64,000 nucleotides of DNA from Selenomonas sp. F0473 (GTDB lineage Bacteria > Bacillota > Negativicutes > Selenomonadales > Selenomonadaceae). The stretch lies in NCBI RefSeq assembly GCF_000315545.1, contig NZ_JH992902.1, positions 1,198,470-1,262,469 on the forward strand, written 5' to 3'. The position numbers and the translations under genes were made by a program. The notes under the pieces are model-generated. The model had not been told where the DNA came from. It saw nothing but the letters and a program-made list of their open reading frames with translations, and made no database searches. This document shows positions 1 through 64,000 of the stretch, one piece after another; position 1 is the first letter of the stretch, and the number at the start of each line of letters is the position of its first letter.

Positions 1-74
1 CCCGCCATACTGACGATGAGAATGAGGAGCAGCTCGATGATGATGATTGTTTGTTTTATGTCGATATTCCTCAT
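1..74 (-). CDS. N-terminus of a membrane protein (partial, runs off the window)
   Basis: The ATG at 74 overlaps the TGA of the preceding binding-protein gene (ATGA at 71-74), so the two are probably translationally coupled. The 24 visible residues start MRNIDIKQ and continue into an Ile/Leu-rich hydrophobic stretch that looks like a first transmembrane helix. Position downstream of a substrate-binding protein would suit a FecCD-type permease or an energising protein, but too little is visible to name a family. The gene is the last one seen of the riboswitch-controlled unit starting near 9.9 kb. Confidence 0.5.
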   Translation of the reverse strand, partial: MRNIDIKQTIIIIELLLILIVSMA

Positions 75-1072
75 AAATCAGGATACAGCCCCTTTTTGAT
101 TGTGCGCAGCCCGTCTACGGTCTTAATTGCAGACGTATACATATGGCTGAATGGAAGTAAATAAATACGGTCGTTCTTTACCGCCTTCAAAGAATTAAAT
201 CGAATGTTTCTAAAGAACTGTTCTGCCCGCGGCCGATCCGCCGCGCCGAAGTAGGTAACAAAGATCACATCCGGATCAGCCGCAATGACTTCCTCCGGAC
301 TTAGACGCCTGCTCTGAATCGCAATGCGCCCCCCTAACCGGCGAACCATATCCCCGACCAGATCGCGGTCGTCATAATTCACAATCGTACGATCCGTGAT
401 TTCAACGACCATGACGTTTTGCGGGGCACGGTTCTGCGTCTCGGCCGAATCAAGACGGAGCTCGTCCTCAATCTCGCGAATGACGGCGTCCGATTTTTCC
501 CGCGCATGGAAGATGCGCCCCATATCGTCAATGAATTTACACTCCTCATCAACCGTAACGCGTTTTGCAAAGCGATTTGAATTCCCCGCGATATACGTTT
601 TTACGCCGCGTTCGTTCCACCAATATGTCGTCCCGTATTGCCGCGGGGCAAAGGTGGAGCCCCACCCCAAGAAGAAATTGGGCCGGCTCATGATAAGAGC
701 CTCGCGGCTCAGCTCTTTGCCTGTCACCTCGGGGAGTTTTGCATATTCCTCGGGGTATTCCTCTGCCAGCCGCGCATGGGAGGCGCTCGACGAACTCATG
801 GTCACGCAGACGACCTTATCCGCCTGTCCGAGCACGAGGATCGTCTCCAGCATGTTCATTTGGTGAACCAGCACGCGCTCCGGCACCCGCTCAAACGTCA
901 TCTGCACAGGTTTCCGCATGGAGTCATACGTATCGATGACCACCGGAGCGGCCGCGGCGTCCGAAGGCCTCAACGGCATGTCTGTTTCCATGGAGACGGG
1001 GATACTGTTTTTCGCTGCAAAGAATATTGTCATACCGACGCCGATCAGGAAGAGGAACAAAATCTTCTTCAT
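71..1072 (-). CDS. Membrane-anchored periplasmic substrate-binding protein (BtuF/FepB-like)
   Basis: Predicted 333-residue protein of the helical-backbone metal/corrinoid binding-protein class (periplasmic binding protein type III fold). The ATG at 1072 (MKKILFLF) is chosen because GAAGG precedes it; an in-frame ATG at 1105 has no site. The N-terminus is one hydrophobic segment with no lipobox cysteine, so it is likely held by an uncleaved anchor or secreted rather than lipidated. Family marks include VPERVLVHQMN near the first strand, a WWNERG block mid-protein, and AADPDVIFVTYFG near the C-terminus. It follows a receptor gene and overlaps the next membrane gene. Paralogues lie at 6040-7071 and in the chimera at 9945-11447. 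The ligand cannot be read from sequence; the B12 riboswitch upstream favours a corrinoid or cobalt compound. Confidence 0.8.
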   Translation of the reverse strand: MKKILFLFLIGVGMTIFFAAKNSIPVSMETDMPLRPSDAAAAPVVIDTYDSMRKPVQMTFERVPERVLVHQMNMLETILVLGQADKVVCVTMSSSSASHARLAEEYPEEYAKLPEVTGKELSREALIMSRPNFFLGWGSTFAPRQYGTTYWWNERGVKTYIAGNSNRFAKRVTVDEECKFIDDMGRIFHAREKSDAVIREIEDELRLDSAETQNRAPQNVMVVEITDRTIVNYDDRDLVGDMVRRLGGRIAIQSRRLSPEEVIAADPDVIFVTYFGAADRPRAEQFFRNIRFNSLKAVKNDRIYLLPFSHMYTSAIKTVDGLRTIKKGLYPDL

Positions 1073-1157
1073 AAAACCTTCAAAAAGAACGGCAAGCGTG
1101 TCCAAAGCCCGCCTGCCGCATTTCCCTTTCTATTACGCGATTCACTTGACACAGGAT

Positions 1158-3596
1158 TTAAAATTTGTATTTTGCACCAACCAGCACCGAGCGAGCGGGC
1201 ATTGCGGAAGAACCGATCCCGTTGCGCGCATTAAACGTTGTCTCATAGGCCGTATTGGTCAGGTTGCTCACAACCATATATACGTCTAGATCCTTCGTCG
1301 CCTCATAGTTGATATTCCAGTCGAGCAGGAGGAACGACCGCGCGGTAAACGCCCGCGTATTGTTCCCCGTATACCAGTTCGTGAGGAGTCCCGTATAGAG
1401 TTTTCCGTTCTCATAGGAAAGGTTCAGCGCATAGTGGTTCGCCGGGCGCAGGCGGTTCATCGCGGTATTGACATCATCTGAATCGGTATAACCCCATCGC
1501 GGATCGAGTCTCATACCCTCCTTTGCCGCCCAATGGTCTTTCATCCGATCGTACGAGAGGCTCATCGTCAGGTGCTTGTCAAAGTCATGGTCGAGCGTAA
1601 TGTTGAATGACGTCGCTTTCTGCCGCGCATTGACTGCAATCGCCGAAAAATCGTTTCTACTGGGCGACCAGATCGGCAGCGTCGCAATCGCGTTTGTCAT
1701 ATTGGTCCAGTTGTAGTGCGCGGCAAGGGTTGTTCTATCCCCAAGCTCCTTTCTGACACCAACGGTAAGAACATTGCCTCTCTCATCTCGAAGCGGCGCA
1801 GGGTATTCCGTGTTGATGATGGAATAGTCGCCTTCGCGCAGGGGCCGGAAGATACGTGTCCAGCCGAAATACATGCTCGCCGTGGGATCGAACATATACT
1901 GCGAGTTGAGCGCATAGGTAAACGCTCCCACGCTTCCCTTCCCCTGGTTGGTATCCGCGACATTCGTATTCTCAAACGAACTGTAATGGGCGTACCGCAA
2001 TGCCGGCGTCAGATCCCATTTATCCGTCACATGAATCTTATCCTGCACATAGCCGGTCCATGTCTTGCGGTCGAGATGGGAGATATCATAGCCGCCGTTT
2101 CTATTTCTCCTACGCGAATAATTTTGGGCAATATCATAGGAAACGTTTGCGATCACATCGTTTTTCCCAAGCACTTTGGCATACTGTACCTCAAGCCCCT
2201 GATTCCTTTCGCGGTGCCAATCCGTAATAGGCGACGGGCCGCCCGTATCGGCGACCCATCTGGCGATCGCGTCTTTATCCCCTGCGGGGAACGGTGCAAG
2301 ACGCGCTTTTGCCCACGCGTACCACTGCTCAAACGTCGTTCCATGGGGGAATGTCGCCTGGTATTCGGCATAGCCGACACCGGCGCCGTTTCCACCGCCG
2401 CCGCCAAAACGCGAAAACTGGAACGCATCCCGCCCCAGATAGCGATGATTCTGATAGTAATAGCGCGCAAAACTCTCCATCCCTTTGATTCTGTCAAAGG
2501 TATAAACGAGATCAAAATCATTGTTGTAGAAATCGTTGGAGATATTATACATACTGCGCGTCAAATAGATATTATGATAGCCCGGCTGACGCTGGTCCGT
2601 CCACCACTGCCCTTGATCCGTCAGCTTATAGTTGCCGTCAAACCGTCCGACAACGACCTCAAACAGGATGCGGTACCAGTCCAGTTCATTCCAAAACTTA
2701 GCGCGCGGCGTCGCCACCGGATAGCCGTCGCGCCCATTCTTGTGGTTGTACCAAAGCCGCAGACTGTGCCGCGCGTCAAAATCCTTGTCAATGCGGAAAT
2801 TAACGCCGCTCTCTTTATAATGAGAACCGGAGAGGGATAAAACCTCTCCCGTCTCTCCGTCCTTAAACTTGGTATCGCCGGACATCTCGCGGTTCGCAGA
2901 GAAGAAGAAGTGCAGCGTCGGATCGTCATTCAGCGATCCTGAATAGGAAAGCGCATAATTATGTTTTCCCCATGAGCCGCTGGAGATATCGAGCGAGCCG
3001 TAGTTCTTGTATCCGCCCTTGCGCGTGATGATATTGATGACGCCGCCCGTCGCATCGGAGCCGTAGACGGAAGCGCCGGGGCCCTTGATGACCTCGATCT
3101 TGTCGATGTTCTCCATATTCGTGATCTGATCGAGGTTCACGCCTGTGGACTTCGATCCGCGTCGGCTCGTGCCGCCGATCCGCTGGCTTGCCGCATTATC
3201 GACACGACGTCCGTCGACAAGGATGATAACGCGCGAATCCCCGTTGATCAGCACGCCGTTGTTGTAAAACTGATAGCCGTACTCGCCGCCGCGATACCCC
3301 GGGTTATTGAAGGTCACCCCCGGAATACGCTTGATCGCCTCGGTGATATCCTTATAATGGCGCTTTTCAATCTCCTCGCGCGTGATGACCTTCACATCCC
3401 CGCCCGTACGGTAGTAGGACTGCTCGGTAATCGTGTCGCCGAACTTATTTTGAATGCGGTCGGCCTCCACAACAACGTCGTCGAGCGTATACTCTGTGAG
3501 GTTCTCATCGTGTCCCGCATGGACAAGGGACTGGCCCCCGCCCGCACATATGAGGGCCGTAAGGACAGCGGCCGTTAGTTGTTTCTTTCTCATCAT
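1158..3596 (-). CDS. TonB-dependent receptor (BtuB/CirA-like), subfamily with TEQSYYRTGGDV motif
   Basis: Predicted 812-residue outer-membrane receptor. Start taken at the ATG at 3596 because AGGAG lies just upstream; the in-frame ATG at 3614 has none. A signal peptide (MMRKKQLTAAVLTALICAGG, AxA-like site after SLVHA) is followed by a TonB-box-like stretch EYTLDDVVVEA. The plug has the usual ILVDGRRVDN and IDKIEVIKGPGASVYGSDA blocks and GGVINIITRKG, then a 22-strand-type barrel ends in VGAKYKF with terminal Phe. Between TonB box and plug sits ITEQSYYRTGGDV, shared with the other left-hand receptors. Third receptor of the unit, 75 bp after the previous receptor. It would bind a large nutrient chelate at the cell surface and need TonB/ExbBD from elsewhere. 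Confidence 0.9.
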   Translation of the reverse strand: MMRKKQLTAAVLTALICAGGGQSLVHAGHDENLTEYTLDDVVVEADRIQNKFGDTITEQSYYRTGGDVKVITREEIEKRHYKDITEAIKRIPGVTFNNPGYRGGEYGYQFYNNGVLINGDSRVIILVDGRRVDNAASQRIGGTSRRGSKSTGVNLDQITNMENIDKIEVIKGPGASVYGSDATGGVINIITRKGGYKNYGSLDISSGSWGKHNYALSYSGSLNDDPTLHFFFSANREMSGDTKFKDGETGEVLSLSGSHYKESGVNFRIDKDFDARHSLRLWYNHKNGRDGYPVATPRAKFWNELDWYRILFEVVVGRFDGNYKLTDQGQWWTDQRQPGYHNIYLTRSMYNISNDFYNNDFDLVYTFDRIKGMESFARYYYQNHRYLGRDAFQFSRFGGGGGNGAGVGYAEYQATFPHGTTFEQWYAWAKARLAPFPAGDKDAIARWVADTGGPSPITDWHRERNQGLEVQYAKVLGKNDVIANVSYDIAQNYSRRRNRNGGYDISHLDRKTWTGYVQDKIHVTDKWDLTPALRYAHYSSFENTNVADTNQGKGSVGAFTYALNSQYMFDPTASMYFGWTRIFRPLREGDYSIINTEYPAPLRDERGNVLTVGVRKELGDRTTLAAHYNWTNMTNAIATLPIWSPSRNDFSAIAVNARQKATSFNITLDHDFDKHLTMSLSYDRMKDHWAAKEGMRLDPRWGYTDSDDVNTAMNRLRPANHYALNLSYENGKLYTGLLTNWYTGNNTRAFTARSFLLLDWNINYEATKDLDVYMVVSNLTNTAYETTFNARNGIGSSAMPARSVLVGAKYKF

Positions 3597-3636
3597 CAAT
3601 TTCTCCTGCGTCATCTATATTGCGTACCGATACCCC

Positions 3637-3655
3637 GGGGAGGGGGCACCTCCCC
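3637..3655 (-). other. GC-rich intergenic stem-loop between two receptor genes
   Basis: GGGGAGG at 3637-3643 is the inverted complement of CCTCCCC at 3649-3655 with a 5-base loop. No U-run follows on either side, so it is not a convincing terminator. It may be an mRNA processing or stability element between adjacent receptor cistrons. Confidence 0.4.
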
Positions 3656-3671
3656 GCACCTTCCCGAGCTC

Positions 3672-5978
3672 TTAGAACCGATAGTCGACCCCGAGCATGA
3701 AACTCCGTCCCGGCATGGCGTATGCCCCCTTGCCGATATACGGATGGAACTTCACTTCGTAGCCTTCATTCGTGAGGTTATCGACCGTGAGGTAGACGGT
3801 TGCATCCTTGTTAATCTTATAGTTGAGCACCCAGTCCAAAACGAGGAACCGTTTCGCCGTGAAGTAGCGCGTATCCATCCCGCTGTACAACACGCTCGTC
3901 AGGGCAGAGGACCACTTGCCGTTCTCATACGAGACATCCAAAACGGTCTTATGTTTCGGCCGCGTCGAGTTGATATACGCATTGATGAGGATCGAGTCGA
4001 TTCCAAGCCCCGGCTGGAAGACCATTCCTCGCTTTGCCGTCCAGTGTTCATCGACAGTTGAATATGCAAACCGCATTTTCCAATGATTATTAAATCGATG
4101 ATTTACGCCTACATTAAATGCCCGTCGCCGTTGTTTTGCATTGACAGATTTTGTCTTGAAATCACCGGCCGTATCATCCCATACGGATTGTCGAGAAATT
4201 GCATTTGCCATGTCGGTATAGTCATAATTCATAAATATTGATGTTGCCGGCGAAAATTCTTTCTTCAAGCCAATCGTATAAGCGTTGCCCCGTTCGTTTT
4301 CAAGTTTTTGATCTTTATAAAGAGTGGCATCCGGCTTGTAGTCATTAGGTTTCAATGGCCGATTCACTTGCGTCCAACCGGCAAATATACTGAAGCCGGG
4401 TTGGAAGAGATACTCCGCGTTTATCGCCGCAGTCACTTTGGAATACTTACTATCTGCGGCTGTGGTCGATCCGGCTTCTGCGGTCGTACTCGCCGCATTG
4501 GAGTGTTGCCAGCGCAGTGCCGGAGCAATCTCGAGCCGATCGTTTACATGAATTTTATCCTGCACAAAACCGAGCAACGTCGTTTGTTTCACATTCGTTG
4601 CCGTCTCTCTGTGAGTAATATTGCTCGTACTAAAGCTCTCATGCCGCGACCAATCAATCGCCCAACCGAATAAGACATCGTGCTTTCCAAACGACTTGCC
4701 GAATTGTCCTTCCAGGCCATGGTTGTAGTCGTTGTCCCGATTCCGTTTGTCCTTATCGGTAACAGTCCGAGCACGAACATATTCATCCCATTCGGGATCC
4801 CACGGCGTCGGTATTGGGCGGCTAGGCCATGCGGCATCGTCACTGGGGCCCCAAACCAGCCAATATTTATGCTGTTGATAGTACGCCCGGATATAACTCT
4901 CCATGCCGTGATCCTTACCAAAGGAATACGTCAAATCATAATCAAAGTTATTATGCCCTGTGGCGGTTCCGTTGAACCCCCTCAAATACCAGTTATTACG
5001 ATACCCTTGATTGGGGATCGCGCCATATTTCTTTTCTACTTTATAACGATGCATCATCGCCTCGTACTCTGCTTTTGTCATATAGCGGTAATCCGGTACC
5101 GTGATGGGATACCCATCGTATGCATCGGTGTGGTTCATAGAGAATGTGAGGCTGTGGGTATCATCAAAATATTTATCAATACGGATGTTATAACCGGCGT
5201 CATTAAACTGCGTGCCGTTTGAACGATAGTTTTTTCCGGTCATACGGTCATAATACCTACCCGCAGCACCACGATCACGCATGCCGGAAATGAAATAGCG
5301 AAGCGAGCCATCTTTCGTCGACCCGGAATAGTTGAACCGATAAACATGGTGTCCGTAGGAGCCAGTTGCCAAATCAATCTTCCCCTGCGGTGTCAGCGTT
5401 CCCTTCTTCGTAATGATGTTAATCACGCCGCCCGTCGCGTCCGCACCGTATTTCGACGCGCCCGGGCCCTTGATGATCTCAATCTTTTCGATATTGTCGA
5501 TACTCGTGATCTGATCAAGATTTGCCAATGCCTTCGACCAGTTTGCAGACTTTGAGCCCATCAGCCCGCTGACCGCGTTGTCGACGCGCCGTCCGTCAAG
5601 ACAGACGACAACACGGTCGTCTCCATTGATTGTTACGGTGGTGTTATACTGTGTACCCGCGCCGTATTCGCCGCCATGATAGCCGATGCTGTTCACCTGT
5701 ACGCCCGGCAGCGTTTTGATCGCGCTCGTCACATCCGGATAATGGCGCTCTTCGATATCGTCGCTCGTGATGACATCCACATCACCGCCGGTACGATAAT
5801 AGGACTGCTCTGTGATAATGTCGCCGAACGCATTCTTCGTTCGCGCGGCTCGGACCTCAATAGGATCGAGCGTATATTCGTCAATTCCCTCGTCCTGTGC
5901 GGCATGGGCAACACCATGTCCCCCCCCCGCGCACATCAAGGCTATAATTACGGCAGCCGTCAACTCTTTTTTCTTCAT
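3672..5978 (-). CDS. TonB-dependent receptor, TEQSYYRTGGDV subfamily
   Basis: Predicted 768-residue outer-membrane receptor. The ATG at 5978 is preceded by GAGGAGG at 8 bases; a TTG at 5981 is also in frame but less well placed. Signal peptide MKKKELTAAVIIALMCAGGG ending near VAHA, TonB-box-like DEYTLDPIEVRA, then ITEQSYYRTGGDVDVIT, plug blocks CLDGRRVDN, IEKIEIIKGPGASKYGADA and GGVINIITKKG, and a barrel ending in GVDYRF. It is similar to the receptor at 1158-3596, so the two are probably tandem duplicates. The long central extracellular part (4200-5000) is more AT-rich and divergent, as expected for ligand- or phage-selected loops. It lies 61 bp after the binding-protein gene of the same unit. 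Confidence 0.9.
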   Translation of the reverse strand: MKKKELTAAVIIALMCAGGGHGVAHAAQDEGIDEYTLDPIEVRAARTKNAFGDIITEQSYYRTGGDVDVITSDDIEERHYPDVTSAIKTLPGVQVNSIGYHGGEYGAGTQYNTTVTINGDDRVVVCLDGRRVDNAVSGLMGSKSANWSKALANLDQITSIDNIEKIEIIKGPGASKYGADATGGVINIITKKGTLTPQGKIDLATGSYGHHVYRFNYSGSTKDGSLRYFISGMRDRGAAGRYYDRMTGKNYRSNGTQFNDAGYNIRIDKYFDDTHSLTFSMNHTDAYDGYPITVPDYRYMTKAEYEAMMHRYKVEKKYGAIPNQGYRNNWYLRGFNGTATGHNNFDYDLTYSFGKDHGMESYIRAYYQQHKYWLVWGPSDDAAWPSRPIPTPWDPEWDEYVRARTVTDKDKRNRDNDYNHGLEGQFGKSFGKHDVLFGWAIDWSRHESFSTSNITHRETATNVKQTTLLGFVQDKIHVNDRLEIAPALRWQHSNAASTTAEAGSTTAADSKYSKVTAAINAEYLFQPGFSIFAGWTQVNRPLKPNDYKPDATLYKDQKLENERGNAYTIGLKKEFSPATSIFMNYDYTDMANAISRQSVWDDTAGDFKTKSVNAKQRRRAFNVGVNHRFNNHWKMRFAYSTVDEHWTAKRGMVFQPGLGIDSILINAYINSTRPKHKTVLDVSYENGKWSSALTSVLYSGMDTRYFTAKRFLVLDWVLNYKINKDATVYLTVDNLTNEGYEVKFHPYIGKGAYAMPGRSFMLGVDYRF

Positions 5979-6039
5979 CAAAAATACCTCCTCAACAATC
6001 TCTCTGTCGGCCCGACTTGCCGAGCTGAATATCCGTCGC

Positions 6040-7071
6040 CTACTCGTTCACCGCCCCATAGCGCTCTGGATATAAGCCTCTCTTTACAATACGCAGCCCC
6101 TCGGCCGTCTTGACCGCCGTCGCGTACATATACGCGAACGGCAGCATATAAACCCGCCCGTTCTGCACGGCACGCAGCGAACTGAACCGCGGTTCCTTGA
6201 AAAACGCCGTTGACTTATCCATCTGCGCCAGATTGAAGTACACGACAAATATCACATCGGGGTCCGCCGCAATGAGGTCCTCCGGCCCCACCGTCCTGCT
6301 CTTCACAGGCATCTGCCCGCCCAAGCGATTCACCATATCTCCGATGAGCCAACCGTCGTCATAGTTGGCAATTCGATTACCGGTTAGTTCGACAACCATG
6401 ACATTCTGTGCTTCTCCATGCACCGTATCATGTGCCGCGTACTCCAGTTCCGTATGAATCTCGCGAATCACCTTCTCCGCCTTTTCCCTCACGTCAAAGA
6501 TCCGGCCCATATCTTCTAAAAATTGGCACTCATCTTCTATCGTTCCGTGCGGCACCACATGATTGGAGGTTGCGATGATATACGTGTTTATACCGCGCGC
6601 CCGCCACCACTCCGTATTCCCATACCGCACCGGAAGGAAGGTCGATTTCCAGCCTAGGATAAAATCCGGATGATACGCAACGGCTTGTTCCCTCCCTAAC
6701 TCCTGTTGTGTAATATGCTGTATTTTTGCAAATTCCTCAGGATATTTCCCCTTGAGCTCCGCATATGCTTCCGTTGTCGGCTTCATAGTAACGGCAACGA
6801 TCTTTGCCCCCTGTTCAAAAAGCAGCAATGTCTCCACTGTATTTACGCCATATACAAGGACGCGTTCCGGCATTCTATCGAAACGGATGTATGTATGTTC
6901 TTTCTTCGAATCAAACGTCTCGATCTCTACAGGGTAATGCGGAGATATCCCGGCCGTCTCCCTCCCCGGCGGTAATTCCAGCGGAACGATTTCACTGTTT
7001 TTTGATGATAAAAACGATGCCGCAGCAACGAGTATAAAAAACAGAATGAGGATTTGTCTCATAATAGTCAC
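6040..7071 (-). CDS. Membrane-anchored periplasmic substrate-binding protein (BtuF/FepB-like)
   Basis: About 340 residues, a paralogue of the protein at 71-1072. The start is uncertain: a GTG at 7071 lies 4 bases after GAGG, while an ATG at 7062 (MRQILILF) lies 13 bases after it. The N-terminus is one hydrophobic helix without a lipobox cysteine. Shared blocks include MPERVLVYGVN, PDFILGWKSTF, a WWRARG block, ECQFLEDMGRIFD and AADPDVIFVVYF. It sits between receptors, so the operon repeats a receptor/binding-protein pairing without an ATPase or permease in view. It would deliver the ligand released by the receptors to an inner-membrane importer, which may be encoded just beyond position 1 or in the right-hand operon. 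Confidence 0.8.
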   Translation of the reverse strand: MTIMRQILILFFILVAAASFLSSKNSEIVPLELPPGRETAGISPHYPVEIETFDSKKEHTYIRFDRMPERVLVYGVNTVETLLLFEQGAKIVAVTMKPTTEAYAELKGKYPEEFAKIQHITQQELGREQAVAYHPDFILGWKSTFLPVRYGNTEWWRARGINTYIIATSNHVVPHGTIEDECQFLEDMGRIFDVREKAEKVIREIHTELEYAAHDTVHGEAQNVMVVELTGNRIANYDDGWLIGDMVNRLGGQMPVKSRTVGPEDLIAADPDVIFVVYFNLAQMDKSTAFFKEPRFSSLRAVQNGRVYMLPFAYMYATAVKTAEGLRIVKRGLYPERYGAVNE

Positions 7072-7163
7072 ATTACCTCAAAACGGCAGTATGGTCTCAT
7101 GTATCTTAAAAAATACATATCGGCGTCGCGTCGGCCCTCCCGTCACACTCTATACAAAACCGC

Positions 7164-9470
7164 CTAAAATTTATACTTCATACCGATCATAAAGTGCCTG
7201 CCGAGCTGCGGCCAAGCCCCCTTGCCCAGATAGCTGGTATAGACCGTCTGATACGCCTGATTGGTCAAATTGACGATTGAGGCATATATTGTCAGATCTT
7301 TGTGTATCGCGTAGTTTGCATTCAGATCCAGTATAAACGCCCGTCTGGCAGTGTAAGCCATCGTGTCACAGCCCGTGTACCATGTGCTTGTAATCGTGGC
7401 GTACAACTTATCGTTTTCATACGCAAGATCTGCCGTGTAGTTATTGGCCGGACGCAGCCGATTAATGACGGAGTTGACGTTGCCGTCGGCCCATTTCAGT
7501 TCCGGGTCAAAAATCATTCCGTCCTTTGCGGAGAAATTATCGTATGCGTGTGAATAACTAGCGGTCAATGTCAGATGCGGATTAAAGCGATGCTGCAGGG
7601 AGAGATTAACGGCCTTTTTTATCTCCTTCGCATTGACAAACTTGAGTTTGAAATCATCTATCCCTTGATCCCAAACACTATAACGAACGACGGCATTGCT
7701 CATTCTCGTATAGTTATAGTGTATGGAAGCCGTTGTCTTTGCAGAAAACTCACGCCGAATACCGATGCTCCACACATCCCCTTTTTCATCCTGAAGCTTT
7801 GCGAAGTCGGTATCGTTTTTTGCCGTATAGTCGCTAGGACGCAGCGGCCGGCGCACTTTACTGTATCCGAAATAGGCGGTAGTCTTCCGATCCAACGCAT
7901 ACTGTGTGTTGAGCGACGGCGTTATGGTATTCGTCGTTGACCCCACGGTACTTCTTACCCCATCCTGAGAGACTGTCGCCCCGTCGCTGTAATGTGCGAA
8001 ACGGAGTGAAGGAGTAAGCTCCCATTTATCAGAAAGCAGAATTTTATCCTGAATGTACCCGATAACAGAATTTCTCTTAACAGACGCCTGCTTTCCGGTT
8101 GTCACAGTCGTATTAAAATATTTTGAATGATCATAGGTCCATGTTGTGAGAACGTCATGTTTCCCATATGCCTTGCCTACCTGAAATTGGATTCCTTGAT
8201 TTTTCAGCTGATGAAACCAATGTCGATTACTTCTGTCTCGATAATGAGCCCTGCCCCATTCATACCACTCCGGCGTATCCGGAACAGGCGAATCCTTTTG
8301 CGTTCTGCCGCCAAATGACCCCCAATATCGTTCATTTTGATCATAGATACGAACGAAACTCTCCATTCCGTTTTCCCGATTAAATATATACGTCAGATCG
8401 GTATTATTTTTATTGTATGCATTATATGAACCGGTCACCGCCCACATATACCATAGCGTCCGATAGCCGGGATTTTTGGGGTCGCCGGTTATTTTATTGT
8501 CAAAATAATCGTGTTTGATGCGGTCCCAGTCTGCTTGATTAAAATATTTATGATCCGGCGCCGTCAAGGGATAATCCGCATCGCTCTGCATATGGTTGTA
8601 TGCCGCCCGCAACGTATGCAGCTTGTCAAAATCATAATCAAAACGGAAGTTCAGATACTCTTCCTTATATCCCGTATTGACATAAGTGTAATTTTTCCCG
8701 CTAAGCCCATCCTTATATTTTGCGTCGCCCCCCATTTCTCTCCCCAGAGAAAAGAAATATTTCATCTTTCCTTGAGCGGTGCTCCCCGAATAATTGAACC
8801 GATAGTTATGCCGTCCCCACGAACCGGTTGATAAATCCAGCGTTCCTGTCGCTCGGTCGCCGCCTTTGCGCGTGATAATATTAATTACTCCGCCGGTCGC
8901 GTCCGAACCGTAGAACGAGCCGCCGGGGCCCTTGATCACCTCAATCTTTTCAATATTATCGATATTTGTAATCTGATTGATGTCCACCATTGCTTTTGAG
9001 CGATGTGACGATGTGCTTGCGATGGCGCTGCCCGCCGTATTGTCCATCCGCCGTCCGTCAACGAGAACCACAACGCGGTCGTCTCCGTTGATCGTTACGA
9101 TATTGTGCGTCTGCGTATAACCAAACTCACCGCCGCGATATCCCGGCGTTTTAATCTGAACCCCCGGTACTTGCCGCAGCGCGTCGCTCAGCTGATCATA
9201 ATGCCGTCGCTCAAGAGTTTCCCTATCAATTACGTTAACGTCTCCGCCGGTACGGTAATAGGACTGCTCAGTCACAGCATTGCCAAAATAATCTATCGAA
9301 GTATTTCCTTCAACTTCAATATCTCTTGCCACGTATGTCTGCGTGCGTGAAGACTTTGTCTCCTCGTTTTTCTCGGCAGTCTCCGCCGCATAAGCATGCG
9401 CTGTGCCCGCGCATAGGGACAGCGATAACAGCGCACATAGGGTCAGGCGTTCCTTTTTATTTTGTGCCAC
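7164..9470 (-). CDS. TonB-dependent receptor, TEQSYYRTGGDV subfamily (first gene after riboswitch)
   Basis: Predicted 768-residue receptor starting at GTG 9470, with GGAGAG 6 bases upstream; two sister genes also use GTG in this context. Signal peptide up to about AHAYA, linker QTYVARDIEVEG, then FGNAVTEQSYYRTGGDVNVID, plug blocks VLVDGRRMDN, IEKIEVIKGPGGSFYGSDA and GGVINIITRKGG, barrel ending GMKYKF. First cistron downstream of the riboswitch at 9685-9830, so its transcription should fall when cobalamin is abundant. It is the intact relative of the interrupted receptor at 11497-13860 and of the N-terminal half of the chimera at 9945-11447. A role in corrinoid or related chelate uptake is inferred from the riboswitch and the BtuB-like plug. 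Confidence 0.9.
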   Translation of the reverse strand: MAQNKKERLTLCALLSLSLCAGTAHAYAAETAEKNEETKSSRTQTYVARDIEVEGNTSIDYFGNAVTEQSYYRTGGDVNVIDRETLERRHYDQLSDALRQVPGVQIKTPGYRGGEFGYTQTHNIVTINGDDRVVVLVDGRRMDNTAGSAIASTSSHRSKAMVDINQITNIDNIEKIEVIKGPGGSFYGSDATGGVINIITRKGGDRATGTLDLSTGSWGRHNYRFNYSGSTAQGKMKYFFSLGREMGGDAKYKDGLSGKNYTYVNTGYKEEYLNFRFDYDFDKLHTLRAAYNHMQSDADYPLTAPDHKYFNQADWDRIKHDYFDNKITGDPKNPGYRTLWYMWAVTGSYNAYNKNNTDLTYIFNRENGMESFVRIYDQNERYWGSFGGRTQKDSPVPDTPEWYEWGRAHYRDRSNRHWFHQLKNQGIQFQVGKAYGKHDVLTTWTYDHSKYFNTTVTTGKQASVKRNSVIGYIQDKILLSDKWELTPSLRFAHYSDGATVSQDGVRSTVGSTTNTITPSLNTQYALDRKTTAYFGYSKVRRPLRPSDYTAKNDTDFAKLQDEKGDVWSIGIRREFSAKTTASIHYNYTRMSNAVVRYSVWDQGIDDFKLKFVNAKEIKKAVNLSLQHRFNPHLTLTASYSHAYDNFSAKDGMIFDPELKWADGNVNSVINRLRPANNYTADLAYENDKLYATITSTWYTGCDTMAYTARRAFILDLNANYAIHKDLTIYASIVNLTNQAYQTVYTSYLGKGAWPQLGRHFMIGMKYKF

Positions 9471-9583
9471 TTGATCTCTCCTCTCCTGTTACAACGACAT
9501 ATTCGTTATAGGATCAAACCGCGCTGCCGCATCTCCGGCAAAAACAGTTCCACCTGACCCTCCAAAATAAAATCTTCGGTTCC

Positions 9584-9622
9584 CAAAATAAAACGCCTTC
9601 TTGCCTACATGGCAAAAAGGCG
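9584..9622 (-). terminator. Riboswitch expression-platform terminator
   Basis: On the minus strand CGCCTTTTTGCC is followed by a short loop, GGCAAGAAGGCG and then TTTTATTTT. It lies between the cobalamin aptamer and the receptor start, which suggests transcription-level control. Confidence 0.75.
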
Positions 9623-9684
9623 CAACTATCCTCTCAAAGCGCTCCTCCCTGTCGATCGCAGGTGATTACGGCGTTCCAACTAGG

Positions 9685-9830
9685 CAGTTCTTCTGGCTTT
9701 GCATCATCGTCTTCCTCGCCTTCCCGATTGCCCAGTGACATGAATGAGGTCGACTCCGCATTACAGCTGCGGGACAGCGCAGGTTTCTCACCTGCTTCTC
9801 TATTGAGCGCAACGCGCACCTAATCGGATC
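9685..9830 (-). promoter_or_regulatory. Cobalamin (B12) riboswitch aptamer
   Basis: Read on the minus strand it begins with a GGTGC-containing strand and continues through the conserved core CTGTCCCGCAGCTGTAATGC. The B12-box variant TGTCACTGG follows, and the closing GCCAGAAGAACTGCC segment completes it. These are the diagnostic blocks of the cobalamin riboswitch. It precedes a terminator and then the receptor at 9470. Three further copies are at 14.1, 43.0 and 60.2 kb. Confidence 0.92.
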
Positions 9831-9866
9831 GTATTTAATTTTATTTGATATTAAAAATTCATGCGT

Positions 9867-9895
9867 AGATTATCATGTCATAAATAAAATGTCAA
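9867..9895 (-). promoter_or_regulatory. Sigma-70 promoter of the left receptor operon
   Basis: Minus-strand -35 TTGACA at 9890-9895 and -10 TAATCT at 9867-9872 with a 17-base spacer, immediately upstream of the riboswitch aptamer. The surrounding DNA is markedly AT-rich compared with the flanking genes. Confidence 0.8.
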
Positions 9896-9944
9896 GAGGC
9901 AAAGTTTTCATGTTTTTCGGTTCTAATCGATGTGCCGTGAAATC

Positions 9945-11447
9945 TCATCCGTCGGGATACAGGCCGCTCTTAATGATGCGCAGCCCCTCCACAGTACGAA
10001 CGGCGGGCGTATACACGCAGGCGAACGGCAGCATATAGACGCGCCCGCCCCGCACCGCGCGCAGGAAGTTGAACCGCCGGCTGCGGAAGAACCGCTCCGC
10101 ATGCGCCTTGTCATACGCGCCGAAATACAGCACGAAGATAACGTCGGGATCGATTTGCAGCAAATCCTCCGCCCCGATCATTGCGCTCTTCACCGGCATC
10201 CGTCCGCCGAGGCGCACGACCATATCGCCCACAAGGTCGCCTTCGTCATAGTTGACAATCTCGTCCCCGTTCAGCTCGACGACCACGACCGTCTGCGGTA
10301 TCCGTGCAGCGGCATCGCCTTCATCGTATACGAGCATAGCGTTAATCTCTTTGATCAGCACGTCCGATTTTTCCTGCACATCAAAGACGCGCCCCATGTC
10401 GTCGATAAAGCCGCACTCCCCCTCGATCGTCGCGCGGCCCCGCACGCGGTTCGACGTGGAGACGATGTAGGTATCGACGCCGCGTTCGTTCCACCAGCGG
10501 GTGCTCCCATAGCGGTGCGGGGAGAATGTCGAGCGCCAGCCCAAAAAGAAGTCGGGCATATATGCGATCGCGTGCTCTCGGCTGAGCTCACGCCGCGCCG
10601 CATGACGAATTTTTTCAATCTCGTCTGGATACTGTTCCCGCAGCCGTTCATAGACCGCGCCGCCCGTATCGAGCGTCACGCCGACGATCCGATCGCCCTG
10701 TCCGAGGGCAAGCAGCGTCTCGAGCGTATTCGTCTGATGCACGAGAACACGTGTCGGCGGACGCTGCAGTGTGATCCGCGTCGGCCGCTTTGCCGAATCA
10801 TAGGTATCGATCACACGGGGATAACCTGCGGCGGTACCGGAGGGCGCCGCCTCCTGCGGCTCCAAATCAACAATCTCGCTGCTGCGGGACGCGAGCGCGG
10901 CCGACAGCCCCGCGATGACCTCAATCTTTTCTATGCCGTTGATATTGATGATTTGATTAATATCAACCGTCGCTTTCGTATTTCCCACGGAGTCCCATGT
11001 TGTCACATTTCCGGCGGCGTTATCCATACGGCGTCCGTCAACAAGCACAACGACGCGATCATCGCCGTTAATACTAACGACGCTGTGCGTATTTCCGTTT
11101 TGGAACTCGCCGCCGCGGTAGCCCGGCGTGCGGATGAGGACGTCCGGCACCTGCCGTAGGGCGTCGGTCAGCTGATCGTAATGCCGCCGGTCGAGCGTCT
11201 TGCGGTCGATGACGGTGACGTCGCCGCCCGTACGATAGTAGGACTGCTCGGTAATCTCGTTGCCGAAATAGTCGCGGGCCGCCTCGCCCTCGACCTCAAC
11301 GTCGCGGGTCACATAGGTCTGCGACGATTCCCTTGTATTTTCATCATCATCGGTTGTCTTTTCCGCATAGACGTCCGCGCTTCCCGCACATACGGACAGC
11401 GACAACAGCACGCCCAAAGTCAGACGCATCTTTTCTTTTCGATTCAC
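9945..11447 (-). CDS. Chimera: TonB receptor N-terminus/plug fused in frame to a periplasmic binding protein
   Basis: Predicted 500 residues from a GTG at 11447 (GGAG 7 bases upstream, same start context as the two neighbouring receptors). Residues 1 to about 178 are a receptor N-terminus: signal peptide, QTYVTRDVEVEG, FGNEITEQSYYRTGGDV, VLVDGRRMDN, ending in IEKIEVI. The next residue should be the K of KGPG; instead the reading continues AGLSAALASRSSEIVDLEP. That aligns with the hydrophobic N-terminus of the binding protein at 6040-7071 (AAASFLSSKNSEIVPLEL), followed by a complete binding-protein domain to the stop at 9945. The end of the plug and the whole barrel are missing. Simplest origin: a deletion in a duplicated receptor/binding-protein pair. 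The product would be exported by the receptor's signal peptide; whether it works is unknown. Confidence 0.85.
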   Translation of the reverse strand: MNRKEKMRLTLGVLLSLSVCAGSADVYAEKTTDDDENTRESSQTYVTRDVEVEGEAARDYFGNEITEQSYYRTGGDVTVIDRKTLDRRHYDQLTDALRQVPDVLIRTPGYRGGEFQNGNTHSVVSINGDDRVVVLVDGRRMDNAAGNVTTWDSVGNTKATVDINQIININGIEKIEVIAGLSAALASRSSEIVDLEPQEAAPSGTAAGYPRVIDTYDSAKRPTRITLQRPPTRVLVHQTNTLETLLALGQGDRIVGVTLDTGGAVYERLREQYPDEIEKIRHAARRELSREHAIAYMPDFFLGWRSTFSPHRYGSTRWWNERGVDTYIVSTSNRVRGRATIEGECGFIDDMGRVFDVQEKSDVLIKEINAMLVYDEGDAAARIPQTVVVVELNGDEIVNYDEGDLVGDMVVRLGGRMPVKSAMIGAEDLLQIDPDVIFVLYFGAYDKAHAERFFRSRRFNFLRAVRGGRVYMLPFACVYTPAVRTVEGLRIIKSGLYPDG

Positions 11448-11496
11448 TTGATTTCTCCTTTCAATGGTACGGCGCATATGGTCTGCCCCCCAACCG

Positions 11497-13860
11497 TTAG
11501 AATTTATACTTCACGCCGAATATGACGGCGCGTCCCGGCTGCGGCCATGCGTTTTTGCCCATATAACGCGTATAGAGCGTCTGATACGCTTGATTGGTCA
11601 GATTCGTCACGGACGCATAGACGGTCATATCGTCCGTCACAGCATAGTTCACGTTGAGGTCGAGAATGAGCGCGCGGGAACTCGTATACGCGGTCGTATT
11701 CGATCCCGTATACCACGTCGCCGCAAGAGAGGTGTAGAGTCTGCGGTTCTCATAAGCAAGGTCCGCAATATAGACGTTCGCGGGGCGCAGTTTATTGATG
11801 ACAGAGTTGATATTGCCTTCGTTTACGGTCAGCCCGCTCTTGAACTTCAGGCCGTTCTTCGCCGAATATTCATCGAACGCATGAGAGTAGTTTGCGTTCA
11901 GCGTCAGATGCTTGTTAAACTGATGCTGCACAGAGACATTGAACGACTTTTTCAATTCCCGCGCATTCACACCGACGGCATATTCTTGATAATCTTCATT
12001 CCAAACGGGATAGGAGACGACCGCGTTGCTCATGCGCGTATAGTCATAGTTGACCGCCGCCGTCGTCTTTGGCGACAGTTCGCGGCGCATGCCGAGCGTC
12101 CAAACGTCGCCCTTCTCATCCCGGAGGCGGCTGAATACGTTGTCATACGGATCCCAATGGTCTTCCACCTTGATGGGGCGGTACACATGGCTCCACCCGA
12201 AGTATGCGCTCGTCTTATCGTCAAAAGCATACTGCGTATTGAGCGAAGGCGTCAGCGCGTGCGCACTCCCAATATGAACGGAGGTATATTCATCCGTGTC
12301 CATATCCACATATGTGACGTCGGCCGCGCCATAGCGAACGTAGCGCAGGGACGGCGTGAGTTCCCACTTATCGGAGATAAAGATCTTATCCTGCACATAG
12401 CCGCTCAGTGTGGGGCGCTCATGGCGCACCATCTGTACTCCGTAGATATCGGGATCCTCCGGATTAAACCAGTGATCCGCCTTCGCCCGGTCGTACGTCC
12501 ATGTTGTCAGCACATTGTGCTTGCCGTACGCTTTGCCGAGCTGGAGCTGGACGCCCCTGTTCTGCAGCTGATGGAACCATTTTTTATAATCGCGTCCTCT
12601 GTAATTGTCCTTCAGCCATTCATACCATTCGGGCGTTCCGGGGAACGGGGTCCCTGTTCCGGGAATATAATTGCCGTGCGCGTCTTTTTGATACCTTTTC
12701 CATTTGCCGCCCTACGATCCCCAATAGCGTTCATGCTGATCGTAGACGCGTACGAAGCTCTCCATTCCGTTCTCACGGCTGAACGTATAGGATAGGTCGA
12801 AATTATTCTTGTTGTAGGCGTTATACGCGCCCGCCGCCGCACGGACAATCGGCCACCGATTTCTAAAACCGGGCGTTGCAAGCGTCCCGCCGCCCTCCGT
12901 GATGCTGCACGGCCAATCCTGCGGGTTCAAATAGCGATAGTCGGGCGCAACCACGGGATAGGCCGCATCGCTCTGCATATGGTTGTAGTTAAAACGCAGA
13001 TTATGAATTTTATCGAAATCATAGTCGAGGCGAATGTTCGCCGAATCGTCCCGATAGCGCGTGAACGGGTAGGTTTGATCTTTGCCCGTGAGGCCGTCAT
13101 GAAATTTACTGTCGCCGCTCATCTCGCGCGTCACGGACGTAAAATATTTCAGCTTATTGTCGCCGCTCGTGCCCGAGTAACTCAATCGGTAGTTGTGTTT
13201 CCCCCACGATCCCGTCGATATATCGAGCTCTCCGACAGGCTTCTTCGCGCCTTTGCGCGTGATGATGTTGATGACGCCGCCCGTCGCGTCCGAGCCGTAA
13301 AAGGACGCGCCCGGTCCCTTCATGACCTCGATCTTCTCGATGCTGTTCATATTGATCGTATGATTGATGTCAACGGAGACTTTGGTGGACGATGTCGAGC
13401 TCTGCGATATAGGGTTGAACGCGCCGTTGTCCATGCGCCGCCCGTCTACAAGTATAATGACGCGGTCGTCTCCGTTGATGCCGACGACGTTGTGCCCGTT
13501 GCTCTGTTCATTGTATTCCCCGTTATGGAATCCGGGGGACCGCACGAGCACGCCCGGCACCTGCCGCAGGGCGTCGGTCAGCTGGTCGTAATGCCGGCGG
13601 TCAAGCGTCTTGCGGTCGATGACGGTGACGTCGCCGCCCGTGCGATAGTAGGACTGCTCCGTGATTTCGTTGCCGAAATAGTCGCGCGTCGCCTCGCCCT
13701 CAACCTCAATATCCTTCGTCACATAGGTCTGCGACGCAGACCCATCTTTAGCCGAATCCGCGTCAGCTGTCTTTTCCGCATAAACGTCCGCCCCTCCCGC
13801 ATATATGGACAGCGACAACAGCACGCCCAACGTCAGGCGCATTTTCCCCTTTCGATTCAC
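11497..13860 (-). pseudogene. TonB-dependent receptor interrupted by one in-frame amber codon
   Basis: One continuous reading frame of 788 codons from GTG 13860 (GGAG 7 bases upstream) to TAA at 11497, broken only by TAG at 12712-12714. Before the stop the reading ends QHERYWGS; after it, it resumes GGKWKRYQKD and continues with EWYEWL and a normal barrel ending GVKYKF. The intact paralogue at 7164-9470 reads NERYWGSFGGRTQKD at the same place, so the TAG replaces one residue and nothing else is lost. N-terminal features match the subfamily: FGNEITEQSYYRTGGDV, VLVDGRRMDN-type and KGPGASFYGSDA blocks. Either a recent nonsense mutation, a sequencing error or a read-through codon; the ATG at 12513 has no obvious ribosome site for reinitiation. 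First gene after the riboswitch at 14090-14240. Confidence 0.85.
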
Positions 13861-13994
13861 TTGATTTCTCCTTTCAGCCATACCGCGCATAGCTCATGCG
13901 CCATAGATACGAGACGCCGCATCGCCGGACACGCGGCGCGTCACGCGCCGTTCCCGCCCGGCCCTACCGTTTTGTAAGAAACACGCGATAGGCG

Positions 13995-14031
13995 CAAAAT
14001 AAAAGCCTTCTTGCTCGCATGGCAAAAAGGC
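13995..14031 (-). terminator. Riboswitch expression-platform terminator
   Basis: Minus-strand GCCTTTTTGC, short loop, GCAAGAAGGC then TTTTATTTT. It is nearly identical to the terminator at 9584-9622 and has the same position relative to its aptamer. Confidence 0.75.
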
Positions 14032-14089
14032 GCAGACAAATCCTATCTCATCGCGCCTCCCTGTCGGTCGCAGGTATTCTCGGCGTTCT

Positions 14090-14240
14090 TAATCAGGCAG
14101 GTCTTCCGGCTCTGCTTCATCGCTTGCCTCGTCTTCCCGGTTTCCCAGTGACATCGTGAGGCCGGCTCAGCATTACGGCTGCGGGACAGCGCAGGCATCT
14201 CACCTGCTTCCCTATTGAGCGCGCTGCGCACCTGATCGGC
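14090..14240 (-). promoter_or_regulatory. Cobalamin (B12) riboswitch aptamer
   Basis: Minus-strand copy with GATCAGGTGC, the core CTGTCCCGCAGCCGTAATGC, B12 box TGTCACTGGG and the closing AGCCGGAAGACCTGCC. It is strongly similar to the riboswitch at 9685-9830, which points to duplication of the whole control region. It precedes the interrupted receptor and the chimera. Confidence 0.92.
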
Positions 14241-14279
14241 AGCTATTCAGCTTTGTAGAATATTAAAAATAACACATGC

Positions 14280-14308
14280 AGATTATCATAGTATAAATAG
14301 GATATCAA
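14280..14308 (-). promoter_or_regulatory. Sigma-70 promoter of the second receptor unit
   Basis: Minus-strand -35 TTGATA at 14303-14308 and -10 TAATCT at 14280-14285, 17-base spacer. The sequence around it closely resembles the promoter at 9867-9895. Confidence 0.75.
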
Positions 14309-14402
14309 GCGGACTCCTAACAAAAAGAGAAAAAACAATTACCGTTATTTTCTCATCGCACTGCTTCCCGGTCAATCCGCACTCTTAGAATATGTCCGTA
14401 CG

Positions 14403-14447
14403 AAGAAAAAGCTGCGCCCCTGTCTTTCAACAAGGCACAGCCTGTTT
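14403..14447 (-). terminator. Intrinsic terminator of the DASS transporter gene
   Basis: On the minus strand GCTGTGCC and GGCGCAGC pair across a short loop, followed by TTTTTCTT, directly after the stop at 14462. The stretch between it and the promoter at 14308 shows no gene. Confidence 0.7.
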
Positions 14448-14461
14448 TCATAGGCATTGAA

Positions 14462-15871
14462 CTACCACAAGCCGATCATCTTCCACCACGCCGCGCCGAT
14501 CGTGAGGTAGACGAGCGTCGTGCATGTTGTCGCGACGAAGCCGTTGCGCCACCATTCTCCCTGCGAAACATAGCCTCCGCCGAAATAGATCGGAGCGCAG
14601 CCGTTGCCGTAGTGGGTGAGAGAAATGGGAACATCCGCGAAAATACCGAAGACGATTGCCGTCATAAGGGGCGGCGCCCCAACGGTCGCACACACGGCAA
14701 TGAACGCGGCATAGAGGGCGCTGATGCGCGCCGTCACACTGGCAAAGCAGTAGTGCACGTAGGTGTAAAAGAGCAGCAATATGAGTGCCGAGCCGATCCA
14801 GCCCAGTCCGATGGAGGAAATCGCGGCGCCCGCGCCCTCCGCCATCCACTTAATAATGCCCGATTTTGCGAGCGCAGAGGCGAGCGTCATCAGCGAGCCC
14901 ATCCAAAACATCGCGTCCCACGCGCCTTTTTCCGTGATGACATCCTGCCAGTTGATAACATTGAGGATAATCATGACACAGACCGCCCCCATTGCCACGG
15001 GTGTCGCGCCGATGCCCGTAAATCCCGACGTCGCCCAAAGCAGGAGCGAGACGATGAAGATGACGGAGAGGTATTTCTCGCCGCTCGACATGGGGCCCAT
15101 CGCCGCGAGCTCCTTCTCCGCCAAGCCGCGCGCGTTCGGGATGCTGACAAGCTCCGGTTTTGCGAGTTTCATCATGAGGAGCGGAACGAGCAGCAGGCTG
15201 ACGAGTCCGGGCACGATTGCGGCGCTTGCCCACCCCATCCATGTAATTTCAACGTCCAGCGCCTTCGCCGCAAGGGCGACGCAGAGCGGGTTGCCCGCCA
15301 TGGATGTGACAAACATGGTACAGGTCACGGCGTCGCAGTGGTAGCCGACCTGCATGAGATAGGCGCCGATCCGCCGCGATGTCTCGCCCGGTTCAGACCC
15401 GAGCGCCCCCGCGAGCGAGCGGACAATGGGGTACATGATGCCGCCGCCGCGCGCCGTAGCCGAGGGCGTCGCCGGCGCAATGACCAGCTCGCTGAGGGCA
15501 ATCGCATAGCCGAGCGACAGCGCGCTCTTTCCGATCACGCGAATAATGCCGAACGCGATCCGTTTTCCCAGGCCGCTTTTGATGAATCCGCGCGAATAGA
15601 GAAAGGCGCAGACGATCAGCCAAATGGTGCTGTTGCCGTAGCCGCTGAGCGCATCGCTCACCTTCAGCAGGCCGGCGCACGTCGTAAACGTCACGGCGAT
15701 AAAGGCGACCGCACCGATCGGCAGCGGCTGCAGGATAAAGCCGAGCACTGTTGCGACGAACACCGCCATAAGATGCCACGACTCCTGCGTCACTTCTGCG
15801 GGAACGGGAGAAAACCACAGCCCCGCAAAGATGACAAGCGTAACGAGTGCATTACGTTGCTTTTTGCTCAT
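14462..15871 (-). CDS. DASS-family anion:sodium symporter/antiporter (TtdT/CitT-like)
   Basis: Predicted 469-residue inner-membrane carrier with about 12 hydrophobic segments. The ATG at 15871 is chosen because AGG of GAGGTGA lies 8 bases before it; the ATG at 15880 is almost on top of the site. Family blocks: GYGNSTIWLIVCAF in the first half, APATPSATARGGGI mid-protein, and a second-half segment with LTHYGNGCAPIYF near the C-terminus, as in plant-type and bacterial dicarboxylate/tartrate translocators. It is a different branch from the two shorter DASS permeases at 29663 and 60630. Monocistronic, with a terminator after it. Substrate is probably a di- or tricarboxylate such as malate, citrate or tartrate. 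Confidence 0.85.
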   Translation of the reverse strand: MSKKQRNALVTLVIFAGLWFSPVPAEVTQESWHLMAVFVATVLGFILQPLPIGAVAFIAVTFTTCAGLLKVSDALSGYGNSTIWLIVCAFLYSRGFIKSGLGKRIAFGIIRVIGKSALSLGYAIALSELVIAPATPSATARGGGIMYPIVRSLAGALGSEPGETSRRIGAYLMQVGYHCDAVTCTMFVTSMAGNPLCVALAAKALDVEITWMGWASAAIVPGLVSLLLVPLLMMKLAKPELVSIPNARGLAEKELAAMGPMSSGEKYLSVIFIVSLLLWATSGFTGIGATPVAMGAVCVMIILNVINWQDVITEKGAWDAMFWMGSLMTLASALAKSGIIKWMAEGAGAAISSIGLGWIGSALILLLFYTYVHYCFASVTARISALYAAFIAVCATVGAPPLMTAIVFGIFADVPISLTHYGNGCAPIYFGGGYVSQGEWWRNGFVATTCTTLVYLTIGAAWWKMIGLW

Positions 15872-16254
15872 GTCATTCACCTCGCCTCAGAGTAATCCGA
15901 TTGGGAGGCTTCTCCTCCCGATTGCAGAGAAGTTAGGGACATCCCATGTTTTATCAATACTATATTATTTCGTCCTTAACCGATATTTTCCTTCTCTTCA
16001 TTTATGTTTTCATAATAAATATTTATCATAAAAATTATACTGCTCCCGTATCGGCATGTTAATAAATCAAATTCCGTTCGCACCGCATATTCTTCCGGTT
16101 CTTGAAGGCGCCGTCATTTCTCCGTCATGCCGTTCCGCAGCAAGTTCCCCTTGACACTGAACTCCGCTCCAATGATATAATGCAGGAAGTGTGAACAGGG
16201 GAACGAAAGCGCGGCTTCGGCCGCGCCGTTCGCAGGAGCAAAGGGGGAGTTTCT
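15872..16254. other. Intergenic region between divergent DASS and DXS-like genes
   Basis: About 380 bases, very AT-rich from 15945 to 16080, with no credible reading frame. It carries the DXS-like promoter at 16151-16181 and probably the divergent DASS promoter within the AT-rich part, which I cannot assign precisely. Confidence 0.6.
16151..16181 (+). promoter_or_regulatory. Promoter of the DXS-like gene
   Basis: TTGACA at 16151-16156 and TATAAT at 16176-16181. The spacer is 19 bases, slightly long; an overlapping -10 at 16174-16179 would give 17. Confidence 0.6.
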
Positions 16255-18018
16255 TTGTATTTGGAAAAAATCACGTCACCCACGGATATCAAGTGCTTTG
16301 ACGCCGCACAGCGCAGAGCGCTGGCACAGGAGATGCGCGACGCGATGCTGAAGCGCGCGAGCATCCACGGCGGGCATTTCGGCCCGGACTTCGGCGCGGT
16401 CGAGGCGATCATCGCACTCCACACGGTCTTTGACTCGCCGCGGGACAAGATCGTCTACGACGTCTCGCATCAGTCCTATCCGCATAAGATGCTGACGGGG
16501 CGCGCCCCGGCCTACATCGACGAGGCGCACTACGACGATGTCTCGGGCTATACGAATCCCGAGGAGAGTCCGCACGACTTCTTTAACGTGGGGCACACGT
16601 CGACATCGATCAGTCTCGCAACGGGGCTTGCCAAGGCGCGCGATCTCGCGGGGCGGAAGGAAAACATCATCGCGTTCATCGGCGACGGCTCGATGTCGGG
16701 CGGCGAAGCGCTCGAGGGGCTCAACACGGCGGGCGCCATGAACGCGAACCTCATCGTCGTGTTCAACGACAACGACCAGTCCATCGCGGAGAACCACGGC
16801 GGCATGTACCGCGCGTTCAAGGAACTGCGCGAGTCGAACGGGGCTTCCCCGAACAACCTTTTCCGCGCGATGGGGCTCGCGTACCGCTATGTCGCGGACG
16901 GCAACGACACCGAGGCGCTGATTGCCGCGTTCTCCGCGGTGAAGGACACGGAGACGCCCGTCGTCGTCCATATCCGCACGCAAAAGGGCAAGGGCTACAA
17001 GTTCGCGGAGGAGAACCGCGAGGCGTGGCACTACTGCGGTCCTTTCGACATCGAGACGGGCAAGGCAAAACACGCGGCCAGCGATCCTTACGCAAAGGCG
17101 AGCGTCGATTTCGTTCTCGAGACGGCAAAGGCCAATCCGAATTTCGTCTTTATCGCGGCGGGCACGATGGGCGGCATCGGACTTTCCCCGTCGAAACGCG
17201 CCGCGCTCGGCAATCAGTATGTCGATGTGGGCATCGCCGAGGAGCAGGCGGTCGCGATGGCGTCGGGCATTGCCAAGGCGGGCGGCCGGCCGATCTTCGG
17301 TACCTACAGCACGTTCTTCCAGCGCGTCTACGATCAGATGGCGCAGGACGTCGCGGTGAACGACAATCCCGCCGTCTTCCTCTCGGTCGGCGCGTCCATG
17401 TACTACATGAACGACGTGACGCATCTCGGGTTCTTCGATATCCCGATCTTCTCGAACATCCCGAACCTCGTCTTCCTCGCACCCGCGAGCCTCGCGGAGT
17501 ACAAGGCGACGCTCGCGTGGTCGGTCGCGCAGACGGCGCATCCCGTGATGATCCGCATGCCGGTCGGCGGCTACGAGGAGAGCCCCTACGAGGTGCGCAC
17601 GGACTACAACGAACTGAACAAGTATCAAGTGGTCACAGAGGGCGCGGACGTCGCCGTCATCGGCGTCGGGAACTTCGCGGCGCTCGCGAGCGAGGCTGCG
17701 GCAGAGCTCGAAAAGGAAGGCATCCGGGCGACGATCGTAAATCCGATCTACCTCTCGGGGCTTGATACCGCTCTCCTCGATTCGCTCAAAGAGAAGCACC
17801 GCCTCGTCCTCACGCTCGAGGACGGTATCCTCGACGGCGGTTTCGGGCAGAAGATCGCCTCGTACTACGGCACCGACGTGGGTCTCCGCGTGCGCAACTA
17901 CGGCCTCAGCAAGGAGTTCCACGACCGGTACGACGCGGCGAAGCTTGCGCGCGCGCATCATCTCACCGCCGCGCAGATCGCGGCGGATGCGCTGGCGGCG
18001 ATTCGGCATCCCCGATAA
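16255..18018 (+). CDS. 1-deoxy-D-xylulose-5-phosphate synthase-like transketolase-family enzyme
   Basis: Predicted 587 residues from a TTG at 16255, with GGGGGAG 5 bases before it. It is a thiamine-diphosphate enzyme: YDVSHQSYPHKMLTGR near residues 68-83 matches the DXS N-terminal block, and GDGSMSGGEALEGLN starting at 143 with NDND near 171 form the ThDP/Mg site. DVGIAEEQAVAMASG and STFFQRVYDQMAQDVA match the pyrimidine-domain blocks. It is some 30 residues shorter than usual DXS, and the usual DRAG..G.DG.TH block reads MYYMNDVTHLGFFDI, so it may be a second, divergent synthase rather than the housekeeping dxs. The reaction in a true DXS joins pyruvate and glyceraldehyde-3-phosphate for isoprenoid, thiamine and pyridoxal synthesis. 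Monocistronic. Confidence 0.75.
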   Translation: MYLEKITSPTDIKCFDAAQRRALAQEMRDAMLKRASIHGGHFGPDFGAVEAIIALHTVFDSPRDKIVYDVSHQSYPHKMLTGRAPAYIDEAHYDDVSGYTNPEESPHDFFNVGHTSTSISLATGLAKARDLAGRKENIIAFIGDGSMSGGEALEGLNTAGAMNANLIVVFNDNDQSIAENHGGMYRAFKELRESNGASPNNLFRAMGLAYRYVADGNDTEALIAAFSAVKDTETPVVVHIRTQKGKGYKFAEENREAWHYCGPFDIETGKAKHAASDPYAKASVDFVLETAKANPNFVFIAAGTMGGIGLSPSKRAALGNQYVDVGIAEEQAVAMASGIAKAGGRPIFGTYSTFFQRVYDQMAQDVAVNDNPAVFLSVGASMYYMNDVTHLGFFDIPIFSNIPNLVFLAPASLAEYKATLAWSVAQTAHPVMIRMPVGGYEESPYEVRTDYNELNKYQVVTEGADVAVIGVGNFAALASEAAAELEKEGIRATIVNPIYLSGLDTALLDSLKEKHRLVLTLEDGILDGGFGQKIASYYGTDVGLRVRNYGLSKEFHDRYDAAKLARAHHLTAAQIAADALAAIRHPR

Positions 18019-18034
18019 AGCGCAGAAATGTCAA

Positions 18035-18076
18035 CCGCACAAAAAAAGAGCCGGCATCGGCTCTTTTTTTTGTGTG
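18035..18076 (+). terminator. Intrinsic terminator, probably bidirectional
   Basis: AAAAAAAGAGCCG, short loop, CGGCTCTTTTTTTT between the convergent DXS-like and YcxB-like genes. U-runs on both strands allow termination in both directions. Confidence 0.85.
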
Positions 18077-18099
18077 CAGCGCTCGTCGCCATCCCCTAT

Positions 18100-18642
18100 T
18101 TACGGCTCGTACGGAATGCCTTTCCCCTTCATAAAGTCGATAAAGTTTCCCTGCTCCTCTCCGGAGGGGAACACCCGCATAGGGATGATCAGCACAGAGG
18201 CGGGGCCCATCATGAGATAAAAAGCCGTCGCCGAACGCTCGAGAGCGATAAACTGTTTATAGCGCGCCGTCATATCGTAGTACGAGGCGTGTTCCGTGAG
18301 ATGTTCCTCGCCGCATTCGACGATCCGCGCGCCGACGCTGTTATTGCGCCCGGCAGTCAGAAACATGGCCCGCGCGTTGCGGCGCAGAGAGGCGTCCGTC
18401 AGCTTCACAGTCACCCAATAAAGCGCCAACGCAAGCAGCAGCATTGCGCCGGCCAGCATCGCCCCCTGCCTGACGTCCATGCCGCGCACCATCGTCAGGA
18501 TCAGCAAAAAGGCGACGATGGGAACAAGCGCGGACAAAATCCGCAGGCGCTTCCGCTGCTTTTTAAAGAACGGAGCCCTGCGCGCATAGAAAAGCGTAAA
18601 ATCGATGCGGTCCTGCGGCGTTAGGTCAAACGTAAATTTCAT
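18100..18642 (-). CDS. YcxB-like small membrane protein
   Basis: Predicted 180 residues from ATG 18642, with GGAGG 7 bases upstream. Two hydrophobic helices near residues 37-52 and 61-80 are followed by a soluble C-terminal domain ending in LIIPMRVFPSGEEQGNFIDFM. That pattern is typical of the YcxB-like family found widely in Firmicutes. The family has no assigned biochemical function. It shares a terminator region with the convergent DXS-like gene and stands alone on its strand. Confidence 0.65.
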   Translation of the reverse strand: MKFTFDLTPQDRIDFTLFYARRAPFFKKQRKRLRILSALVPIVAFLLILTMVRGMDVRQGAMLAGAMLLLALALYWVTVKLTDASLRRNARAMFLTAGRNNSVGARIVECGEEHLTEHASYYDMTARYKQFIALERSATAFYLMMGPASVLIIPMRVFPSGEEQGNFIDFMKGKGIPYEP

Positions 18643-18766
18643 CAATGTACCTCCCGTCTTCGTTCAAATACAGATGAAGTCTTCTCGAATTATATTCATA
18701 ATATCGTCTATCATCCGCGCAATCAAGGGCGGTTTCCTTAGAACGGCACGCCGCGGAAAAAAGGGC

Positions 18767-18795
18767 TTGCTTTTTCCGCGACGCCGCGTTATAAT
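18767..18795 (+). promoter_or_regulatory. Promoter of tRNA-Ala
   Basis: TTGCTT at 18767-18772 and TATAAT at 18790-18795 with a 17-base spacer, 16 bases before the mature tRNA. Confidence 0.7.
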
Positions 18796-18811
18796 ATGCC
18801 TCGTCAGTCAC

Positions 18812-18887
18812 GGGGACGTAGCTCAGCTGGGAGAGCACCAGGTTCGCAATCTGGGGGTCGAGAGTTCAATCCTCTTCGTCTCCACCA
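18812..18887 (+). tRNA. tRNA-Ala (anticodon CGC)
   Basis: 76 bases fold as a standard cloverleaf. Acceptor strands are GGGGACG and CGTCTCC, D-arm GCTC/GAGC, anticodon stem CCAGG/TCTGG with loop TTCGCAA, T-arm GAGAG/CTCTT with loop TTCAATC, then discriminator A and an encoded CCA. The loop gives anticodon CGC, reading GCG. The G3-U70 wobble pair, the alanine identity element, is present. Confidence 0.93.
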
Positions 18888-18900
18888 TCGACGCAGTATA

Positions 18901-18929
18901 CGGAGCAGCCGATCGGCCGCTCCGTTTTT
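18901..18929 (+). terminator. Terminator after tRNA-Ala
   Basis: CGGAGC, CCGATCGG-containing loop, GCTCCG, TTTTT just downstream of the tRNA. Confidence 0.8.
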
Positions 18930-18997
18930 GTATGTCCTCCAACGCAAAAAACGGTCATGCCGCCGGGCACAACCGCCGCTCTATTTTCCATTGACAA

Positions 18998-19530
18998 TCA
19001 CATCGTCGGTCCGATGATCTTCTCCATCCAGATCATGCCGTACCGCCGCCCGAATTTGCACGCGCACCGGTGAAACTCGCCCACCTTCGCGAACCCGAGC
19101 CGCTCGTGAAACGCCGCGCTGTCTTTCGTCAGGTATTCGTCCTCGGCGTCCGGCCAGCCGATACAGGCGTAGAGATTGCATATCCCCCGTGTGCGCAGGC
19201 GTTCTTCCAGCGCCTCATACAGCACATCCGGCCAAGCCCGCCCCCGCGCGCCGCGCGGTCGAGATAGACGGTCAGCTCGCACGAACATCGGTAGGCGGCG
19301 CGCCCCACAAAAGGCCCCGCATACGCATACCCGAGCGTGCGCCCATTGCGTACGGCAACGAGATAGGGGTACCGCGCCGCGGTATTTCGCACGCGGTTCT
19401 CAAACTCCGCAAGGGTCGGCACGTCATATTCAAAGGAGACCGCCGTGTGCTCCACATAGTAGGCATAGATCTCGAGGAGCCGCGGCGCATCTTCCGGTCT
19501 CGCGTCTCGGATGACGGCGGAACTGCTCAT
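18998..19530 (-). pseudogene. Frameshifted GNAT N-acetyltransferase (phosphinothricin acetyltransferase type)
   Basis: Two overlapping frames together make one Pat-like acetyltransferase of about 175 residues. The first part, from ATG 19530, has IRDARPEDAPRLLEIY, YYVEHTAVSFEYDVP and CELTVYLDRAARG. After the acetyl-CoA loop GGGLGR (around 19225) the homology continues in another frame with LYEALEERLRTRGICNLYACI, FHERLGFAKVGEFHRCACKFG and the end at 18998. The frames join if one G is restored in CCGGAT, giving GLGRDVLYEAL, so a one-base deletion in a G run explains the break. It may be a real lesion or a homopolymer sequencing error. The family acetylates small amines, amino acid analogues or methionine derivatives. 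It ends the aldehyde-dehydrogenase gene pair, 9 bases downstream. Confidence 0.75.
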
Positions 19531-19539
19531 ATCGGTTCC

Positions 19540-20967
19540 TCACGCCTCGACGTTCAGCACGATGAGCTTTTCCTCGGTAAACGCGCGGATCGCATAGGCG
19601 GGGCCTTCGCGGCCGATGCCGCTGTCTTTGACGCCGCCGTACGGCATGTTGTCCATGCGGAAGGTCGCGCCGTCGCCGATGATGACCCCGCCGACCTCGA
19701 GGTGCTCGGCACAGTAGTTCGCCACGGCAAGGGAGCGCGTAAAGACGCCCGCCTGCAGGCCGTAACGCGTATCGTTCACCGCGCGGACGGCATCCTCGAT
19801 CGCGTCGTACGGGACGATGCTGAAGACGGGCGCAAAGGTCTCCTCGCAGACGACCTTCATGTCCGGCGCGACATCCGTGAGCACGGTCGGTTCGTAGAAC
19901 GCGCCCGTCCGCGCGCCGCCCGTGAGAATCCGCGCGCCCTGCGCGGCGGCCTCACGCACCCAAGCGTCGATGCGCTCCGCCTCGTGCTCCGAGATCATGG
20001 GGCCGATCTGCGTGTGCACGTCCATCAGATCGCCGCCGCGGAACCCGCGCGCCGCATCGACGGCAGCCTCGCAAAACGTCTCGTAAATGGAACGCGACAC
20101 ATAGACGCGCTGACAGGAGATGCATACCTGTCCCGCATTGACAAAGGCGTATCGCGCGCAGCGTTCGGCGACCCAGCGCACGTCCGCCACATCCTCGTGG
20201 ACGATGTTCGCGGAATTCGAGCCGAGCTCGAGTGAGATGCGACGGAACCCTACGGCATTCCGGAGCGCCTTGCCGACGGGCACGCTCCCCGTGAAGGAAA
20301 ACATGCGGATCCGCTCGTCCGCGGCAAGGAGATCGCCGACGGGCCCGCCCTCGCCGAGTATGAGGTTCAGGCAGCCCGCGGGCAGCCCCGCCTCCCGGAA
20401 GACGTCGCAGAGCATGGACGCTGTGATCGGCGTCGCCGAGGCGGGCTTATAGACGACGGTATTGCCCGCGGCGAGCGCCGGCCCGATCTTGTGCGCGGCG
20501 AGATTGACGGGGAAGTTGAACGGTGTGATGGCGCAGACAACGCCGAGCGGCCGTCGGATCGTGAACGCCATGCGGTTTTCGCAGCCGGGCGCGCCCGCGA
20601 GCGGCACGGTCTCGCCGCGCAGGCGCTTTGCCTCCTCCGCCGAGAGGATGAGGGTCTGATAGGCGCGGTCGATCTCTCCGCGCGCGTCGCGGATGGGTTT
20701 GCCTGCCTCGGCGACGAGTGCCGCGGCGAATTCCTCGCGCCGCTCCCGCATGAGGTTCGCCGCGCGCAGGATGATCTCATAGCGTTCGTACGGGCTCAAG
20801 GTCACCGTTCGAAAGGCGCGCTCCGCCGCATCGACGGCCGCATGCACGTGCGATGCGCCCGCAACCGCAATCTCCGCGATCACCTCGCCCGTCGCCTTAT
20901 GACGAACGGGCAGCGTCCCGTCTCCCGCGGCGCGCACGCCGTCGATCAGCATCCGAATGGTGTCCAT
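19540..20967 (-). CDS. NAD(P)-dependent aldehyde dehydrogenase (GapN/lactaldehyde dehydrogenase-like)
   Basis: Predicted 475-residue cytosolic enzyme oxidising an aldehyde to the acid. ATG at 20967 is chosen for AAGGAGG 7 bases upstream. Catalytic residues are all visible: Asn151 in PFNFP, general base Glu247 in LELGSN, nucleophile Cys282 in NAGQVCIS, and the cofactor-region FTGSVPVGK near 226. The conserved EETFAPV block follows. The length and GQVCIS context fit the non-phosphorylating GAPDH / lactaldehyde / succinate-semialdehyde branch, but the substrate cannot be fixed. Its neighbour downstream is the broken acetyltransferase; no shared pathway is evident. Confidence 0.85.
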   Translation of the reverse strand: MDTIRMLIDGVRAAGDGTLPVRHKATGEVIAEIAVAGASHVHAAVDAAERAFRTVTLSPYERYEIILRAANLMRERREEFAAALVAEAGKPIRDARGEIDRAYQTLILSAEEAKRLRGETVPLAGAPGCENRMAFTIRRPLGVVCAITPFNFPVNLAAHKIGPALAAGNTVVYKPASATPITASMLCDVFREAGLPAGCLNLILGEGGPVGDLLAADERIRMFSFTGSVPVGKALRNAVGFRRISLELGSNSANIVHEDVADVRWVAERCARYAFVNAGQVCISCQRVYVSRSIYETFCEAAVDAARGFRGGDLMDVHTQIGPMISEHEAERIDAWVREAAAQGARILTGGARTGAFYEPTVLTDVAPDMKVVCEETFAPVFSIVPYDAIEDAVRAVNDTRYGLQAGVFTRSLAVANYCAEHLEVGGVIIGDGATFRMDNMPYGGVKDSGIGREGPAYAIRAFTEEKLIVLNVEA

Positions 20968-21019
20968 CCCGCATCCTCCTTCCGCGCCGCCGATCATGCG
21001 GCGGCGCCTTCTCTCCTAT

Positions 21020-22117
21020 TTATCCCTCGTCGTGCACCAGCCGCAGCGCGAGTTCCGCGTTGCGTGCGGCGAGGATCCGCATCTGCGCGAGCAGTTCGCC
21101 GCTCGTCTCCGCGAATTCGTGCCGTGCGCTCCATTTGCGGCGCACTTCTTTGAGCACGCTCGCCGTCGTGATATCTTGTAAGTCGTTGACGGGTTTTTCC
21201 CCGATGGAACGCAGGAAGCGGTCCACCTTCGGATCGTACGAGATGCCGATCATCGGGACGCCCATGACGCCCGCAAAGATGAGCGCATGCAGGCGCACGC
21301 CGATCATGAGGTCCATGTTGGCGACGAGGGAAAGCAGCTCCGTCGTCGTATATTCGCCCGTGAGGACGGTACAGTCCTCTGCGGTTCGGGCAGCGACGGT
21401 CTCGGCCGTGCGCACGTCCTCGGGATACTGCATGGGGAGGAAGACGACGCGCGCGTCGAGCTCTCGGACGATGTTGTCGCTGATCTCGGCGAGTACTTCC
21501 TTATAGTGCTGCCAGCCCTGCCAGTCGCGTACGGAGATGCCGATGACGGGCTTCGCTCCGTCCGCGCCGTAATGTGCGAGGATGGCGCGCCCCGCTTCCC
21601 TGCCGACCGGATGGATGCCGAGCACGGGATCGGCCGTGCACTCCATCGGCGGACGGACGATGCCGAGCCGCCGCAGTTCTGCCATCGATCCTTCGTCCCG
21701 CACGGTGATCAGCGACACCCTATTGCCGATCCAACGCATCGCACGGCAGGCAAACGCCCCCGCGACGGGACCGATGCCCTGCGCGTAAAGCATGACGCGC
21801 TTGCCCAAAAGAAGCGCAAGGAAGATCACCGCCATATAGTAGTATAGGCTGCGCCCGCTTGTGACGTTCTGCAGAAGGCTCCCGCCGCCGCTGACGACGA
21901 GATCCGCGCGGCGCATCGCGCTGAGAATGGCCCCCGCATCAAACGAGCCGATCGCCTCCACGCCGTGCCTGCGGCGCGTGTCCTCCGGTTCGGCGGAGAT
22001 CACGGTGATATGAAGTTCCGGGTCTAGGTCTCCGAGCACTTCCAGCATCGCCGCGAGCATTGCCTCGTCGCCCGCGTTCTTCGCTCCGTAGTACCCCGAT
22101 ACGACGATCCGCTTCAT
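21020..22117 (-). CDS. csaB: Polysaccharide pyruvyl transferase CsaB
   Basis: Predicted 365 residues. ATG at 22117 follows GGAGGGG by 10 bases and gives MKRIVVSGYYGAKNAGDEAML, the characteristic N-terminus. Other family blocks are VVSGGGSLLQ, YAQGIGPV, GISVRDWQGW, LPMQYPED and GVRLHALIFAGV. CsaB adds pyruvate to a cell-wall-linked polysaccharide, the anchor for SLH-domain proteins. In Negativicutes, SLH domains also anchor abundant outer-membrane proteins to peptidoglycan. It lies 55 bp after the DUF5693 gene, a pairing commonly seen in Firmicutes, and ends the run secA - prfB - DUF2993 - DUF5693 - csaB. Confidence 0.9.
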   Translation of the reverse strand: MKRIVVSGYYGAKNAGDEAMLAAMLEVLGDLDPELHITVISAEPEDTRRRHGVEAIGSFDAGAILSAMRRADLVVSGGGSLLQNVTSGRSLYYYMAVIFLALLLGKRVMLYAQGIGPVAGAFACRAMRWIGNRVSLITVRDEGSMAELRRLGIVRPPMECTADPVLGIHPVGREAGRAILAHYGADGAKPVIGISVRDWQGWQHYKEVLAEISDNIVRELDARVVFLPMQYPEDVRTAETVAARTAEDCTVLTGEYTTTELLSLVANMDLMIGVRLHALIFAGVMGVPMIGISYDPKVDRFLRSIGEKPVNDLQDITTASVLKEVRRKWSARHEFAETSGELLAQMRILAARNAELALRLVHDEG

Positions 22118-22172
22118 CGGGTCAAATCCCCTCCGTTTCTTCGTGCCCATTTTCGGCATGTTTGACGCAGCC

Positions 22173-24227
22173 TCACGATGTCGCAGCCTTCACCTTGTCC
22201 AGCAAACGGTTCCAGGCCGCAACGAGCGCGACCAATGCGGCGCCGATCGCGCCGCCCAGCGCAATGCCGCCGATACCGCGCACAAGCGACATCTCGATCG
22301 GCGTGCGCATATGAGCGAAGGTCTCGACCATCGAGCCCTGTCCGATCGTCGCGGCGAGCACAAGCCCGAAGACGATCATCGTCGGCCAGCGCCGCGCCGC
22401 CGCATAGATGCCGAGCAGGAACGCGGGATGTCCGATGAGGAACTCCTTCGTACGGGGCCGCGCATAGAAGACCTGCTCGAGGAAGGCGCGCACCTGCAGT
22501 TCGATGCCCGGCACGGGCAGCCCCGAAGTATGACCGCTGCGCAGAACGAGCACAACAAGCCCGCCGAGGAGGGCGAGCGCGCCGAGCAGCGAACCGACGC
22601 GCACAGGGGTCGCGAGGATCTCGCGCACCTGTCCCATGACCCCCGCGGAGGCGTCGTAGCGCCCGTCAAAGATGTCAAAGCGCTGCATGAACGCGACGGC
22701 GACAAGGATCATCGGCAGGACGAAGGTCAGCTTGATCCCGCGGAAGATATCGAACTCGAGGAAGTAGCGCGTATCCGAGAGCGCACCCGAGAGATAGGAG
22801 GCGCCGATGAGAGAAAGCGCGCTCGTGATGCCGAGAAGGATGAGCCCGCCGACGATGATGCGCCATGCGGGGGCATCTTTCGGGAACCGCCGCCCGCGGA
22901 GGAGATCAAGCAGCCCCACCATCGCGAGCGCGGGAAAGAGGTTCGCGCTCGCAAACGACGCGAGGATCCGAATTTTGCTCCCTGCGCCGAGCAGCACGGG
23001 CATCATCCCGATGAGCGCCGCAATGGCAAAGAAGAGCAGCAGGAGGCGGGGGCGCCGGTTGAGCGCGGGAACGACGAGCGACAGGTAGAGCATGCCCGCG
23101 GCCGCAACGCCCATGATGACGAGCGCGCGCAGGATGCGCGCAGGTTCATAAGCGGCGAACATGCCCGCTCTGCCGATCTTGAATCCGTGCGATTCGAGCG
23201 CCGCGCGCGTATCGGCGAAGTATTTCATATTCGTCTCGAGGAGCGACATGTTCGGCGCGGGTTCCTCGTAGATGCGCAGGAGGTTGATGCGGATGTTCCG
23301 CTCCTCGTCCGTCGTCACCCAACGCTCGACGGCGTCCGCGATCTTGAGTTTTTTCAGTTCGTCCTTGGGAATGGAGTAAAGGCGCGCCACGTGATCGTAG
23401 CCGATCCCCTTCGCGATCTCGTCCATACCCTGCTGGCGGTAAAATTGGAGCTGTGTCACCCCCTCGATGAGGCCGAGGTTCAGGTGCCGTTCCCGCATCT
23501 CGTCAATCGTCGTCTGGAGCGCCTTCGGCGCGCCGAGGGTCTCCGTGCCCGAGAACACGATATCCGAGATACGGATACCGTCCATGCGCGCGAAGACCGC
23601 CCGCACATCGTCCGGCGTACAGGCTTCGTAGTTCGACGGACGTGCGAGGACGTCGAAGCCCGCCGCGTTGACGGCGCGCATCTCGTCGCTCGGCAGTCCG
23701 ATATTCCGTTTTTCGAACGCCTCGTAGTAGTCCTTGACGGCGATGACCTCGTCGCCGCCGACCGTATGAACGGTCACGCGGCGCGCGCCGAAGCGCTGCA
23801 CGAGATCGTCTTTCAGCTCGGCGTAGGCAGCCGGATCATGTCCGACGATATAGATCTCCGTGCCGACGATCTTCCCGTCCTCGACGAGCGACCGCCAAAG
23901 CGGATCGGTCAGCATGCCCGCATGGTAGCGCGCGATGATGTCCGCGCCCGTCAGCGCGACCGCTTTGCCGTTCACGTTAAACTTTTTGAACGTCGTCTCA
24001 TAGACGGCGAGCGATGTGATGCCCGCTTCCTTTGCCTGCGCAAAGACTTCGTCCGGAGGAAGCCCCTCGCGCGCGGCGAGCTCGAGGAGGCCCTCGTAGT
24101 CGATGGCGAGTTCCACCGTGCGGCTGTTTTCCTCGATCACATGGCGCTCGATACCGATGACGAACGATGCGAGAAATCCGATGAAAACGGCTGCGAGGAG
24201 CACGGAATGATAGTGAAATTTCTTCAT
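22173..24227 (-). CDS. DUF5693 family membrane protein
   Basis: Predicted 684 residues. An N-terminal helix (VLLAAVFIGFLASFVIGI) leads to an extracytoplasmic region of some 330 residues containing LGLIEGVTQLQFYRQQG and YDHVARLYSIPKDEL. About ten membrane helices follow from residue 365 to the end. This architecture and the position next to csaB identify the DUF5693 family, whose function is not established; the neighbourhood suggests cell-envelope polymer assembly or anchoring. ATG at 24227 follows GGAA-type sequence. The gap to csaB is 55 bp and to the DUF2993 gene 25 bp, so the three are likely cotranscribed. Confidence 0.8.
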   Translation of the reverse strand: MKKFHYHSVLLAAVFIGFLASFVIGIERHVIEENSRTVELAIDYEGLLELAAREGLPPDEVFAQAKEAGITSLAVYETTFKKFNVNGKAVALTGADIIARYHAGMLTDPLWRSLVEDGKIVGTEIYIVGHDPAAYAELKDDLVQRFGARRVTVHTVGGDEVIAVKDYYEAFEKRNIGLPSDEMRAVNAAGFDVLARPSNYEACTPDDVRAVFARMDGIRISDIVFSGTETLGAPKALQTTIDEMRERHLNLGLIEGVTQLQFYRQQGMDEIAKGIGYDHVARLYSIPKDELKKLKIADAVERWVTTDEERNIRINLLRIYEEPAPNMSLLETNMKYFADTRAALESHGFKIGRAGMFAAYEPARILRALVIMGVAAAGMLYLSLVVPALNRRPRLLLLFFAIAALIGMMPVLLGAGSKIRILASFASANLFPALAMVGLLDLLRGRRFPKDAPAWRIIVGGLILLGITSALSLIGASYLSGALSDTRYFLEFDIFRGIKLTFVLPMILVAVAFMQRFDIFDGRYDASAGVMGQVREILATPVRVGSLLGALALLGGLVVLVLRSGHTSGLPVPGIELQVRAFLEQVFYARPRTKEFLIGHPAFLLGIYAAARRWPTMIVFGLVLAATIGQGSMVETFAHMRTPIEMSLVRGIGGIALGGAIGAALVALVAAWNRLLDKVKAATS

Positions 24228-24252
24228 GAAAGTTCCTTCTCTGATGCGGGAA

Positions 24253-24936
24253 TTACGACGCGTCCTTGCCCGCCGTCAAAATGACGACACCGTCGCGGGC
24301 CTCGACGCTCCGGAACGCAAGGCCGAGCGGCAGCGCGTCGGCACGGGCGACAACGATATCCGGGAAGAGCCCGTCGAGGCTGAGCGCGTTCATGCCGCGC
24401 CCGCGCGCGGAAATGCGGCGGACTTTATAATAGAGGTCGCCGGAGACGATTTCAAACGCTCCCTCGAGCGTGACGGCAAAGGTCTGCCCGAGGGCCTTGG
24501 TCTTCGCCGTGGCAACGACGCCGTCCGGCGTGACGGTCACATCGACGTCCTCAAATTTGCCCGTGGACTTTGTGATCAGTTCGCGGATGGCGTCCGCATC
24601 AATCACGCCGCGCAGCTCCGCAGACTTGGCCGAGGTGAGAACCGCCCTGCGCTCGGTCAGAAGCGTCAGCGTATCGATATGAAGTCCCGTGCCTGTGAGC
24701 GTGAGTTCGCGGACGAAGATCTTGCCGATGCGCCCCTGCCGCAGAACGCCGTCCACCGCGCCGATCTCGCCGAAGACGAGGCGCGGGCTCTCCGAGATCG
24801 AGATCTGCACATCCTCCGCCGCCGTTTGCTCGCGCAGCGCATCCACAATGAGGTTCGTGGCGTAGGAAGGGAGGGCGAGCACCGCCCCCGCGGCAATGAC
24901 GACGATAATGAGCAGCGCTGCAGCGGCTTTCCACAT
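24253..24936 (-). CDS. DUF2993 / LmeA-like phospholipid-binding protein
   Basis: Predicted 227 residues from ATG 24936 (GGAGG 5 bases upstream; the in-frame ATG at 24957 lacks a site). One N-terminal membrane anchor (AAALLIIVVIAAGAVLALPS) precedes a soluble beta-rich domain with paired DUF2993 repeats, for example IGKIFVRELTLTGTGLHIDT and IDADAIRELITKSTG. Proteins of this family bind phospholipid and act in envelope maintenance in actinobacteria. In a diderm Firmicute a lipid or polymer transport role across the periplasm is plausible but unproven. First gene of the trio with DUF5693 and csaB. Confidence 0.75.
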   Translation of the reverse strand: MWKAAAALLIIVVIAAGAVLALPSYATNLIVDALREQTAAEDVQISISESPRLVFGEIGAVDGVLRQGRIGKIFVRELTLTGTGLHIDTLTLLTERRAVLTSAKSAELRGVIDADAIRELITKSTGKFEDVDVTVTPDGVVATAKTKALGQTFAVTLEGAFEIVSGDLYYKVRRISARGRGMNALSLDGLFPDIVVARADALPLGLAFRSVEARDGVVILTAGKDAS

Positions 24937-25077
24937 GTGAACCTCCAATCGTTGCATGTTGTATTACGGCTCAGGGCATCTTTCTCGCTGCTGCGCAAAC
25001 GGCGCGATTTTTCGGTGCCTCCCGTTCGCGGGCGAATTCTTGTCGCTGCGTAAACGACACGGCAGTTCGTGCATGAA

Positions 25078-25235
25078 AATCCCACGCTCCGACCGTAACG
25101 TAAGTGACGCGGAAGTTTGGATGCATAGCTAGGAATAAGGAGAATGCGAGGGAGTCGTAGTTAAGACCTACGTCGACCGACGCATTCGACGAAATGACGA
25201 CGCTAGGCGCCAAAATCCCGCGTCACGTCGCGCGT
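25078..25235. repeat. Dispersed intergenic repeat, copy 1
   Basis: Imperfect repeat of about 150 bases in the gap between prfB and the DUF2993 gene, matching 26540-26690. Shared blocks: AGGAGAATGCGAG, GTAGTTAAGACCTAC, CATTCGACGAAATGACG and AATCCCGCGTCAC. GAATGCG and CGCATTC are inverted around GTAG...CTAC, so it can form a stem-loop on either strand. The gap holds nothing else recognisable. Confidence 0.7.
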
Positions 25236-25240
25236 CACGC

Positions 25241-26347
25241 CTAGAATTCGTGATTGGCCTTTGCGTTGAGGTAAGCCCTGATAAACGGGTCGATCTCCCC
25301 GTCCATAACCGCCTGCACGTTTCCCGTCTCGGCGTTCGTGCGGACGTCTTTCACCATCGTGTACGGCTGGAACACATAGGAGCGAATCTGACTGCCCCAC
25401 TCGATCTTCTGCTGGACGCCTTCGAGTTTGGCAATCTCCTCTTCCTTCTTCTCCTGCTCGAGCTCGAAGAGTTTAGCGCGGAGCATCTTGAGGCACTGCT
25501 CCTTGTTCTGGAGCTGGGAGCGCTCGTTCTGGCACTGCACGACGATGCCCGTCGGCTCGTGCGTCATGCGCACGGCGGACGATGTCTTGTTGATGTGCTG
25601 CCCGCCCGCGCCGCTCGCGCGGTAGTAATCGACGCGCACATCGTCCATGTGGATGTCCACTTCGACCGCATCGTCGATCTCGGGCATGACGTCGCACGCG
25701 GAGAACGATGTGTGCCGCCGCGCCTGCGAGTCGAACGGCGAGATGCGGACGAGGCGATGGACGCCCTTTTCAGATTTTAGGAAGCCGTAGGCGTTGTGCC
25801 CCTTGATGAAAAGGCTCGCGGACTTGACGCCCGCCTCGTCGCCCGGCTGGAGGTCGGCAGTCTCGACGGTGAACCCGTGCCGCTCCGCCCAGCGCCCGTA
25901 CATGCGCAGGAGCATCTGCGTCCAGTCCTGCGCCTCGGTGCCGCCCGCGCCCGCGTGGAGCGTGAGAATCGCGTTGTTCGCGTCGTATTCCCCGGAGAGG
26001 AGCACCTCGAGCTGGAGCGTCTCGAGCCCCGCGGCGATCGCGTCGAGCTCGGCGCGGATATCGTCCTCCATCGCGGGATCGTTCTCTTCGATGCCCATTT
26101 CATAGAGGGTCTCGGCGTCCTCGTATTTCGCGGCGAGCGCCTTGTAGGTGTCGACGCCGCCCTTGAGATCCACGAGTTCCCGGTTGACCTTCTGCGCCGC
26201 CGCCGCATCGTCCCAGAACGTCGGCTCGCTCATCTTGTATTCGAGCTCGGCGATCTTCTCCTCCTTCGCGGGGATCTCCAGGGAAATGCGCATCTGATCC
26301 AGCTTTTCGCCCAAATCACTCAGTGTCGGTTTCAGATCTTCCAGCAT
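25241..26347 (-). CDS. prfB: Peptide chain release factor 2 (RF2)
   Basis: Predicted 368-residue class I release factor recognising UGA and UAA. SPF at 203-205 is the RF2 codon-recognition motif and GGQ at 248-250 triggers peptidyl-tRNA hydrolysis. The helical N-terminal domain (about 1-110) is present. The gene reads uninterrupted from ATG 26347 through the region (around codon 25) where many species have an in-frame UGA and a programmed +1 frameshift. RF2 autoregulation by frameshifting therefore appears absent. It is separated from secA by 354 bp and from the DUF2993 gene by about 300 bp, both gaps carrying the same repeat. Confidence 0.96.
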   Translation of the reverse strand: MLEDLKPTLSDLGEKLDQMRISLEIPAKEEKIAELEYKMSEPTFWDDAAAAQKVNRELVDLKGGVDTYKALAAKYEDAETLYEMGIEENDPAMEDDIRAELDAIAAGLETLQLEVLLSGEYDANNAILTLHAGAGGTEAQDWTQMLLRMYGRWAERHGFTVETADLQPGDEAGVKSASLFIKGHNAYGFLKSEKGVHRLVRISPFDSQARRHTSFSACDVMPEIDDAVEVDIHMDDVRVDYYRASGAGGQHINKTSSAVRMTHEPTGIVVQCQNERSQLQNKEQCLKMLRAKLFELEQEKKEEEIAKLEGVQQKIEWGSQIRSYVFQPYTMVKDVRTNAETGNVQAVMDGEIDPFIRAYLNAKANHEF

Positions 26348-26539
26348 GTTGTTTCTTCCCTAAATTACACAATTATTAACTCCGCATTTTATTGGCTCAG
26401 TATGGGGCCGTCCGCACATCATGCGCGGCACAAAGTTACGCGCGCGTATGTCGCGGGAGAGCGCGGCAACGCGGGGCGGGACGCGCGTGAATCAAGTCCC
26501 CTCCCCCCCAGAACCAAACCTAAGTGACGACGCTAGGCG

Positions 26540-26690
26540 CGAAAATCCCGCGTCACACCGCCCCGTCATACCGCAAACCAAGTGAAGCGCTAGGTTCGAT
26601 GCACGGGTAGGAATGAGGAGAATGCGAGCGACGGCGTAGTTAAGACCTACTCCGAGCGAAGCGTTCGACGAAATGACGCCGCCGTGCGCA
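26540..26690. repeat. Dispersed intergenic repeat, copy 2
   Basis: Second copy, between secA and prfB, sharing with copy 1 the blocks AGGAGAATGCGAG, GTAGTTAAGACCTAC, TTCGACGAAATGACG and the flanking AATCCCGCGTCAC. The rest of the 26348-26701 gap shows no gene. A short GACGACGCTAGGCGC piece also found in copy 1 lies at about 26526-26540. Confidence 0.7.
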
Positions 26691-26701
26691 AAGATAGCGT
26701 T

Positions 26702-29341
26702 TCACTGTCGCCCGTGGCAGTTCTTGTATTTTTTGCCACTCCCGCACGGACACGGATCGTTCCGCCCGACCTTCTTCCCGTCCTCGCCCTTTTCGGCGCG
26801 CGCCTCGGCGGGCGCGCTCTCATCGCCGTGAGAAACGCGGGCGGTGCGGAGGTGGTCCTCGAGTTTGGACCGCTCGCGCGCGAGCAGTTCATGCGCACGC
26901 TGCGCGGCGGCGGCATCCGCGACGGGCGCGGGTGCGGGCGTACCGTCAGGCGCCGCACTCTGCACGGGCGGCGCGGCCTGCGGGGCGACGATGCTCACAT
27001 GGTACATGAGGTTCGCGATCTGATCCATGATGGAGGCTTCCATCTCTTCAAACATGGTCAGCGCCTCGATCTTATACTCGACGAGCGGGTTGCGCTGCCC
27101 GTATGCGCGCAGGTTGATGCCCTCGCGCAGCATGTCCATGTGATCGAGATGGTCCATCCATTTCTGATCCACGACGCGGAGCATGACGACCTTCTCGAGT
27201 TCGCGCATATTCTCCTCGCCGAACATGCGCTCGCGGTTCTTGTAGCCCTCCTCTGCGATCTGCTCGAGCAGCTCCTGGATCTCGTCGCGCGCGAGCACTT
27301 CGAGCTCTTCCTTTTTCAGTCTGCCCTGCGGCGCGTAGACCTTCTCCGCATCCTCGATAAGCGCATCCAGCTGCCACTCCTCGGGGTAGAGTTTCTCGTT
27401 CGCGTACTGCGTCATCTCGTCCTTGATGATGTGCTTGACCATCGCGAGGATGTTCTCGCGCAGGTTCTCGCCGCAGAGGATCTTGCGCCGCTCTCCGTAG
27501 ATGACCTCGCGCTGCTGATTCATGACGTCGTCGTATTCGAGGACGTGCTTGCGGATGTCGAAATTGCGCGCTTCGACCTTTTTCTGCGCATGCTCGATGG
27601 AGCGCGTGATGATGGCGTGCTCGATCGGTTCGTCCTCCTCCATGCCGAGCTTGTCCATGATGCCCGCGATGCGGTCGGAGGCAAAGAGGCGCATGAGGTC
27701 GTCCTCGAGCGAGAGGAAGAACTTCGACGCGCCGGGGTCGCCCTGACGCCCGGAACGTCCGCGCAGCTGGTTGTCGATGCGCCGCGATTCGTGGCGCTCC
27801 GTGCCGACGATGTAGAGCCCGCCGAGCGCGTCGACGCCCTCGCCGAGCTTGATGTCCGTGCCGCGGCCCGCCATATTCGTCGCGATCGTAACGGCGCCCT
27901 TTTGCCCGGCGTTCGCAACGATCTCGGCTTCTTTTTCATGAAATTTCGCATTGAGCACGACGTGCGGGATGCCGTTTTTCCGCAGGACGTTCGACATCTC
28001 CTCGGACTGCGTGATGGACGTCGTGCCGATGAGGATGGGCTGTCCCGTCTCGTGGATCTCCTTAACCGAGCGCCCGACGGCGCGGTATTTCGCCGCCTTC
28101 GTCTTGTAGATGACGTCGGGGTGGTCGATGCGGCAGACCGGCTTGTTCGTCGGGATGACGATGACGGGCAGCTTATAGATCTTGAGGAATTCGTTCTCCT
28201 CCGTCTTGGCCGTGCCCGTCATGCCCGCGAGTTTTTCATACATGCGGAAATAATTCTGGAACGTGATGCTCGCGAGCGTCTGCGATTCGCGCTGAATCTT
28301 GACGCCCTCCTTCGCCTCGATCGCCTGATGCAGGCCGTCGGAGTAGCGGCGCCCCTCCATGAGGCGCCCCGTGAACTCGTCCACGATGACGATCTCGTCG
28401 CCGCGCACGACGTAGTCGCGGTCGCGGTGCATGAGCGCCTTTGCGCGCAGCGCGGCAGTAAAGCAGTGCGAGAGCTCGATGTTCTCGGGCGCGTAGAGGT
28501 TCTGGATGCCGACGATCTTCTCGATCTTCGGCACGGCGCTGTCGGCGGGCGCGACGGTCTTTTGCTTCTCGTCGACCGTGTAGTCCTCGCCCTCCTTCAG
28601 GTGGCGCACGGCGTTTGCCATGACGGCGTAGTTGTCCGTCGACTTCGTCCCGGGCCCCGAGATGATGAGCGGCGTGCGCGCCTCGTCGATGAGGATCGAG
28701 TCCACCTCGTCGACGATCGCATAGTGCAGCGCGCGCTGTACCATCTGGCTCTCGGAGAGCACCATGTTGTCGCGCAGATAGTCAAAGCCGAACTCGTTGT
28801 TCGTGCCGAATGTGACGTCCGACGCATAGGCCGCCTTGCGCTCCGGGAAGTCCATGTTGTGCGCGATGAGCCCGACCGAAAGCCCAAGGTAGCGGTAGAG
28901 CTTGCCCATCCACTCGCTGTCGCGCCGCGCGAGGTAGTCGTTGACCGTGACCATATGAACGCCGCGCCCCGCGAGCGCGTTGAGGTACACCGCCGTCGTC
29001 GCGACGAGCGTCTTGCCTTCGCCCGTGCGCATCTCCGCGATGCGCCCCTCGTGCAGGCACATGCCGCCGATGAGCTGCACGTCGAAATGGCGCATGCCGA
29101 GCACGCGCCGCGACGTCTCGCGCACGACGGCGAACGCCTCGGGGAGGATGTCCTCCATGGACGCCCCATTTTCAAGCTGTTCGCGGAACCTGCGCGTATA
29201 GCCCGTCAGCTTGTCGTCCGTCAGGTTCACCATATCGGGCTCGAGCCCGTTGATTTGATCCACAATCACACGGTAACGAGCGATCTCCTTGTCGTTGTTG
29301 TCGCCAAGGAAATGCTTCAAAATGGAAGAAATTCCAAACAA
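26702..29341 (-). CDS. secA: Preprotein translocase ATPase SecA
   Basis: Predicted 879 residues. The start is a TTG at 29341 giving [20 protein letters not shown], the normal SecA N-terminus; GGAG lies 11 bases upstream. Walker A MRTGEGKT is at 104-111, the [15 protein letters not shown] helicase block near 205, [11 protein letters not shown]-type preprotein-region marks mid-protein, and [15 protein letters not shown] later. The C-terminus carries the zinc-binding [14 protein letters not shown] that binds SecB or the ribosome. SecA drives Sec-dependent export, including all the receptors in this window. It starts the core cluster running to csaB. Confidence 0.97.
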
Positions 29342-29404
29342 GTGGTTTCACACTCCTAATTCATGATCACGATAACATCCTGCATGCAGGACAATATTCG
29401 CTCC

Positions 29405-29410
29405 ATTATA
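29405..29410 (-). promoter_or_regulatory. -10 element of the secA promoter
   Basis: TATAAT on the minus strand, about 65 bases upstream of the secA start. A matching -35 is weak (TTGTGC at 29430-29435, 19-base spacer). Confidence 0.5.
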
Positions 29411-29506
29411 CCACAAAGCCCCTGCCTTTGCACAAAAAGTTCAAAGGGGGCGGCGTTTTATCCTACTTTAAATAACGTATTTCGGCTTGTTCAAATCATA
29501 TATGAA

Positions 29507-29535
29507 TTGAATTATATTCCATATCATGATATAAT
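29507..29535 (+). promoter_or_regulatory. Promoter of the first DASS permease
   Basis: TTGAAT at 29507-29512 and TATAAT at 29530-29535 with a 17-base spacer. Confidence 0.75.
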
Positions 29536-29557
29536 CTTAAAATAAAGGAGGTGCATA

Positions 29558-29602
29558 TTGCCGATATTTACGTATTTCTTGCGAATGATAGAAATTCGTT
29601 GA
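29558..29602 (+). CDS. Candidate 14-residue leader peptide upstream of DASS permease
   Basis: A TTG at 29558 with a near-perfect AAAGGAGG (29544-29551) 6 bases upstream opens a 14-codon frame, MPIFTYFLRMIEIR, ending TGA at 29602, inside the 5' untranslated region of the permease. No such strong ribosome site is otherwise needed there. It may couple translation to expression of the permease, or be a chance frame. No conserved counterpart is evident before the second permease copy. Confidence 0.35.
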   Translation: MPIFTYFLRMIEIR

Positions 29603-29662
29603 AGAATGTTTCTAAATATCTTATGGAAACGACATTAGAACTGATGAAATGGAGATGGATCA

Positions 29663-30931
29663 ATGGATGCAGCAATGCTAACGTTAAGTGTTCTCGCAGT
29701 GGCGGCGATCCTATTCGCCACCGAAATTATCCCGCTCGCCGTAACGGCAATGGGCGCGGCGATCGCCCTCGGACTTTTAGGGGTGCTGACGCCCGCGCAG
29801 GTATTTTCCGGCCTGTCGAATTCCACCGTCGTTCTCTTCGCCGGCATGTTCATCATCGGCGCGGCGATGTTCCAAACGGGTCTCGCACAGAAGATCGGCA
29901 TCGCCGTCGTCAAAAAATCCGGCAGTGACGAGCGCCCCCTCATGGCGGCGCTGATGCTGATCACCATCGTCCTGTCCTCGATCTCGTCGAACACGGCGAC
30001 CGTGGCGTGTCTCATGCCGGTCGTCATCCAGATCTGCGCGGCGGCAAAACTCCCCGTCTCGCCGCAGCTCATGGCGCTCGCAATCGCGGCCAACGTCGGC
30101 GGCACCATTACGATGATCGGCACGCCGCCGAACATCCTGATGAGCGCCACGCTCCAGGCCACGGGGCTCGAGCCGTTCGGCTTTTTCGAATTCGCATGGA
30201 TCGGCGTTCCGCTCTCGATTGTCGGCATGATCTACATGCTGACGATCGGCCGCAAGCTCTGCCCGCAGCACATGGTTGACAGCGATGCCAATGCGGGCAG
30301 CGGCGCTGCCGAAAGCGCCAAAGACTCCCGCAAGATGATCATCTGCGCAGTCATTCTGCTCGGCGTCGTCACCGCAATGGTTCTTGAGAAGGACATCCAC
30401 GTGCCGATGCAGATGTCCGCCATCATTGGCGGCCTGCTCTGCGTGCTGACGGGCTGTCTCAATGAAAAGCAGGCATACGAGGGCATCGACTGGACGACGA
30501 TCTTCCTCTTTGCCGGTATGCTGCCGCTGGCGAGCGCGATGGAAAAGAGCGGCGCCGGCGCGCTCATCGCGAACTTCGTCGTCGGACTCATGGGCGACGC
30601 GCCCTCGCCGTACCTCATCGTCGTCGCCATGTTCATCCTCTCCTGCGGCCTGACGCAGTTTATGTCGAATACCGCCGCGGCGGCGCTGCTCGCACCGATC
30701 GCGATCTCCATCGCGCAGTCCATCGGCGTATCGCCGTACCCGGTCGTTATGGCCATCGGCATCGCGGCATCCTGCGCGTTCACGACGCCGGTCGCGACCC
30801 CGCCGAACACGCTCGTGCTCGGTCCCGGCAAGTTCCGCTTCATGGACTATGTCAAGATCGGCCTGCCGCTCGTCTTTATATCGCTGCTCGTCTGCGTCGC
30901 CGTTATCCCGCTCGTGTGGCCGTTCCAATAA
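29663..30931 (+). CDS. SLC13/DASS-family permease, copy 1
   Basis: Predicted 422-residue sodium-coupled carboxylate carrier. The ATG at 29663 follows GGAG by 8 bases. The two inverted-repeat signature motifs that bind sodium and substrate are visible as SSNTATVACLMPV and MSNTAAAALLAPI, each followed by a GTPPN / TPPNTL loop. About eleven hydrophobic segments. It is highly similar to the protein at 60630-61910, and the 5' untranslated regions are also alike, so one is a duplicate. It is monocistronic, with a strong terminator after it. Substrate not determinable; the family carries succinate, malate, citrate and sulfate. Confidence 0.88.
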   Translation: MDAAMLTLSVLAVAAILFATEIIPLAVTAMGAAIALGLLGVLTPAQVFSGLSNSTVVLFAGMFIIGAAMFQTGLAQKIGIAVVKKSGSDERPLMAALMLITIVLSSISSNTATVACLMPVVIQICAAAKLPVSPQLMALAIAANVGGTITMIGTPPNILMSATLQATGLEPFGFFEFAWIGVPLSIVGMIYMLTIGRKLCPQHMVDSDANAGSGAAESAKDSRKMIICAVILLGVVTAMVLEKDIHVPMQMSAIIGGLLCVLTGCLNEKQAYEGIDWTTIFLFAGMLPLASAMEKSGAGALIANFVVGLMGDAPSPYLIVVAMFILSCGLTQFMSNTAAAALLAPIAISIAQSIGVSPYPVVMAIGIAASCAFTTPVATPPNTLVLGPGKFRFMDYVKIGLPLVFISLLVCVAVIPLVWPFQ

Positions 30932-30974
30932 AAGATGCGCGGTTTTTTATGAACTAAGCGTGCAAATACGTAAA

Positions 30975-31027
30975 CAGGGGCTGTTGCATCTGCATGTTAT
31001 CGTGCAGATGCAACAGCCCTTGTTTTT
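30975..31027 (+). terminator. Strong intrinsic terminator
   Basis: A 17-base-pair perfect stem (GGGCTGTTGCATCTGCA with its complement) around an 8-base loop, followed by TTGTTTTT. It separates the plus-strand permease from the convergent receptor operon and could stall both. Confidence 0.9.
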
Positions 31028-31095
31028 ATGCCGCCATGTATTACAACCATAACGCGGGCGCGGCGGCGCCGCTCGGCTTGTACGGAAAGACTCTT

Positions 31096-33294
31096 TTAGA
31101 GGCTGACCGCCGCGGACAGCATGAACGTCCGCCCAGGGTTCAGCATGAGGCCGCCGTCGCTCCATTTCACGGTGGTGGACGACCAGTACATCTTGTTCAG
31201 GACGTTATAAATCATGAGATTGAAGGTTGTCGGATAGCCGTCAATCTTGGTCTCGTACTGTGCGCCCAGGTCAAAGCGCGTCCATGAGGGAACCTCGATG
31301 CGATTCTTGCTGTCCGCATAGGTGCTGCCCATATGGAGCAGGCGGCCGTAGACGTTCAGTCCCCGCACGGGCGTCTCCCAGTCGAGCGCCATGGTCGCGT
31401 TGAACCGCGGCGTGCCGAACACGCGGTTGCCGTCGTTCACACCGCCATCCGTTTTCTCATATTTGGCGTCGAGCAGCATCATGCCGCCCGTGAGGCTGAG
31501 CCGCGGCGCGACCTTGCCAAAGATGTTCCACTCGACGCCCTGACTGCGCGTCTCGCCGTCCATCACATAGTAATTGGCGGCGTTCACAAGCCCCGTCGGC
31601 TGTTTGATGCGGAAGAGGCTGAGCGTCGTCCCCCAGTCGCCCATATCCCATTTCGCTCCGAACTCATACTGCTTCGTCTTGGTCGGCGGCATGACCTCGT
31701 TTTTATTCACGACGGTATTCGGCGTCGTCGCCCCCGAGGTCAGCGACTCCGCGTAGTTCACATAGAGGGCGGTGCGCGGCGAGAGCTTGTAGAGCGCGGC
31801 AAAGGTCGGCGTCGTCGCGCTCTTCTCGTAGGACTTCGTCAGTGCGCCCGTCTTGCTGAAGTTGCGCGTATAGATCGTCTGCCGGCGCAGCCCCGCGATG
31901 AGCTTCAAACGCCCGTCAAGCGCCGTTATCGCATCGGCAAAGACGACGCTGCGGTTGTTGAGCTTGCTGCCGACATACCACTGCCCCTCGGGCGCATGCG
32001 GCGCGCCCGGATCCGTAATGAGGCCGCGATAGATATTGCCCGTCATATTGGACGTCGTTCCCGTTGCCTCGTTCGACCAACCGTGCTGTGAGAGGTAATC
32101 GTACCCGATCGTCATCGCATGATTGACGGCGCCCGTGTCAAAGTTCAGTTTGACCCCCGTCATAAAGACGCGCCGATTGGTCTTGCCCATCGTGGAGCTG
32201 CCGTCGATGCTCAGCGTATAGTCGCCCGCGTCGTTTTGCAGCCACGGCTTGCTCGTCAGATAGCCCGGCCAGTCGCGGTGCATGAGCCCCGCCTTCACAT
32301 AGCCCGTGATATGTTCATTGAACTTCTGCTCATGCTGAAACAGATAAACGCGGTGCGTGTGCTTAACGAGCGCCCATGACGGCATGAAATTCTTTACCAC
32401 GGCGCTTGCCGAAGGGAGATGCGTTACGTTCGTGCCCCAGTTCGCGTCCTTGATGCGCAGCACCTCCGGCATCCCGTGATGCGTGGAGGTATCGTAGCCG
32501 TAGAGCAGCGAACTCTTGCTGCGCGCCGTCTCCCGGTCGATGTTGATATAGAGATCGCGCCCGCGCAGCTCCTCGCCCGGCGACGTCGTGCGCCCCGTAT
32601 ACGCCTCCGTATTGATGCGGATGCCGAACTGCTGGTTTTTCCCGAACCGCCGCCCCCAGTCGATCCCCGTCGTCAGATACCGGCTGCTCGCATAGGACTG
32701 CGTGATGTCAAAAACGGGGCGCGGTCCGGCCTTTTTCGGCACGAAATTGACGAACCCCGCGGCGGACTGCATCGTCCCCGTTCCGCTGACGACGGCGTTC
32801 GGTCCCGTGATGATCTCCATCCGTCCGATGTAGTTCGTCGGCTGGTTCTGCATCATAATCATGCCGGGCACCCCGTCGAGCAGGATGTCGTGCGTGTTGA
32901 ACTCCACGCCGCGGATCTGCAGCTCGACGTTGTTGTCCGTCGATGCGCCGCCGACCTGCACGGAGGGATTGTTCGTCGCCGCGTTCAGGAACGCGCGCGT
33001 CGGAACAAAATTTTTCTTCAGCACAGCATCCGTATAGGATGTCACGTTGACGGGCGTCTCCATAACCGCCGCGTCTTCGCCGAGCGCGCCAAGCGACGCC
33101 GTCCGCGCGACATTTCCGCCGGGCATCGTATCGTCGGTACTCCGGCCCTCGACGTCAACGGGGTCGAGCTCGTAGGTATCGACCGTATTTGTTCCCCCGC
33201 CCGCGCTTTTCTCCGACGCGTGCGCAGATACGCTCATGCTCAGCAGCGCGGCGAGAATTGCCGCGCTTAATCTTTTCTTCTTCATCGTTTCCAT
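31096..33294 (-). CDS. TonB-dependent siderophore-type receptor
   Basis: Predicted 732 residues from ATG 33294 (AGGAG very close); ATGs at 33285 and 33309 are alternatives. Signal peptide RLSAAILAALLSMSVSAHA, then the linker VDTYELDPVDVEGR shared with the other right-hand receptors. The plug carries LQIRGVEFNTHDILLDGVPG, IGRMEIITGPNAVVSGTGT and GFVNFVPKKAG. A barrel ends LSAAVSL. The plug style is that of ferrichrome/ferripyoverdine receptors rather than BtuB. Last gene of the minus-strand operon that begins with the riboswitch at 43 kb, 42 bp after the second ATPase of the ABC importer, so it probably feeds that importer. Confidence 0.88.
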   Translation of the reverse strand: METMKKKRLSAAILAALLSMSVSAHASEKSAGGGTNTVDTYELDPVDVEGRSTDDTMPGGNVARTASLGALGEDAAVMETPVNVTSYTDAVLKKNFVPTRAFLNAATNNPSVQVGGASTDNNVELQIRGVEFNTHDILLDGVPGMIMMQNQPTNYIGRMEIITGPNAVVSGTGTMQSAAGFVNFVPKKAGPRPVFDITQSYASSRYLTTGIDWGRRFGKNQQFGIRINTEAYTGRTTSPGEELRGRDLYINIDRETARSKSSLLYGYDTSTHHGMPEVLRIKDANWGTNVTHLPSASAVVKNFMPSWALVKHTHRVYLFQHEQKFNEHITGYVKAGLMHRDWPGYLTSKPWLQNDAGDYTLSIDGSSTMGKTNRRVFMTGVKLNFDTGAVNHAMTIGYDYLSQHGWSNEATGTTSNMTGNIYRGLITDPGAPHAPEGQWYVGSKLNNRSVVFADAITALDGRLKLIAGLRRQTIYTRNFSKTGALTKSYEKSATTPTFAALYKLSPRTALYVNYAESLTSGATTPNTVVNKNEVMPPTKTKQYEFGAKWDMGDWGTTLSLFRIKQPTGLVNAANYYVMDGETRSQGVEWNIFGKVAPRLSLTGGMMLLDAKYEKTDGGVNDGNRVFGTPRFNATMALDWETPVRGLNVYGRLLHMGSTYADSKNRIEVPSWTRFDLGAQYETKIDGYPTTFNLMIYNVLNKMYWSSTTVKWSDGGLMLNPGRTFMLSAAVSL

Positions 33295-33336
33295 ACACTC
33301 CTCTTCCATGGTTCAAATATCCGGTCAAACCGCACG

Positions 33337-34107
33337 TCAAAATCCGTCGAACGCCGCGATAAATTCGCGCGTAAATTCCTCGCGCGGAGCGCCGAGGACT
33401 TCGGCGGCGTGCCCCTGTTCGATCATGCGCCCGCGGCACATGACGCCCACGTCGTCGGCGAGGAAGCGGACGAGATCGAGATCGTGCGAGATGAAGAGAT
33501 AGGTGAGGCGTTCCGCGCGCTGCAAATCTTTCAGCAGGCGCATGATCTGCACCTGTACGGTCGGGTCGAGCATCGCGGTCGGCTCGTCCAGCACGACGAA
33601 GGACGGCCGCATCGTGAGGACGCGCGCGATCGAAAGGCGCTGGAGCTGCCCCCCGCTCAGCTCCGCCGGATAGCGATCCAAGATATCCGACGCGAGGCTG
33701 ACCTTCTCGAGGCACGCCTTGATCCACGCCCAGTCCGGCGCGCCCATCGCGGCCGCGTGAATGCGGTACGGCTCCTCGAGCAGGCGCCGGATGGGGAAGT
33801 TCTCGTAGAGAGACGCCTGCGGGTTCTGAAAGATCATCTGATGCCCGCGCCGAAACTCCCGCTCCGCCGCGCGCGTCCTCAGCCGGTCGACAAGCGGCGT
33901 GTCCCCGTAATACACCGCGCCGCTCGTGGCGGGGACAAGCCCCAGCACGATGCGCCCGAGCGTCGATTTCCCCGCGCCGCTGAGTCCGCAGAGCGCATAG
34001 GTCGTTCCCTCCGCAACGGAAAACGACACATCCTCGAGCGCCGTCACCGCGCGGCCGCCCATGAACCCGCTCCGGAAGACCTTGCCGATGTGTTCACAGC
34101 GCATCAT
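33337..34107 (-). CDS. Opp/Nik-family ABC importer, ATP-binding subunit 2
   Basis: Predicted 256 residues, starting at ATG 34107, which overlaps the stop of the preceding ATPase gene. Walker A GLSGAGKST, signature LSGGQLQR, Walker B FVVLDEPTAMLD and switch histidine ISHD are all present. It resembles NikE/DppF, which pairs with a NikD/DppD subunit to drive import of nickel chelates, peptides or opine-type metallophores. It is somewhat short, with the C-terminal oligopeptide/dipeptide extension reduced. Confidence 0.88.
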   Translation of the reverse strand: MMRCEHIGKVFRSGFMGGRAVTALEDVSFSVAEGTTYALCGLSGAGKSTLGRIVLGLVPATSGAVYYGDTPLVDRLRTRAAEREFRRGHQMIFQNPQASLYENFPIRRLLEEPYRIHAAAMGAPDWAWIKACLEKVSLASDILDRYPAELSGGQLQRLSIARVLTMRPSFVVLDEPTAMLDPTVQVQIMRLLKDLQRAERLTYLFISHDLDLVRFLADDVGVMCRGRMIEQGHAAEVLGAPREEFTREFIAAFDGF

Positions 34108-34919
34108 GCCGCACCGTCCTCCCCCGCAAACGCCTCGGCCGCAGCCGCGAGTGTCCGCGTATATTCCTCCCGCGGCCGCGTAAAGAGTTCCTCCGTCGCG
34201 CCCTGCTCCACAAGCCGCCCGTCCCGCAGCACAACGGTGCGGCTGCTGATCCGCCGCACGAACCGCAGGTCGTGGCTGATGATGATAAAGCCGCAGTTCT
34301 GCGTCTCGGCAAGCCGGCGAAACAGCGTAAATACCTGTTTGCGCAGCCCGGGGTCGAGCCCCTTCGTCGGCTCGTCCGCGATGATCCACCGCGGCCGCAT
34401 GAGCGAGGCGATCGCGCAGAGCACGCGCTGGCGCATCCCGCCGCTCAGACCGAACGCATAGGCGCGAAAGACGCGCTGCGCATCGTCGAATCCGTAGCGA
34501 GAAAGCTCGGCCATCGCCAGCCGCCGCGCCTCGGCGGGCGGCAGTCCCTCATGGTACTCGAGCGCCTCCGTGAGCTGTTCCCCGACGGTGAGCGCCGGAT
34601 TGAGCGCGAGCGCGGGATCCTGCGGCATAAAGAAGATGCGCCGCCCGCGGTAGGCGCGCAGATCGCGCTCCGCCATCGCCGCAAGATTCTGCCCGTCGTA
34701 GAGGATGCGCCCCGTCACGCAGGCGCGGCTGAGGAGCCCGACGATCGCCTTGCCGAGGACGGATTTCCCGCTGCCCGATTCGCCGATCACAGCGGTGATC
34801 TCGCGCGCGGGAAACGTGCAGTCGAGCGGATGCAGCACCAATCCCTGCTCGTAGGGGAAGCTGACGCTCACCTGCTCCAGCGCGATGTCCTCGCGCGCCG
34901 CATGCCGTATGTTATCCAT
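34104..34919 (-). CDS. Opp/Nik-family ABC importer, ATP-binding subunit 1
   Basis: Predicted 271 residues from ATG 34919 (GGGGAG immediately before). Walker A GESGSGKS, Q-loop FMPQDPALALNP, signature FGLSGGMRQR, Walker B IIADEPTKGLDPG and ISHDLRFV are typical of NikD/DppD. Starts 14 bases after the permease stop and overlaps the second ATPase gene by 4 bases. The PALALNP Q-loop is characteristic of the oligopeptide/nickel family. Confidence 0.88.
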   Translation of the reverse strand: MDNIRHAAREDIALEQVSVSFPYEQGLVLHPLDCTFPAREITAVIGESGSGKSVLGKAIVGLLSRACVTGRILYDGQNLAAMAERDLRAYRGRRIFFMPQDPALALNPALTVGEQLTEALEYHEGLPPAEARRLAMAELSRYGFDDAQRVFRAYAFGLSGGMRQRVLCAIASLMRPRWIIADEPTKGLDPGLRKQVFTLFRRLAETQNCGFIIISHDLRFVRRISSRTVVLRDGRLVEQGATEELFTRPREEYTRTLAAAAEAFAGEDGAA

Positions 34920-34932
34920 TCTCCCCGCCTCC

Positions 34933-35751
34933 CTACATCTCGCGCCGCGTACGTCCGGCAAACCGCCGCTGGAGTCCCTCGCCGAGGATGTTCACCGCGA
35001 CGCACAGGATAAATATGCAGGCGCCCGGGGCGTAGAGGAGCAGCGGGTACGTGCGGAAATAGGTCTGCCCCTCGCTGACCATGAGCCCCCAGTCCGACGT
35101 CGGCGGCTGGAGCCCGATGCCGATGTAGCTGAGCCCCGAGACGGAGAGGATGACCATGCCGATGCGGATGGTAAAGAGCACGATGACGACGGGCAGGAGA
35201 CTCCTGAGGACATAGCGGCCGACGATGAATCCCGCGCCCGCCCCGAGCGCGCGCAGCCCCTCGACGAACGGCTCGCCCTTGATGCGGATCACCTCGCCGC
35301 GCACGACGCGCGAGAATCCCGTCCACGAGGTCACGACGACCGCAATGAGCATGCTCGTGACGCCCGGCTCGAGAAGCCCCGCCAGCGCGATCATCAGACT
35401 AAAGCTCGGGATGCCCTGAAAGACGTTCACCACCGTTTGAATCAGCGCGTCCACACGCCCCCCGACGTAGCCGCTGACGGTTCCGACGACAAGGCCGACC
35501 GTCATCGTGCAGAACGCGGCGGCCGCGGCAAACCCGATCGAGACGCGCGCGCCCGAGATGAGACGGCTGAGCACATCGCGCCCGAGCGGATCGGTGCCGA
35601 GCAGATAGCGCGCGCTCGGATATTCGAGCACATGCCCCATATCGACGAAGTTCGGATCGTACGGCATGAGGAGCGGCGCGGCGGCCGCGACGAAGATAAA
35701 GGCGGCGCAGACGGCGAGCGCGCCGCGCTCGAGCCGGTTCATCTCAGTCAT
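34933..35751 (-). CDS. Opp/Nik-family ABC importer, permease subunit 2 (NikC/DppC-like)
   Basis: Predicted 272 residues. ATG at 35751 lies inside the 3' end of the first permease gene; ATGs at 35742 and 35760 are alternatives. The protein has an N-terminal helix, the LLGTDPLGRDVLSRLISGARVS block diagnostic of DppC/NikC proteins, and an EAA-type loop (EGLRALGAGAGFIVGRYVL). About six membrane helices. Confidence 0.88.
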   Translation of the reverse strand: MTEMNRLERGALAVCAAFIFVAAAAPLLMPYDPNFVDMGHVLEYPSARYLLGTDPLGRDVLSRLISGARVSIGFAAAAAFCTMTVGLVVGTVSGYVGGRVDALIQTVVNVFQGIPSFSLMIALAGLLEPGVTSMLIAVVVTSWTGFSRVVRGEVIRIKGEPFVEGLRALGAGAGFIVGRYVLRSLLPVVIVLFTIRIGMVILSVSGLSYIGIGLQPPTSDWGLMVSEGQTYFRTYPLLLYAPGACIFILCVAVNILGEGLQRRFAGRTRREM

Positions 35752-36691
35752 TTTGCCCATCCCCCAGCCGCAGATTCGGTTTTAACATCACATAGAACAC
35801 ATCGACGCACATGTTCACGACAATCATCATGCAGCCGACCATCAGCACATAGCCTTGGATCATCGGATAGTCACGAGCCTGCACCGCCGTCAGCGCGAGC
35901 GTGCCGAGCCCGGGCAGGGCAAAGATCAGCTCGATGATCGCCGCGCCGCCGAGCAGAGCGCCCGCGTAGTTGCCGAGCATCGTCGCGGTTGCAATGAACG
36001 CGTTGCGCAGGGCGTGGCGGTAGACGATGTAAAAGAGCGGGAGCCCCTTTGCCCGCGCCGTCAGGATGTAGTTCTCCGCGAACACCTCTGTCAGCGCGTC
36101 CCGCTGGAGCCGCATCACCGCGCCGATCGTCCCCGCGCCGAGGACGAGCCCCGGCAGCAGCAGATGGCGCACCGTCCCGTAGCCGCTCGTGGGGAAGATG
36201 CGCAGGTTCTCGCAGAGGATCTGCATGAGGACGATCGCGAGCCAAAAACTCGGCAGAGACGTCAGCGCGATGGAGAGCAGCGTCAGCCAGCGCTCCGCCG
36301 CCCCGTGCCGATACACCGCCATGACGGCGCCGAGCGGCACGCTGAGGAGGATCACCCAAAGGAGCGCCATGCCCGCGAGCGAGAGCGTCACGGGGAGTGC
36401 CTGCAGGAGTTCCTGCAGCACGTTTTTCCCCGTGATAAAGGAGACGCCCCAGTCCCCGCGGAGCACCCCGCCGAGCCACGCGGCGTACTGCACGGCATAG
36501 GGGCGGTCGAGCCCGAGTTCCACCCGCTTCGCCGCGATCTCCTCCGGCGTCGGGGCGGTCACGCCGTCCATCGTCATGATCACCGCCGCCGGATCGGAGG
36601 GCGAGATAAAGCCGAGCGCAAAGACCAGCGCCGTCATGCCGACGAGGGTCGGCAGGAGGAGCAGCAGGCGCTGCCGGAAATACGTTTTCAT
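35744..36691 (-). CDS. Opp/Nik-family ABC importer, permease subunit 1 (NikB/DppB-like)
   Basis: Predicted 315 residues, starting 4 bases after the binding-protein gene. N-terminal helix LLLLLPTLVGMTALVFALGF, the ELGLDRPYAVQYAAWL and LRGDWGVSF blocks of DppB/NikB, and the EAA loop ARAKGLPLFYIVYRHALRNA. Forms the translocation path with the NikC-like partner. Confidence 0.88.
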   Translation of the reverse strand: MKTYFRQRLLLLLPTLVGMTALVFALGFISPSDPAAVIMTMDGVTAPTPEEIAAKRVELGLDRPYAVQYAAWLGGVLRGDWGVSFITGKNVLQELLQALPVTLSLAGMALLWVILLSVPLGAVMAVYRHGAAERWLTLLSIALTSLPSFWLAIVLMQILCENLRIFPTSGYGTVRHLLLPGLVLGAGTIGAVMRLQRDALTEVFAENYILTARAKGLPLFYIVYRHALRNAFIATATMLGNYAGALLGGAAIIELIFALPGLGTLALTAVQARDYPMIQGYVLMVGCMMIVVNMCVDVFYVMLKPNLRLGDGQND

Positions 36692-36695
36692 CGCT

Positions 36696-38264
36696 TCACC
36701 GCCTCTCCACCTGATCCAGCGTAATGCCGTACGTCGTCGCGTTGTAGCCCGTCAGCTCCGCGGCATTGTAAACCACGACGTTATTGTCGCTGCCGAAGGG
36801 GATGAGCGGCGGCGCCTCAACCGCCATATCCTGCAGTTCGTCATAGTATGCGCGGCGCCGGTCCATGTCGATCACCTCCGGCAATTCCTTAAAGACCGCG
36901 TCCGCCGCGGGGTTCTCATAGCCCACGTGGTACAGCTTATTATTGCTCCCCCACGTCGCCATATAGCTCTCCATCAGCGTCTCTGGCGCGTAGTTCGCAA
37001 GCCCGTGCGTCCCGATCGAAAAGTCGTAGTTGCCGGCGGACATGTATTTCGAATGCGTCGCGCTGTCGAGGATCAGAATGCGCGCTTCGATGTGCAGCTT
37101 CCGCAGCGCCGCCTGAAGATACTCGACCACTTCCTTGTAGGAGTAGCGGCTCAGCCCGTACTGCGGGATGAGGAACGTCGCCCGATAGGTCTCTCCTCCC
37201 ATCACTTCGTCCGCAAGGCGGACGGCCTCCGCCTCGTCGTGTACGAGCGGAATTTCTTTATAGAACGGATTGCAGCGGTTCAGCAGATTCATCGTCGGCT
37301 CCGACTGCCCGTTGAAATAGTACCGCACAATCGCTTCGCGGTCGATGAGAAGGCTGATCGCACGCATCATCCGCACATCCGAAAACGGGAAGCGGCTCTG
37401 GTTCACCGTCACATACTGATTGATCGTATTGCGGTTCGAAGAGACAGCAAAGCGCGGGTCCCGCAGCAGGGCGAGCGTGAGGGACGGCGTGAGCGAGCCG
37501 AGATCGAGGACGCCCTCCACCTCGCCCGCCCGCAGCGCCGAGAAGCGCGTGGCGGCGTTCGGCATGCTCACGAGCCGGATGTATTCGCTCTTTGCGGGCG
37601 TCCCGTGATAGCCGTCGAAACGCTTCAGCACGACATACTGCCCCGGTTTGCGGTCAACGATGGCAAAGGGGCCCGTGCCCACGGCATAGCCCGTGAAATC
37701 GCCCGACTCGATGTCAAAACACTTTGGACTGAACATCGGCGAGGAGAAGTTGATCATGCGGTAGACGAGCATCGGCTGCGGTTCGGAGAAACGCAGCTCC
37801 ACCTCGTCGTCGGCGATCTTCTCGATCCCCGCGTAGCCCGGATAGACGCGCGCGAGGAGGAATCCGTAAAACGACGACAGGCGATAGCCCATATTCTCCC
37901 AGCGGCGGAAATTCGCCACCACCGCGTCCGCGTCGAAGGGTTCGCCGTCTTGGAAGGAAATGCCGCGGCGCAGCTTGAACCGCCATACCGTCGCATCCTC
38001 GTTCGCCTGCCAAGACGCCGCGAGCACGCCGCGCAGATGGCCGTCGGCATCCACCCCGACGAGGGGTTCCCACACCATGCCGATACTGCTGATGTAATAG
38101 GGATCCTTCTCCCCCGGCGCGAGGTCGCGCGGCGCTGCGAGCGTGATCTCCGCGGGGTGCGCGCTCTTATCCTGCTGCACCGCCCCCGCGAGCACCGCCA
38201 GCCACAGCGCGAGGAATACCGCGAGCAGCCTGCATTTGCGCAGGTAAAACCGCAGTCGTCTCAT
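36696..38264 (-). CDS. Opp/Nik-family substrate-binding protein (SBP_bac_5)
   Basis: Predicted 522 residues. The N-terminus is basic then hydrophobic (LLAVFLALWLAVLAGAV) with no lipobox cysteine, so it is either cleaved or membrane anchored. Family blocks include WEPLVGVDADGHLRGVLAASW, WRFKLRRGISFQDGEPFDADAVVANF and YAVGTGPFAIVDRKPGQYVV, plus MMRAISLLIDREAIV. These place it with NikA/DppA/opine-metallophore binding proteins. In a B12-riboswitch operon surrounded by siderophore-type receptors, a cobalt- or nickel-chelate, or a small peptide-like metallophore, is a reasonable guess. Heme and dipeptides are alternatives. Confidence 0.85.
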   Translation of the reverse strand: MRRLRFYLRKCRLLAVFLALWLAVLAGAVQQDKSAHPAEITLAAPRDLAPGEKDPYYISSIGMVWEPLVGVDADGHLRGVLAASWQANEDATVWRFKLRRGISFQDGEPFDADAVVANFRRWENMGYRLSSFYGFLLARVYPGYAGIEKIADDEVELRFSEPQPMLVYRMINFSSPMFSPKCFDIESGDFTGYAVGTGPFAIVDRKPGQYVVLKRFDGYHGTPAKSEYIRLVSMPNAATRFSALRAGEVEGVLDLGSLTPSLTLALLRDPRFAVSSNRNTINQYVTVNQSRFPFSDVRMMRAISLLIDREAIVRYYFNGQSEPTMNLLNRCNPFYKEIPLVHDEAEAVRLADEVMGGETYRATFLIPQYGLSRYSYKEVVEYLQAALRKLHIEARILILDSATHSKYMSAGNYDFSIGTHGLANYAPETLMESYMATWGSNNKLYHVGYENPAADAVFKELPEVIDMDRRRAYYDELQDMAVEAPPLIPFGSDNNVVVYNAAELTGYNATTYGITLDQVERR

Positions 38265-38336
38265 GAAGCGCCTCCTCTCGGGCCGTCATGCGGAAAACGC
38301 CGCACACCGACAAGCGGTATGCGGCGTACGCATATA

Positions 38337-40541
38337 TTAAATATCAAACTGCGCCGAGAACATCCATGTGCGCGGCATCGACAGGCCGAACGTCGACGAC
38401 CCGCCGCGCCCCATCCAGTAACTCTTGTTGAGCGCGTTGTAGCACATGAGGCTCAGCTTCGTCGGCACCGTGTTGATGCGCGTCTTATACGTCATCCCGA
38501 GATCCACCGTCGCGTACGCGGGGATCTCGATCTTGCCCCTGCCCGACGTATTCTCAATGTAGGCCTTATCGCTCCAAACGAGGCGCCCGATGAAGCTGCA
38601 CGCGTCCGTCGGCTCATAGGTAAGACCGACGACGCCCGAGTACTTTGCGGCGCCCGTGACGAACGCGCCGTCCTTCGCCCCGCCCGCCGTATGCGCTCGT
38701 TCGGCGTCGAGATAGAGGAGGCCGCCCGTCACCGTCCACTTCGCGTGAGGCTTGCCGTTCGCCGTGTACTCGATCCCGCGGTAGCGGTTCTTGCCGTCCG
38801 CCGCGCGGCGATAGTTGGTGCCGCCGAGCGGCACGTCAATCAGATTCGGCTCGTCGATCTCGAAGAAGCTCAGCGTCGAAAGCACGCCGCCCGCCAGATG
38901 CTTGACGCCGATCTCGTTCTGCCTGCTCCGCACGGGCGCGAGCGTTTCCCCCTCGTTGATATACGTTTTTGTGCTGCTGTTCATGACAACCGCGCCGCGC
39001 GAGAAACTCTCCGTATGCCCGTAGTAGATCGACGTGCGCTCCGTCGGACGGTAGGTCAGTCCCCACGTCGGCAGGATATTCGTGTTCTCGATCGTCTTGC
39101 CCGAGGAAATATTTTTGAAATGCTCATGTTTCTGCGACGCCGCGAGCAGTACGTTCCACTTGCCGACGTGCATGGCGTCCGCAAGCGTCACGCCGACGTT
39201 CAGCTCCTCCCACTGCGGCAGATAGGGCTTATAGCTCGGCACCGTAAAGCCCGGCAGGAAGGAAATCCCGTCGTAGAGGTTCCCGCCGTAGAGATTATAG
39301 CCGCTCCAATTGTTCGCGTTCCAGTACTTCGCCCACGAGCGGTCGACGGACAGCGCAAAATCGTGATGCACCGCCCCCGTCACCGCGGTTCCCTTGATGC
39401 CCGCCTGCAAATAGACGTTGCGCGCCGCCTCGTGCTGCGCGTTCGAGCGGTTGCTCCCGGTGAAGTTCCCGTTCGCGTCGAATGCCAAACTGGCGCCCGA
39501 GTTGTACTTCTCCCCGTCGCGGCGCGAGAATCCGACGTTGAAGAACGCCGTATAGCGGTCGTCGATCTTTTGCTCGTGATTCAGCGTGAGGATATGCCCC
39601 CACATGCGTTTCGTCGTCTCCTTGAAGTCGTACGGCGTCGCCGCATCCGGCACCGTCGGCAGCTGCGCCGTATTGCCCGTGTAGGTGAACCAGCGCTGCG
39701 CGCCGTCCACGCGCTGGTCGAAGAATCCCGCGAAGAGATTCGTCGTGCTCCGCGCATCATGGTGGTCGAGGTTGAAGAAGATATTGCTGTTGTGCATCTC
39801 GGCGTCCCGCAGCGACATCTTCCCGTGCAGAAGCTCGCCGTTCACGCGCAGCCCCCACGCCTCGTCCCTGCCGAAGCGGCGGCCGACGTCGATGTACTCG
39901 CCGAACGTCCCGCGTCCGCTCACGACCTGCGTATAGCGCGTGACGGGCACGGCGCCCGCACGCTTCGTCACGATATTGACCGTGCCGGGCGCCGGCGTCG
40001 CGCCGCCGTTCGTGCCGTTGTTGGACATGCTGACGCCGTTGACGGCGGCGTTCGGTCCCGAGGTGATGTCCATGCGCGCGATCACATGAGACGGCGGCGT
40101 CGTGAACTGCGAGTAAAGACTCGGCACGCCGTTCACCATCATGTGGTTGCCGTTCATATTGATGCCGCGCATGGAGAAGTCGCTGTACATCGGCGAGCTC
40201 GTGCTCGAGCGGATGGACGGGTTGTTGAGCAGCACGTTCGCGAGCGGCTGGCTCGGGTCGTTGTACGTCTCGAGCATCTTCTCCGTCATGCTCATCTCCG
40301 AATACGGCACCGCAAAGATGCTCTGCGCGCCGAGCACGCCGAGTTTCGTCTGCTCCTGTACCATGCCGCCCGGCACGCTCTCGCGCCGGCCCTCCACGTC
40401 GACGGGATCGAGCTCATAGGTATCGACCGATCCCGCCCCGCGGCCGTCCGTCTTCTCTGCGGCGGATGCGGCATGCGCCGACGGACAGGCATACATCGTA
40501 AGTGCCGCGAGCACCGCCGCGGTCAGTTGTTTCCTACGCAT
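38337..40541 (-). CDS. TonB-dependent siderophore-type receptor
   Basis: Predicted 734 residues; tandem ATGs at 40544 and 40541 follow GGGAG, the second being better spaced. Signal peptide RRKQLTAAVLAALTMYACPS, linker VDTYELDPVDVEGRRE, plug with FSMRGINMNGNHMMVNGVPS, IARMDITSGPNAAVNGVS and GTVNIVTKRAG, and a barrel ending FSAQFDI. Part of the three-receptor set of this operon. It starts 19 bp after the preceding receptor and lies 72 bp before the binding-protein gene. The TGP(N) plug loop is shared with the other right-hand receptors and separates them from the KGPG receptors on the left. Confidence 0.88.
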   Translation of the reverse strand: MRRKQLTAAVLAALTMYACPSAHAASAAEKTDGRGAGSVDTYELDPVDVEGRRESVPGGMVQEQTKLGVLGAQSIFAVPYSEMSMTEKMLETYNDPSQPLANVLLNNPSIRSSTSSPMYSDFSMRGINMNGNHMMVNGVPSLYSQFTTPPSHVIARMDITSGPNAAVNGVSMSNNGTNGGATPAPGTVNIVTKRAGAVPVTRYTQVVSGRGTFGEYIDVGRRFGRDEAWGLRVNGELLHGKMSLRDAEMHNSNIFFNLDHHDARSTTNLFAGFFDQRVDGAQRWFTYTGNTAQLPTVPDAATPYDFKETTKRMWGHILTLNHEQKIDDRYTAFFNVGFSRRDGEKYNSGASLAFDANGNFTGSNRSNAQHEAARNVYLQAGIKGTAVTGAVHHDFALSVDRSWAKYWNANNWSGYNLYGGNLYDGISFLPGFTVPSYKPYLPQWEELNVGVTLADAMHVGKWNVLLAASQKHEHFKNISSGKTIENTNILPTWGLTYRPTERTSIYYGHTESFSRGAVVMNSSTKTYINEGETLAPVRSRQNEIGVKHLAGGVLSTLSFFEIDEPNLIDVPLGGTNYRRAADGKNRYRGIEYTANGKPHAKWTVTGGLLYLDAERAHTAGGAKDGAFVTGAAKYSGVVGLTYEPTDACSFIGRLVWSDKAYIENTSGRGKIEIPAYATVDLGMTYKTRINTVPTKLSLMCYNALNKSYWMGRGGSSTFGLSMPRTWMFSAQFDI

Positions 40542-40559
40542 CATTTCTCTCCCGCCCCC

Positions 40560-42755
40560 TTACAGATCCATCGCCATCGAGAGCGCGAACGTGCGCGGCG
40601 TCGAGAGATAAAGGCTCTTATCGGAGCGCGACGCCATCCAGTACTCCTTGTCGAGCACGTTGTAGACCGTCAGGCCGAACGTCGTCGGCACGGAGCCGAG
40701 CCGCGTCTTATAGGTCACGCCGAGATCGAACACGGTATTCGAGGGGACTTTAAATTTTTCATCGTACGTCCATGCCGCCCCCGCGTAAGTCATGCGGGCA
40801 AAGGCGCCGAATTTCTCATCCGCCGTATAGCGCGCCATGATCGTCCCGTTCCAACGCGGCTGTCCGTCGGGCGTCATGCCGTTCTGCGCGCCGTTCTTCG
40901 TTTTCTCTTTGGTCGCGCGCATATAGGCAAGCCCCGCCGCAAGCGACCATTTCGGCGCGATCTTGCCGCCGATGCCGAGTTCGACGCCGCGGTGACGCTC
41001 CTCGCCGTTCTGCTCCAAATACAGCCTGCTGTTGCGGGTCACTTCGATATTATTCGCCTGCGTGATGTCAAAGAGCGCAAGGGAATAGAGCACGCCCTTA
41101 TTGCCGTACTTCACGCCGATTTCGTTCTGCTTCGTTTTAGAGGGCGGCAGAATCTCCCCCCCGTTCGCATATTTGGTCGCAACGGCGGCTCCGACGTCAA
41201 AATACTCCGCGTGGCTCGCATAGACGGTAATATCTTCCGTAGGGCGGTAGGAGAGCGCGTAGGTCGGCGTCGTCGCGCTCGAATCCACGCTCGACGATAC
41301 GCGTCCCGTGTGCAGATTATAGGATTTCACATTCGCGGAATGATGATGTACGCCGAGGATCATGTTCCACTTATTGAACGTAATCGAGTCGACAAGCGAG
41401 ACGCCCTTGATGCTCGTCTTATTGTTCATCGAGGTATCGTAAGCCGTATTCGCCATACTGTGCTGATTGAGGATGCCCGTATAGAGGTTGCCCGTGCCGA
41501 GAGAATACACGGTGGTGCCGTCGGGCACCGCCTCCCGCGCGCGCCATGCGCGGTCGGCGGCCAGCGTGACCTCGTGTTCCGCCGCGCCTGTATCAAATTT
41601 GCCGCCGACGCCCATCTGGATATAGTGCGCGCGCTGCGGCGTTGAGGACCGCTGCGCTCTGAGATCGAAATTCCCCGCGTCGTCCAAAATCGTGAGCGCG
41701 CTGTACTCGTACATGACGTTCTTGTTCAGCTTGTTCCGCAGCAGCCCCGCGTTCAGGAACCATTTCCAATCCTCCGAGAACTTCTGCTCGTGATTGAGGA
41801 TCATCATCCAGCCGTAGGATTCCTTGTCCATCCCGTCGAACGCATAGTTGCGCGACGCTTTCGGCACGGCCGGCAGGCGGCTGATTTTGGGGGTCCCGTC
41901 CGGATTGCTGCCGATCTTGAACCAGCGCTGCCCGCCGACGATCTCGTTCTGACGGTAGCCCGTGAAGAAGTTGGTCTTGCTCCTCGCGTCCTGCCGGTCG
42001 AGGTTGATATAGATGCCCGCAGATTTGACCTTCTGCCCGTCGACCGCGGTCTCGCCGTCCACCTTCTCCGCGTTGAGGCGCACGCCCCATGTGCGGTTCT
42101 TGCCGAAACGACGCCCGAGATCGAAATAAAATCCGCCCATACTATGCCCGGAGTGCGTTAGCGTGAGCCGCGTAATATCCTCATGGGCCCGCTTCGTCGT
42201 AAAGTTCACAATGCCGCCGGCCGCCGTCGACTCGTAGTGGGTGCCCGTACCCGCAAGGCCGCTGTTCGGCCCCGAGATCACGTCGGTCTTCTCCACGGCG
42301 AACATCGGCGCGTTGAACTGCGTGAACATGCCCGGCACATTGTTGACATAGGTGCTCGTACCGTTCGCGCGGAACCCGCGATGCTGGAAGTCGTTGTGCA
42401 GGATGCTGCCCGTCGGGCGGATCGACGGCGAGATCGAGAGCACGCTGTCGAGCGGCTGCGTCGGGTCGCTAAAACTCTGAATCGTCTCCTTCGTGATGTT
42501 CGTCGTCGTGAAGGGGGTCTCCATCGCGGACTTCTCGCCGAGGAAACCGACCGTGCCCTCCGTCGCGGTGAAGTTTTCCGCGCCCTCCTCCGCACGCCGT
42601 CCCTCGACATCGACCGGGTCAAGCTCGTAGGTATCGACCGACGTCCCTCCCCCGCGGACATCCGCCTTCTCTGCGGCAGACGCGCCGCTTCCCCATACCG
42701 TGCTCGTCCCGAGCGCCGCAATCGCGACCGCAAGCGCCAGCTTTCGTTTTTTCAT
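40560..42755 (-). CDS. TonB-dependent siderophore-type receptor (first gene after riboswitch)
   Basis: Predicted 731 residues from ATG 42755, with GGAGGAG 8 bases upstream. The signal peptide KKRKLALAVAIAALGTSTVW is nearly the same as those of the receptors at 51544 and 57754. The linker is VDTYELDPVDVEGRR, the plug has HRGFRANGTSTYVNNVPG, VEKTDVISGPNSGLAGTG and GIVNFTTKRAH, and the barrel ends ALSMAMDL. First cistron under the riboswitch at 42920-43078. It is probably a paralogue arising with the right-hand receptors by duplication that included the riboswitch. Confidence 0.88.
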   Translation of the reverse strand: MKKRKLALAVAIAALGTSTVWGSGASAAEKADVRGGGTSVDTYELDPVDVEGRRAEEGAENFTATEGTVGFLGEKSAMETPFTTTNITKETIQSFSDPTQPLDSVLSISPSIRPTGSILHNDFQHRGFRANGTSTYVNNVPGMFTQFNAPMFAVEKTDVISGPNSGLAGTGTHYESTAAGGIVNFTTKRAHEDITRLTLTHSGHSMGGFYFDLGRRFGKNRTWGVRLNAEKVDGETAVDGQKVKSAGIYINLDRQDARSKTNFFTGYRQNEIVGGQRWFKIGSNPDGTPKISRLPAVPKASRNYAFDGMDKESYGWMMILNHEQKFSEDWKWFLNAGLLRNKLNKNVMYEYSALTILDDAGNFDLRAQRSSTPQRAHYIQMGVGGKFDTGAAEHEVTLAADRAWRAREAVPDGTTVYSLGTGNLYTGILNQHSMANTAYDTSMNNKTSIKGVSLVDSITFNKWNMILGVHHHSANVKSYNLHTGRVSSSVDSSATTPTYALSYRPTEDITVYASHAEYFDVGAAVATKYANGGEILPPSKTKQNEIGVKYGNKGVLYSLALFDITQANNIEVTRNSRLYLEQNGEERHRGVELGIGGKIAPKWSLAAGLAYMRATKEKTKNGAQNGMTPDGQPRWNGTIMARYTADEKFGAFARMTYAGAAWTYDEKFKVPSNTVFDLGVTYKTRLGSVPTTFGLTVYNVLDKEYWMASRSDKSLYLSTPRTFALSMAMDL

Positions 42756-42827
42756 GTGAAATGCTCCTCCCAAATCCGTGGCGCGCCTCCGCGCCGCTAT
42801 CCATTCCCCGGACTTCATCGTACGCAC

Positions 42828-42864
42828 AAAAAAACGCTGCCGTCCCGTCCGTCGCGGGATGCAG
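42828..42864 (-). terminator. Riboswitch expression-platform terminator
   Basis: Minus-strand CTGC-A-TCCCG, loop, CGGGA-CG-GCAG then CGTTTTTTT between the aptamer and the receptor start. The intergenic region 42756-43508 holds this, the aptamer, the promoter and a long leader for the SHMT-like gene. Confidence 0.75.
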
Positions 42865-42919
42865 TGGGGGGACGGCCGGCGGCGCATCCGCGCGCATCGG
42901 CTCATTCATCCTTCTCGGC

Positions 42920-43078
42920 GCACGAGATTCGGTAGGTCTTCCGGCTCTGCGTCATCGTCCGCCCCGCCTTCCCGCTTGCGCAGTGACATTGTGGGGCTTC
43001 CTCGGCATTACGGCGGCGGGACCGCATCGGCTTTGCACCGATTTCCCTGTTATCCCCGAAGGGCACCGAATCTGCTTA
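42920..43078 (-). promoter_or_regulatory. Cobalamin (B12) riboswitch aptamer
   Basis: Minus strand: ATTCGGTGCCC, GGTGCAAAGCCGATGCGGTC, CCGCCGCCGTAATGCCGAGG, the B12 box TGTCACTGCG and the closing AGCCGGAAGACCTACCGAAT. The outer strands GATTCGGT and ACCGAATC form P1. It is very similar to the copy at 60165-60345. Confidence 0.93.
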
Positions 43079-43108
43079 TGAAGTTAAAATAAGATAAATA
43101 CTGATTGG

Positions 43109-43137
43109 AGTATAGCTAAGGTTTATGCTGTTGTCAA
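43109..43137 (-). promoter_or_regulatory. Sigma-70 promoter of the receptor/ABC-importer operon
   Basis: Minus-strand TTGACA at 43132-43137 and TATACT at 43109-43114, 17-base spacer, directly upstream of the riboswitch. Confidence 0.85.
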
Positions 43138-43250
43138 CCGATTTTATCATCATTGCCGCCGTATCTATGCAAAAAAGACGTTCGGCTCCCGTGTATTTTT
43201 TCACGCATAACTTGTATTTATTCTTTTCATGCGAAACTTTCATGCGCTTT

Positions 43251-43280
43251 TTGTCAGAATTTTAGTAGGAAAAGTAAACT
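43251..43280 (+). promoter_or_regulatory. Tentative promoter for SHMT-like gene 1
   Basis: TTGTCA at 43251-43256 and TAAACT at 43275-43280 with an 18-base spacer. If used, the leader would be about 220 bases long, unusually long for this window. Confidence 0.3.
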
Positions 43281-43508
43281 TGACGCAGAATTATTCACAT
43301 AAAGCAGGCGGGCAGACGTACGATCTGAATACGCCAAAATGCAGCTTTATTATGATGAGAACAACGGATGCGGCAATGCTGCCGAACACGTCTATGCGCA
43401 AGGAATGCAGACCTTGGCTGCGCGCCCCCCGCTCCGACGGTCCGCGCGCATATGCGTCATCATGCCCCGACACAACGTGTGCCGGTGTCCGAAAGGAGAA
43501 ACTGCATT

Positions 43509-44834
43509 ATGGAAACAGAAAGCTTGCTCAATCACCTCAAGGGTTTCGACGCGGAGATCTTTGAGCTCCTGCAGGAAGAGATCCGCCAGCAGCGCTATAC
43601 CCTATCGCTCATCCCGACGGTCAACGCGATGTCGCCGCTCGCCGCCTATCTCGAGGGGAGCCTCCTCACCAACAGCACGATCGACCGCTGCGGCGGCCGC
43701 GTGAGCGCGATCGAAGAGCTCGTACGCGCCCGCGTGCGGGAACTCTTCGGCAGCGAGCACGCCATCGTGCGCTTCGGCAGTCTCGCCGCCGCCTCGCGCG
43801 TGGTCTTCCTCGGCCTCCTGCAGCAGGGGGACCGCGTGCTCTCGTTCAATCGACGCAAAGAGGAACACTGCGCCGGGCTGAATTACGCCTTCGAGAATTT
43901 CGGCATCGATCCCGCCGCGCAGCAGGTTGACTGGAACGCCGTGACGGAACTCGCGCAGCGGGTTAAGCCGAAGCTCATCGTCTTCTCCCCCGTCAGCTAT
44001 CCGCGCATCCCGAACTACGAAAAGCTGGCGGAGGTCGCCCGCGCGGTCGGCGCGTATCTCTGGGTGGACATCGGACAGAGCGTCGGCCTCATCGCCGCGG
44101 GGCTCCTGCCCTCCCCCGTTGCCCATGCCGACGTGGTGACCTTCCCCACGAACGACTCCCTGCACGGTCCGGACGGCGCCGTCGTTCTCTGTAAGGAAGC
44201 CGTCGCCGGAAAACTGGACATGTCGGTGGAGAACACGGGGCACAGCGCGCTCCACATGAACCATCTGGCGGCGCTCGGCATCGCGCTCCACGAGGCGGCG
44301 AGCCCGACTTTCAAAGCGTACGGGCGTCAGGTCGTGGCGAACGCCAAGGCGCTCGCAGCCTCCCTTGAGCAGAACGGAACGAAGCTCCTCTGCGGCGGTA
44401 CGGACACACACCTCGTCCTCGCGGCCCCCGCCGCGGGCGTCCGGCTCGTCGACACCGCGCATCGGCTGGCGCGCATCGGACTGCGCGTCAAACCCGACGT
44501 CGTGCCGACGATGACGGACGGAACGACGCTCGACGCGCTGCGGCTCTCGAGCCTGAACCCGACGACCCGCGCCCTCAAAGAGGAGGACATGGCGGCCGTC
44601 GGCAGGATCCTCGCCAAGGTGCTCGCGGCCGTGCCCTCCGACGAGACGCTCGAAACGCTGCGGCAGGAAGTCGCCGCGCTCATCGTGAACAAACCCATCT
44701 TCTCCAACGAGTGGTATGTCGACGTCAGCGCCGACGACAGCACCTTCTACGACGAGACCAGCGCGGGCGCCGTCCACGAACATGTCGCGCGCGCACGCAT
44801 GAGCACGATTAAGAAACTCTTCCGCTGGAAGTAG
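43509..44834 (+). CDS. SHMT-like protein lacking the PLP lysine, copy 1
   Basis: Predicted 441 residues from ATG 43509 (AAGGAG 10 bases upstream). The overall plan is serine hydroxymethyltransferase: N-terminal MSPLAAYLEGSLLTNS, then VDIGQSVGLIAAGLLPSPV aligning with the VDMAHVAGL region, LCGGTDTHLVL and LRLSSLNPTTRALKEEDM. The active-site block that normally reads THKTLxGPRGG reads TNDSLHGPDGA, so the Schiff-base lysine is Asp216 and the following Arg is Asp. The His of the VDMAH motif is Gln190; Asp187 is kept. A normal PLP-dependent aldol reaction seems impossible, so it may be a pseudoenzyme with a binding or regulatory role, or a changed cofactor. Divergent from the riboswitch operon at 43.1 kb. 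Confidence 0.8.
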   Translation: METESLLNHLKGFDAEIFELLQEEIRQQRYTLSLIPTVNAMSPLAAYLEGSLLTNSTIDRCGGRVSAIEELVRARVRELFGSEHAIVRFGSLAAASRVVFLGLLQQGDRVLSFNRRKEEHCAGLNYAFENFGIDPAAQQVDWNAVTELAQRVKPKLIVFSPVSYPRIPNYEKLAEVARAVGAYLWVDIGQSVGLIAAGLLPSPVAHADVVTFPTNDSLHGPDGAVVLCKEAVAGKLDMSVENTGHSALHMNHLAALGIALHEAASPTFKAYGRQVVANAKALAASLEQNGTKLLCGGTDTHLVLAAPAAGVRLVDTAHRLARIGLRVKPDVVPTMTDGTTLDALRLSSLNPTTRALKEEDMAAVGRILAKVLAAVPSDETLETLRQEVAALIVNKPIFSNEWYVDVSADDSTFYDETSAGAVHEHVARARMSTIKKLFRWK

Positions 44835-44856
44835 CGGCGGTTTTGGAAATGGAATC

Positions 44857-44890
44857 AAAAAGGAGGACCGCAGAGGGTTCTCCTTTTTTG
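44857..44890 (+). terminator. Terminator of SHMT-like gene 1
   Basis: AAAAAGGAGGACC, GCAGAG loop, GGTTCTCCTTTTTT just after the stop. Confidence 0.85.
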
Positions 44891-44908
44891 ATGCTCATCT
44901 TTCGGTAA

Positions 44909-44937
44909 TTGCGGCAGCGAGCTATTAATGATATAAT
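44909..44937 (+). promoter_or_regulatory. Promoter of the Doc-type toxin-antitoxin operon
   Basis: TTGCGG at 44909-44914 and TATAAT at 44932-44937, 17-base spacer. Confidence 0.75.
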
Positions 44938-44969
44938 TGTTGTATAACAGCATAGAAAGGACGCCTCAT

Positions 44970-45125
44970 ATGAAATTGCAAAAACAACAGCCTACGCAGA
45001 CCCCCCAACCGCTTCACATACAGACAAGCGAGAATACCCCCATGCTAGAAGAAAAGATTCGTCGTTCTTCAGAAAAATTCATCAAACGAAATTATCGCCT
45101 ATATAAAGCACTAGAAAACAAATGA
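44970..45125 (+). CDS. Small antitoxin of a Fic/Doc-type module
   Basis: Predicted 51 residues from ATG 44970 (AAAGGA 8 bases upstream). The N-terminal half is Gln/Thr/Pro-rich and probably disordered. The C-terminal half, LEEKIRRSSEKFIKRNYRLY, is a charged helix of the sort that wraps a Doc toxin. Its stop overlaps the toxin start (ATGA), the usual antitoxin-first arrangement. No DNA-binding fold is evident, so autoregulation is uncertain. Confidence 0.65.
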   Translation: MKLQKQQPTQTPQPLHIQTSENTPMLEEKIRRSSEKFIKRNYRLYKALENK

Positions 45126-45529
45126 ACAGTGTACATGGAATCATACAGTTTATCCTAAAAGACGTTATCGCATTCCATGAACGATTGGAAGAAATTTTCG
45201 TCGTGAATCATGGAATTCATGACAAAGGTCTTTTAGAGTCAGCCGTACATGCTCCGTTTCAAACCTTTGGCAGCCATGATTTATACCCGACCTTGTTCGA
45301 TAAAGCCGCACAGCTCTGTTTCGGCTTAGCAAAAGACCACCTGTTCAAGGATGGAAATAAACGCACAGCCCTGCACAGCATGCTTGTATTTTTGGATGTG
45401 AACGGTATCTCTATAGACTACGATGAAACTGAAATGGAAGAGCTGATTATCTCAGTTGCCGTAGGTGATATGACAAGCCCGCAGCTATCCGTATGGCTGC
45501 AGGAGCATTCAGTAGATTTCAATAGATAA
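45122..45529 (+). CDS. Doc-like toxin (Fic family, death-on-curing type)
   Basis: Predicted 135 residues. The active-site motif HLFKDGNKRTA at about 73-83 matches the Doc form H.F.D.NKR. The upstream GLLESAVHAP and FDKAAQLCFGLAKD blocks match the Doc fold. Phage P1 Doc phosphorylates elongation factor Tu; this protein keeps the catalytic His, Asp and the NKR triad. Translation is coupled to the small gene before it, making a two-gene toxin-antitoxin unit that AT content sets apart from its GC-rich neighbours, suggesting acquisition. Confidence 0.85.
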   Translation: MNSVHGIIQFILKDVIAFHERLEEIFVVNHGIHDKGLLESAVHAPFQTFGSHDLYPTLFDKAAQLCFGLAKDHLFKDGNKRTALHSMLVFLDVNGISIDYDETEMEELIISVAVGDMTSPQLSVWLQEHSVDFNR

Positions 45530-45538
45530 TATATAACT

Positions 45539-45575
45539 CCGCCCCGACAGCATATCCGTCGGGGCGGGTTTTATA
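45539..45575. terminator. Shared terminator between convergent Doc and BtuB-like genes
   Basis: CCGCCCCGAC, 9-base loop, GTCGGGGCGG then GTTTTAT on the plus strand; the minus strand exits into an AT-rich run. It closes both the toxin operon and the long right-hand uptake operon. Confidence 0.85.
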
Positions 45576-45589
45576 TGCGTATGAAGGAA

Positions 45590-47536
45590 TCAGAACGCGC
45601 AGTTCACACCAACGAGGAAACTGCGTCCCGTCGTGTAGTAGACACCGCTGTTCGTAAAGTCGCGGCGGTTGAAGAGATTGTCCACATCGAACGTGCCTGT
45701 GACGTTCGGCGTGAACCGATAGGCGACATGGAGGTTGGAGGCAAGGAGATTGCCCGGGATGTGTGTGAAGGTCACCTGTTCGTTCCGCGTGCCGTTATAG
45801 CCGCGGTCGCCCCAATAGCTGAGGTTCAGCGCCGCCGTGAGGGCGCGGTTCTCATAGTTCACGCCCGCCGTCAGCTGGTAGCGGCCGAGCGCGCGCTGCC
45901 ACGCCTGCCCCTCCTTGTACTTGCGCTCGGGATTGCCGACGGTAACGCCCGCATTCCAGCCGAAGTGCGCGTCCCTTTCCTCGGCATAGGAGAGTTCGAC
46001 GCCCGTATTGCGGTACGACGCGGCGTTCGTCTGATACGTGACGGCGCCGTCCTTGACGCCGACAATTTGATCGCTGACGTCGATATGGAACAGCGCCGCG
46101 GTAAAGCGCCGTTTGCCCGCGTCGTATTTATACCCCGCCTCGTAGTTCCAGCCGGACTCCGGCTTTAGATTCGGATTCGGACGCATGACGGCGCTCGCAT
46201 AGTAGAGGTTGCGGAAGTTCGGCATACGGAAGAACCTGCCGGCACTCGCATAGGCGGCGCTGTCCCTGCCGAGCCGCGTCGTCACCTGCACCTGCGGCAG
46301 GAATGCCCGATAGTCCCCCGCCGTCGATTTCACCCAGTCCTGCCGCATACTGAGAATCGCCGCCGTCACGGGGCTGAGGTCGCGGTCATACGAGGCGAGC
46401 AGCGAGTATTCGTTCATCGCGTAGGGGCCGAACTTCGCATAGGGTCTGAGCGCACTTGAGCTGTCGCGCCAAGTAACATATTTTTGATTCTGATCGACAT
46501 ACGTCTGCCGCTTGACCGAGAGCCCGACAAGCGTCGTACTCACATCGTTTTTCCAGACTTTCTTGATATCCGTGCCGAAATGCCGATGTATACTCTTCTC
46601 CCACTCCACAACGGAAGGATTAACGACGAAGTGGTCGGGATTTGAAATCGAGCGGACGTTATAGAACGCGTCTGCCGTCCACCCATTCGAGTCATGATAG
46701 TTCACACTTGCAAAATGCTCGTCGTCATCGTAGCTAAACAATTGGAGTAGATTTCCTGCCTCGTCGCGGGACTGAATGGAGTGATTTTTCCCATTATACA
46801 TGTAAGAAAATCGCGTTCGCTCGTTGATCTTATATGTCAAGTGAACGTGATCCTTGCGGCTTGCGCCAAATCCATACACAAACGGAGTCGGTATCCCGTT
46901 GATCTTTGTCTTCGCCTGTACGGTTGACAAAATCCCCGTCTCGCCGTACCGTGTTTGACTGACGGCAAGCCCGACGGGGCCCAGGTCAAATGTTGCCGCA
47001 TAGACGCGCTGCCCACGGTCGCCCGCCGCAATCCGCACCGTGTTCTTGTACGCGCTCTTCGTGATGACGTTGACGACGCCGCCGAACGCCTCGGAGCCGT
47101 AGAGTACGGAACCGCCGCCCTTCACGACCTCAACGCGGTCGACCGTGTCGAGCGTCAGCATGTCGAGATGGCTGACGTTGTTGAATGACGCGGGAATCCC
47201 GTCGATGAGCACGAGCGTCCCGTTCTCGATGCCGCGCAGGTTGACGCCCGCGTTCCCCGTGATCCAGCTCTGATTATCGGGTCCCATCTGTGTAAAGTGG
47301 ACGCCGTTCTTGTATTTCAGCGCCGAAATCACGTCGTGGGCGCCCGTCTTCTTCAGCTCCTCGGCCGTGTAGACGGTCGTATCCGCGGGCGTGTCGAGCG
47401 TCGGTTTTTCATAGCCCTGCGCCGTGACGTTGACATCCGCTGTCTGAACGACGTTCTCCGCCGATGCCGGCGCAAAAGGTACCGTCCCCGCGCAAAATGC
47501 GCATGCAATTCCAAACAGCCGCTTTGTTGTACGCAT
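45590..47536 (-). CDS. BtuB-like TonB-dependent corrinoid receptor
   Basis: Predicted 648 residues from ATG 47536 (GGGGA 5 bases upstream). Signal peptide ending near APASA, N-terminal VVQTADVNVTAQG, TVYTAEELKKTGAHDVISAL, plug blocks VLIDGIPASFN, VDRVEVVKGGGSVLYGSEA and GGVVNVITKSA, and barrel ending VGVNCAF. At about 650 residues it is the shortest receptor here and closest in plan to BtuB and heme/colicin receptors. It is the last gene of an operon that starts with a B12 riboswitch and encodes BtuFCD-like importers, so cobalamin or cobinamide transport is the best inference. Confidence 0.87.
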   Translation of the reverse strand: MRTTKRLFGIACAFCAGTVPFAPASAENVVQTADVNVTAQGYEKPTLDTPADTTVYTAEELKKTGAHDVISALKYKNGVHFTQMGPDNQSWITGNAGVNLRGIENGTLVLIDGIPASFNNVSHLDMLTLDTVDRVEVVKGGGSVLYGSEAFGGVVNVITKSAYKNTVRIAAGDRGQRVYAATFDLGPVGLAVSQTRYGETGILSTVQAKTKINGIPTPFVYGFGASRKDHVHLTYKINERTRFSYMYNGKNHSIQSRDEAGNLLQLFSYDDDEHFASVNYHDSNGWTADAFYNVRSISNPDHFVVNPSVVEWEKSIHRHFGTDIKKVWKNDVSTTLVGLSVKRQTYVDQNQKYVTWRDSSSALRPYAKFGPYAMNEYSLLASYDRDLSPVTAAILSMRQDWVKSTAGDYRAFLPQVQVTTRLGRDSAAYASAGRFFRMPNFRNLYYASAVMRPNPNLKPESGWNYEAGYKYDAGKRRFTAALFHIDVSDQIVGVKDGAVTYQTNAASYRNTGVELSYAEERDAHFGWNAGVTVGNPERKYKEGQAWQRALGRYQLTAGVNYENRALTAALNLSYWGDRGYNGTRNEQVTFTHIPGNLLASNLHVAYRFTPNVTGTFDVDNLFNRRDFTNSGVYYTTGRSFLVGVNCAF

Positions 47537-47565
47537 AAAAATCCCCTTCCATTTTCCCCATACCT

Positions 47566-48561
47566 TTACCGTGCCAATCCCTCGACCACGGAGAGATGCC
47601 GGTGCACGGGCAGCGGTACGATGTCGCCGTACGCCGCGTGTGCGATGTCCTGCGCGCCGAAGATCATGTCCTGCGACGCGTTGTAGATGTAGCCCTCGTG
47701 CGGGCGGTAGATTTGGCGGTCACGGATCGCCCGCACCGTTTGGAGCGCGGGGTCGTCCAGGTATGTGCGGTTGAACTTCTCGATGTCGTAGCTGCCGTGG
47801 TTGTTCCACACGGGCACAATGAGAAAATCCGGATTCACCGCGACGATGTGTTCCTTCGTCAGCGACTGCCCCGCCGTGAGTCCTATCTCCGCCGCGCCGT
47901 TCGTGACGCCCGCCATGCCGCACAGCCCGTCAAAGAGGCCGCCGCGGCTGCCGTAGGTCGGCGACATAGAGATGACGATGACCGTCTTGCGCGCGTCCGG
48001 CGGCACCTCTGTGAGACGCCCCGCAAGCGCCGCCCGCTCCGCATCAAAGAGCCAGACGAGCGCCTCCCCCTTTTCCGCCTCGCCGAGCGCGGCGGCGACG
48101 AGCCGGACGGCCGCGCGCAGTTCCTCGGCGTTGTGCGGTTTCTTGCAGGCGACGACGCGGATGCCGAGCTCCGGCAGCGTCTGCGCGGGTCCCGCGTCGA
48201 TGTCGGCGTCGAGGAACACGACGTCGGGGTGCAGGGCGAGCACGCGCTCCGCCGACGGGTGATTGATCTTCTCCGTGATGCCCTCGGCGATGTCGACGAT
48301 GTTGGAGCTGTTCGGGTCGTCTGCCATATGGTCGATGCCGACGAGCCGCTCCGGCGGGAGCATCCCGAGCACGATGTCGTCCAGCCACAGCCCGTAGTCC
48401 AGAATCCGCACGGGTTTCTCTTCGAACGCGACCGCGCGCCCCTGCGCGTCCGTCACCGTATAGCCCGCTTCCTCGGGAGCAGAAGGCTTTCCGCAGCCGA
48501 CACTCAGGGCGAGCAAAAATACGGCGAGCAGCGGAACACACCTGCGGTACAAAGCCCCCAT
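47566..48561 (-). CDS. Substrate-binding lipoprotein (BtuF-like)
   Basis: Predicted 331 residues from ATG 48561 (AAGGGG 6 bases upstream). The signal peptide ends in the lipobox LSVGC, so it is probably a lipoprotein. VTDAQGRAVAFEEKPVRILDYG, the two-lobe DPDVVFLDADIDAG-like strand and FLIVPVWNNHGSYDIE are consistent with the type III binding protein fold. It follows the ATPase gene by 22 bp and precedes the BtuB-like receptor by 29 bp. This is the second binding protein associated with the single-permease importer. Confidence 0.82.
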   Translation of the reverse strand: MGALYRRCVPLLAVFLLALSVGCGKPSAPEEAGYTVTDAQGRAVAFEEKPVRILDYGLWLDDIVLGMLPPERLVGIDHMADDPNSSNIVDIAEGITEKINHPSAERVLALHPDVVFLDADIDAGPAQTLPELGIRVVACKKPHNAEELRAAVRLVAAALGEAEKGEALVWLFDAERAALAGRLTEVPPDARKTVIVISMSPTYGSRGGLFDGLCGMAGVTNGAAEIGLTAGQSLTKEHIVAVNPDFLIVPVWNNHGSYDIEKFNRTYLDDPALQTVRAIRDRQIYRPHEGYIYNASQDMIFGAQDIAHAAYGDIVPLPVHRHLSVVEGLAR

Positions 48562-48583
48562 GATTTTCCCCTTTTCCACGCGG

Positions 48584-49363
48584 TCACGGTTTGAGCAGCC
48601 GCACATGCTTATACCCGTCGGCGACGCTGACGCGGGTCTCGACGCCGTACATCGCTGCGATGTTCTCTTCGGTCAGGACGTCCTGCGCTGCGCCGCGCGC
48701 GAATACGTGCGCGTTCTTCAGCATGAGCAGACGGTCGCAGAACAGAGAGGCGAGGTTGAGGTCGTGAATCGTCAGGAGGATCGCGATGCCGTCGCGCTTT
48801 GCAATCTCCGTGATAATCTGCAGGATGAAGAGTTGATTATGCAGGTCAAGACTCGCCGTCGGCTCGTCGAGGATGATGATGCGCGTCTGCTGCGCCAGCG
48901 CCCGCGCGATAAAGACGCGCTGACGCTCGCCGCCGCTCATCTCCTTGATGTTCCGCAGGGCGAACGGCTCGAGCTCCATGCGCCGGATGACATGGAACGC
49001 TATCTCTTCGTCCCGCGCAGAGTACCTATGTCCCGCGTAGGGCAGGCGTCCCATGAGCACCGCCTGCAGCGCCGTCATTCCGAAGGACGCCGTGTTGTAC
49101 TGCGGCACATAGGCGATGCGTTTGGCGACCTCCCCCGCGCCGAGCGCCGAGAGGTCTTCGCCCGAGACGCGCACGGTCCCGCGCGCGGGGCGCAGGAGGC
49201 GCGCGATGCACCGCAGGAGCGTTGTTTTGCCCGTGCCGTTGGGCCCGAGAAGGCCGAGCACCTCCCCCGCGCGGAGTTCGAGCGACACATCGTCGAGGAT
49301 TTTTCTTTCCGCCTTGTAGCCGAAGGTCAGATGCTCCGCCGCAAGACTCGCCGCCGTACTCAT
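48584..49363 (-). CDS. ABC importer ATP-binding subunit (BtuD/FepC-like)
   Basis: Predicted 259 residues from ATG 49363 (AAAGGAG 5 bases upstream), overlapping the permease stop as ATGA. Walker A LLGPNGTGKTT, signature MSGGERQRV, Walker B IIILDEPTASLDL and TIHDLNLAS are complete. The order of family signs (YVPQYNTASFG, LMGRLPYAG) is that of iron-chelate/cobalamin import ATPases. Works with the FecCD permease just upstream. Confidence 0.92.
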   Translation of the reverse strand: MSTAASLAAEHLTFGYKAERKILDDVSLELRAGEVLGLLGPNGTGKTTLLRCIARLLRPARGTVRVSGEDLSALGAGEVAKRIAYVPQYNTASFGMTALQAVLMGRLPYAGHRYSARDEEIAFHVIRRMELEPFALRNIKEMSGGERQRVFIARALAQQTRIIILDEPTASLDLHNQLFILQIITEIAKRDGIAILLTIHDLNLASLFCDRLLMLKNAHVFARGAAQDVLTEENIAAMYGVETRVSVADGYKHVRLLKP

Positions 49364-50412
49364 TCGAACTCCTTTCCCCTGCGCAGGATGAGATGGATGA
49401 AGAGCGGCACGCCGAAGAAGGAAATCACGATGCCGACGGGCACGGTCACAGGGTAGAGAATGAGTTTCCCGACCGTGTCCGACACGAGGAGGAGCGCCGC
49501 TCCGAGCACACAGGTAAAGGGCAGGTAGAAGCGGTGATCCGTCCCGATGAGGAACCGCGCCATATGCGGCGCGATGAGCCCCACGAACCCGATGACTCCC
49601 GTAAAGCTGATGATCGCCGCCGTCATAAAGACCGCCGCGAGCCCCACGACCGTCCGCAGGCGCGCGGGATTCACCCCTAGACTGACGGCGGTCTCGTCGT
49701 CGCTCGTCGCCATGACGTTCAGCGGCAGGCAGAAGAACATCGCGATGAGAAAGCCCGCCGCAACGATGACGGCGCCGATGACAACGTAGTCCCACGAGGC
49801 GCGGTGGAGCGAGCCGAACGTCCACTGAATGACCGCCGCGAGCTTGTGTTCCTGCGCGAAGAACTCAAGCGTCGCCGTGAGCGCGCTGAAGAAGTAGTTC
49901 AGCGCGATGCCGACGAGCACGAGCGTCGTCGGGGTCAGTCCCGCGCGCTGCGCGATGCCGTAGACGAGCGCGCCGCAGACGCAGGAAAGCGTGAACGCGG
50001 AGAGGATGATGCCGATGTCCGTGTCGAGCGCCGTCCCCGCGGCAAACACGATGCAGATGGACGCGCCGAGCGCCGCTGCCGATGAGATGCCGAGGGTGAA
50101 CGGGCTGACGAGGTAGTTGCGCGTGATGGACTGCATGAGCGCGCCCGCGAGCGCGAGCCCCGCTCCCGCGACGATCGCGAGCAGGATGCGCGGCAGACGC
50201 AGCAGCAGAATAATCTTATTCGTCGCCGCGTCCGCGCCGCTCCCCGCCGCGCCGTCCGCCCACTGCTCAATCGCCGCGATTGTCTGCGCCGGCGAAACCT
50301 CCCGCATCCCGATGGTCGTGAACACATAGGCGGCGGCGAGAGTAAAGACAATGCCTGCCGCGATCATCAGCCACTTGCGCCGGTTCTTTTCATGATAGGC
50401 CTGTTCCAGCAT
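49360..50412 (-). CDS. FecCD/BtuC-family permease
   Basis: Predicted 350 residues, about nine to ten helices. Family blocks are LRLPRILLAIVAGAGLALAG, SPFTLGISSAAALGAS, SFTGVIGFVGLIAPHMARFLIG and VTVPVGIVISFFGVPLFI. It forms a homodimeric channel in BtuCD-type importers. It starts 7 bp after the binding protein at 50419 and overlaps the ATPase gene by 4 bases. Confidence 0.92.
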   Translation of the reverse strand: MLEQAYHEKNRRKWLMIAAGIVFTLAAAYVFTTIGMREVSPAQTIAAIEQWADGAAGSGADAATNKIILLLRLPRILLAIVAGAGLALAGALMQSITRNYLVSPFTLGISSAAALGASICIVFAAGTALDTDIGIILSAFTLSCVCGALVYGIAQRAGLTPTTLVLVGIALNYFFSALTATLEFFAQEHKLAAVIQWTFGSLHRASWDYVVIGAVIVAAGFLIAMFFCLPLNVMATSDDETAVSLGVNPARLRTVVGLAAVFMTAAIISFTGVIGFVGLIAPHMARFLIGTDHRFYLPFTCVLGAALLLVSDTVGKLILYPVTVPVGIVISFFGVPLFIHLILRRGKEFE

Positions 50413-50418
50413 GGCGCG

Positions 50419-51486
50419 TCACTCGCTCAGTGGGAACGCGGGATAGGTATGCCCGCCGATATACGGCAGATGCTGATATTTTTCGAGCCAGACCTTGAAG
50501 ATGTCCTCCGGATGGAGGTCGGGGAGCTGCTCGGGGTAGAGGAACTTCGCGATGTACATCGTCCCCACGAGCTTGGATGCGCCGCCGTGCACATAGTGCG
50601 AGAGCAGGAGAATCCTTTGATTTTTCACCGCGTCGATGGTATCCCATCCCTTGCGCGACTCCAGTTCATGCAGGATGCGCGCGTGATCCTCGGGCGTCGG
50701 CGGGATATACGAGGAGTTGACCTTCGGCTCGGAGACCTTCACGATGTATGCGGGATTGCGCTCGATGACCGCCTCGGGGTTCACCTGCGGATTCGCCGCG
50801 TCGCCGAAGATGTTGTGCGCGCCCGAATACTCCACCATGTCGTAGAAATAGTTCCCGGGCACGGTCGTATTGCCCTCGGTGCGGTACTCGAAGTAAAGAG
50901 ATTTCTTCGGCACGTCCTTCGTCTGCCGTTCGATGTAGTCGAGTTTCTCCATAAAGAAATCCGCGAGTTCCTGCGCCTCGGTCTCTTTGCCGAAAAGCCG
51001 GCCGATGAGCGCGCAGTTGTCCCTGAACTCGCGCGTATAGTAGGCGTCCACGACGATGACCGCGATGCCGAACGGCGCGAGTTTTTCCTGCGCGTCCTCC
51101 CAGCCGCCGTTGCCTGTCAGGATGAGCGCCTGCGGCGCGAGTTCGACGATCTTCTCATAGTTCAGATTGCCCTGGTTCGCGCCGATGACCTGATCCTGTT
51201 TGAACTTCCCCTTAAATCCCGCCTCGTCGTTGAAGATGTAGTTATCGACGCCGACGACGGTATCGAGCGATCCGACGGCGTTGATCAGCTCGGCGTTGTA
51301 GGCGTTCGAAACGACGACGCGCGTCAGCGGATGCGGCACGGTCACGCTGCGCCCGATGCTGTCCGTCACGGTGATCGTATCGGCGCTCCCCGCCGCGCTG
51401 TCCTGCGCCGCGTCCCTGCCGCAGCCAAGGGCGAGCAGGGCGCACACGAGGAGCGCGCAGAGCGCTTTGATGCTGTATTTTTTCAT
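50419..51486 (-). CDS. Substrate-binding lipoprotein (FepB/BtuF-like)
   Basis: Predicted 355 residues. Signal peptide with lipobox LLALGC, then VTDSIGRSVTVPHPLTRVVV, a conserved ELAPQALILTG strand and VSEPKVNSSY. Starts 57 bp after the receptor at 51544 and leads into the permease and ATPase, so it is the primary binding protein of that importer. Confidence 0.87.
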   Translation of the reverse strand: MKKYSIKALCALLVCALLALGCGRDAAQDSAAGSADTITVTDSIGRSVTVPHPLTRVVVSNAYNAELINAVGSLDTVVGVDNYIFNDEAGFKGKFKQDQVIGANQGNLNYEKIVELAPQALILTGNGGWEDAQEKLAPFGIAVIVVDAYYTREFRDNCALIGRLFGKETEAQELADFFMEKLDYIERQTKDVPKKSLYFEYRTEGNTTVPGNYFYDMVEYSGAHNIFGDAANPQVNPEAVIERNPAYIVKVSEPKVNSSYIPPTPEDHARILHELESRKGWDTIDAVKNQRILLLSHYVHGGASKLVGTMYIAKFLYPEQLPDLHPEDIFKVWLEKYQHLPYIGGHTYPAFPLSE

Positions 51487-51543
51487 AATCCCCTCGCAAA
51501 ATAAGGGAACCCGCCGCGGCCGCGGCGAATCCCCGTGTACTTT

Positions 51544-53781
51544 TTAGATATCCATTGTCATCGACAGAACGAGGCTGCGCGGATAGCCCTGAATCCCGAA
51601 ATTATAGGTCGGACGCGACATCCAGTAGCGCTTGTCGAAGAGATTGTAACAGGTGAGGCTCAGCGCCGCGGGCACGGCGCCGAATTTCGTCTTGTAGGTA
51701 ACGCCGAGGTCACAGGTGAGATACGAAGGCACGTTCAGCTTGCGCGCGTCCCCCGTGTAAATCGGCGCGGAGCCGGAGTAAATCGCGCGTGCAAACGCCG
51801 TTAGCTGCGCATCCGGCGCGTACTCGACAGCGAGCATACCGCTCCAGTCCGCGACGCCCGCCACAGCCTTGCCGTTATAGCCCGTATTCGTCTGCTGCTC
51901 CGTCGTCAGGTGCATCAGGCCGCCCGTCAGCGTCCACTTCGGCGCGATTTGGCCGCTGACGCTCAGTTCGACGCCCTTGAATTTATTCTTGCCCTCCATG
52001 ACGCGCGTGGGGTTCGGGTCGCCGGTGTAACGCACGTCAATCGTGCGGTCCTGTTCGATTTGGAAGACGCTCAGCCCCGCGAGGACGCCGCGCTTCCGAT
52101 ATTTGACGCCGAGCTCGTTCTGCTTGGTCTTGGCCGGAGAAAGCATCGCGCCCGTGTTCATAAAACCGCTGCCGACGACATTCCCCTTATCAAAGCTCTC
52201 CGAGTGGTTCGCATAGATGCTGAGGTCCTCCGTCGGACGGTAGACGATGCCGTAGGTCGGAGAGTTCGCGCTGCTGGTGACCGTCGTGCTGCGCGCGCGG
52301 TTATAGCCCGAGCTTGCGGCATATGACGTCGCCTTGACGCTGTGGTGGTGGACGCCGAGCAGGACGGCCATCTTCTTGTATTCGATCGTATCGGTCAGCG
52401 ATATGCCCGAATAGGTCGTCACGCCGGACTTGATCGCCCCGTGAACAGATGCGGGCATGTAGTTCCAGATAACGCTGCGCACGCCGTCGCGCAGGCTGCC
52501 CTCCACGCTGCCGAAGTTCGGTACATCGTTCCCATACTGACCGTTGCGCTCGTAGCCCCAATACGCATGGTACCAATCGCGGTCGAGCGCCAGGACGACA
52601 TCGTTCTTCACGTCGCCAATTCGGAGCGTACCGCGCACGCCGAGCTGCGCGTAAACATTGCGAATCCCATACGAACGGGTCCACAGCGTATTGGCAAAAT
52701 CCCCCGCCTCATTGCGCACGAACACCTTGCTGGATGCTGTCATCACATAGCCGCTGCCGTAGTTGCGGCTGTACCCCGCGTTAAAGAAGGCCTTCCACGT
52801 ATCGCCGAGCTTCTGCTCGTGATTCAGCACGGCCGTCCACGTCTTCACCGCGATATACTGCCCCGGAAAACTGTAGTTGTGCCTGCCGCTCGGCGCCGAC
52901 GGCAGGCGATCCCCCGTATAGCGATTTGCCCCCGTACCGCTGAAATCAAAATAGCGCTGGCCGCCCTCGTTCTTCGTATAGCGGTAGCCCGCAAAGAGAT
53001 TCGTTGTGCTGCGGCGCCCCGCGTGGTCGAGATTGACGTAGAAATCGCGCGTCGTCAGCTTCTCGCCATCGACTGCCGTTTTCCCTTGAATGTTCTCCGC
53101 ATTGATGCGCAGCCCCCACGCCTCGCTTTTGCCAAAGCGCCTGCCGATGTCGACGATCTCGCCGAGCGCCCCGCCCGAGCCGATCGTCTCGGTATAGGTG
53201 AGGCGCTCCTTGCCGTACTCTGCGCGCTTCGTCACGAGATTGACCGAGCCGCCCGCCGACTCCGAATTCGTCGAGCCGTGAATGCCGATCGCGGGCCCCG
53301 AGACGACCTCCATACGATCGACGAAGTTCGACGGCATATTCGTCTGCGAGAACATGCCCGGCACGCCGTTGACCTTGAACTGATAGGCGTTCATTTGAAA
53401 ACCGCGGATCGAGAAATCGTTATACATCGTGCTGCTGCTCGTGCGCACCGATGGGGACATCAGCAGGGCGCTCGTCAGCGGTTCGCTCGCGTCGCCGTAC
53501 TGCGTGATCGCCTTGTTCGTGATATTCGTCTGCGTGAAGGGGACGTCCATCACGTCCTTCGTCCCGAGGAACCCTGTGCCGCCCGTGCTGCTCGTGAGAT
53601 TCTTCCCATCGTCCATGCGCGCGCCCGTAACATCGACGGGCTCGAGCTCATAGGTATCGACACTGCCCGTTCCCGCATCATGGGCGCCCGTCTTCTCCGC
53701 GGCGGATGCGCCGCCCGGCCACACCGTACTCGTCCCGAGCGCTGCGAGCGCGACCGCAAGCGCCAGTTTTCGTTTCGTCAT
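51544..53781 (-). CDS. TonB-dependent siderophore-type receptor
   Basis: Predicted 745 residues from ATG 53781 (AAGGAGG 9 bases upstream). Signal peptide TKRKLALAVALAALGTSTVW, linker VDTYELEPVDVTGAR. The plug has FSIRGFQMNAYQFKVNGVPG, VDRMEVVSGPAIGIHGSTN and GSVNLVTKRAE, and the barrel ends LSMTMDI. The first 70 bases of coding DNA and the ribosome site are nearly the same as for the receptor at 57754. A possible internal -10 (TATAAT at 53848-53853, minus) precedes it. Confidence 0.88.
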   Translation of the reverse strand: MTKRKLALAVALAALGTSTVWPGGASAAEKTGAHDAGTGSVDTYELEPVDVTGARMDDGKNLTSSTGGTGFLGTKDVMDVPFTQTNITNKAITQYGDASEPLTSALLMSPSVRTSSSTMYNDFSIRGFQMNAYQFKVNGVPGMFSQTNMPSNFVDRMEVVSGPAIGIHGSTNSESAGGSVNLVTKRAEYGKERLTYTETIGSGGALGEIVDIGRRFGKSEAWGLRINAENIQGKTAVDGEKLTTRDFYVNLDHAGRRSTTNLFAGYRYTKNEGGQRYFDFSGTGANRYTGDRLPSAPSGRHNYSFPGQYIAVKTWTAVLNHEQKLGDTWKAFFNAGYSRNYGSGYVMTASSKVFVRNEAGDFANTLWTRSYGIRNVYAQLGVRGTLRIGDVKNDVVLALDRDWYHAYWGYERNGQYGNDVPNFGSVEGSLRDGVRSVIWNYMPASVHGAIKSGVTTYSGISLTDTIEYKKMAVLLGVHHHSVKATSYAASSGYNRARSTTVTSSANSPTYGIVYRPTEDLSIYANHSESFDKGNVVGSGFMNTGAMLSPAKTKQNELGVKYRKRGVLAGLSVFQIEQDRTIDVRYTGDPNPTRVMEGKNKFKGVELSVSGQIAPKWTLTGGLMHLTTEQQTNTGYNGKAVAGVADWSGMLAVEYAPDAQLTAFARAIYSGSAPIYTGDARKLNVPSYLTCDLGVTYKTKFGAVPAALSLTCYNLFDKRYWMSRPTYNFGIQGYPRSLVLSMTMDI

Positions 53782-53881
53782 TTGACAGTTCCTCCTTAAA
53801 ATCATCAGCCTTCCTGTAAGCTCATCTTCTCGTTAAGAACACGAGACATTATATGATTACACAACGCAGCACACGATCCAT

Positions 53882-54904
53882 CTACTCGACGTGGAAATCA
53901 TATTCCGTTGCAAAATCAAATTGTCCCGGATACATGCGATTCGCCATGTAGCCGATGGCATCGATCGTCCGCGTCTGGGGACCGTAGACGAATTTCAAGG
54001 GAATGGGATAGAGCCTGTTATTTTGGATGAAATTCAGATGCCGGAACGCGGGGTTCTCCCGTATCTTTTGGACTTCTTCTTCCTTTTCATCGTACACGAC
54101 GACGAACACGACGTCCGGATTCTCCTCCATGATGTTCTCGGTGCCGACCGCAGCCGTTGTGTGCGGCACATCCGCGCCGATCGCCGCCGCCATATCGCCC
54201 GCGATCTTATCGCGCCCGTAGGAAGCGACGATGCTGCTCATGAGATCGAGGATCATGACCTTCGGCTTTTCTCTGTCCTGCGTTTCGCTCCGGATGAATG
54301 CAATCCGCGCGTAGGTATCCGCGACGATTTTCTCCGCTGTGGCGTCACGGCGAAACGCCGCGCCCATATCGCGGATGAACTTCATCTCGCGCGCAATCGT
54401 CTCCACTGCGTTCAGCTTGCCGGGCGCGGTGGTATTGAGCGGCACCATCGTATGAACGCCCTTGCCGTTCCAATACGCCGTGCTGCCCAGGCGGTTTTTG
54501 GAGAAAAACTCCTGCTGCGCCACGATGAGATCGGGCTGCAGCGCGAGCAGGCGCTCCGCGTTCACCTCCGAGCGTTTCATCGGCGGAAAGGAGGCAAACG
54601 CTGCCCGATTGCACGCCTTAATGCCAAACGTCGGATTGTCCTGCGTCGGCACCGCCGCGATGACGCCGCGGGTCACGCCGAGATCCATGAGCGTCTCCGA
54701 CTCGTTCGCCCCAACGACGACGATGCGCTCCGGCACATGCGAAAACGTCTCGATATTCGGACCGAGTTCAAAATAGTTTTCGACGCTGATATTCTCGACG
54801 GTGACAGGCGCGGACGACATCTCTGCCGCCGTCTCCCGGCCCCCGCCGCAGCCGCCGAGCGCGGGCAGAAGCGCCGCAAGCAGCGCTGCAAACCATAGCT
54901 TCAT
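53882..54904 (-). CDS. Substrate-binding lipoprotein of the MERVLV/WWN-related family
   Basis: Predicted 340 residues from ATG 54904 (GGGGGAGG 6 bases upstream; the frame stays open further upstream only through the permease gene). Lipobox LLPALGGC. HVPERIVVVGANESETLMDLG, DLIVAQQEFFSKNRLGSTAYW, REMKFIRDMGAAF and ENPDVVFVVVYDEKEEE align with the left-hand binding proteins, so it is their lipidated relative. It overlaps the FecCD permease by 4 bases, tying this family to a FecCD/ATPase importer. Confidence 0.85.
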   Translation of the reverse strand: MKLWFAALLAALLPALGGCGGGRETAAEMSSAPVTVENISVENYFELGPNIETFSHVPERIVVVGANESETLMDLGVTRGVIAAVPTQDNPTFGIKACNRAAFASFPPMKRSEVNAERLLALQPDLIVAQQEFFSKNRLGSTAYWNGKGVHTMVPLNTTAPGKLNAVETIAREMKFIRDMGAAFRRDATAEKIVADTYARIAFIRSETQDREKPKVMILDLMSSIVASYGRDKIAGDMAAAIGADVPHTTAAVGTENIMEENPDVVFVVVYDEKEEEVQKIRENPAFRHLNFIQNNRLYPIPLKFVYGPQTRTIDAIGYMANRMYPGQFDFATEYDFHVE

Positions 54905-55926
54905 GACCGACCTCCCCCATATTTGCGCTGAAAGAGCAGCCACAGGAAGACCGGCGCGCCCGCAAGCGTCGTCGTGACGCCGATGGGCAGCTCCGTCCCC
55001 GGGACGATATTGCGGCCGAGGATGTTTGCCCACGCGAGGAAGCAGCCCCCTGCGAGCGCACTCATGGGAATCACATGCCGATGCGCGCTCCCTGTCGCAA
55101 GGCGAACGATATGCGGGACGACGAGTCCGACAAAGCCGATCATCCCCGCGACGTAAACGGCGCTCCCGACCATCGCGGCCGTGACCGCAATATATATTTT
55201 GCGATAAAACGCAAGATCCCGCCCCATACTGAGGGAGAGTTCGTCCCCCATGAGCATGAGATCGAGTATGCGCCGCTGCGAGAGGAAATACAGGCAGCCC
55301 GCAGCCGTTACGATGCCAAACAACCCCGTCATCGTCCAATTCCCCGCGCCGAGGTTCCCCATCATCCAGAACTGGATGGACCGCGTCTTGCTCGGTTCGG
55401 CCATCGCGGCGATGATGAAGCTGACCGCCGCCGAGCACGCGGCGCTCATCGCAAAGCCCGCGAGCAGGAGTGTGATGCTGCCGCCGCTCTGCTTGGTGAG
55501 AGAGGCAATGAGCAGGATAAAGGCGGATACGGCCGCCGCCCCGAGAAAGGCAAAGGCTCCCGTGCCGTCCATCCCCCACAGCGCGGAGACGCCGCCCGCG
55601 ATGGCGAGCACCGCGCCGAGGCTCGCTCCCGAAGAGATGCCGAGCAGATAGGGATCGGCGAGCGGGTTTTTCATCACCGCCTGCATGACCGCTCCCGTGA
55701 CCGCGAGGCACGCCCCCACGAGGAATGCGAGGACGAGATGCGGCAGGCGCAGATATTGGATCACATCCTGCCGCATGCTCCCCGCCCCCGACGGGTCGGC
55801 AACGCTCAGCCAAATATATTGTATCGTTTCCGTAAATCCAAGCGGGATCGTCCCGCGCCCGAGCGCATAGACCGTAACGAGGAGCAGCGCCGCCGCAAGG
55901 AGTAATGTGCGCACCGTTCTTCCCAT
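54901..55926 (-). CDS. FecCD/BtuC-family permease
   Basis: Predicted 341 residues. Blocks LRLPHLVLAFLVGACLAVTG, NPLADPYLLGISSGASLGAV and GMIGFVGLVVPHIVRLATG are typical. Overlaps the ATPase gene upstream and the binding-protein gene downstream by ATGA junctions, so all are tightly coupled. Second FecCD permease of the same importer set; the other lies on the far side of the ATPase gene. Confidence 0.92.
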   Translation of the reverse strand: MGRTVRTLLLAAALLLVTVYALGRGTIPLGFTETIQYIWLSVADPSGAGSMRQDVIQYLRLPHLVLAFLVGACLAVTGAVMQAVMKNPLADPYLLGISSGASLGAVLAIAGGVSALWGMDGTGAFAFLGAAAVSAFILLIASLTKQSGGSITLLLAGFAMSAACSAAVSFIIAAMAEPSKTRSIQFWMMGNLGAGNWTMTGLFGIVTAAGCLYFLSQRRILDLMLMGDELSLSMGRDLAFYRKIYIAVTAAMVGSAVYVAGMIGFVGLVVPHIVRLATGSAHRHVIPMSALAGGCFLAWANILGRNIVPGTELPIGVTTTLAGAPVFLWLLFQRKYGGGRS

Positions 55927-56693
55927 CAGCGGCCGCCCCTCTCGTAGATCACGGCGGGCCGACCGTCCGGGCGCAGCGTCACCTTTGCCTTCACGCGGTA
56001 GAGGGCGCCGATGAGTTCCGGCGTCAGCACCTCGGCGGGCGTTCCCTCCGCGACGATCTTCCCCTTCTGCAGGGCGACGATGCGGTCGCAGTACATCGCC
56101 GCGATGTTGAGGTCATGGATCGCGGCGATCACCGTGAGCCCGCGTGCGCTGATGATATCCATGATCTGCAGCTGATAGGTGATGTCCAGATGATTCGTCG
56201 GCTCGTCGAGGATGAGACACGGCGTCTCCTGTGTGAGCGCACGCGCGAGCATCGCGCGCTGCTGCTCGCCGCCCGAGAGCCACGAGAAGCTGTCCCGCTC
56301 CATCGCGAGGACGCCCGTCTCCCGCATCGAGCGCCGCGCGATCTCGATGTCCTCGGCATTGTCGCCCTCGGTGATCCCCTTGTACGGCGTGCGCCCCATG
56401 AGCACGACATCCCGCACGGAGAAATCAAATCCGTGCCCGTGATGCTGCGCGAGCACCGCCGTCTCCTTGGCGCTCTCCTTATAGGAGAGCGTCGAGAGAT
56501 CGCGTTCGCCGATCCTAATGCAGCCGCCCGAGGGCTTCAGCACGCGGTAGATACATTTGAGCAGGGTGCTCTTGCCGCTGCCGTTGGGTCCGATGAGCCC
56601 CGTCAGCCGATGTGCCGGAAAAGTGACGGACACGCGGTCGAGAACGCGTTTCTCCCCGTACTGTGCGGATAGTTCCGCAATCTGTATCTTCAT
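55926..56693 (-). CDS. ABC importer ATP-binding subunit (BtuD/FepC-like)
   Basis: Predicted 255 residues. Walker A LIGPNGSGKST, signature WLSGGEQQR, Walker B CLILDEPTNHLDITYQ and AIHDLNIAAMYCD. The helix VRDVVLMGRTPYKG is family-typical. It is sandwiched between two FecCD permease genes with overlapping stops and starts on both sides, so a heterodimeric permease with one ATPase is suggested. Confidence 0.92.
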   Translation of the reverse strand: MKIQIAELSAQYGEKRVLDRVSVTFPAHRLTGLIGPNGSGKSTLLKCIYRVLKPSGGCIRIGERDLSTLSYKESAKETAVLAQHHGHGFDFSVRDVVLMGRTPYKGITEGDNAEDIEIARRSMRETGVLAMERDSFSWLSGGEQQRAMLARALTQETPCLILDEPTNHLDITYQLQIMDIISARGLTVIAAIHDLNIAAMYCDRIVALQKGKIVAEGTPAEVLTPELIGALYRVKAKVTLRPDGRPAVIYERGGR

Positions 56694-57754
56694 TCCGCTC
56701 CTCCAAACCGATACGCGCGGCGCGTCAGCATAACGATAAATGCCGGCGCCCCCATCAGCGCAAGCATCACCCCAAGCGGGATATCGACGCCGGGCACGAG
56801 CGCTCTGCCGAGGATATCCGCCCACACCGCGGCAATGCCTCCGAAGAGCACAGCCGCAGGGATCAGCCGCCGGTGATCCGCCCCCACGAGCATGCGCGTA
56901 AAATGCGGCGCAAGAAGCCCGATGAACCCGATCAGCCCCGCATTGAGGACGACGCATCCGACCAGCAGCGCGTTCAGCACGAGATAGAGCCGCATAAAGG
57001 GCAGCAGCGGGCGCCCCAAGGGGATCGCCGCCGTCTCCCCCTCGAGCATGAGATTGAGGATCCGCGCCTGCGTTGTGAAAAAGGCCGCGGCACCAGCGAC
57101 GACGACAAGCAGGATCAGCGTTCCGGGCAGCTTTGCCGCAGCGACGCTCCCCATCAGCCAGTAAAGCGTCACGTCCATACCCGTAGAGTTCGCGCCGAGG
57201 TAGACGAGCACGCCCGTAACGCCGGCGCACACCGCGCCGAGCGCAATACCGAGGATGAGGAGGTATGAGATATCATATCCGCCGAACCGTCCCGCAGCGG
57301 CCGCAGCCGCGGCGGAAACGGCGACGGCACCGAGAAAAGCGCCGACTCCCATGGAGCCGGCGCCCAGTGCCGTACCGATACCGAGGAATACCGCGCACGC
57401 GACGCCGAGCGACGCGCCGGACGATACGCCCATAATATAAGGATCCGCCATCGGATTCCGAAAGATCGCCTGCATCACGGCACCCGAAAGCGAGAGCCCC
57501 ATGCCGACGCAGGCGGCGAGCAGGACGCGCGGCAGGCGCAGATCCCACACCGCGCTCGCCGCGCCCATACCGATCGCAGGCGACTCCCCGCCCAAGACTT
57601 GATACCGCAGGATATCCGCCAAATCCCGGCCCCCGATCGGCAGATAGCCGAGGAGCAGCCCCAGGAAGACGGAGAGGAGCAATATGCCCCCCAAAACGCC
57701 GAGCAGGGCCGACATCGGCATCCGCCGCGCAAAGTACAGCAGTTTTCCCATCAT
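56690..57754 (-). CDS. FecCD/BtuC-family permease
   Basis: Predicted 354 residues from ATG 57754, one base inside the receptor's stop codon (TAATG). Blocks LRLPRVLLAACVGMGLSLSG, NPMADPYIMGVSSGASLGVA and GLIGFIGLLAPHFTRMLVG identify the family. First inner-membrane component of the riboswitch operon. With the permease at 54901 it gives two different FecCD subunits for one ATPase, as in FepDG or FhuB-type systems. Confidence 0.92.
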   Translation of the reverse strand: MMGKLLYFARRMPMSALLGVLGGILLLSVFLGLLLGYLPIGGRDLADILRYQVLGGESPAIGMGAASAVWDLRLPRVLLAACVGMGLSLSGAVMQAIFRNPMADPYIMGVSSGASLGVACAVFLGIGTALGAGSMGVGAFLGAVAVSAAAAAAAGRFGGYDISYLLILGIALGAVCAGVTGVLVYLGANSTGMDVTLYWLMGSVAAAKLPGTLILLVVVAGAAAFFTTQARILNLMLEGETAAIPLGRPLLPFMRLYLVLNALLVGCVVLNAGLIGFIGLLAPHFTRMLVGADHRRLIPAAVLFGGIAAVWADILGRALVPGVDIPLGVMLALMGAPAFIVMLTRRAYRFGGAE

Positions 57755-59916
57755 TAAAGCTCGAAGTTCGCAGAGAGCGTGAACGTCCGCGGCGAGCCGA
57801 GACCAAGCGTGCTGCTTGCCCCGCGCGCCACCCAATAATCCTTACCCGCGACATTGTAGAGCATCGCGCTGATCGTCACGGGCGTCCGGTCGATCTTCGT
57901 CCGATAGTTCGCGCCGAGGTCGAAGATGAAGTGGGACGGAACGCCGATCTTATCATTATTGATCGTGGTTGATCCCACATAGTTGGCGCGTCCAATGACA
58001 GACCACGCCTCTGTGGGATGATAGACGATGCCCATCGATCCCGACCAGTGCGGCATGCCGTCCACTGGCTTACCGTCGTTGAGTCCGCGGGACGTCTTGC
58101 GCTGCGTCACCTTCATATAGGAGAGTCCGCCGATGATATCCCAACGATTGGCAATATTCCCCGTGAAGCCCCACTCGACGCCCCTGTTTTCCTGCTGTCC
58201 GTCAAGCTGGCGATATTTGTCTGTGCCGCGATAGACATCCACCGCATTGGCCTGCCGAATCTGGTACAGGCTCAGCGTGTGGAGGAAGCTCCCCGCCTTG
58301 ACCTTCACGCCGATCTCGTTCTGCTTGGTCTTCGCCGGATCGAGGCGCTCTCCCCCATTCTTATAGCCGTCCGTTGTAGATACCGTACTGCCGAGGCCAA
58401 AGCTCTCCGTGTGATCCAGATAGACCATCACATCCGGTGTGAATTTCCAACTGACGGCAAATGTCGGCGAGATGGCGTGCGTTTTCTTGGACTCCTTGTT
58501 CGCGGGCGTATCCTTCACGCTGTGCCCATGGATGCCCATGGTAAACTGGAGTCTGTCATCGAACGCCTTCATCGTATCGACCACATGCCAGCCCAGCATC
58601 AGCGTATTCGTGTCATGCGGCGCGCTTGCATGCGGATCCCCCGGGTTCGCCCAGTCGTTGTCGCGGTAGATATTGCCCGTCCCCGACCAGAAATTCTTGC
58701 CGTCGCCGTCGTAGTGCAGGCGGTTCCGATCGAGCCCGACGAGGTAATCGTGATGCACGGCGCCCGTCCTAAAGTCGCCGCGCAGGCCGATTCCCGTGTA
58801 AAAACGCGTAAAGGCGAGCGGCCAGTTGGACATCGAGATCGTAAAGTCGCCCGCTTCGTTGAAGACCTTCGGCGTACCGTCAACATAGCCGTACCAGTTC
58901 TCACGATGAACGCCCATATTGAGGAAGGCCGTCAGATGCGCCGAGAGCTTCTGCTCATGATTGAGCACCGCAAGGAGGTTATCATACTCATTGTAGGACC
59001 ACGACGGCTTATAGCTGCGCGACAGGTCGGGGGCGGACGGCAGCTTCGTCAGCGTGCTGAAATCAAAGTTGATCGTACTGGGCCCCGCATTGTGCTTCGT
59101 ATGGTTGTAGCCGAGCAGGAAATTCGTCCGGGATTTTTCCGTATGCTGATCGAGGTTGACGAAGATGTTCTGACGCACGAGACGCTCGTGTTTGATCGCC
59201 GTCTCGCCGCCGACATTGGTCGCCGTGATGCGCACGCCCCAGCGGTCGGCCTTGCCGAAGCGCGTGCTCACGTCGACCGCCTCCTCGACGGAATGCCCGC
59301 CGAGGTAGGAGATGCGGGCCTCCGTGGCCTTGCGCTCCGCTTTCTTCGAGATATAATTGACCGTGCCGCCGATTGCCTCGCTGAGGCTCGTACCACTGAC
59401 GCCGAGGTTCGGCCCGGAGATCACGCTCACGCTGTCCACCCAGTAGTACGGAATATTATACTGCCCGAGCATCCCCGGGATGCCGTTGATGTATTGCGTA
59501 TGCCCGTTCGTTCGGAACCCGCGAATCGCAATATCCTGATAGAGATGACTCGACCAGACCCGCACCGACGGATCGAGCGTAAGCACACCGTTCACGCCGT
59601 CCGCGGGCGAACTAAATGTCCGGATCGCCTTTTGGCTCATGCTCGAGACCGCAAACGGCGCATCCATCACATCCTGATTGCCGAGCATGCCGACCGTCGG
59701 TCTCTCCTCTACGAATCCGCCGGGCAGCGTCGTATCGGCCGGTTCCGGCGCACGCTGACCCGTGACATCAACAGGATCCAGCTCGTAGGTATCGACGGAG
59801 CCTGTCCCCCCCCCGTGCGCATCCGTCTTCTCTGCGGCGGATACACCGCTCATCCACACCGTGCTCGTCCCGAGCGCCGCGAGTGCAACCGCGAGCGCCA
59901 GCTTTCGTTTCGTCAT
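57754..59916 (-). CDS. TonB-dependent siderophore-type receptor (first gene after riboswitch)
   Basis: Predicted 720 residues from ATG 59916 (AAGGAGG 9 bases upstream). Signal peptide TKRKLALAVALAALGTSTVW, linker VDTYELDPVDVTGQR, plug with IAIRGFRTNGHTQYINGIPG, VDSVSVISGPNLGVSGTS and GTVNYISKKAE, and a barrel ending TLSANFEL. First cistron under the riboswitch at 60165-60345, with the corrinoid-type importer genes directly after it. This is the best candidate in the window for the receptor that serves that importer. Confidence 0.88.
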   Translation of the reverse strand: MTKRKLALAVALAALGTSTVWMSGVSAAEKTDAHGGGTGSVDTYELDPVDVTGQRAPEPADTTLPGGFVEERPTVGMLGNQDVMDAPFAVSSMSQKAIRTFSSPADGVNGVLTLDPSVRVWSSHLYQDIAIRGFRTNGHTQYINGIPGMLGQYNIPYYWVDSVSVISGPNLGVSGTSLSEAIGGTVNYISKKAERKATEARISYLGGHSVEEAVDVSTRFGKADRWGVRITATNVGGETAIKHERLVRQNIFVNLDQHTEKSRTNFLLGYNHTKHNAGPSTINFDFSTLTKLPSAPDLSRSYKPSWSYNEYDNLLAVLNHEQKLSAHLTAFLNMGVHRENWYGYVDGTPKVFNEAGDFTISMSNWPLAFTRFYTGIGLRGDFRTGAVHHDYLVGLDRNRLHYDGDGKNFWSGTGNIYRDNDWANPGDPHASAPHDTNTLMLGWHVVDTMKAFDDRLQFTMGIHGHSVKDTPANKESKKTHAISPTFAVSWKFTPDVMVYLDHTESFGLGSTVSTTDGYKNGGERLDPAKTKQNEIGVKVKAGSFLHTLSLYQIRQANAVDVYRGTDKYRQLDGQQENRGVEWGFTGNIANRWDIIGGLSYMKVTQRKTSRGLNDGKPVDGMPHWSGSMGIVYHPTEAWSVIGRANYVGSTTINNDKIGVPSHFIFDLGANYRTKIDRTPVTISAMLYNVAGKDYWVARGASSTLGLGSPRTFTLSANFEL

Positions 59917-60016
59917 TTGACAGTTCCTCCTTAAAAATTCCCGGAATCCGCACGCGCCATCCCCGGCACCCGCGGCATTCCATACAGCCCTTGTTCCCCT
60001 TCATCATCCGACTTTT

Positions 60017-60052
60017 CCAAAAAGAAGAGCCCCGCCAAGAACAGACGGGGCC
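60017..60052 (-). terminator. Second terminator-like hairpin in the riboswitch leader
   Basis: Minus-strand GGCCCCG, 11-base loop, CGGGGC then TCTTCTTTTT, between the riboswitch terminator and the receptor gene. It may give tandem attenuation. Confidence 0.55.
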
Positions 60053-60063
60053 GATTTCATGCG

Positions 60064-60099
60064 AAAAAAATCTGCCGTCCTGTCCATCGCAGGATGCAG
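60064..60099 (-). terminator. Riboswitch expression-platform terminator
   Basis: Minus-strand CTGC-A-TCCTG, loop, CAGGA-CG-GCAG, ATTTTTTT, matching the arrangement at 42828-42864. Confidence 0.75.
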
Positions 60100-60164
60100 C
60101 GGTCACAGCGCATCGCGCTGCGCATCCGCGCGCACACGAGTGCTGCCGTTCCCGGCGTACGAGG

Positions 60165-60345
60165 TTCGGTAGGTCTTCCGGCTCTGCGTCATCGTCCGCC
60201 CCGTCTTCCCGGTCTCCCAGTGACATCGTGAGGCGTCCTCGGCATTACGGCGGCGGGACCGCATCGGCTTTGCACCGATTTCCCTGTTACCCCGCGCGCA
60301 TCGGCAGTACGCCGACGTCCGCGCGGGCACCGAACCTGCTTATGA
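60165..60345 (-). promoter_or_regulatory. Cobalamin (B12) riboswitch aptamer
   Basis: Minus strand: AGGTTCGGTGCCC, a variable GC-rich arm, GGTGCAAAGCCGATGCGGTC, CCGCCGCCGTAATGCCGAGG, B12 box TGTCACTGGG, closing AGCCGGAAGACCTACCGAAC. It controls the eleven-gene uptake operon running to 45590. Confidence 0.93.
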
Positions 60346-60372
60346 AGTTAAAACAAAATAAATTCACATTGG

Positions 60373-60401
60373 AGTATAGCGAACTCGCATACGCTTGTCA
60401 A
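60373..60401 (-). promoter_or_regulatory. Sigma-70 promoter of the corrinoid uptake operon
   Basis: Minus-strand TTGACA at 60396-60401 and TATACT at 60373-60378, 17-base spacer. Confidence 0.85.
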
Positions 60402-60629
60402 CACGGCGCGGGCGTTTTCAAACGAATACGCGGCCATATCAATCCGGTCGCCTCTTTTATAGTCAAAAACTATGCTGTTAATTTTAAAATTTTATATTTT
60501 TTTATTGCATTTTATGTAAAAGTAAAGAAGGAATTGCTGAAAAGATAGAGAATTAAGAATTCGTCAAAGAAAGTTTCTGTAATATATTTCAGAAACTAAA
60601 GTTATGAACTGATGAATGGAGATGAATCA
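60402..60629 (+). other. Leader/intergenic region before DASS permease copy 2
   Basis: AT-rich and without a credible gene. The final 100 bases resemble the leader of the first copy (AATTCGT...GTTTCT...AACTGATGAA). GTTTCTG and CAGAAAC form a small hairpin near 60570-60595. No clean promoter could be fixed. Confidence 0.5.
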
Positions 60630-61910
60630 ATGGATGCAGCAATGCTGACATTAGGGGTTCTCGCGGTGGCGGCGATACTCTTCGCTACCGAGATCATCCC
60701 GCTCGCCGTCACCGCGATGGGTGCGGCGATCTCGCTGGGTCTGTTAGGCGTGCTAACACCCACACAGGTATTTTCCGGTTTATCTAATTCCACCGTCGTT
60801 CTGTTCGCCGGTATGTTCGTCATCGGCGCCGCGATGTTCCAAACGGGACTCGCACAGAAAATCGGTATCGCCGTCGTTAAGAAGTCCGGCAGCAGCGAGG
60901 CCCCGCTGATGGCTGCGATCATGTTCATCACGATCGTCCTCTCGTCGGTCTCCTCGAACACGGCGACGGTCGCCTGCCTCATGCCGGTCGTGATCCAGAT
61001 CTGCGCGGCGGCAAAGGTGCCTGTCTCTCCGCAGCTCATGGCGCTCGCCGTCGCGGCGAACGTCGGCGGTACGATCACGATGGTCGGCACGCCTCCGAAC
61101 ATCCTCATGAGCGCAACGCTTCAGTCCAGCGGGCTCCAGCCGTTCGGCTTCTTCGAGTTCGCATGGATCGGCATTCCGCTCTCCATCGCGGGTATGGCGT
61201 ACATGCTCACGATCGGCCGTAAGCTCTGCCCGCAGCACATGGTACAGGGTCTCAGCACAGATGACGCCGACGCAGCGATCGAAAAAGAGGAGAAGACGAA
61301 CGCGAGCAAGATGTATGTCTGCGCCGCCATCCTTATCGCTGTTATCGCCGCGATGGTCTTTGAGAAAGAACTCAACGTTCCGATGCATATGTCCGCCATC
61401 ATCGGTGCGCTCATCTGCGTATTGACGGGCTGCCTCAACGAGAAACAGGCGTATCAGGGCATCGACTGGACGACGATCTTCCTCTTTGCCGGTATGCTCC
61501 CGCTCGCCAGCGCCATGGATAAGACGGGCGCGGGCGCTCTCATCGCGAACTTCGTCGTTAGCCTCATGGGCGACACGCCGTCGCCGTACGTCATCGTCTT
61601 CGCCATGTTCGTCCTCTCCTGCGGTCTGACGCAGTTCATGTCGAACACGGCTGCCGCAGCGCTGCTCGCGCCGATCGCGATCTCGATCGCGGAGACGGTC
61701 GGCGTTTCGCCGTATCCGGTCGTCATGGCGATCGGTATCGCCGCATCCTGCGCGTTCACGACGCCGGTGGCGACCCCGCCGAACACGCTCGTCCTCGGCC
61801 CCGGCCAGTTCCGTTTCATGGACTATGTGAAGGTCGGCATTCCGCTCGTCGCGGTTTCTCTCATCGTCTGCTTGATCGTCATTCCAATGGTATGGCCCTT
61901 CGCGAAATAA
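60630..61910 (+). CDS. SLC13/DASS-family permease, copy 2
   Basis: Predicted 426 residues from ATG 60630 (GGAG 8 bases upstream; an in-frame ATG at 60612 lacks a site). SSNTATVACLMPV and MSNTAAAALLAPI hold the sodium/substrate sites, and the sequence follows copy 1 (29663) almost throughout, with the main difference in the cytoplasmic loop after RKLCPQHMV. Divergent from the corrinoid operon and followed by the SHMT-like gene with no clear terminator between, so the two may be partly cotranscribed. Confidence 0.88.
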   Translation: MDAAMLTLGVLAVAAILFATEIIPLAVTAMGAAISLGLLGVLTPTQVFSGLSNSTVVLFAGMFVIGAAMFQTGLAQKIGIAVVKKSGSSEAPLMAAIMFITIVLSSVSSNTATVACLMPVVIQICAAAKVPVSPQLMALAVAANVGGTITMVGTPPNILMSATLQSSGLQPFGFFEFAWIGIPLSIAGMAYMLTIGRKLCPQHMVQGLSTDDADAAIEKEEKTNASKMYVCAAILIAVIAAMVFEKELNVPMHMSAIIGALICVLTGCLNEKQAYQGIDWTTIFLFAGMLPLASAMDKTGAGALIANFVVSLMGDTPSPYVIVFAMFVLSCGLTQFMSNTAAAALLAPIAISIAETVGVSPYPVVMAIGIAASCAFTTPVATPPNTLVLGPGQFRFMDYVKVGIPLVAVSLIVCLIVIPMVWPFAK

Positions 61911-61927
61911 AAATCCGCAGGATATGA

Positions 61928-61956
61928 GTGACCGAAGCTTTTCATTGTGCTATACT
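61928..61956 (+). promoter_or_regulatory. Tentative promoter of SHMT-like gene 2
   Basis: GTGACC at 61928-61933 and TATACT at 61951-61956 with a 17-base spacer. The -35 is weak. Confidence 0.45.
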
Positions 61957-62052
61957 AGGGGTATATTGCGCCGATGATAAGGCGCGGATGCACACGGTAT
62001 GGAAAACGTCACCGGACGTTTCGCTCAGATTTTATACGAGGAGACATCGGCA

Positions 62053-63288
62053 ATGAAAAAGAAAGTGTTGCTCAGCCATCTGAAATCGTTCGACGAGGAA
62101 ATATTCACTCTGCTGGAGGAAGAGGAGCAGCGCCAGCGCTACACGCTCTCCTTCCTGCCGAATATCAACGCTATGTCACCGTTCGCGGCGTATCTCGAGG
62201 GGAGCATCCTCACGAATAGCATCTTTGACCACCACGACGAGACGGCAAGCGGGGGTATTCACCTCGAATCCATTGTTCAGACGCGCGCCCGGACGCTGTT
62301 CGGCAGCGACCACGCGATTGTGCGGCTCGGCAGTATCGCCTCCGCCTCGCGGGTCGTCTTCCAAGGCTTGCTCCAGCCGGGCGACTGCGTTCTCTCGTTC
62401 AATCTGCGCAAGAAGGATCACAGCACGGGGCTCTCGTATGTGTTCGAGAACTACGGCATCGATCCTTCGACGCAGCAGATCGACTGGGGCGAAGTGCGGG
62501 CACAGGCCGAACGCGTGCGTCCGCGTCTCATCATCTTTTCGCCGGTCAGTTATCCGCGCACGGTCGATTACCGCATTCTCTATGAGATCGCGCAGTCGGT
62601 GGACGCCTATCTCTGGGTGGACATCAGCCAGTGCGTCGGCCTTGTTGCGGCGGGGCTTGTGCCCACGCCCGTACCGTTCGCCGATGTAGTGACGTTCTCG
62701 ACCTCGGCCTCTCTGCGCGGTCCCGATGGCGCGGTCATCCTCTGCAAACGCGATATCGCGGGGTGCATGGATGCGGCGATCGTCAATACGGGGCATGTCG
62801 CGCTCCATATGAACCATCTGGCGGCGCTCGGCGTCGTCCTGCGCGAAGCCGCGAGCGAACAGTTCCGCCGCTACGGGGAACAGGTCTTGAAGAACGCCGA
62901 AGTCCTCGCGCGCGCTCTCGCCGATCACGGCGCCTCGGTGCTCTGCGGCGGCACGGATACCCATCTCGTGCTCGCCTCGTCGACGGGCAGCGTGAATATG
63001 GACGAAGCGATGGATGTGATCGCACGGATGGGGATACGCGCGCGCGTCGCGGATATTCCAACGATGAACCCCGGGATTTTCCTCCATGCGCTGCGCCTCT
63101 CGACGTTCAATCCGACGACGCGCTCGCTCAAAGAGGAGGATATGGCGTATATCGGCTTGCTCCTTGCAAAGCCGCTGACACAGATCCTTTCTCCCGAGGA
63201 GATCGAACAGGCGCATCAAGAGATTGTCGCGCTGGTAAAGGACAGTCCCATCTCCTCCGAGGAGTGGATGGGCGAAAACGACGGCTAA
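62053..63288 (+). CDS. SHMT-like protein lacking the PLP lysine, copy 2
   Basis: Predicted 411 residues from ATG 62053 (GAGGAG 9 bases upstream; the in-frame ATG at 61999 has no site). A clear paralogue of 43509-44834: MSPFAAYLEGSILTNS, VDISQCVGLVAAGLVP, LCGGTDTHLVL and LRLSTFNPTTRSLKEEDM. The lysine block reads TSASLRGPDGA, so the Schiff-base lysine is Ala219. Asp190 is kept and the usual His is Gln193. The two copies lost the lysine to different residues yet keep the rest of the fold, including GPDGA, which suggests a maintained non-PLP role. It lacks the C-terminal extension of copy 1. Confidence 0.8.
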   Translation: MKKKVLLSHLKSFDEEIFTLLEEEEQRQRYTLSFLPNINAMSPFAAYLEGSILTNSIFDHHDETASGGIHLESIVQTRARTLFGSDHAIVRLGSIASASRVVFQGLLQPGDCVLSFNLRKKDHSTGLSYVFENYGIDPSTQQIDWGEVRAQAERVRPRLIIFSPVSYPRTVDYRILYEIAQSVDAYLWVDISQCVGLVAAGLVPTPVPFADVVTFSTSASLRGPDGAVILCKRDIAGCMDAAIVNTGHVALHMNHLAALGVVLREAASEQFRRYGEQVLKNAEVLARALADHGASVLCGGTDTHLVLASSTGSVNMDEAMDVIARMGIRARVADIPTMNPGIFLHALRLSTFNPTTRSLKEEDMAYIGLLLAKPLTQILSPEEIEQAHQEIVALVKDSPISSEEWMGENDG

Positions 63289-63296
63289 GATACGAT

Positions 63297-63333
63297 AAAA
63301 GCCCGCCGCGGAGAACCGCGGCGGGCTTTTTTT
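63297..63333 (+). terminator. Terminator of SHMT-like gene 2
   Basis: AAAAGCCCGCCGCGG, short loop, CCGCGGCGGGCTTTTTTT after the stop. Confidence 0.9.
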
Positions 63334-63345
63334 ATGTATAAGTTA

Positions 63346-63374
63346 TTGCAACGTATGTTTCATCGTGTTATACT
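63346..63374 (+). promoter_or_regulatory. Promoter of the small hydrophobic toxin gene
   Basis: TTGCAA at 63346-63351 and TATACT at 63369-63374, 17-base spacer. Confidence 0.75.
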
Positions 63375-63457
63375 GCCTATAAGGCACTGCTAACTACGGT
63401 AGGCGGTCGATTTCTTATCTTGCCCCCAAGAGTATACACATATGGGGGGTGATTGGC

Positions 63458-63526
63458 ATGGGTACATATGAGTTTCTTACGACTCTCGTGTTGTTGCTTG
63501 CGCTGATTATCGCGATTAAATCCTAG
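63458..63526 (+). CDS. 22-residue membrane peptide, probable type I holin-like toxin
   Basis: ATG at 63458 with GGGGGG 8-9 bases upstream, 22 codons, TAG at 63524. After MGTYEFL comes one hydrophobic helix (TTLVLLLALIIAI) and a short KS tail. It resembles the small holin-like toxins of type I systems (TxpA/BsrG/Fst type) in size, hydrophobicity and the N-terminal YE. CCCCC at 63423-63427 can pair with the GGGGG of the ribosome site, as in such mRNAs. A promoter lies upstream and an antisense promoter downstream. Confidence 0.65.
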   Translation: MGTYEFLTTLVLLLALIIAIKS

Positions 63527-63529
63527 ATT

Positions 63530-63573
63530 GAGAAAGCCCCGCCTAATGTTTCCAGCAACGGGCGGGGTTTCTC
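63530..63573. terminator. Terminator shared by toxin mRNA and antisense RNA
   Basis: GAGAAAGCCCCGCC and GGCGGGGTTTCTC pair around a loop. It follows the toxin stop by 4 bases and would also be crossed by the antisense transcript. Confidence 0.75.
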
Positions 63574-63623
63574 GTTCAATTTGCTAAGGGGGCAGCCGCT
63601 TATCGGCAGCGCCTCTTTTTTAT
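63531..63623 (-). ncRNA. Putative antisense antitoxin RNA
   Basis: The promoter at 63630-63658 points leftward toward the toxin. A transcript starting near 63623 and ending in or beyond the 63530-63573 hairpin would overlap the 3' end of the toxin mRNA, the layout of TxpA/RatA-type systems. Its ends are inferred. Confidence 0.45.
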
Positions 63624-63629
63624 GTGTCT

Positions 63630-63658
63630 ATTGTACCATGTCCGGTTCCGATCGTCAA
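63630..63658 (-). promoter_or_regulatory. Promoter of the antisense RNA
   Basis: Minus-strand TTGACG at 63653-63658 and TACAAT at 63630-63635, 17-base spacer. The -35 overlaps the stop of the following gene. Confidence 0.7.
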
Positions 63659-64000
63659 GGCTCCCCGATGCCGATAATCTCTTTCCAGATATACCCCTCG
63701 CGGACGCCCGAATCGCTGTAGAGGATATCCTCGGCCGCGAAGGTCTCGGCAAGCACGCGGGCAATGATCATACCGGGAACGATATTGTGCAAACGATCGG
63801 GCGCCGCACGCAGGAGGAGCACAGCGCGCTGCTCATCGAGCGGCTCTGGCGTGTTGAACATATCGATGAGCAGCGGCAGTGTCTCCACAGGCAAGAGGCG
63901 CGGCGCGCCCTCCGGATGCAGCAGCCCATACATGCGGCTCGCGCTGCTGAGCACGCCGCCAAGCCCGACCATATGCACGGCACGCAGCGCGCATACATCG
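63655..64000 (-). CDS. Ppx/GppA exopolyphosphatase family, C-terminal part (partial)
   Basis: About 114 residues are visible, reading from beyond the window edge to TGA at 63655. VHMVGLGGVLSSASRMYGL and the end, ILYSDSGVREGYIWKEI, match the C-terminal part of Ppx/GppA phosphatases that hydrolyse polyphosphate or pppGpp. The active-site region lies outside the window, so the substrate cannot be assigned. Confidence 0.75.
   Translation of the reverse strand, partial: DVCALRAVHMVGLGGVLSSASRMYGLLHPEGAPRLLPVETLPLLIDMFNTPEPLDEQRAVLLLRAAPDRLHNIVPGMIIARVLAETFAAEDILYSDSGVREGYIWKEIIGIGEP

Follow-up and report, generated by a model that had tools for sequence, protein, structure and literature searches.

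The genome of Selenomonas sp. F0473 contained a gene, FUS, in which most of the plug of a TonB-dependent receptor is joined in frame to a periplasmic binding protein (BP), and this plug-to-BP fusion was confirmed as genuine. The gene lies in a window of 64,000 bases, which is the whole stretch of DNA analyzed in this study, and the host genome consists of a single contig of 2,065,801 bases (a 2.07-Mb chromosome). FUS is a real and unusual gene, ordinary in its likely origin, and its function is putative.

The fusion gene and its junction

The features of FUS were identified as follows.

9945..11447 (-), fusion gene FUS, 500 aa from the GTG at 11447, based on the open reading frame, its translation, and the Plug and Peripla_BP_2 matches
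11364..11447 (-), putative receptor-type signal peptide with a charged start and a hydrophobic core, based on the receptor alignment, with the proposed cleavage site after VYA placed by eye
11286..11321 (-), candidate TonB-box region, QTYVTRDVEVEG, conserved in the alignment, which we take to hold the TonB-box motif
10884..11231 (-), Pfam Plug match covering profile positions 5-101 of 107, with its final residues beyond the junction; the plug end, KGPG...VINII, is absent
10914..10919 (-), junction GTC-ATC (Val-Ile), for which either parent could be the source
9945..10913 (-), BP half, comprising what is left of the hydrophobic start together with the full binding domain

A ribosome-binding site (AAAGGAG) precedes the GTG at 11447 and the stop codon ends at 9945, while an in-frame ATG upstream at 11477 is an alternative start that would give 510 aa. 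The translation of the 500 codons had no internal stop, and both domains were found above their Pfam cut-offs in the one protein (Plug, 50.2 bits, cut-off 23.9; Peripla_BP_2, 38.2 bits, cut-off 27.5), which bears out the claim of the first-pass annotation that a frame of about 500 codons runs from a receptor plug into a BP. The beta-barrel domain (PF00593) was absent from FUS and present in the intact receptor R3, as determined by Pfam. The switch had been placed where relatives read KGPG, and the alignment agrees: KGPG follows IEKIEVI or variants of it in each of the 13 other receptor rows extending to the junction (a receptor fragment from congener G005 ends before this point and lies outside the count), whereas FUS reads IEKIEVI-AGLSAALAS, continuing as AGLSAALASRSSEIVDLEP. 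This tail aligned with the hydrophobic start of BPs, such as LLVIVGLSIFFAERNG, and the BP half lacks the front of its own signal. No fusion of this plan was described in the titles or abstract openings of the PMC literature searched, which is weak evidence.

A random deletion keeps the reading frame one time in three, and therefore the open frame of FUS is unsurprising when taken alone. The notable point is that neither half shows decay. At columns invariant in all other rows, FUS was changed at 1 of 35 positions in the plug (13 other receptors), namely G to D in VPG, and at 5 of 62 in the BP half (11 other BPs). The same count gave 3 of 37 for R1, the receptor gene directly upstream, and other rows ranged from 0 to 7 (plug) and from 0 to 9 (BP), with near-identical rows pushing some of these leave-one-out counts to zero; after removal of three near-identical BP rows, the BP range was 0 to 10 and FUS remained at 5 of 62. 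When compared with nine closer receptors, FUS was changed at 2 of 68 positions and R1 at 6 of 68. The outgroup BP L008_B, a wrong-strand row in the alignment and in the dN/dS table, was excluded from the conserved-column counts and the BP tree, L009_B was excluded from the conserved-column counts, and the receptor fragment G005_Rfrag was excluded from the plug counts; the row G013_Rb, the front of which looks unrelated to the others, lowers the number of invariant plug columns. Of the pseudogene signs looked for in FUS, neither an internal stop nor an excess of change at conserved sites was found. Most of the history at conserved sites may predate the fusion, and therefore these counts are no proof of selection on the fused protein. 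Pairwise dN/dS could be estimated for 2 of the 14 plug pairs (0.19/0.73 with R1, and 0.32/2.39, near saturation, with G013_Ra) and for none of the 13 BP pairs, and the fusion is not datable from these values.

Relatives of the two halves

Three neighboring genes bear on the ancestry of FUS.

11497..13860 (-), R1, closest receptor paralogue, just upstream of FUS, with an in-frame TAG at 12714-12712 (codon 383)
7164..9470 (-), R3, intact receptor paralogue, based on its open reading frame and Pfam
6040..7071 (-), B3, intact BP paralogue, based on its open reading frame and Pfam

R1 was the nearest receptor of FUS, and the two were sisters in the plug tree (support 100/99) with end branches of 0.11 for FUS and 0.28 for R1. 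Apart from the TAG, the R1 frame stays open in both directions; the plug precedes the stop, and most of the barrel match lies beyond it. Over 189 aligned codons starting about 12 codons upstream of the GTG, third positions of FUS and R1 agreed in 86 of the first 120 codons and in 30 of the remaining 69, with the split at 120 set after the blocks had been seen; agreement was 69 of 184 with R3 and 77 of 193 with R6. Given this drop, a fresh copy of R1 was rejected as the source of the receptor part, and the FUS plug appears to be composite, an R1-like front being combined with sequence from a different and older paralogue. Additionally, we observed that the fronts of FUS and R1 (about 11480-11120 and 13890-13540) were much more alike than the rest and shared a 38-base exact match. 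This suggests gene conversion, which is likely, or recombination between the two fronts. Among 172 columns, lineage-specific changes numbered 8 in FUS and 16 in R1, with 22 undecided.

The first-pass annotation had named the pair at 9470-6040, which is R3 and B3, as the parent genes. This candidate was rejected, as the two are old paralogues by identity, tree, and composition: they shared 66-67% amino acid identity with FUS in the plug and 52% in the BP, and their GC3 values were 0.52 and 0.58 versus 0.67 and 0.75 for the FUS halves (counted from 11444 rather than 11447).

The BP half had no close partner, its best identity being 57%, to a congener, and three other BPs at about 52% identity remain in the genome. 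In the BP tree, FUS was placed with B5 at 88/89, a placement that is not firm and was flagged as long branches meeting. BP genes of this kind were found in Selenomonas sp. FOBRC6, Selenomonas sp. oral taxon 892, Selenomonas massiliensis, and Centipeda periodontii. In the structure model of FUS, residues 209-499 (the BP domain) mostly had pLDDT values of at least 90, and the plug and linker were of low confidence. The fold search with this model returned binding proteins among the best 50 matches; the top PDB match was 4ljs, a periplasmic binding protein of Veillonella parvula (target TM 0.83, E 6.3e-26), and BtuF of V. cholerae (5ysc) was ranked 35th. FUS therefore has the class III binding-protein features of a Peripla_BP_2 match and a binding-protein fold model. 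As for the ligand, the riboswitch ahead of the gene row is the sole hint, and it suggests cobalamin as the predicted substrate. The plug scored from 29 to 67 in blocks of 10 residues. In a control model of the intact receptor R3 (11 rows), which was poor as a whole (mean 53.4), plug blocks scored from 22 to 43; since the plug of an intact receptor is also low in confidence, the low scores in FUS are evidence neither of disorder nor of folding. The paralogous BPs have a hydrophobic start in which no lipobox was evident by eye, and the fusion may have turned the BP from a membrane-anchored into a free protein.

Gene rows, riboswitches, and distribution

FUS is the second gene, behind R1, in a row led by a cobalamin riboswitch, and another such element leads the next row.

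14079..14250 (-), cobalamin riboswitch ahead of R1 and FUS (Rfam RF00174, 103.4 bits)
14005..14031 (-), terminator-like hairpin of 10 pairs behind that riboswitch, a possible expression platform, which stands out by its position and length
9666..9838 (-), cobalamin riboswitch leading the row that follows, R3-B3-R4-R5-B5-FecCD-R6-B6

A long terminator-like hairpin stands behind each of the two riboswitches (10 and 13 pairs), but hairpins of this type were not enriched, with 7 in 6000-14600 versus 8.4 expected in shuffles. The riboswitch ahead of R1, the stop within R1, and the patchy likeness between the fronts of R1 and FUS had all escaped the first-pass annotation. The in-frame stop of R1 may lower the expression of FUS behind it. 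The FecCD permease gene, R6, and B6 run off the start of the window; the permease gene (L046:7495-8544) was located between B5 and R6 and was the only permease among the array genes scanned. Cobalamin riboswitches were also found in all three relatives' loci scanned (L047, L048, and L050, of eight loci fetched). Elsewhere in the window, two more cobalamin riboswitches (42914-43085 and 60151-60349) were each found directly upstream of another TonB-receptor gene.

A single match spanning both halves was found in 1 of 14 genomes of the genus, 1 of 189 of the family, and 1 of 380 of the class, which in each case is this genome, the sets being nested, each including this genome, with one genome per species. 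The family and class searches used a 287-aa query spanning the junction, with at most 12 and 6 candidates scored per genome and matches listed to E values of 1e-30 and 1e-25, respectively; fusions of the same plan whose receptor or BP part is unrelated to that of FUS lie outside the reach of this query. Further genomes with the same architecture, as envisaged in the first-pass annotation, were thus not found in these sets. That annotation had also held that absence from related strains together with decaying codons would count against the fusion; FUS was absent from the 13 congeners examined, none of which is of the same species, but its codons are not decaying. In a tblastn search of plasmids, 20 records were obtained, and among the matches listed (10 of 20) none had a single place covering 80% of the query. 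Congener G005 carried a plug-only remnant of a related receptor (L054:9231-9860).

Two other long open frames were observed in the window. A frame of 1689 aa (36576-41645, (+)) is antisense to receptor genes, had no Pfam match, and is probably a by-product of G+C-rich coding sequence. A frame of 643 aa (53882-55813, (-)) had a BP match in its last third only, and its front overlaps a FecCD gene (54901-55926) in another frame; it is probably an over-extended frame and not a fusion.

Origin of the fusion and comparison with known systems

In two relatives, intact receptor-BP units have the plug and BP positions that meet in FUS at a distance of about 1.86-1.87 kb, and therefore a deletion of about that size explains the join. 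No barrel without a plug was found in the genome, and relocation of the missing barrel was rejected, as every genomic barrel match sits in a plug-bearing gene. These results support one part of the first-pass annotation's explanation by deletion in a duplicated pair, namely a deletion between a receptor and the BP behind it, whereas the parents proposed there did not hold. In our best explanation, an ancestral receptor (R2) and BP pair would have stood behind R1, and a deletion of about 1.9 kb, running from the end of the plug through the entire barrel into the start of the BP, would have left an in-frame chimera. The junction codons offer a candidate microhomology; the parents no longer exist. 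Expression of FUS would start behind the cobalamin riboswitch, and so probably when cobalamin is scarce, with translation from its own ribosome-binding site and export on the receptor signal peptide. The BP domain would fold in the periplasm and probably still act as a substrate-binding protein, and the plug arm would be a passive, vestigial leader. As it has no barrel, FUS cannot be an outer-membrane transporter. With R1 carrying a stop, the B12-regulated operon may be losing its receptors, and the fusion would be recent and tolerated rather than selected. Recency is suggested by the lack of decay and the single occurrence, a pattern that continued selection would also produce. Taken as a whole, this account, in which a recent accident left a BP to be exported by the signal peptide of a receptor with the plug as a vestige, is one we consider probable, with moderate confidence.

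An assembly artefact, with a barrel segment lost between the halves, is hardly credible even though tandem paralogues are its classic setting. The genome is a single contig, and when FUS was compared with the remaining window and a further 8,469 bases beyond its start, the longest exact match was the 38-base run, about 300 bases from the junction; repeat collapse is unlikely because the longest shared run is so short. Other genome-wide DNA matches to FUS were at most 80% identical among the matches listed (40 of 55 candidates scored), and assembly collapse was rejected on these grounds. A more serious rival, although unlikely in our estimation, is that FUS is a plain pseudogene, poorly made or degraded as a chimera and inactive, and intact only because the event was very recent. 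The stop in R1 of the same row, the occurrence of the fusion in a single genome, and the three other BPs remaining in the genome would all fit such a fate, but FUS has retained conserved positions, and its ribosome-binding site, its putative signal peptide, and its frame of 500 codons show no damage.

The converse reading, that the fusion was selected for a new function, appears improbable. The TonB-box/plug arm would bind TonB or dock near receptors, and would either compete for TonB or keep the ligand-binding domain anchored at its complex. FUS has kept a putative signal peptide, the candidate TonB box, and the greater part of the plug, with fewer lineage-specific changes than R1 (8 versus 16, with 22 undecided), but it occurs in one genome, its plug is truncated, its barrel is absent, and the model is silent on folding of the arm. 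Substrate hand-over from receptors to BPs is otherwise thought to be left to diffusion. A BP with its own TonB-box/plug arm, exported like a receptor and held at the TonB complex, might take substrate directly from outer-membrane receptors, a specific form of new function that we consider very improbable. TonB systems have been reported in Veillonella, another member of the Negativicutes (PMC5491611), and PMC11658791 describes the contact between TonB and the TonB box of receptors as an interprotein beta sheet. Given this grip, FUS may bind TonB, but nothing in our results favors this reading.

With the deletion account as the preferred reading, FUS is a clear example of tandem receptor-BP arrays yielding in-frame chimeras, as well as a warning for automatic annotation. 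If expressed, it would serve as a natural experiment on two questions, whether a plug without its barrel can be exported and is tolerated, and whether TonB-dependent uptake is affected by a TonB-box arm on a periplasmic BP.

FUS shares with TonB-dependent receptors (Plug PF07715 and barrel PF00593) a putative signal peptide, a linker, a candidate TonB box, and the greater part of the plug, but differs from them in lacking both the KGPG end of the plug and the barrel. With class III substrate-binding proteins (Peripla_BP_2, PF01497), it shares a complete, confidently modeled binding domain, for which 4ljs is the nearest solved fold, and a location among receptor genes with a FecCD permease gene in the neighboring row; unlike them, it has its own hydrophobic start partly replaced by about 178 receptor residues. 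The plug-only remnant of G005 is similar in being a related receptor cut inside the plug with a frame that has stayed open (209 aa), although its receptor match runs to plug position 162 and no BP is joined to it.
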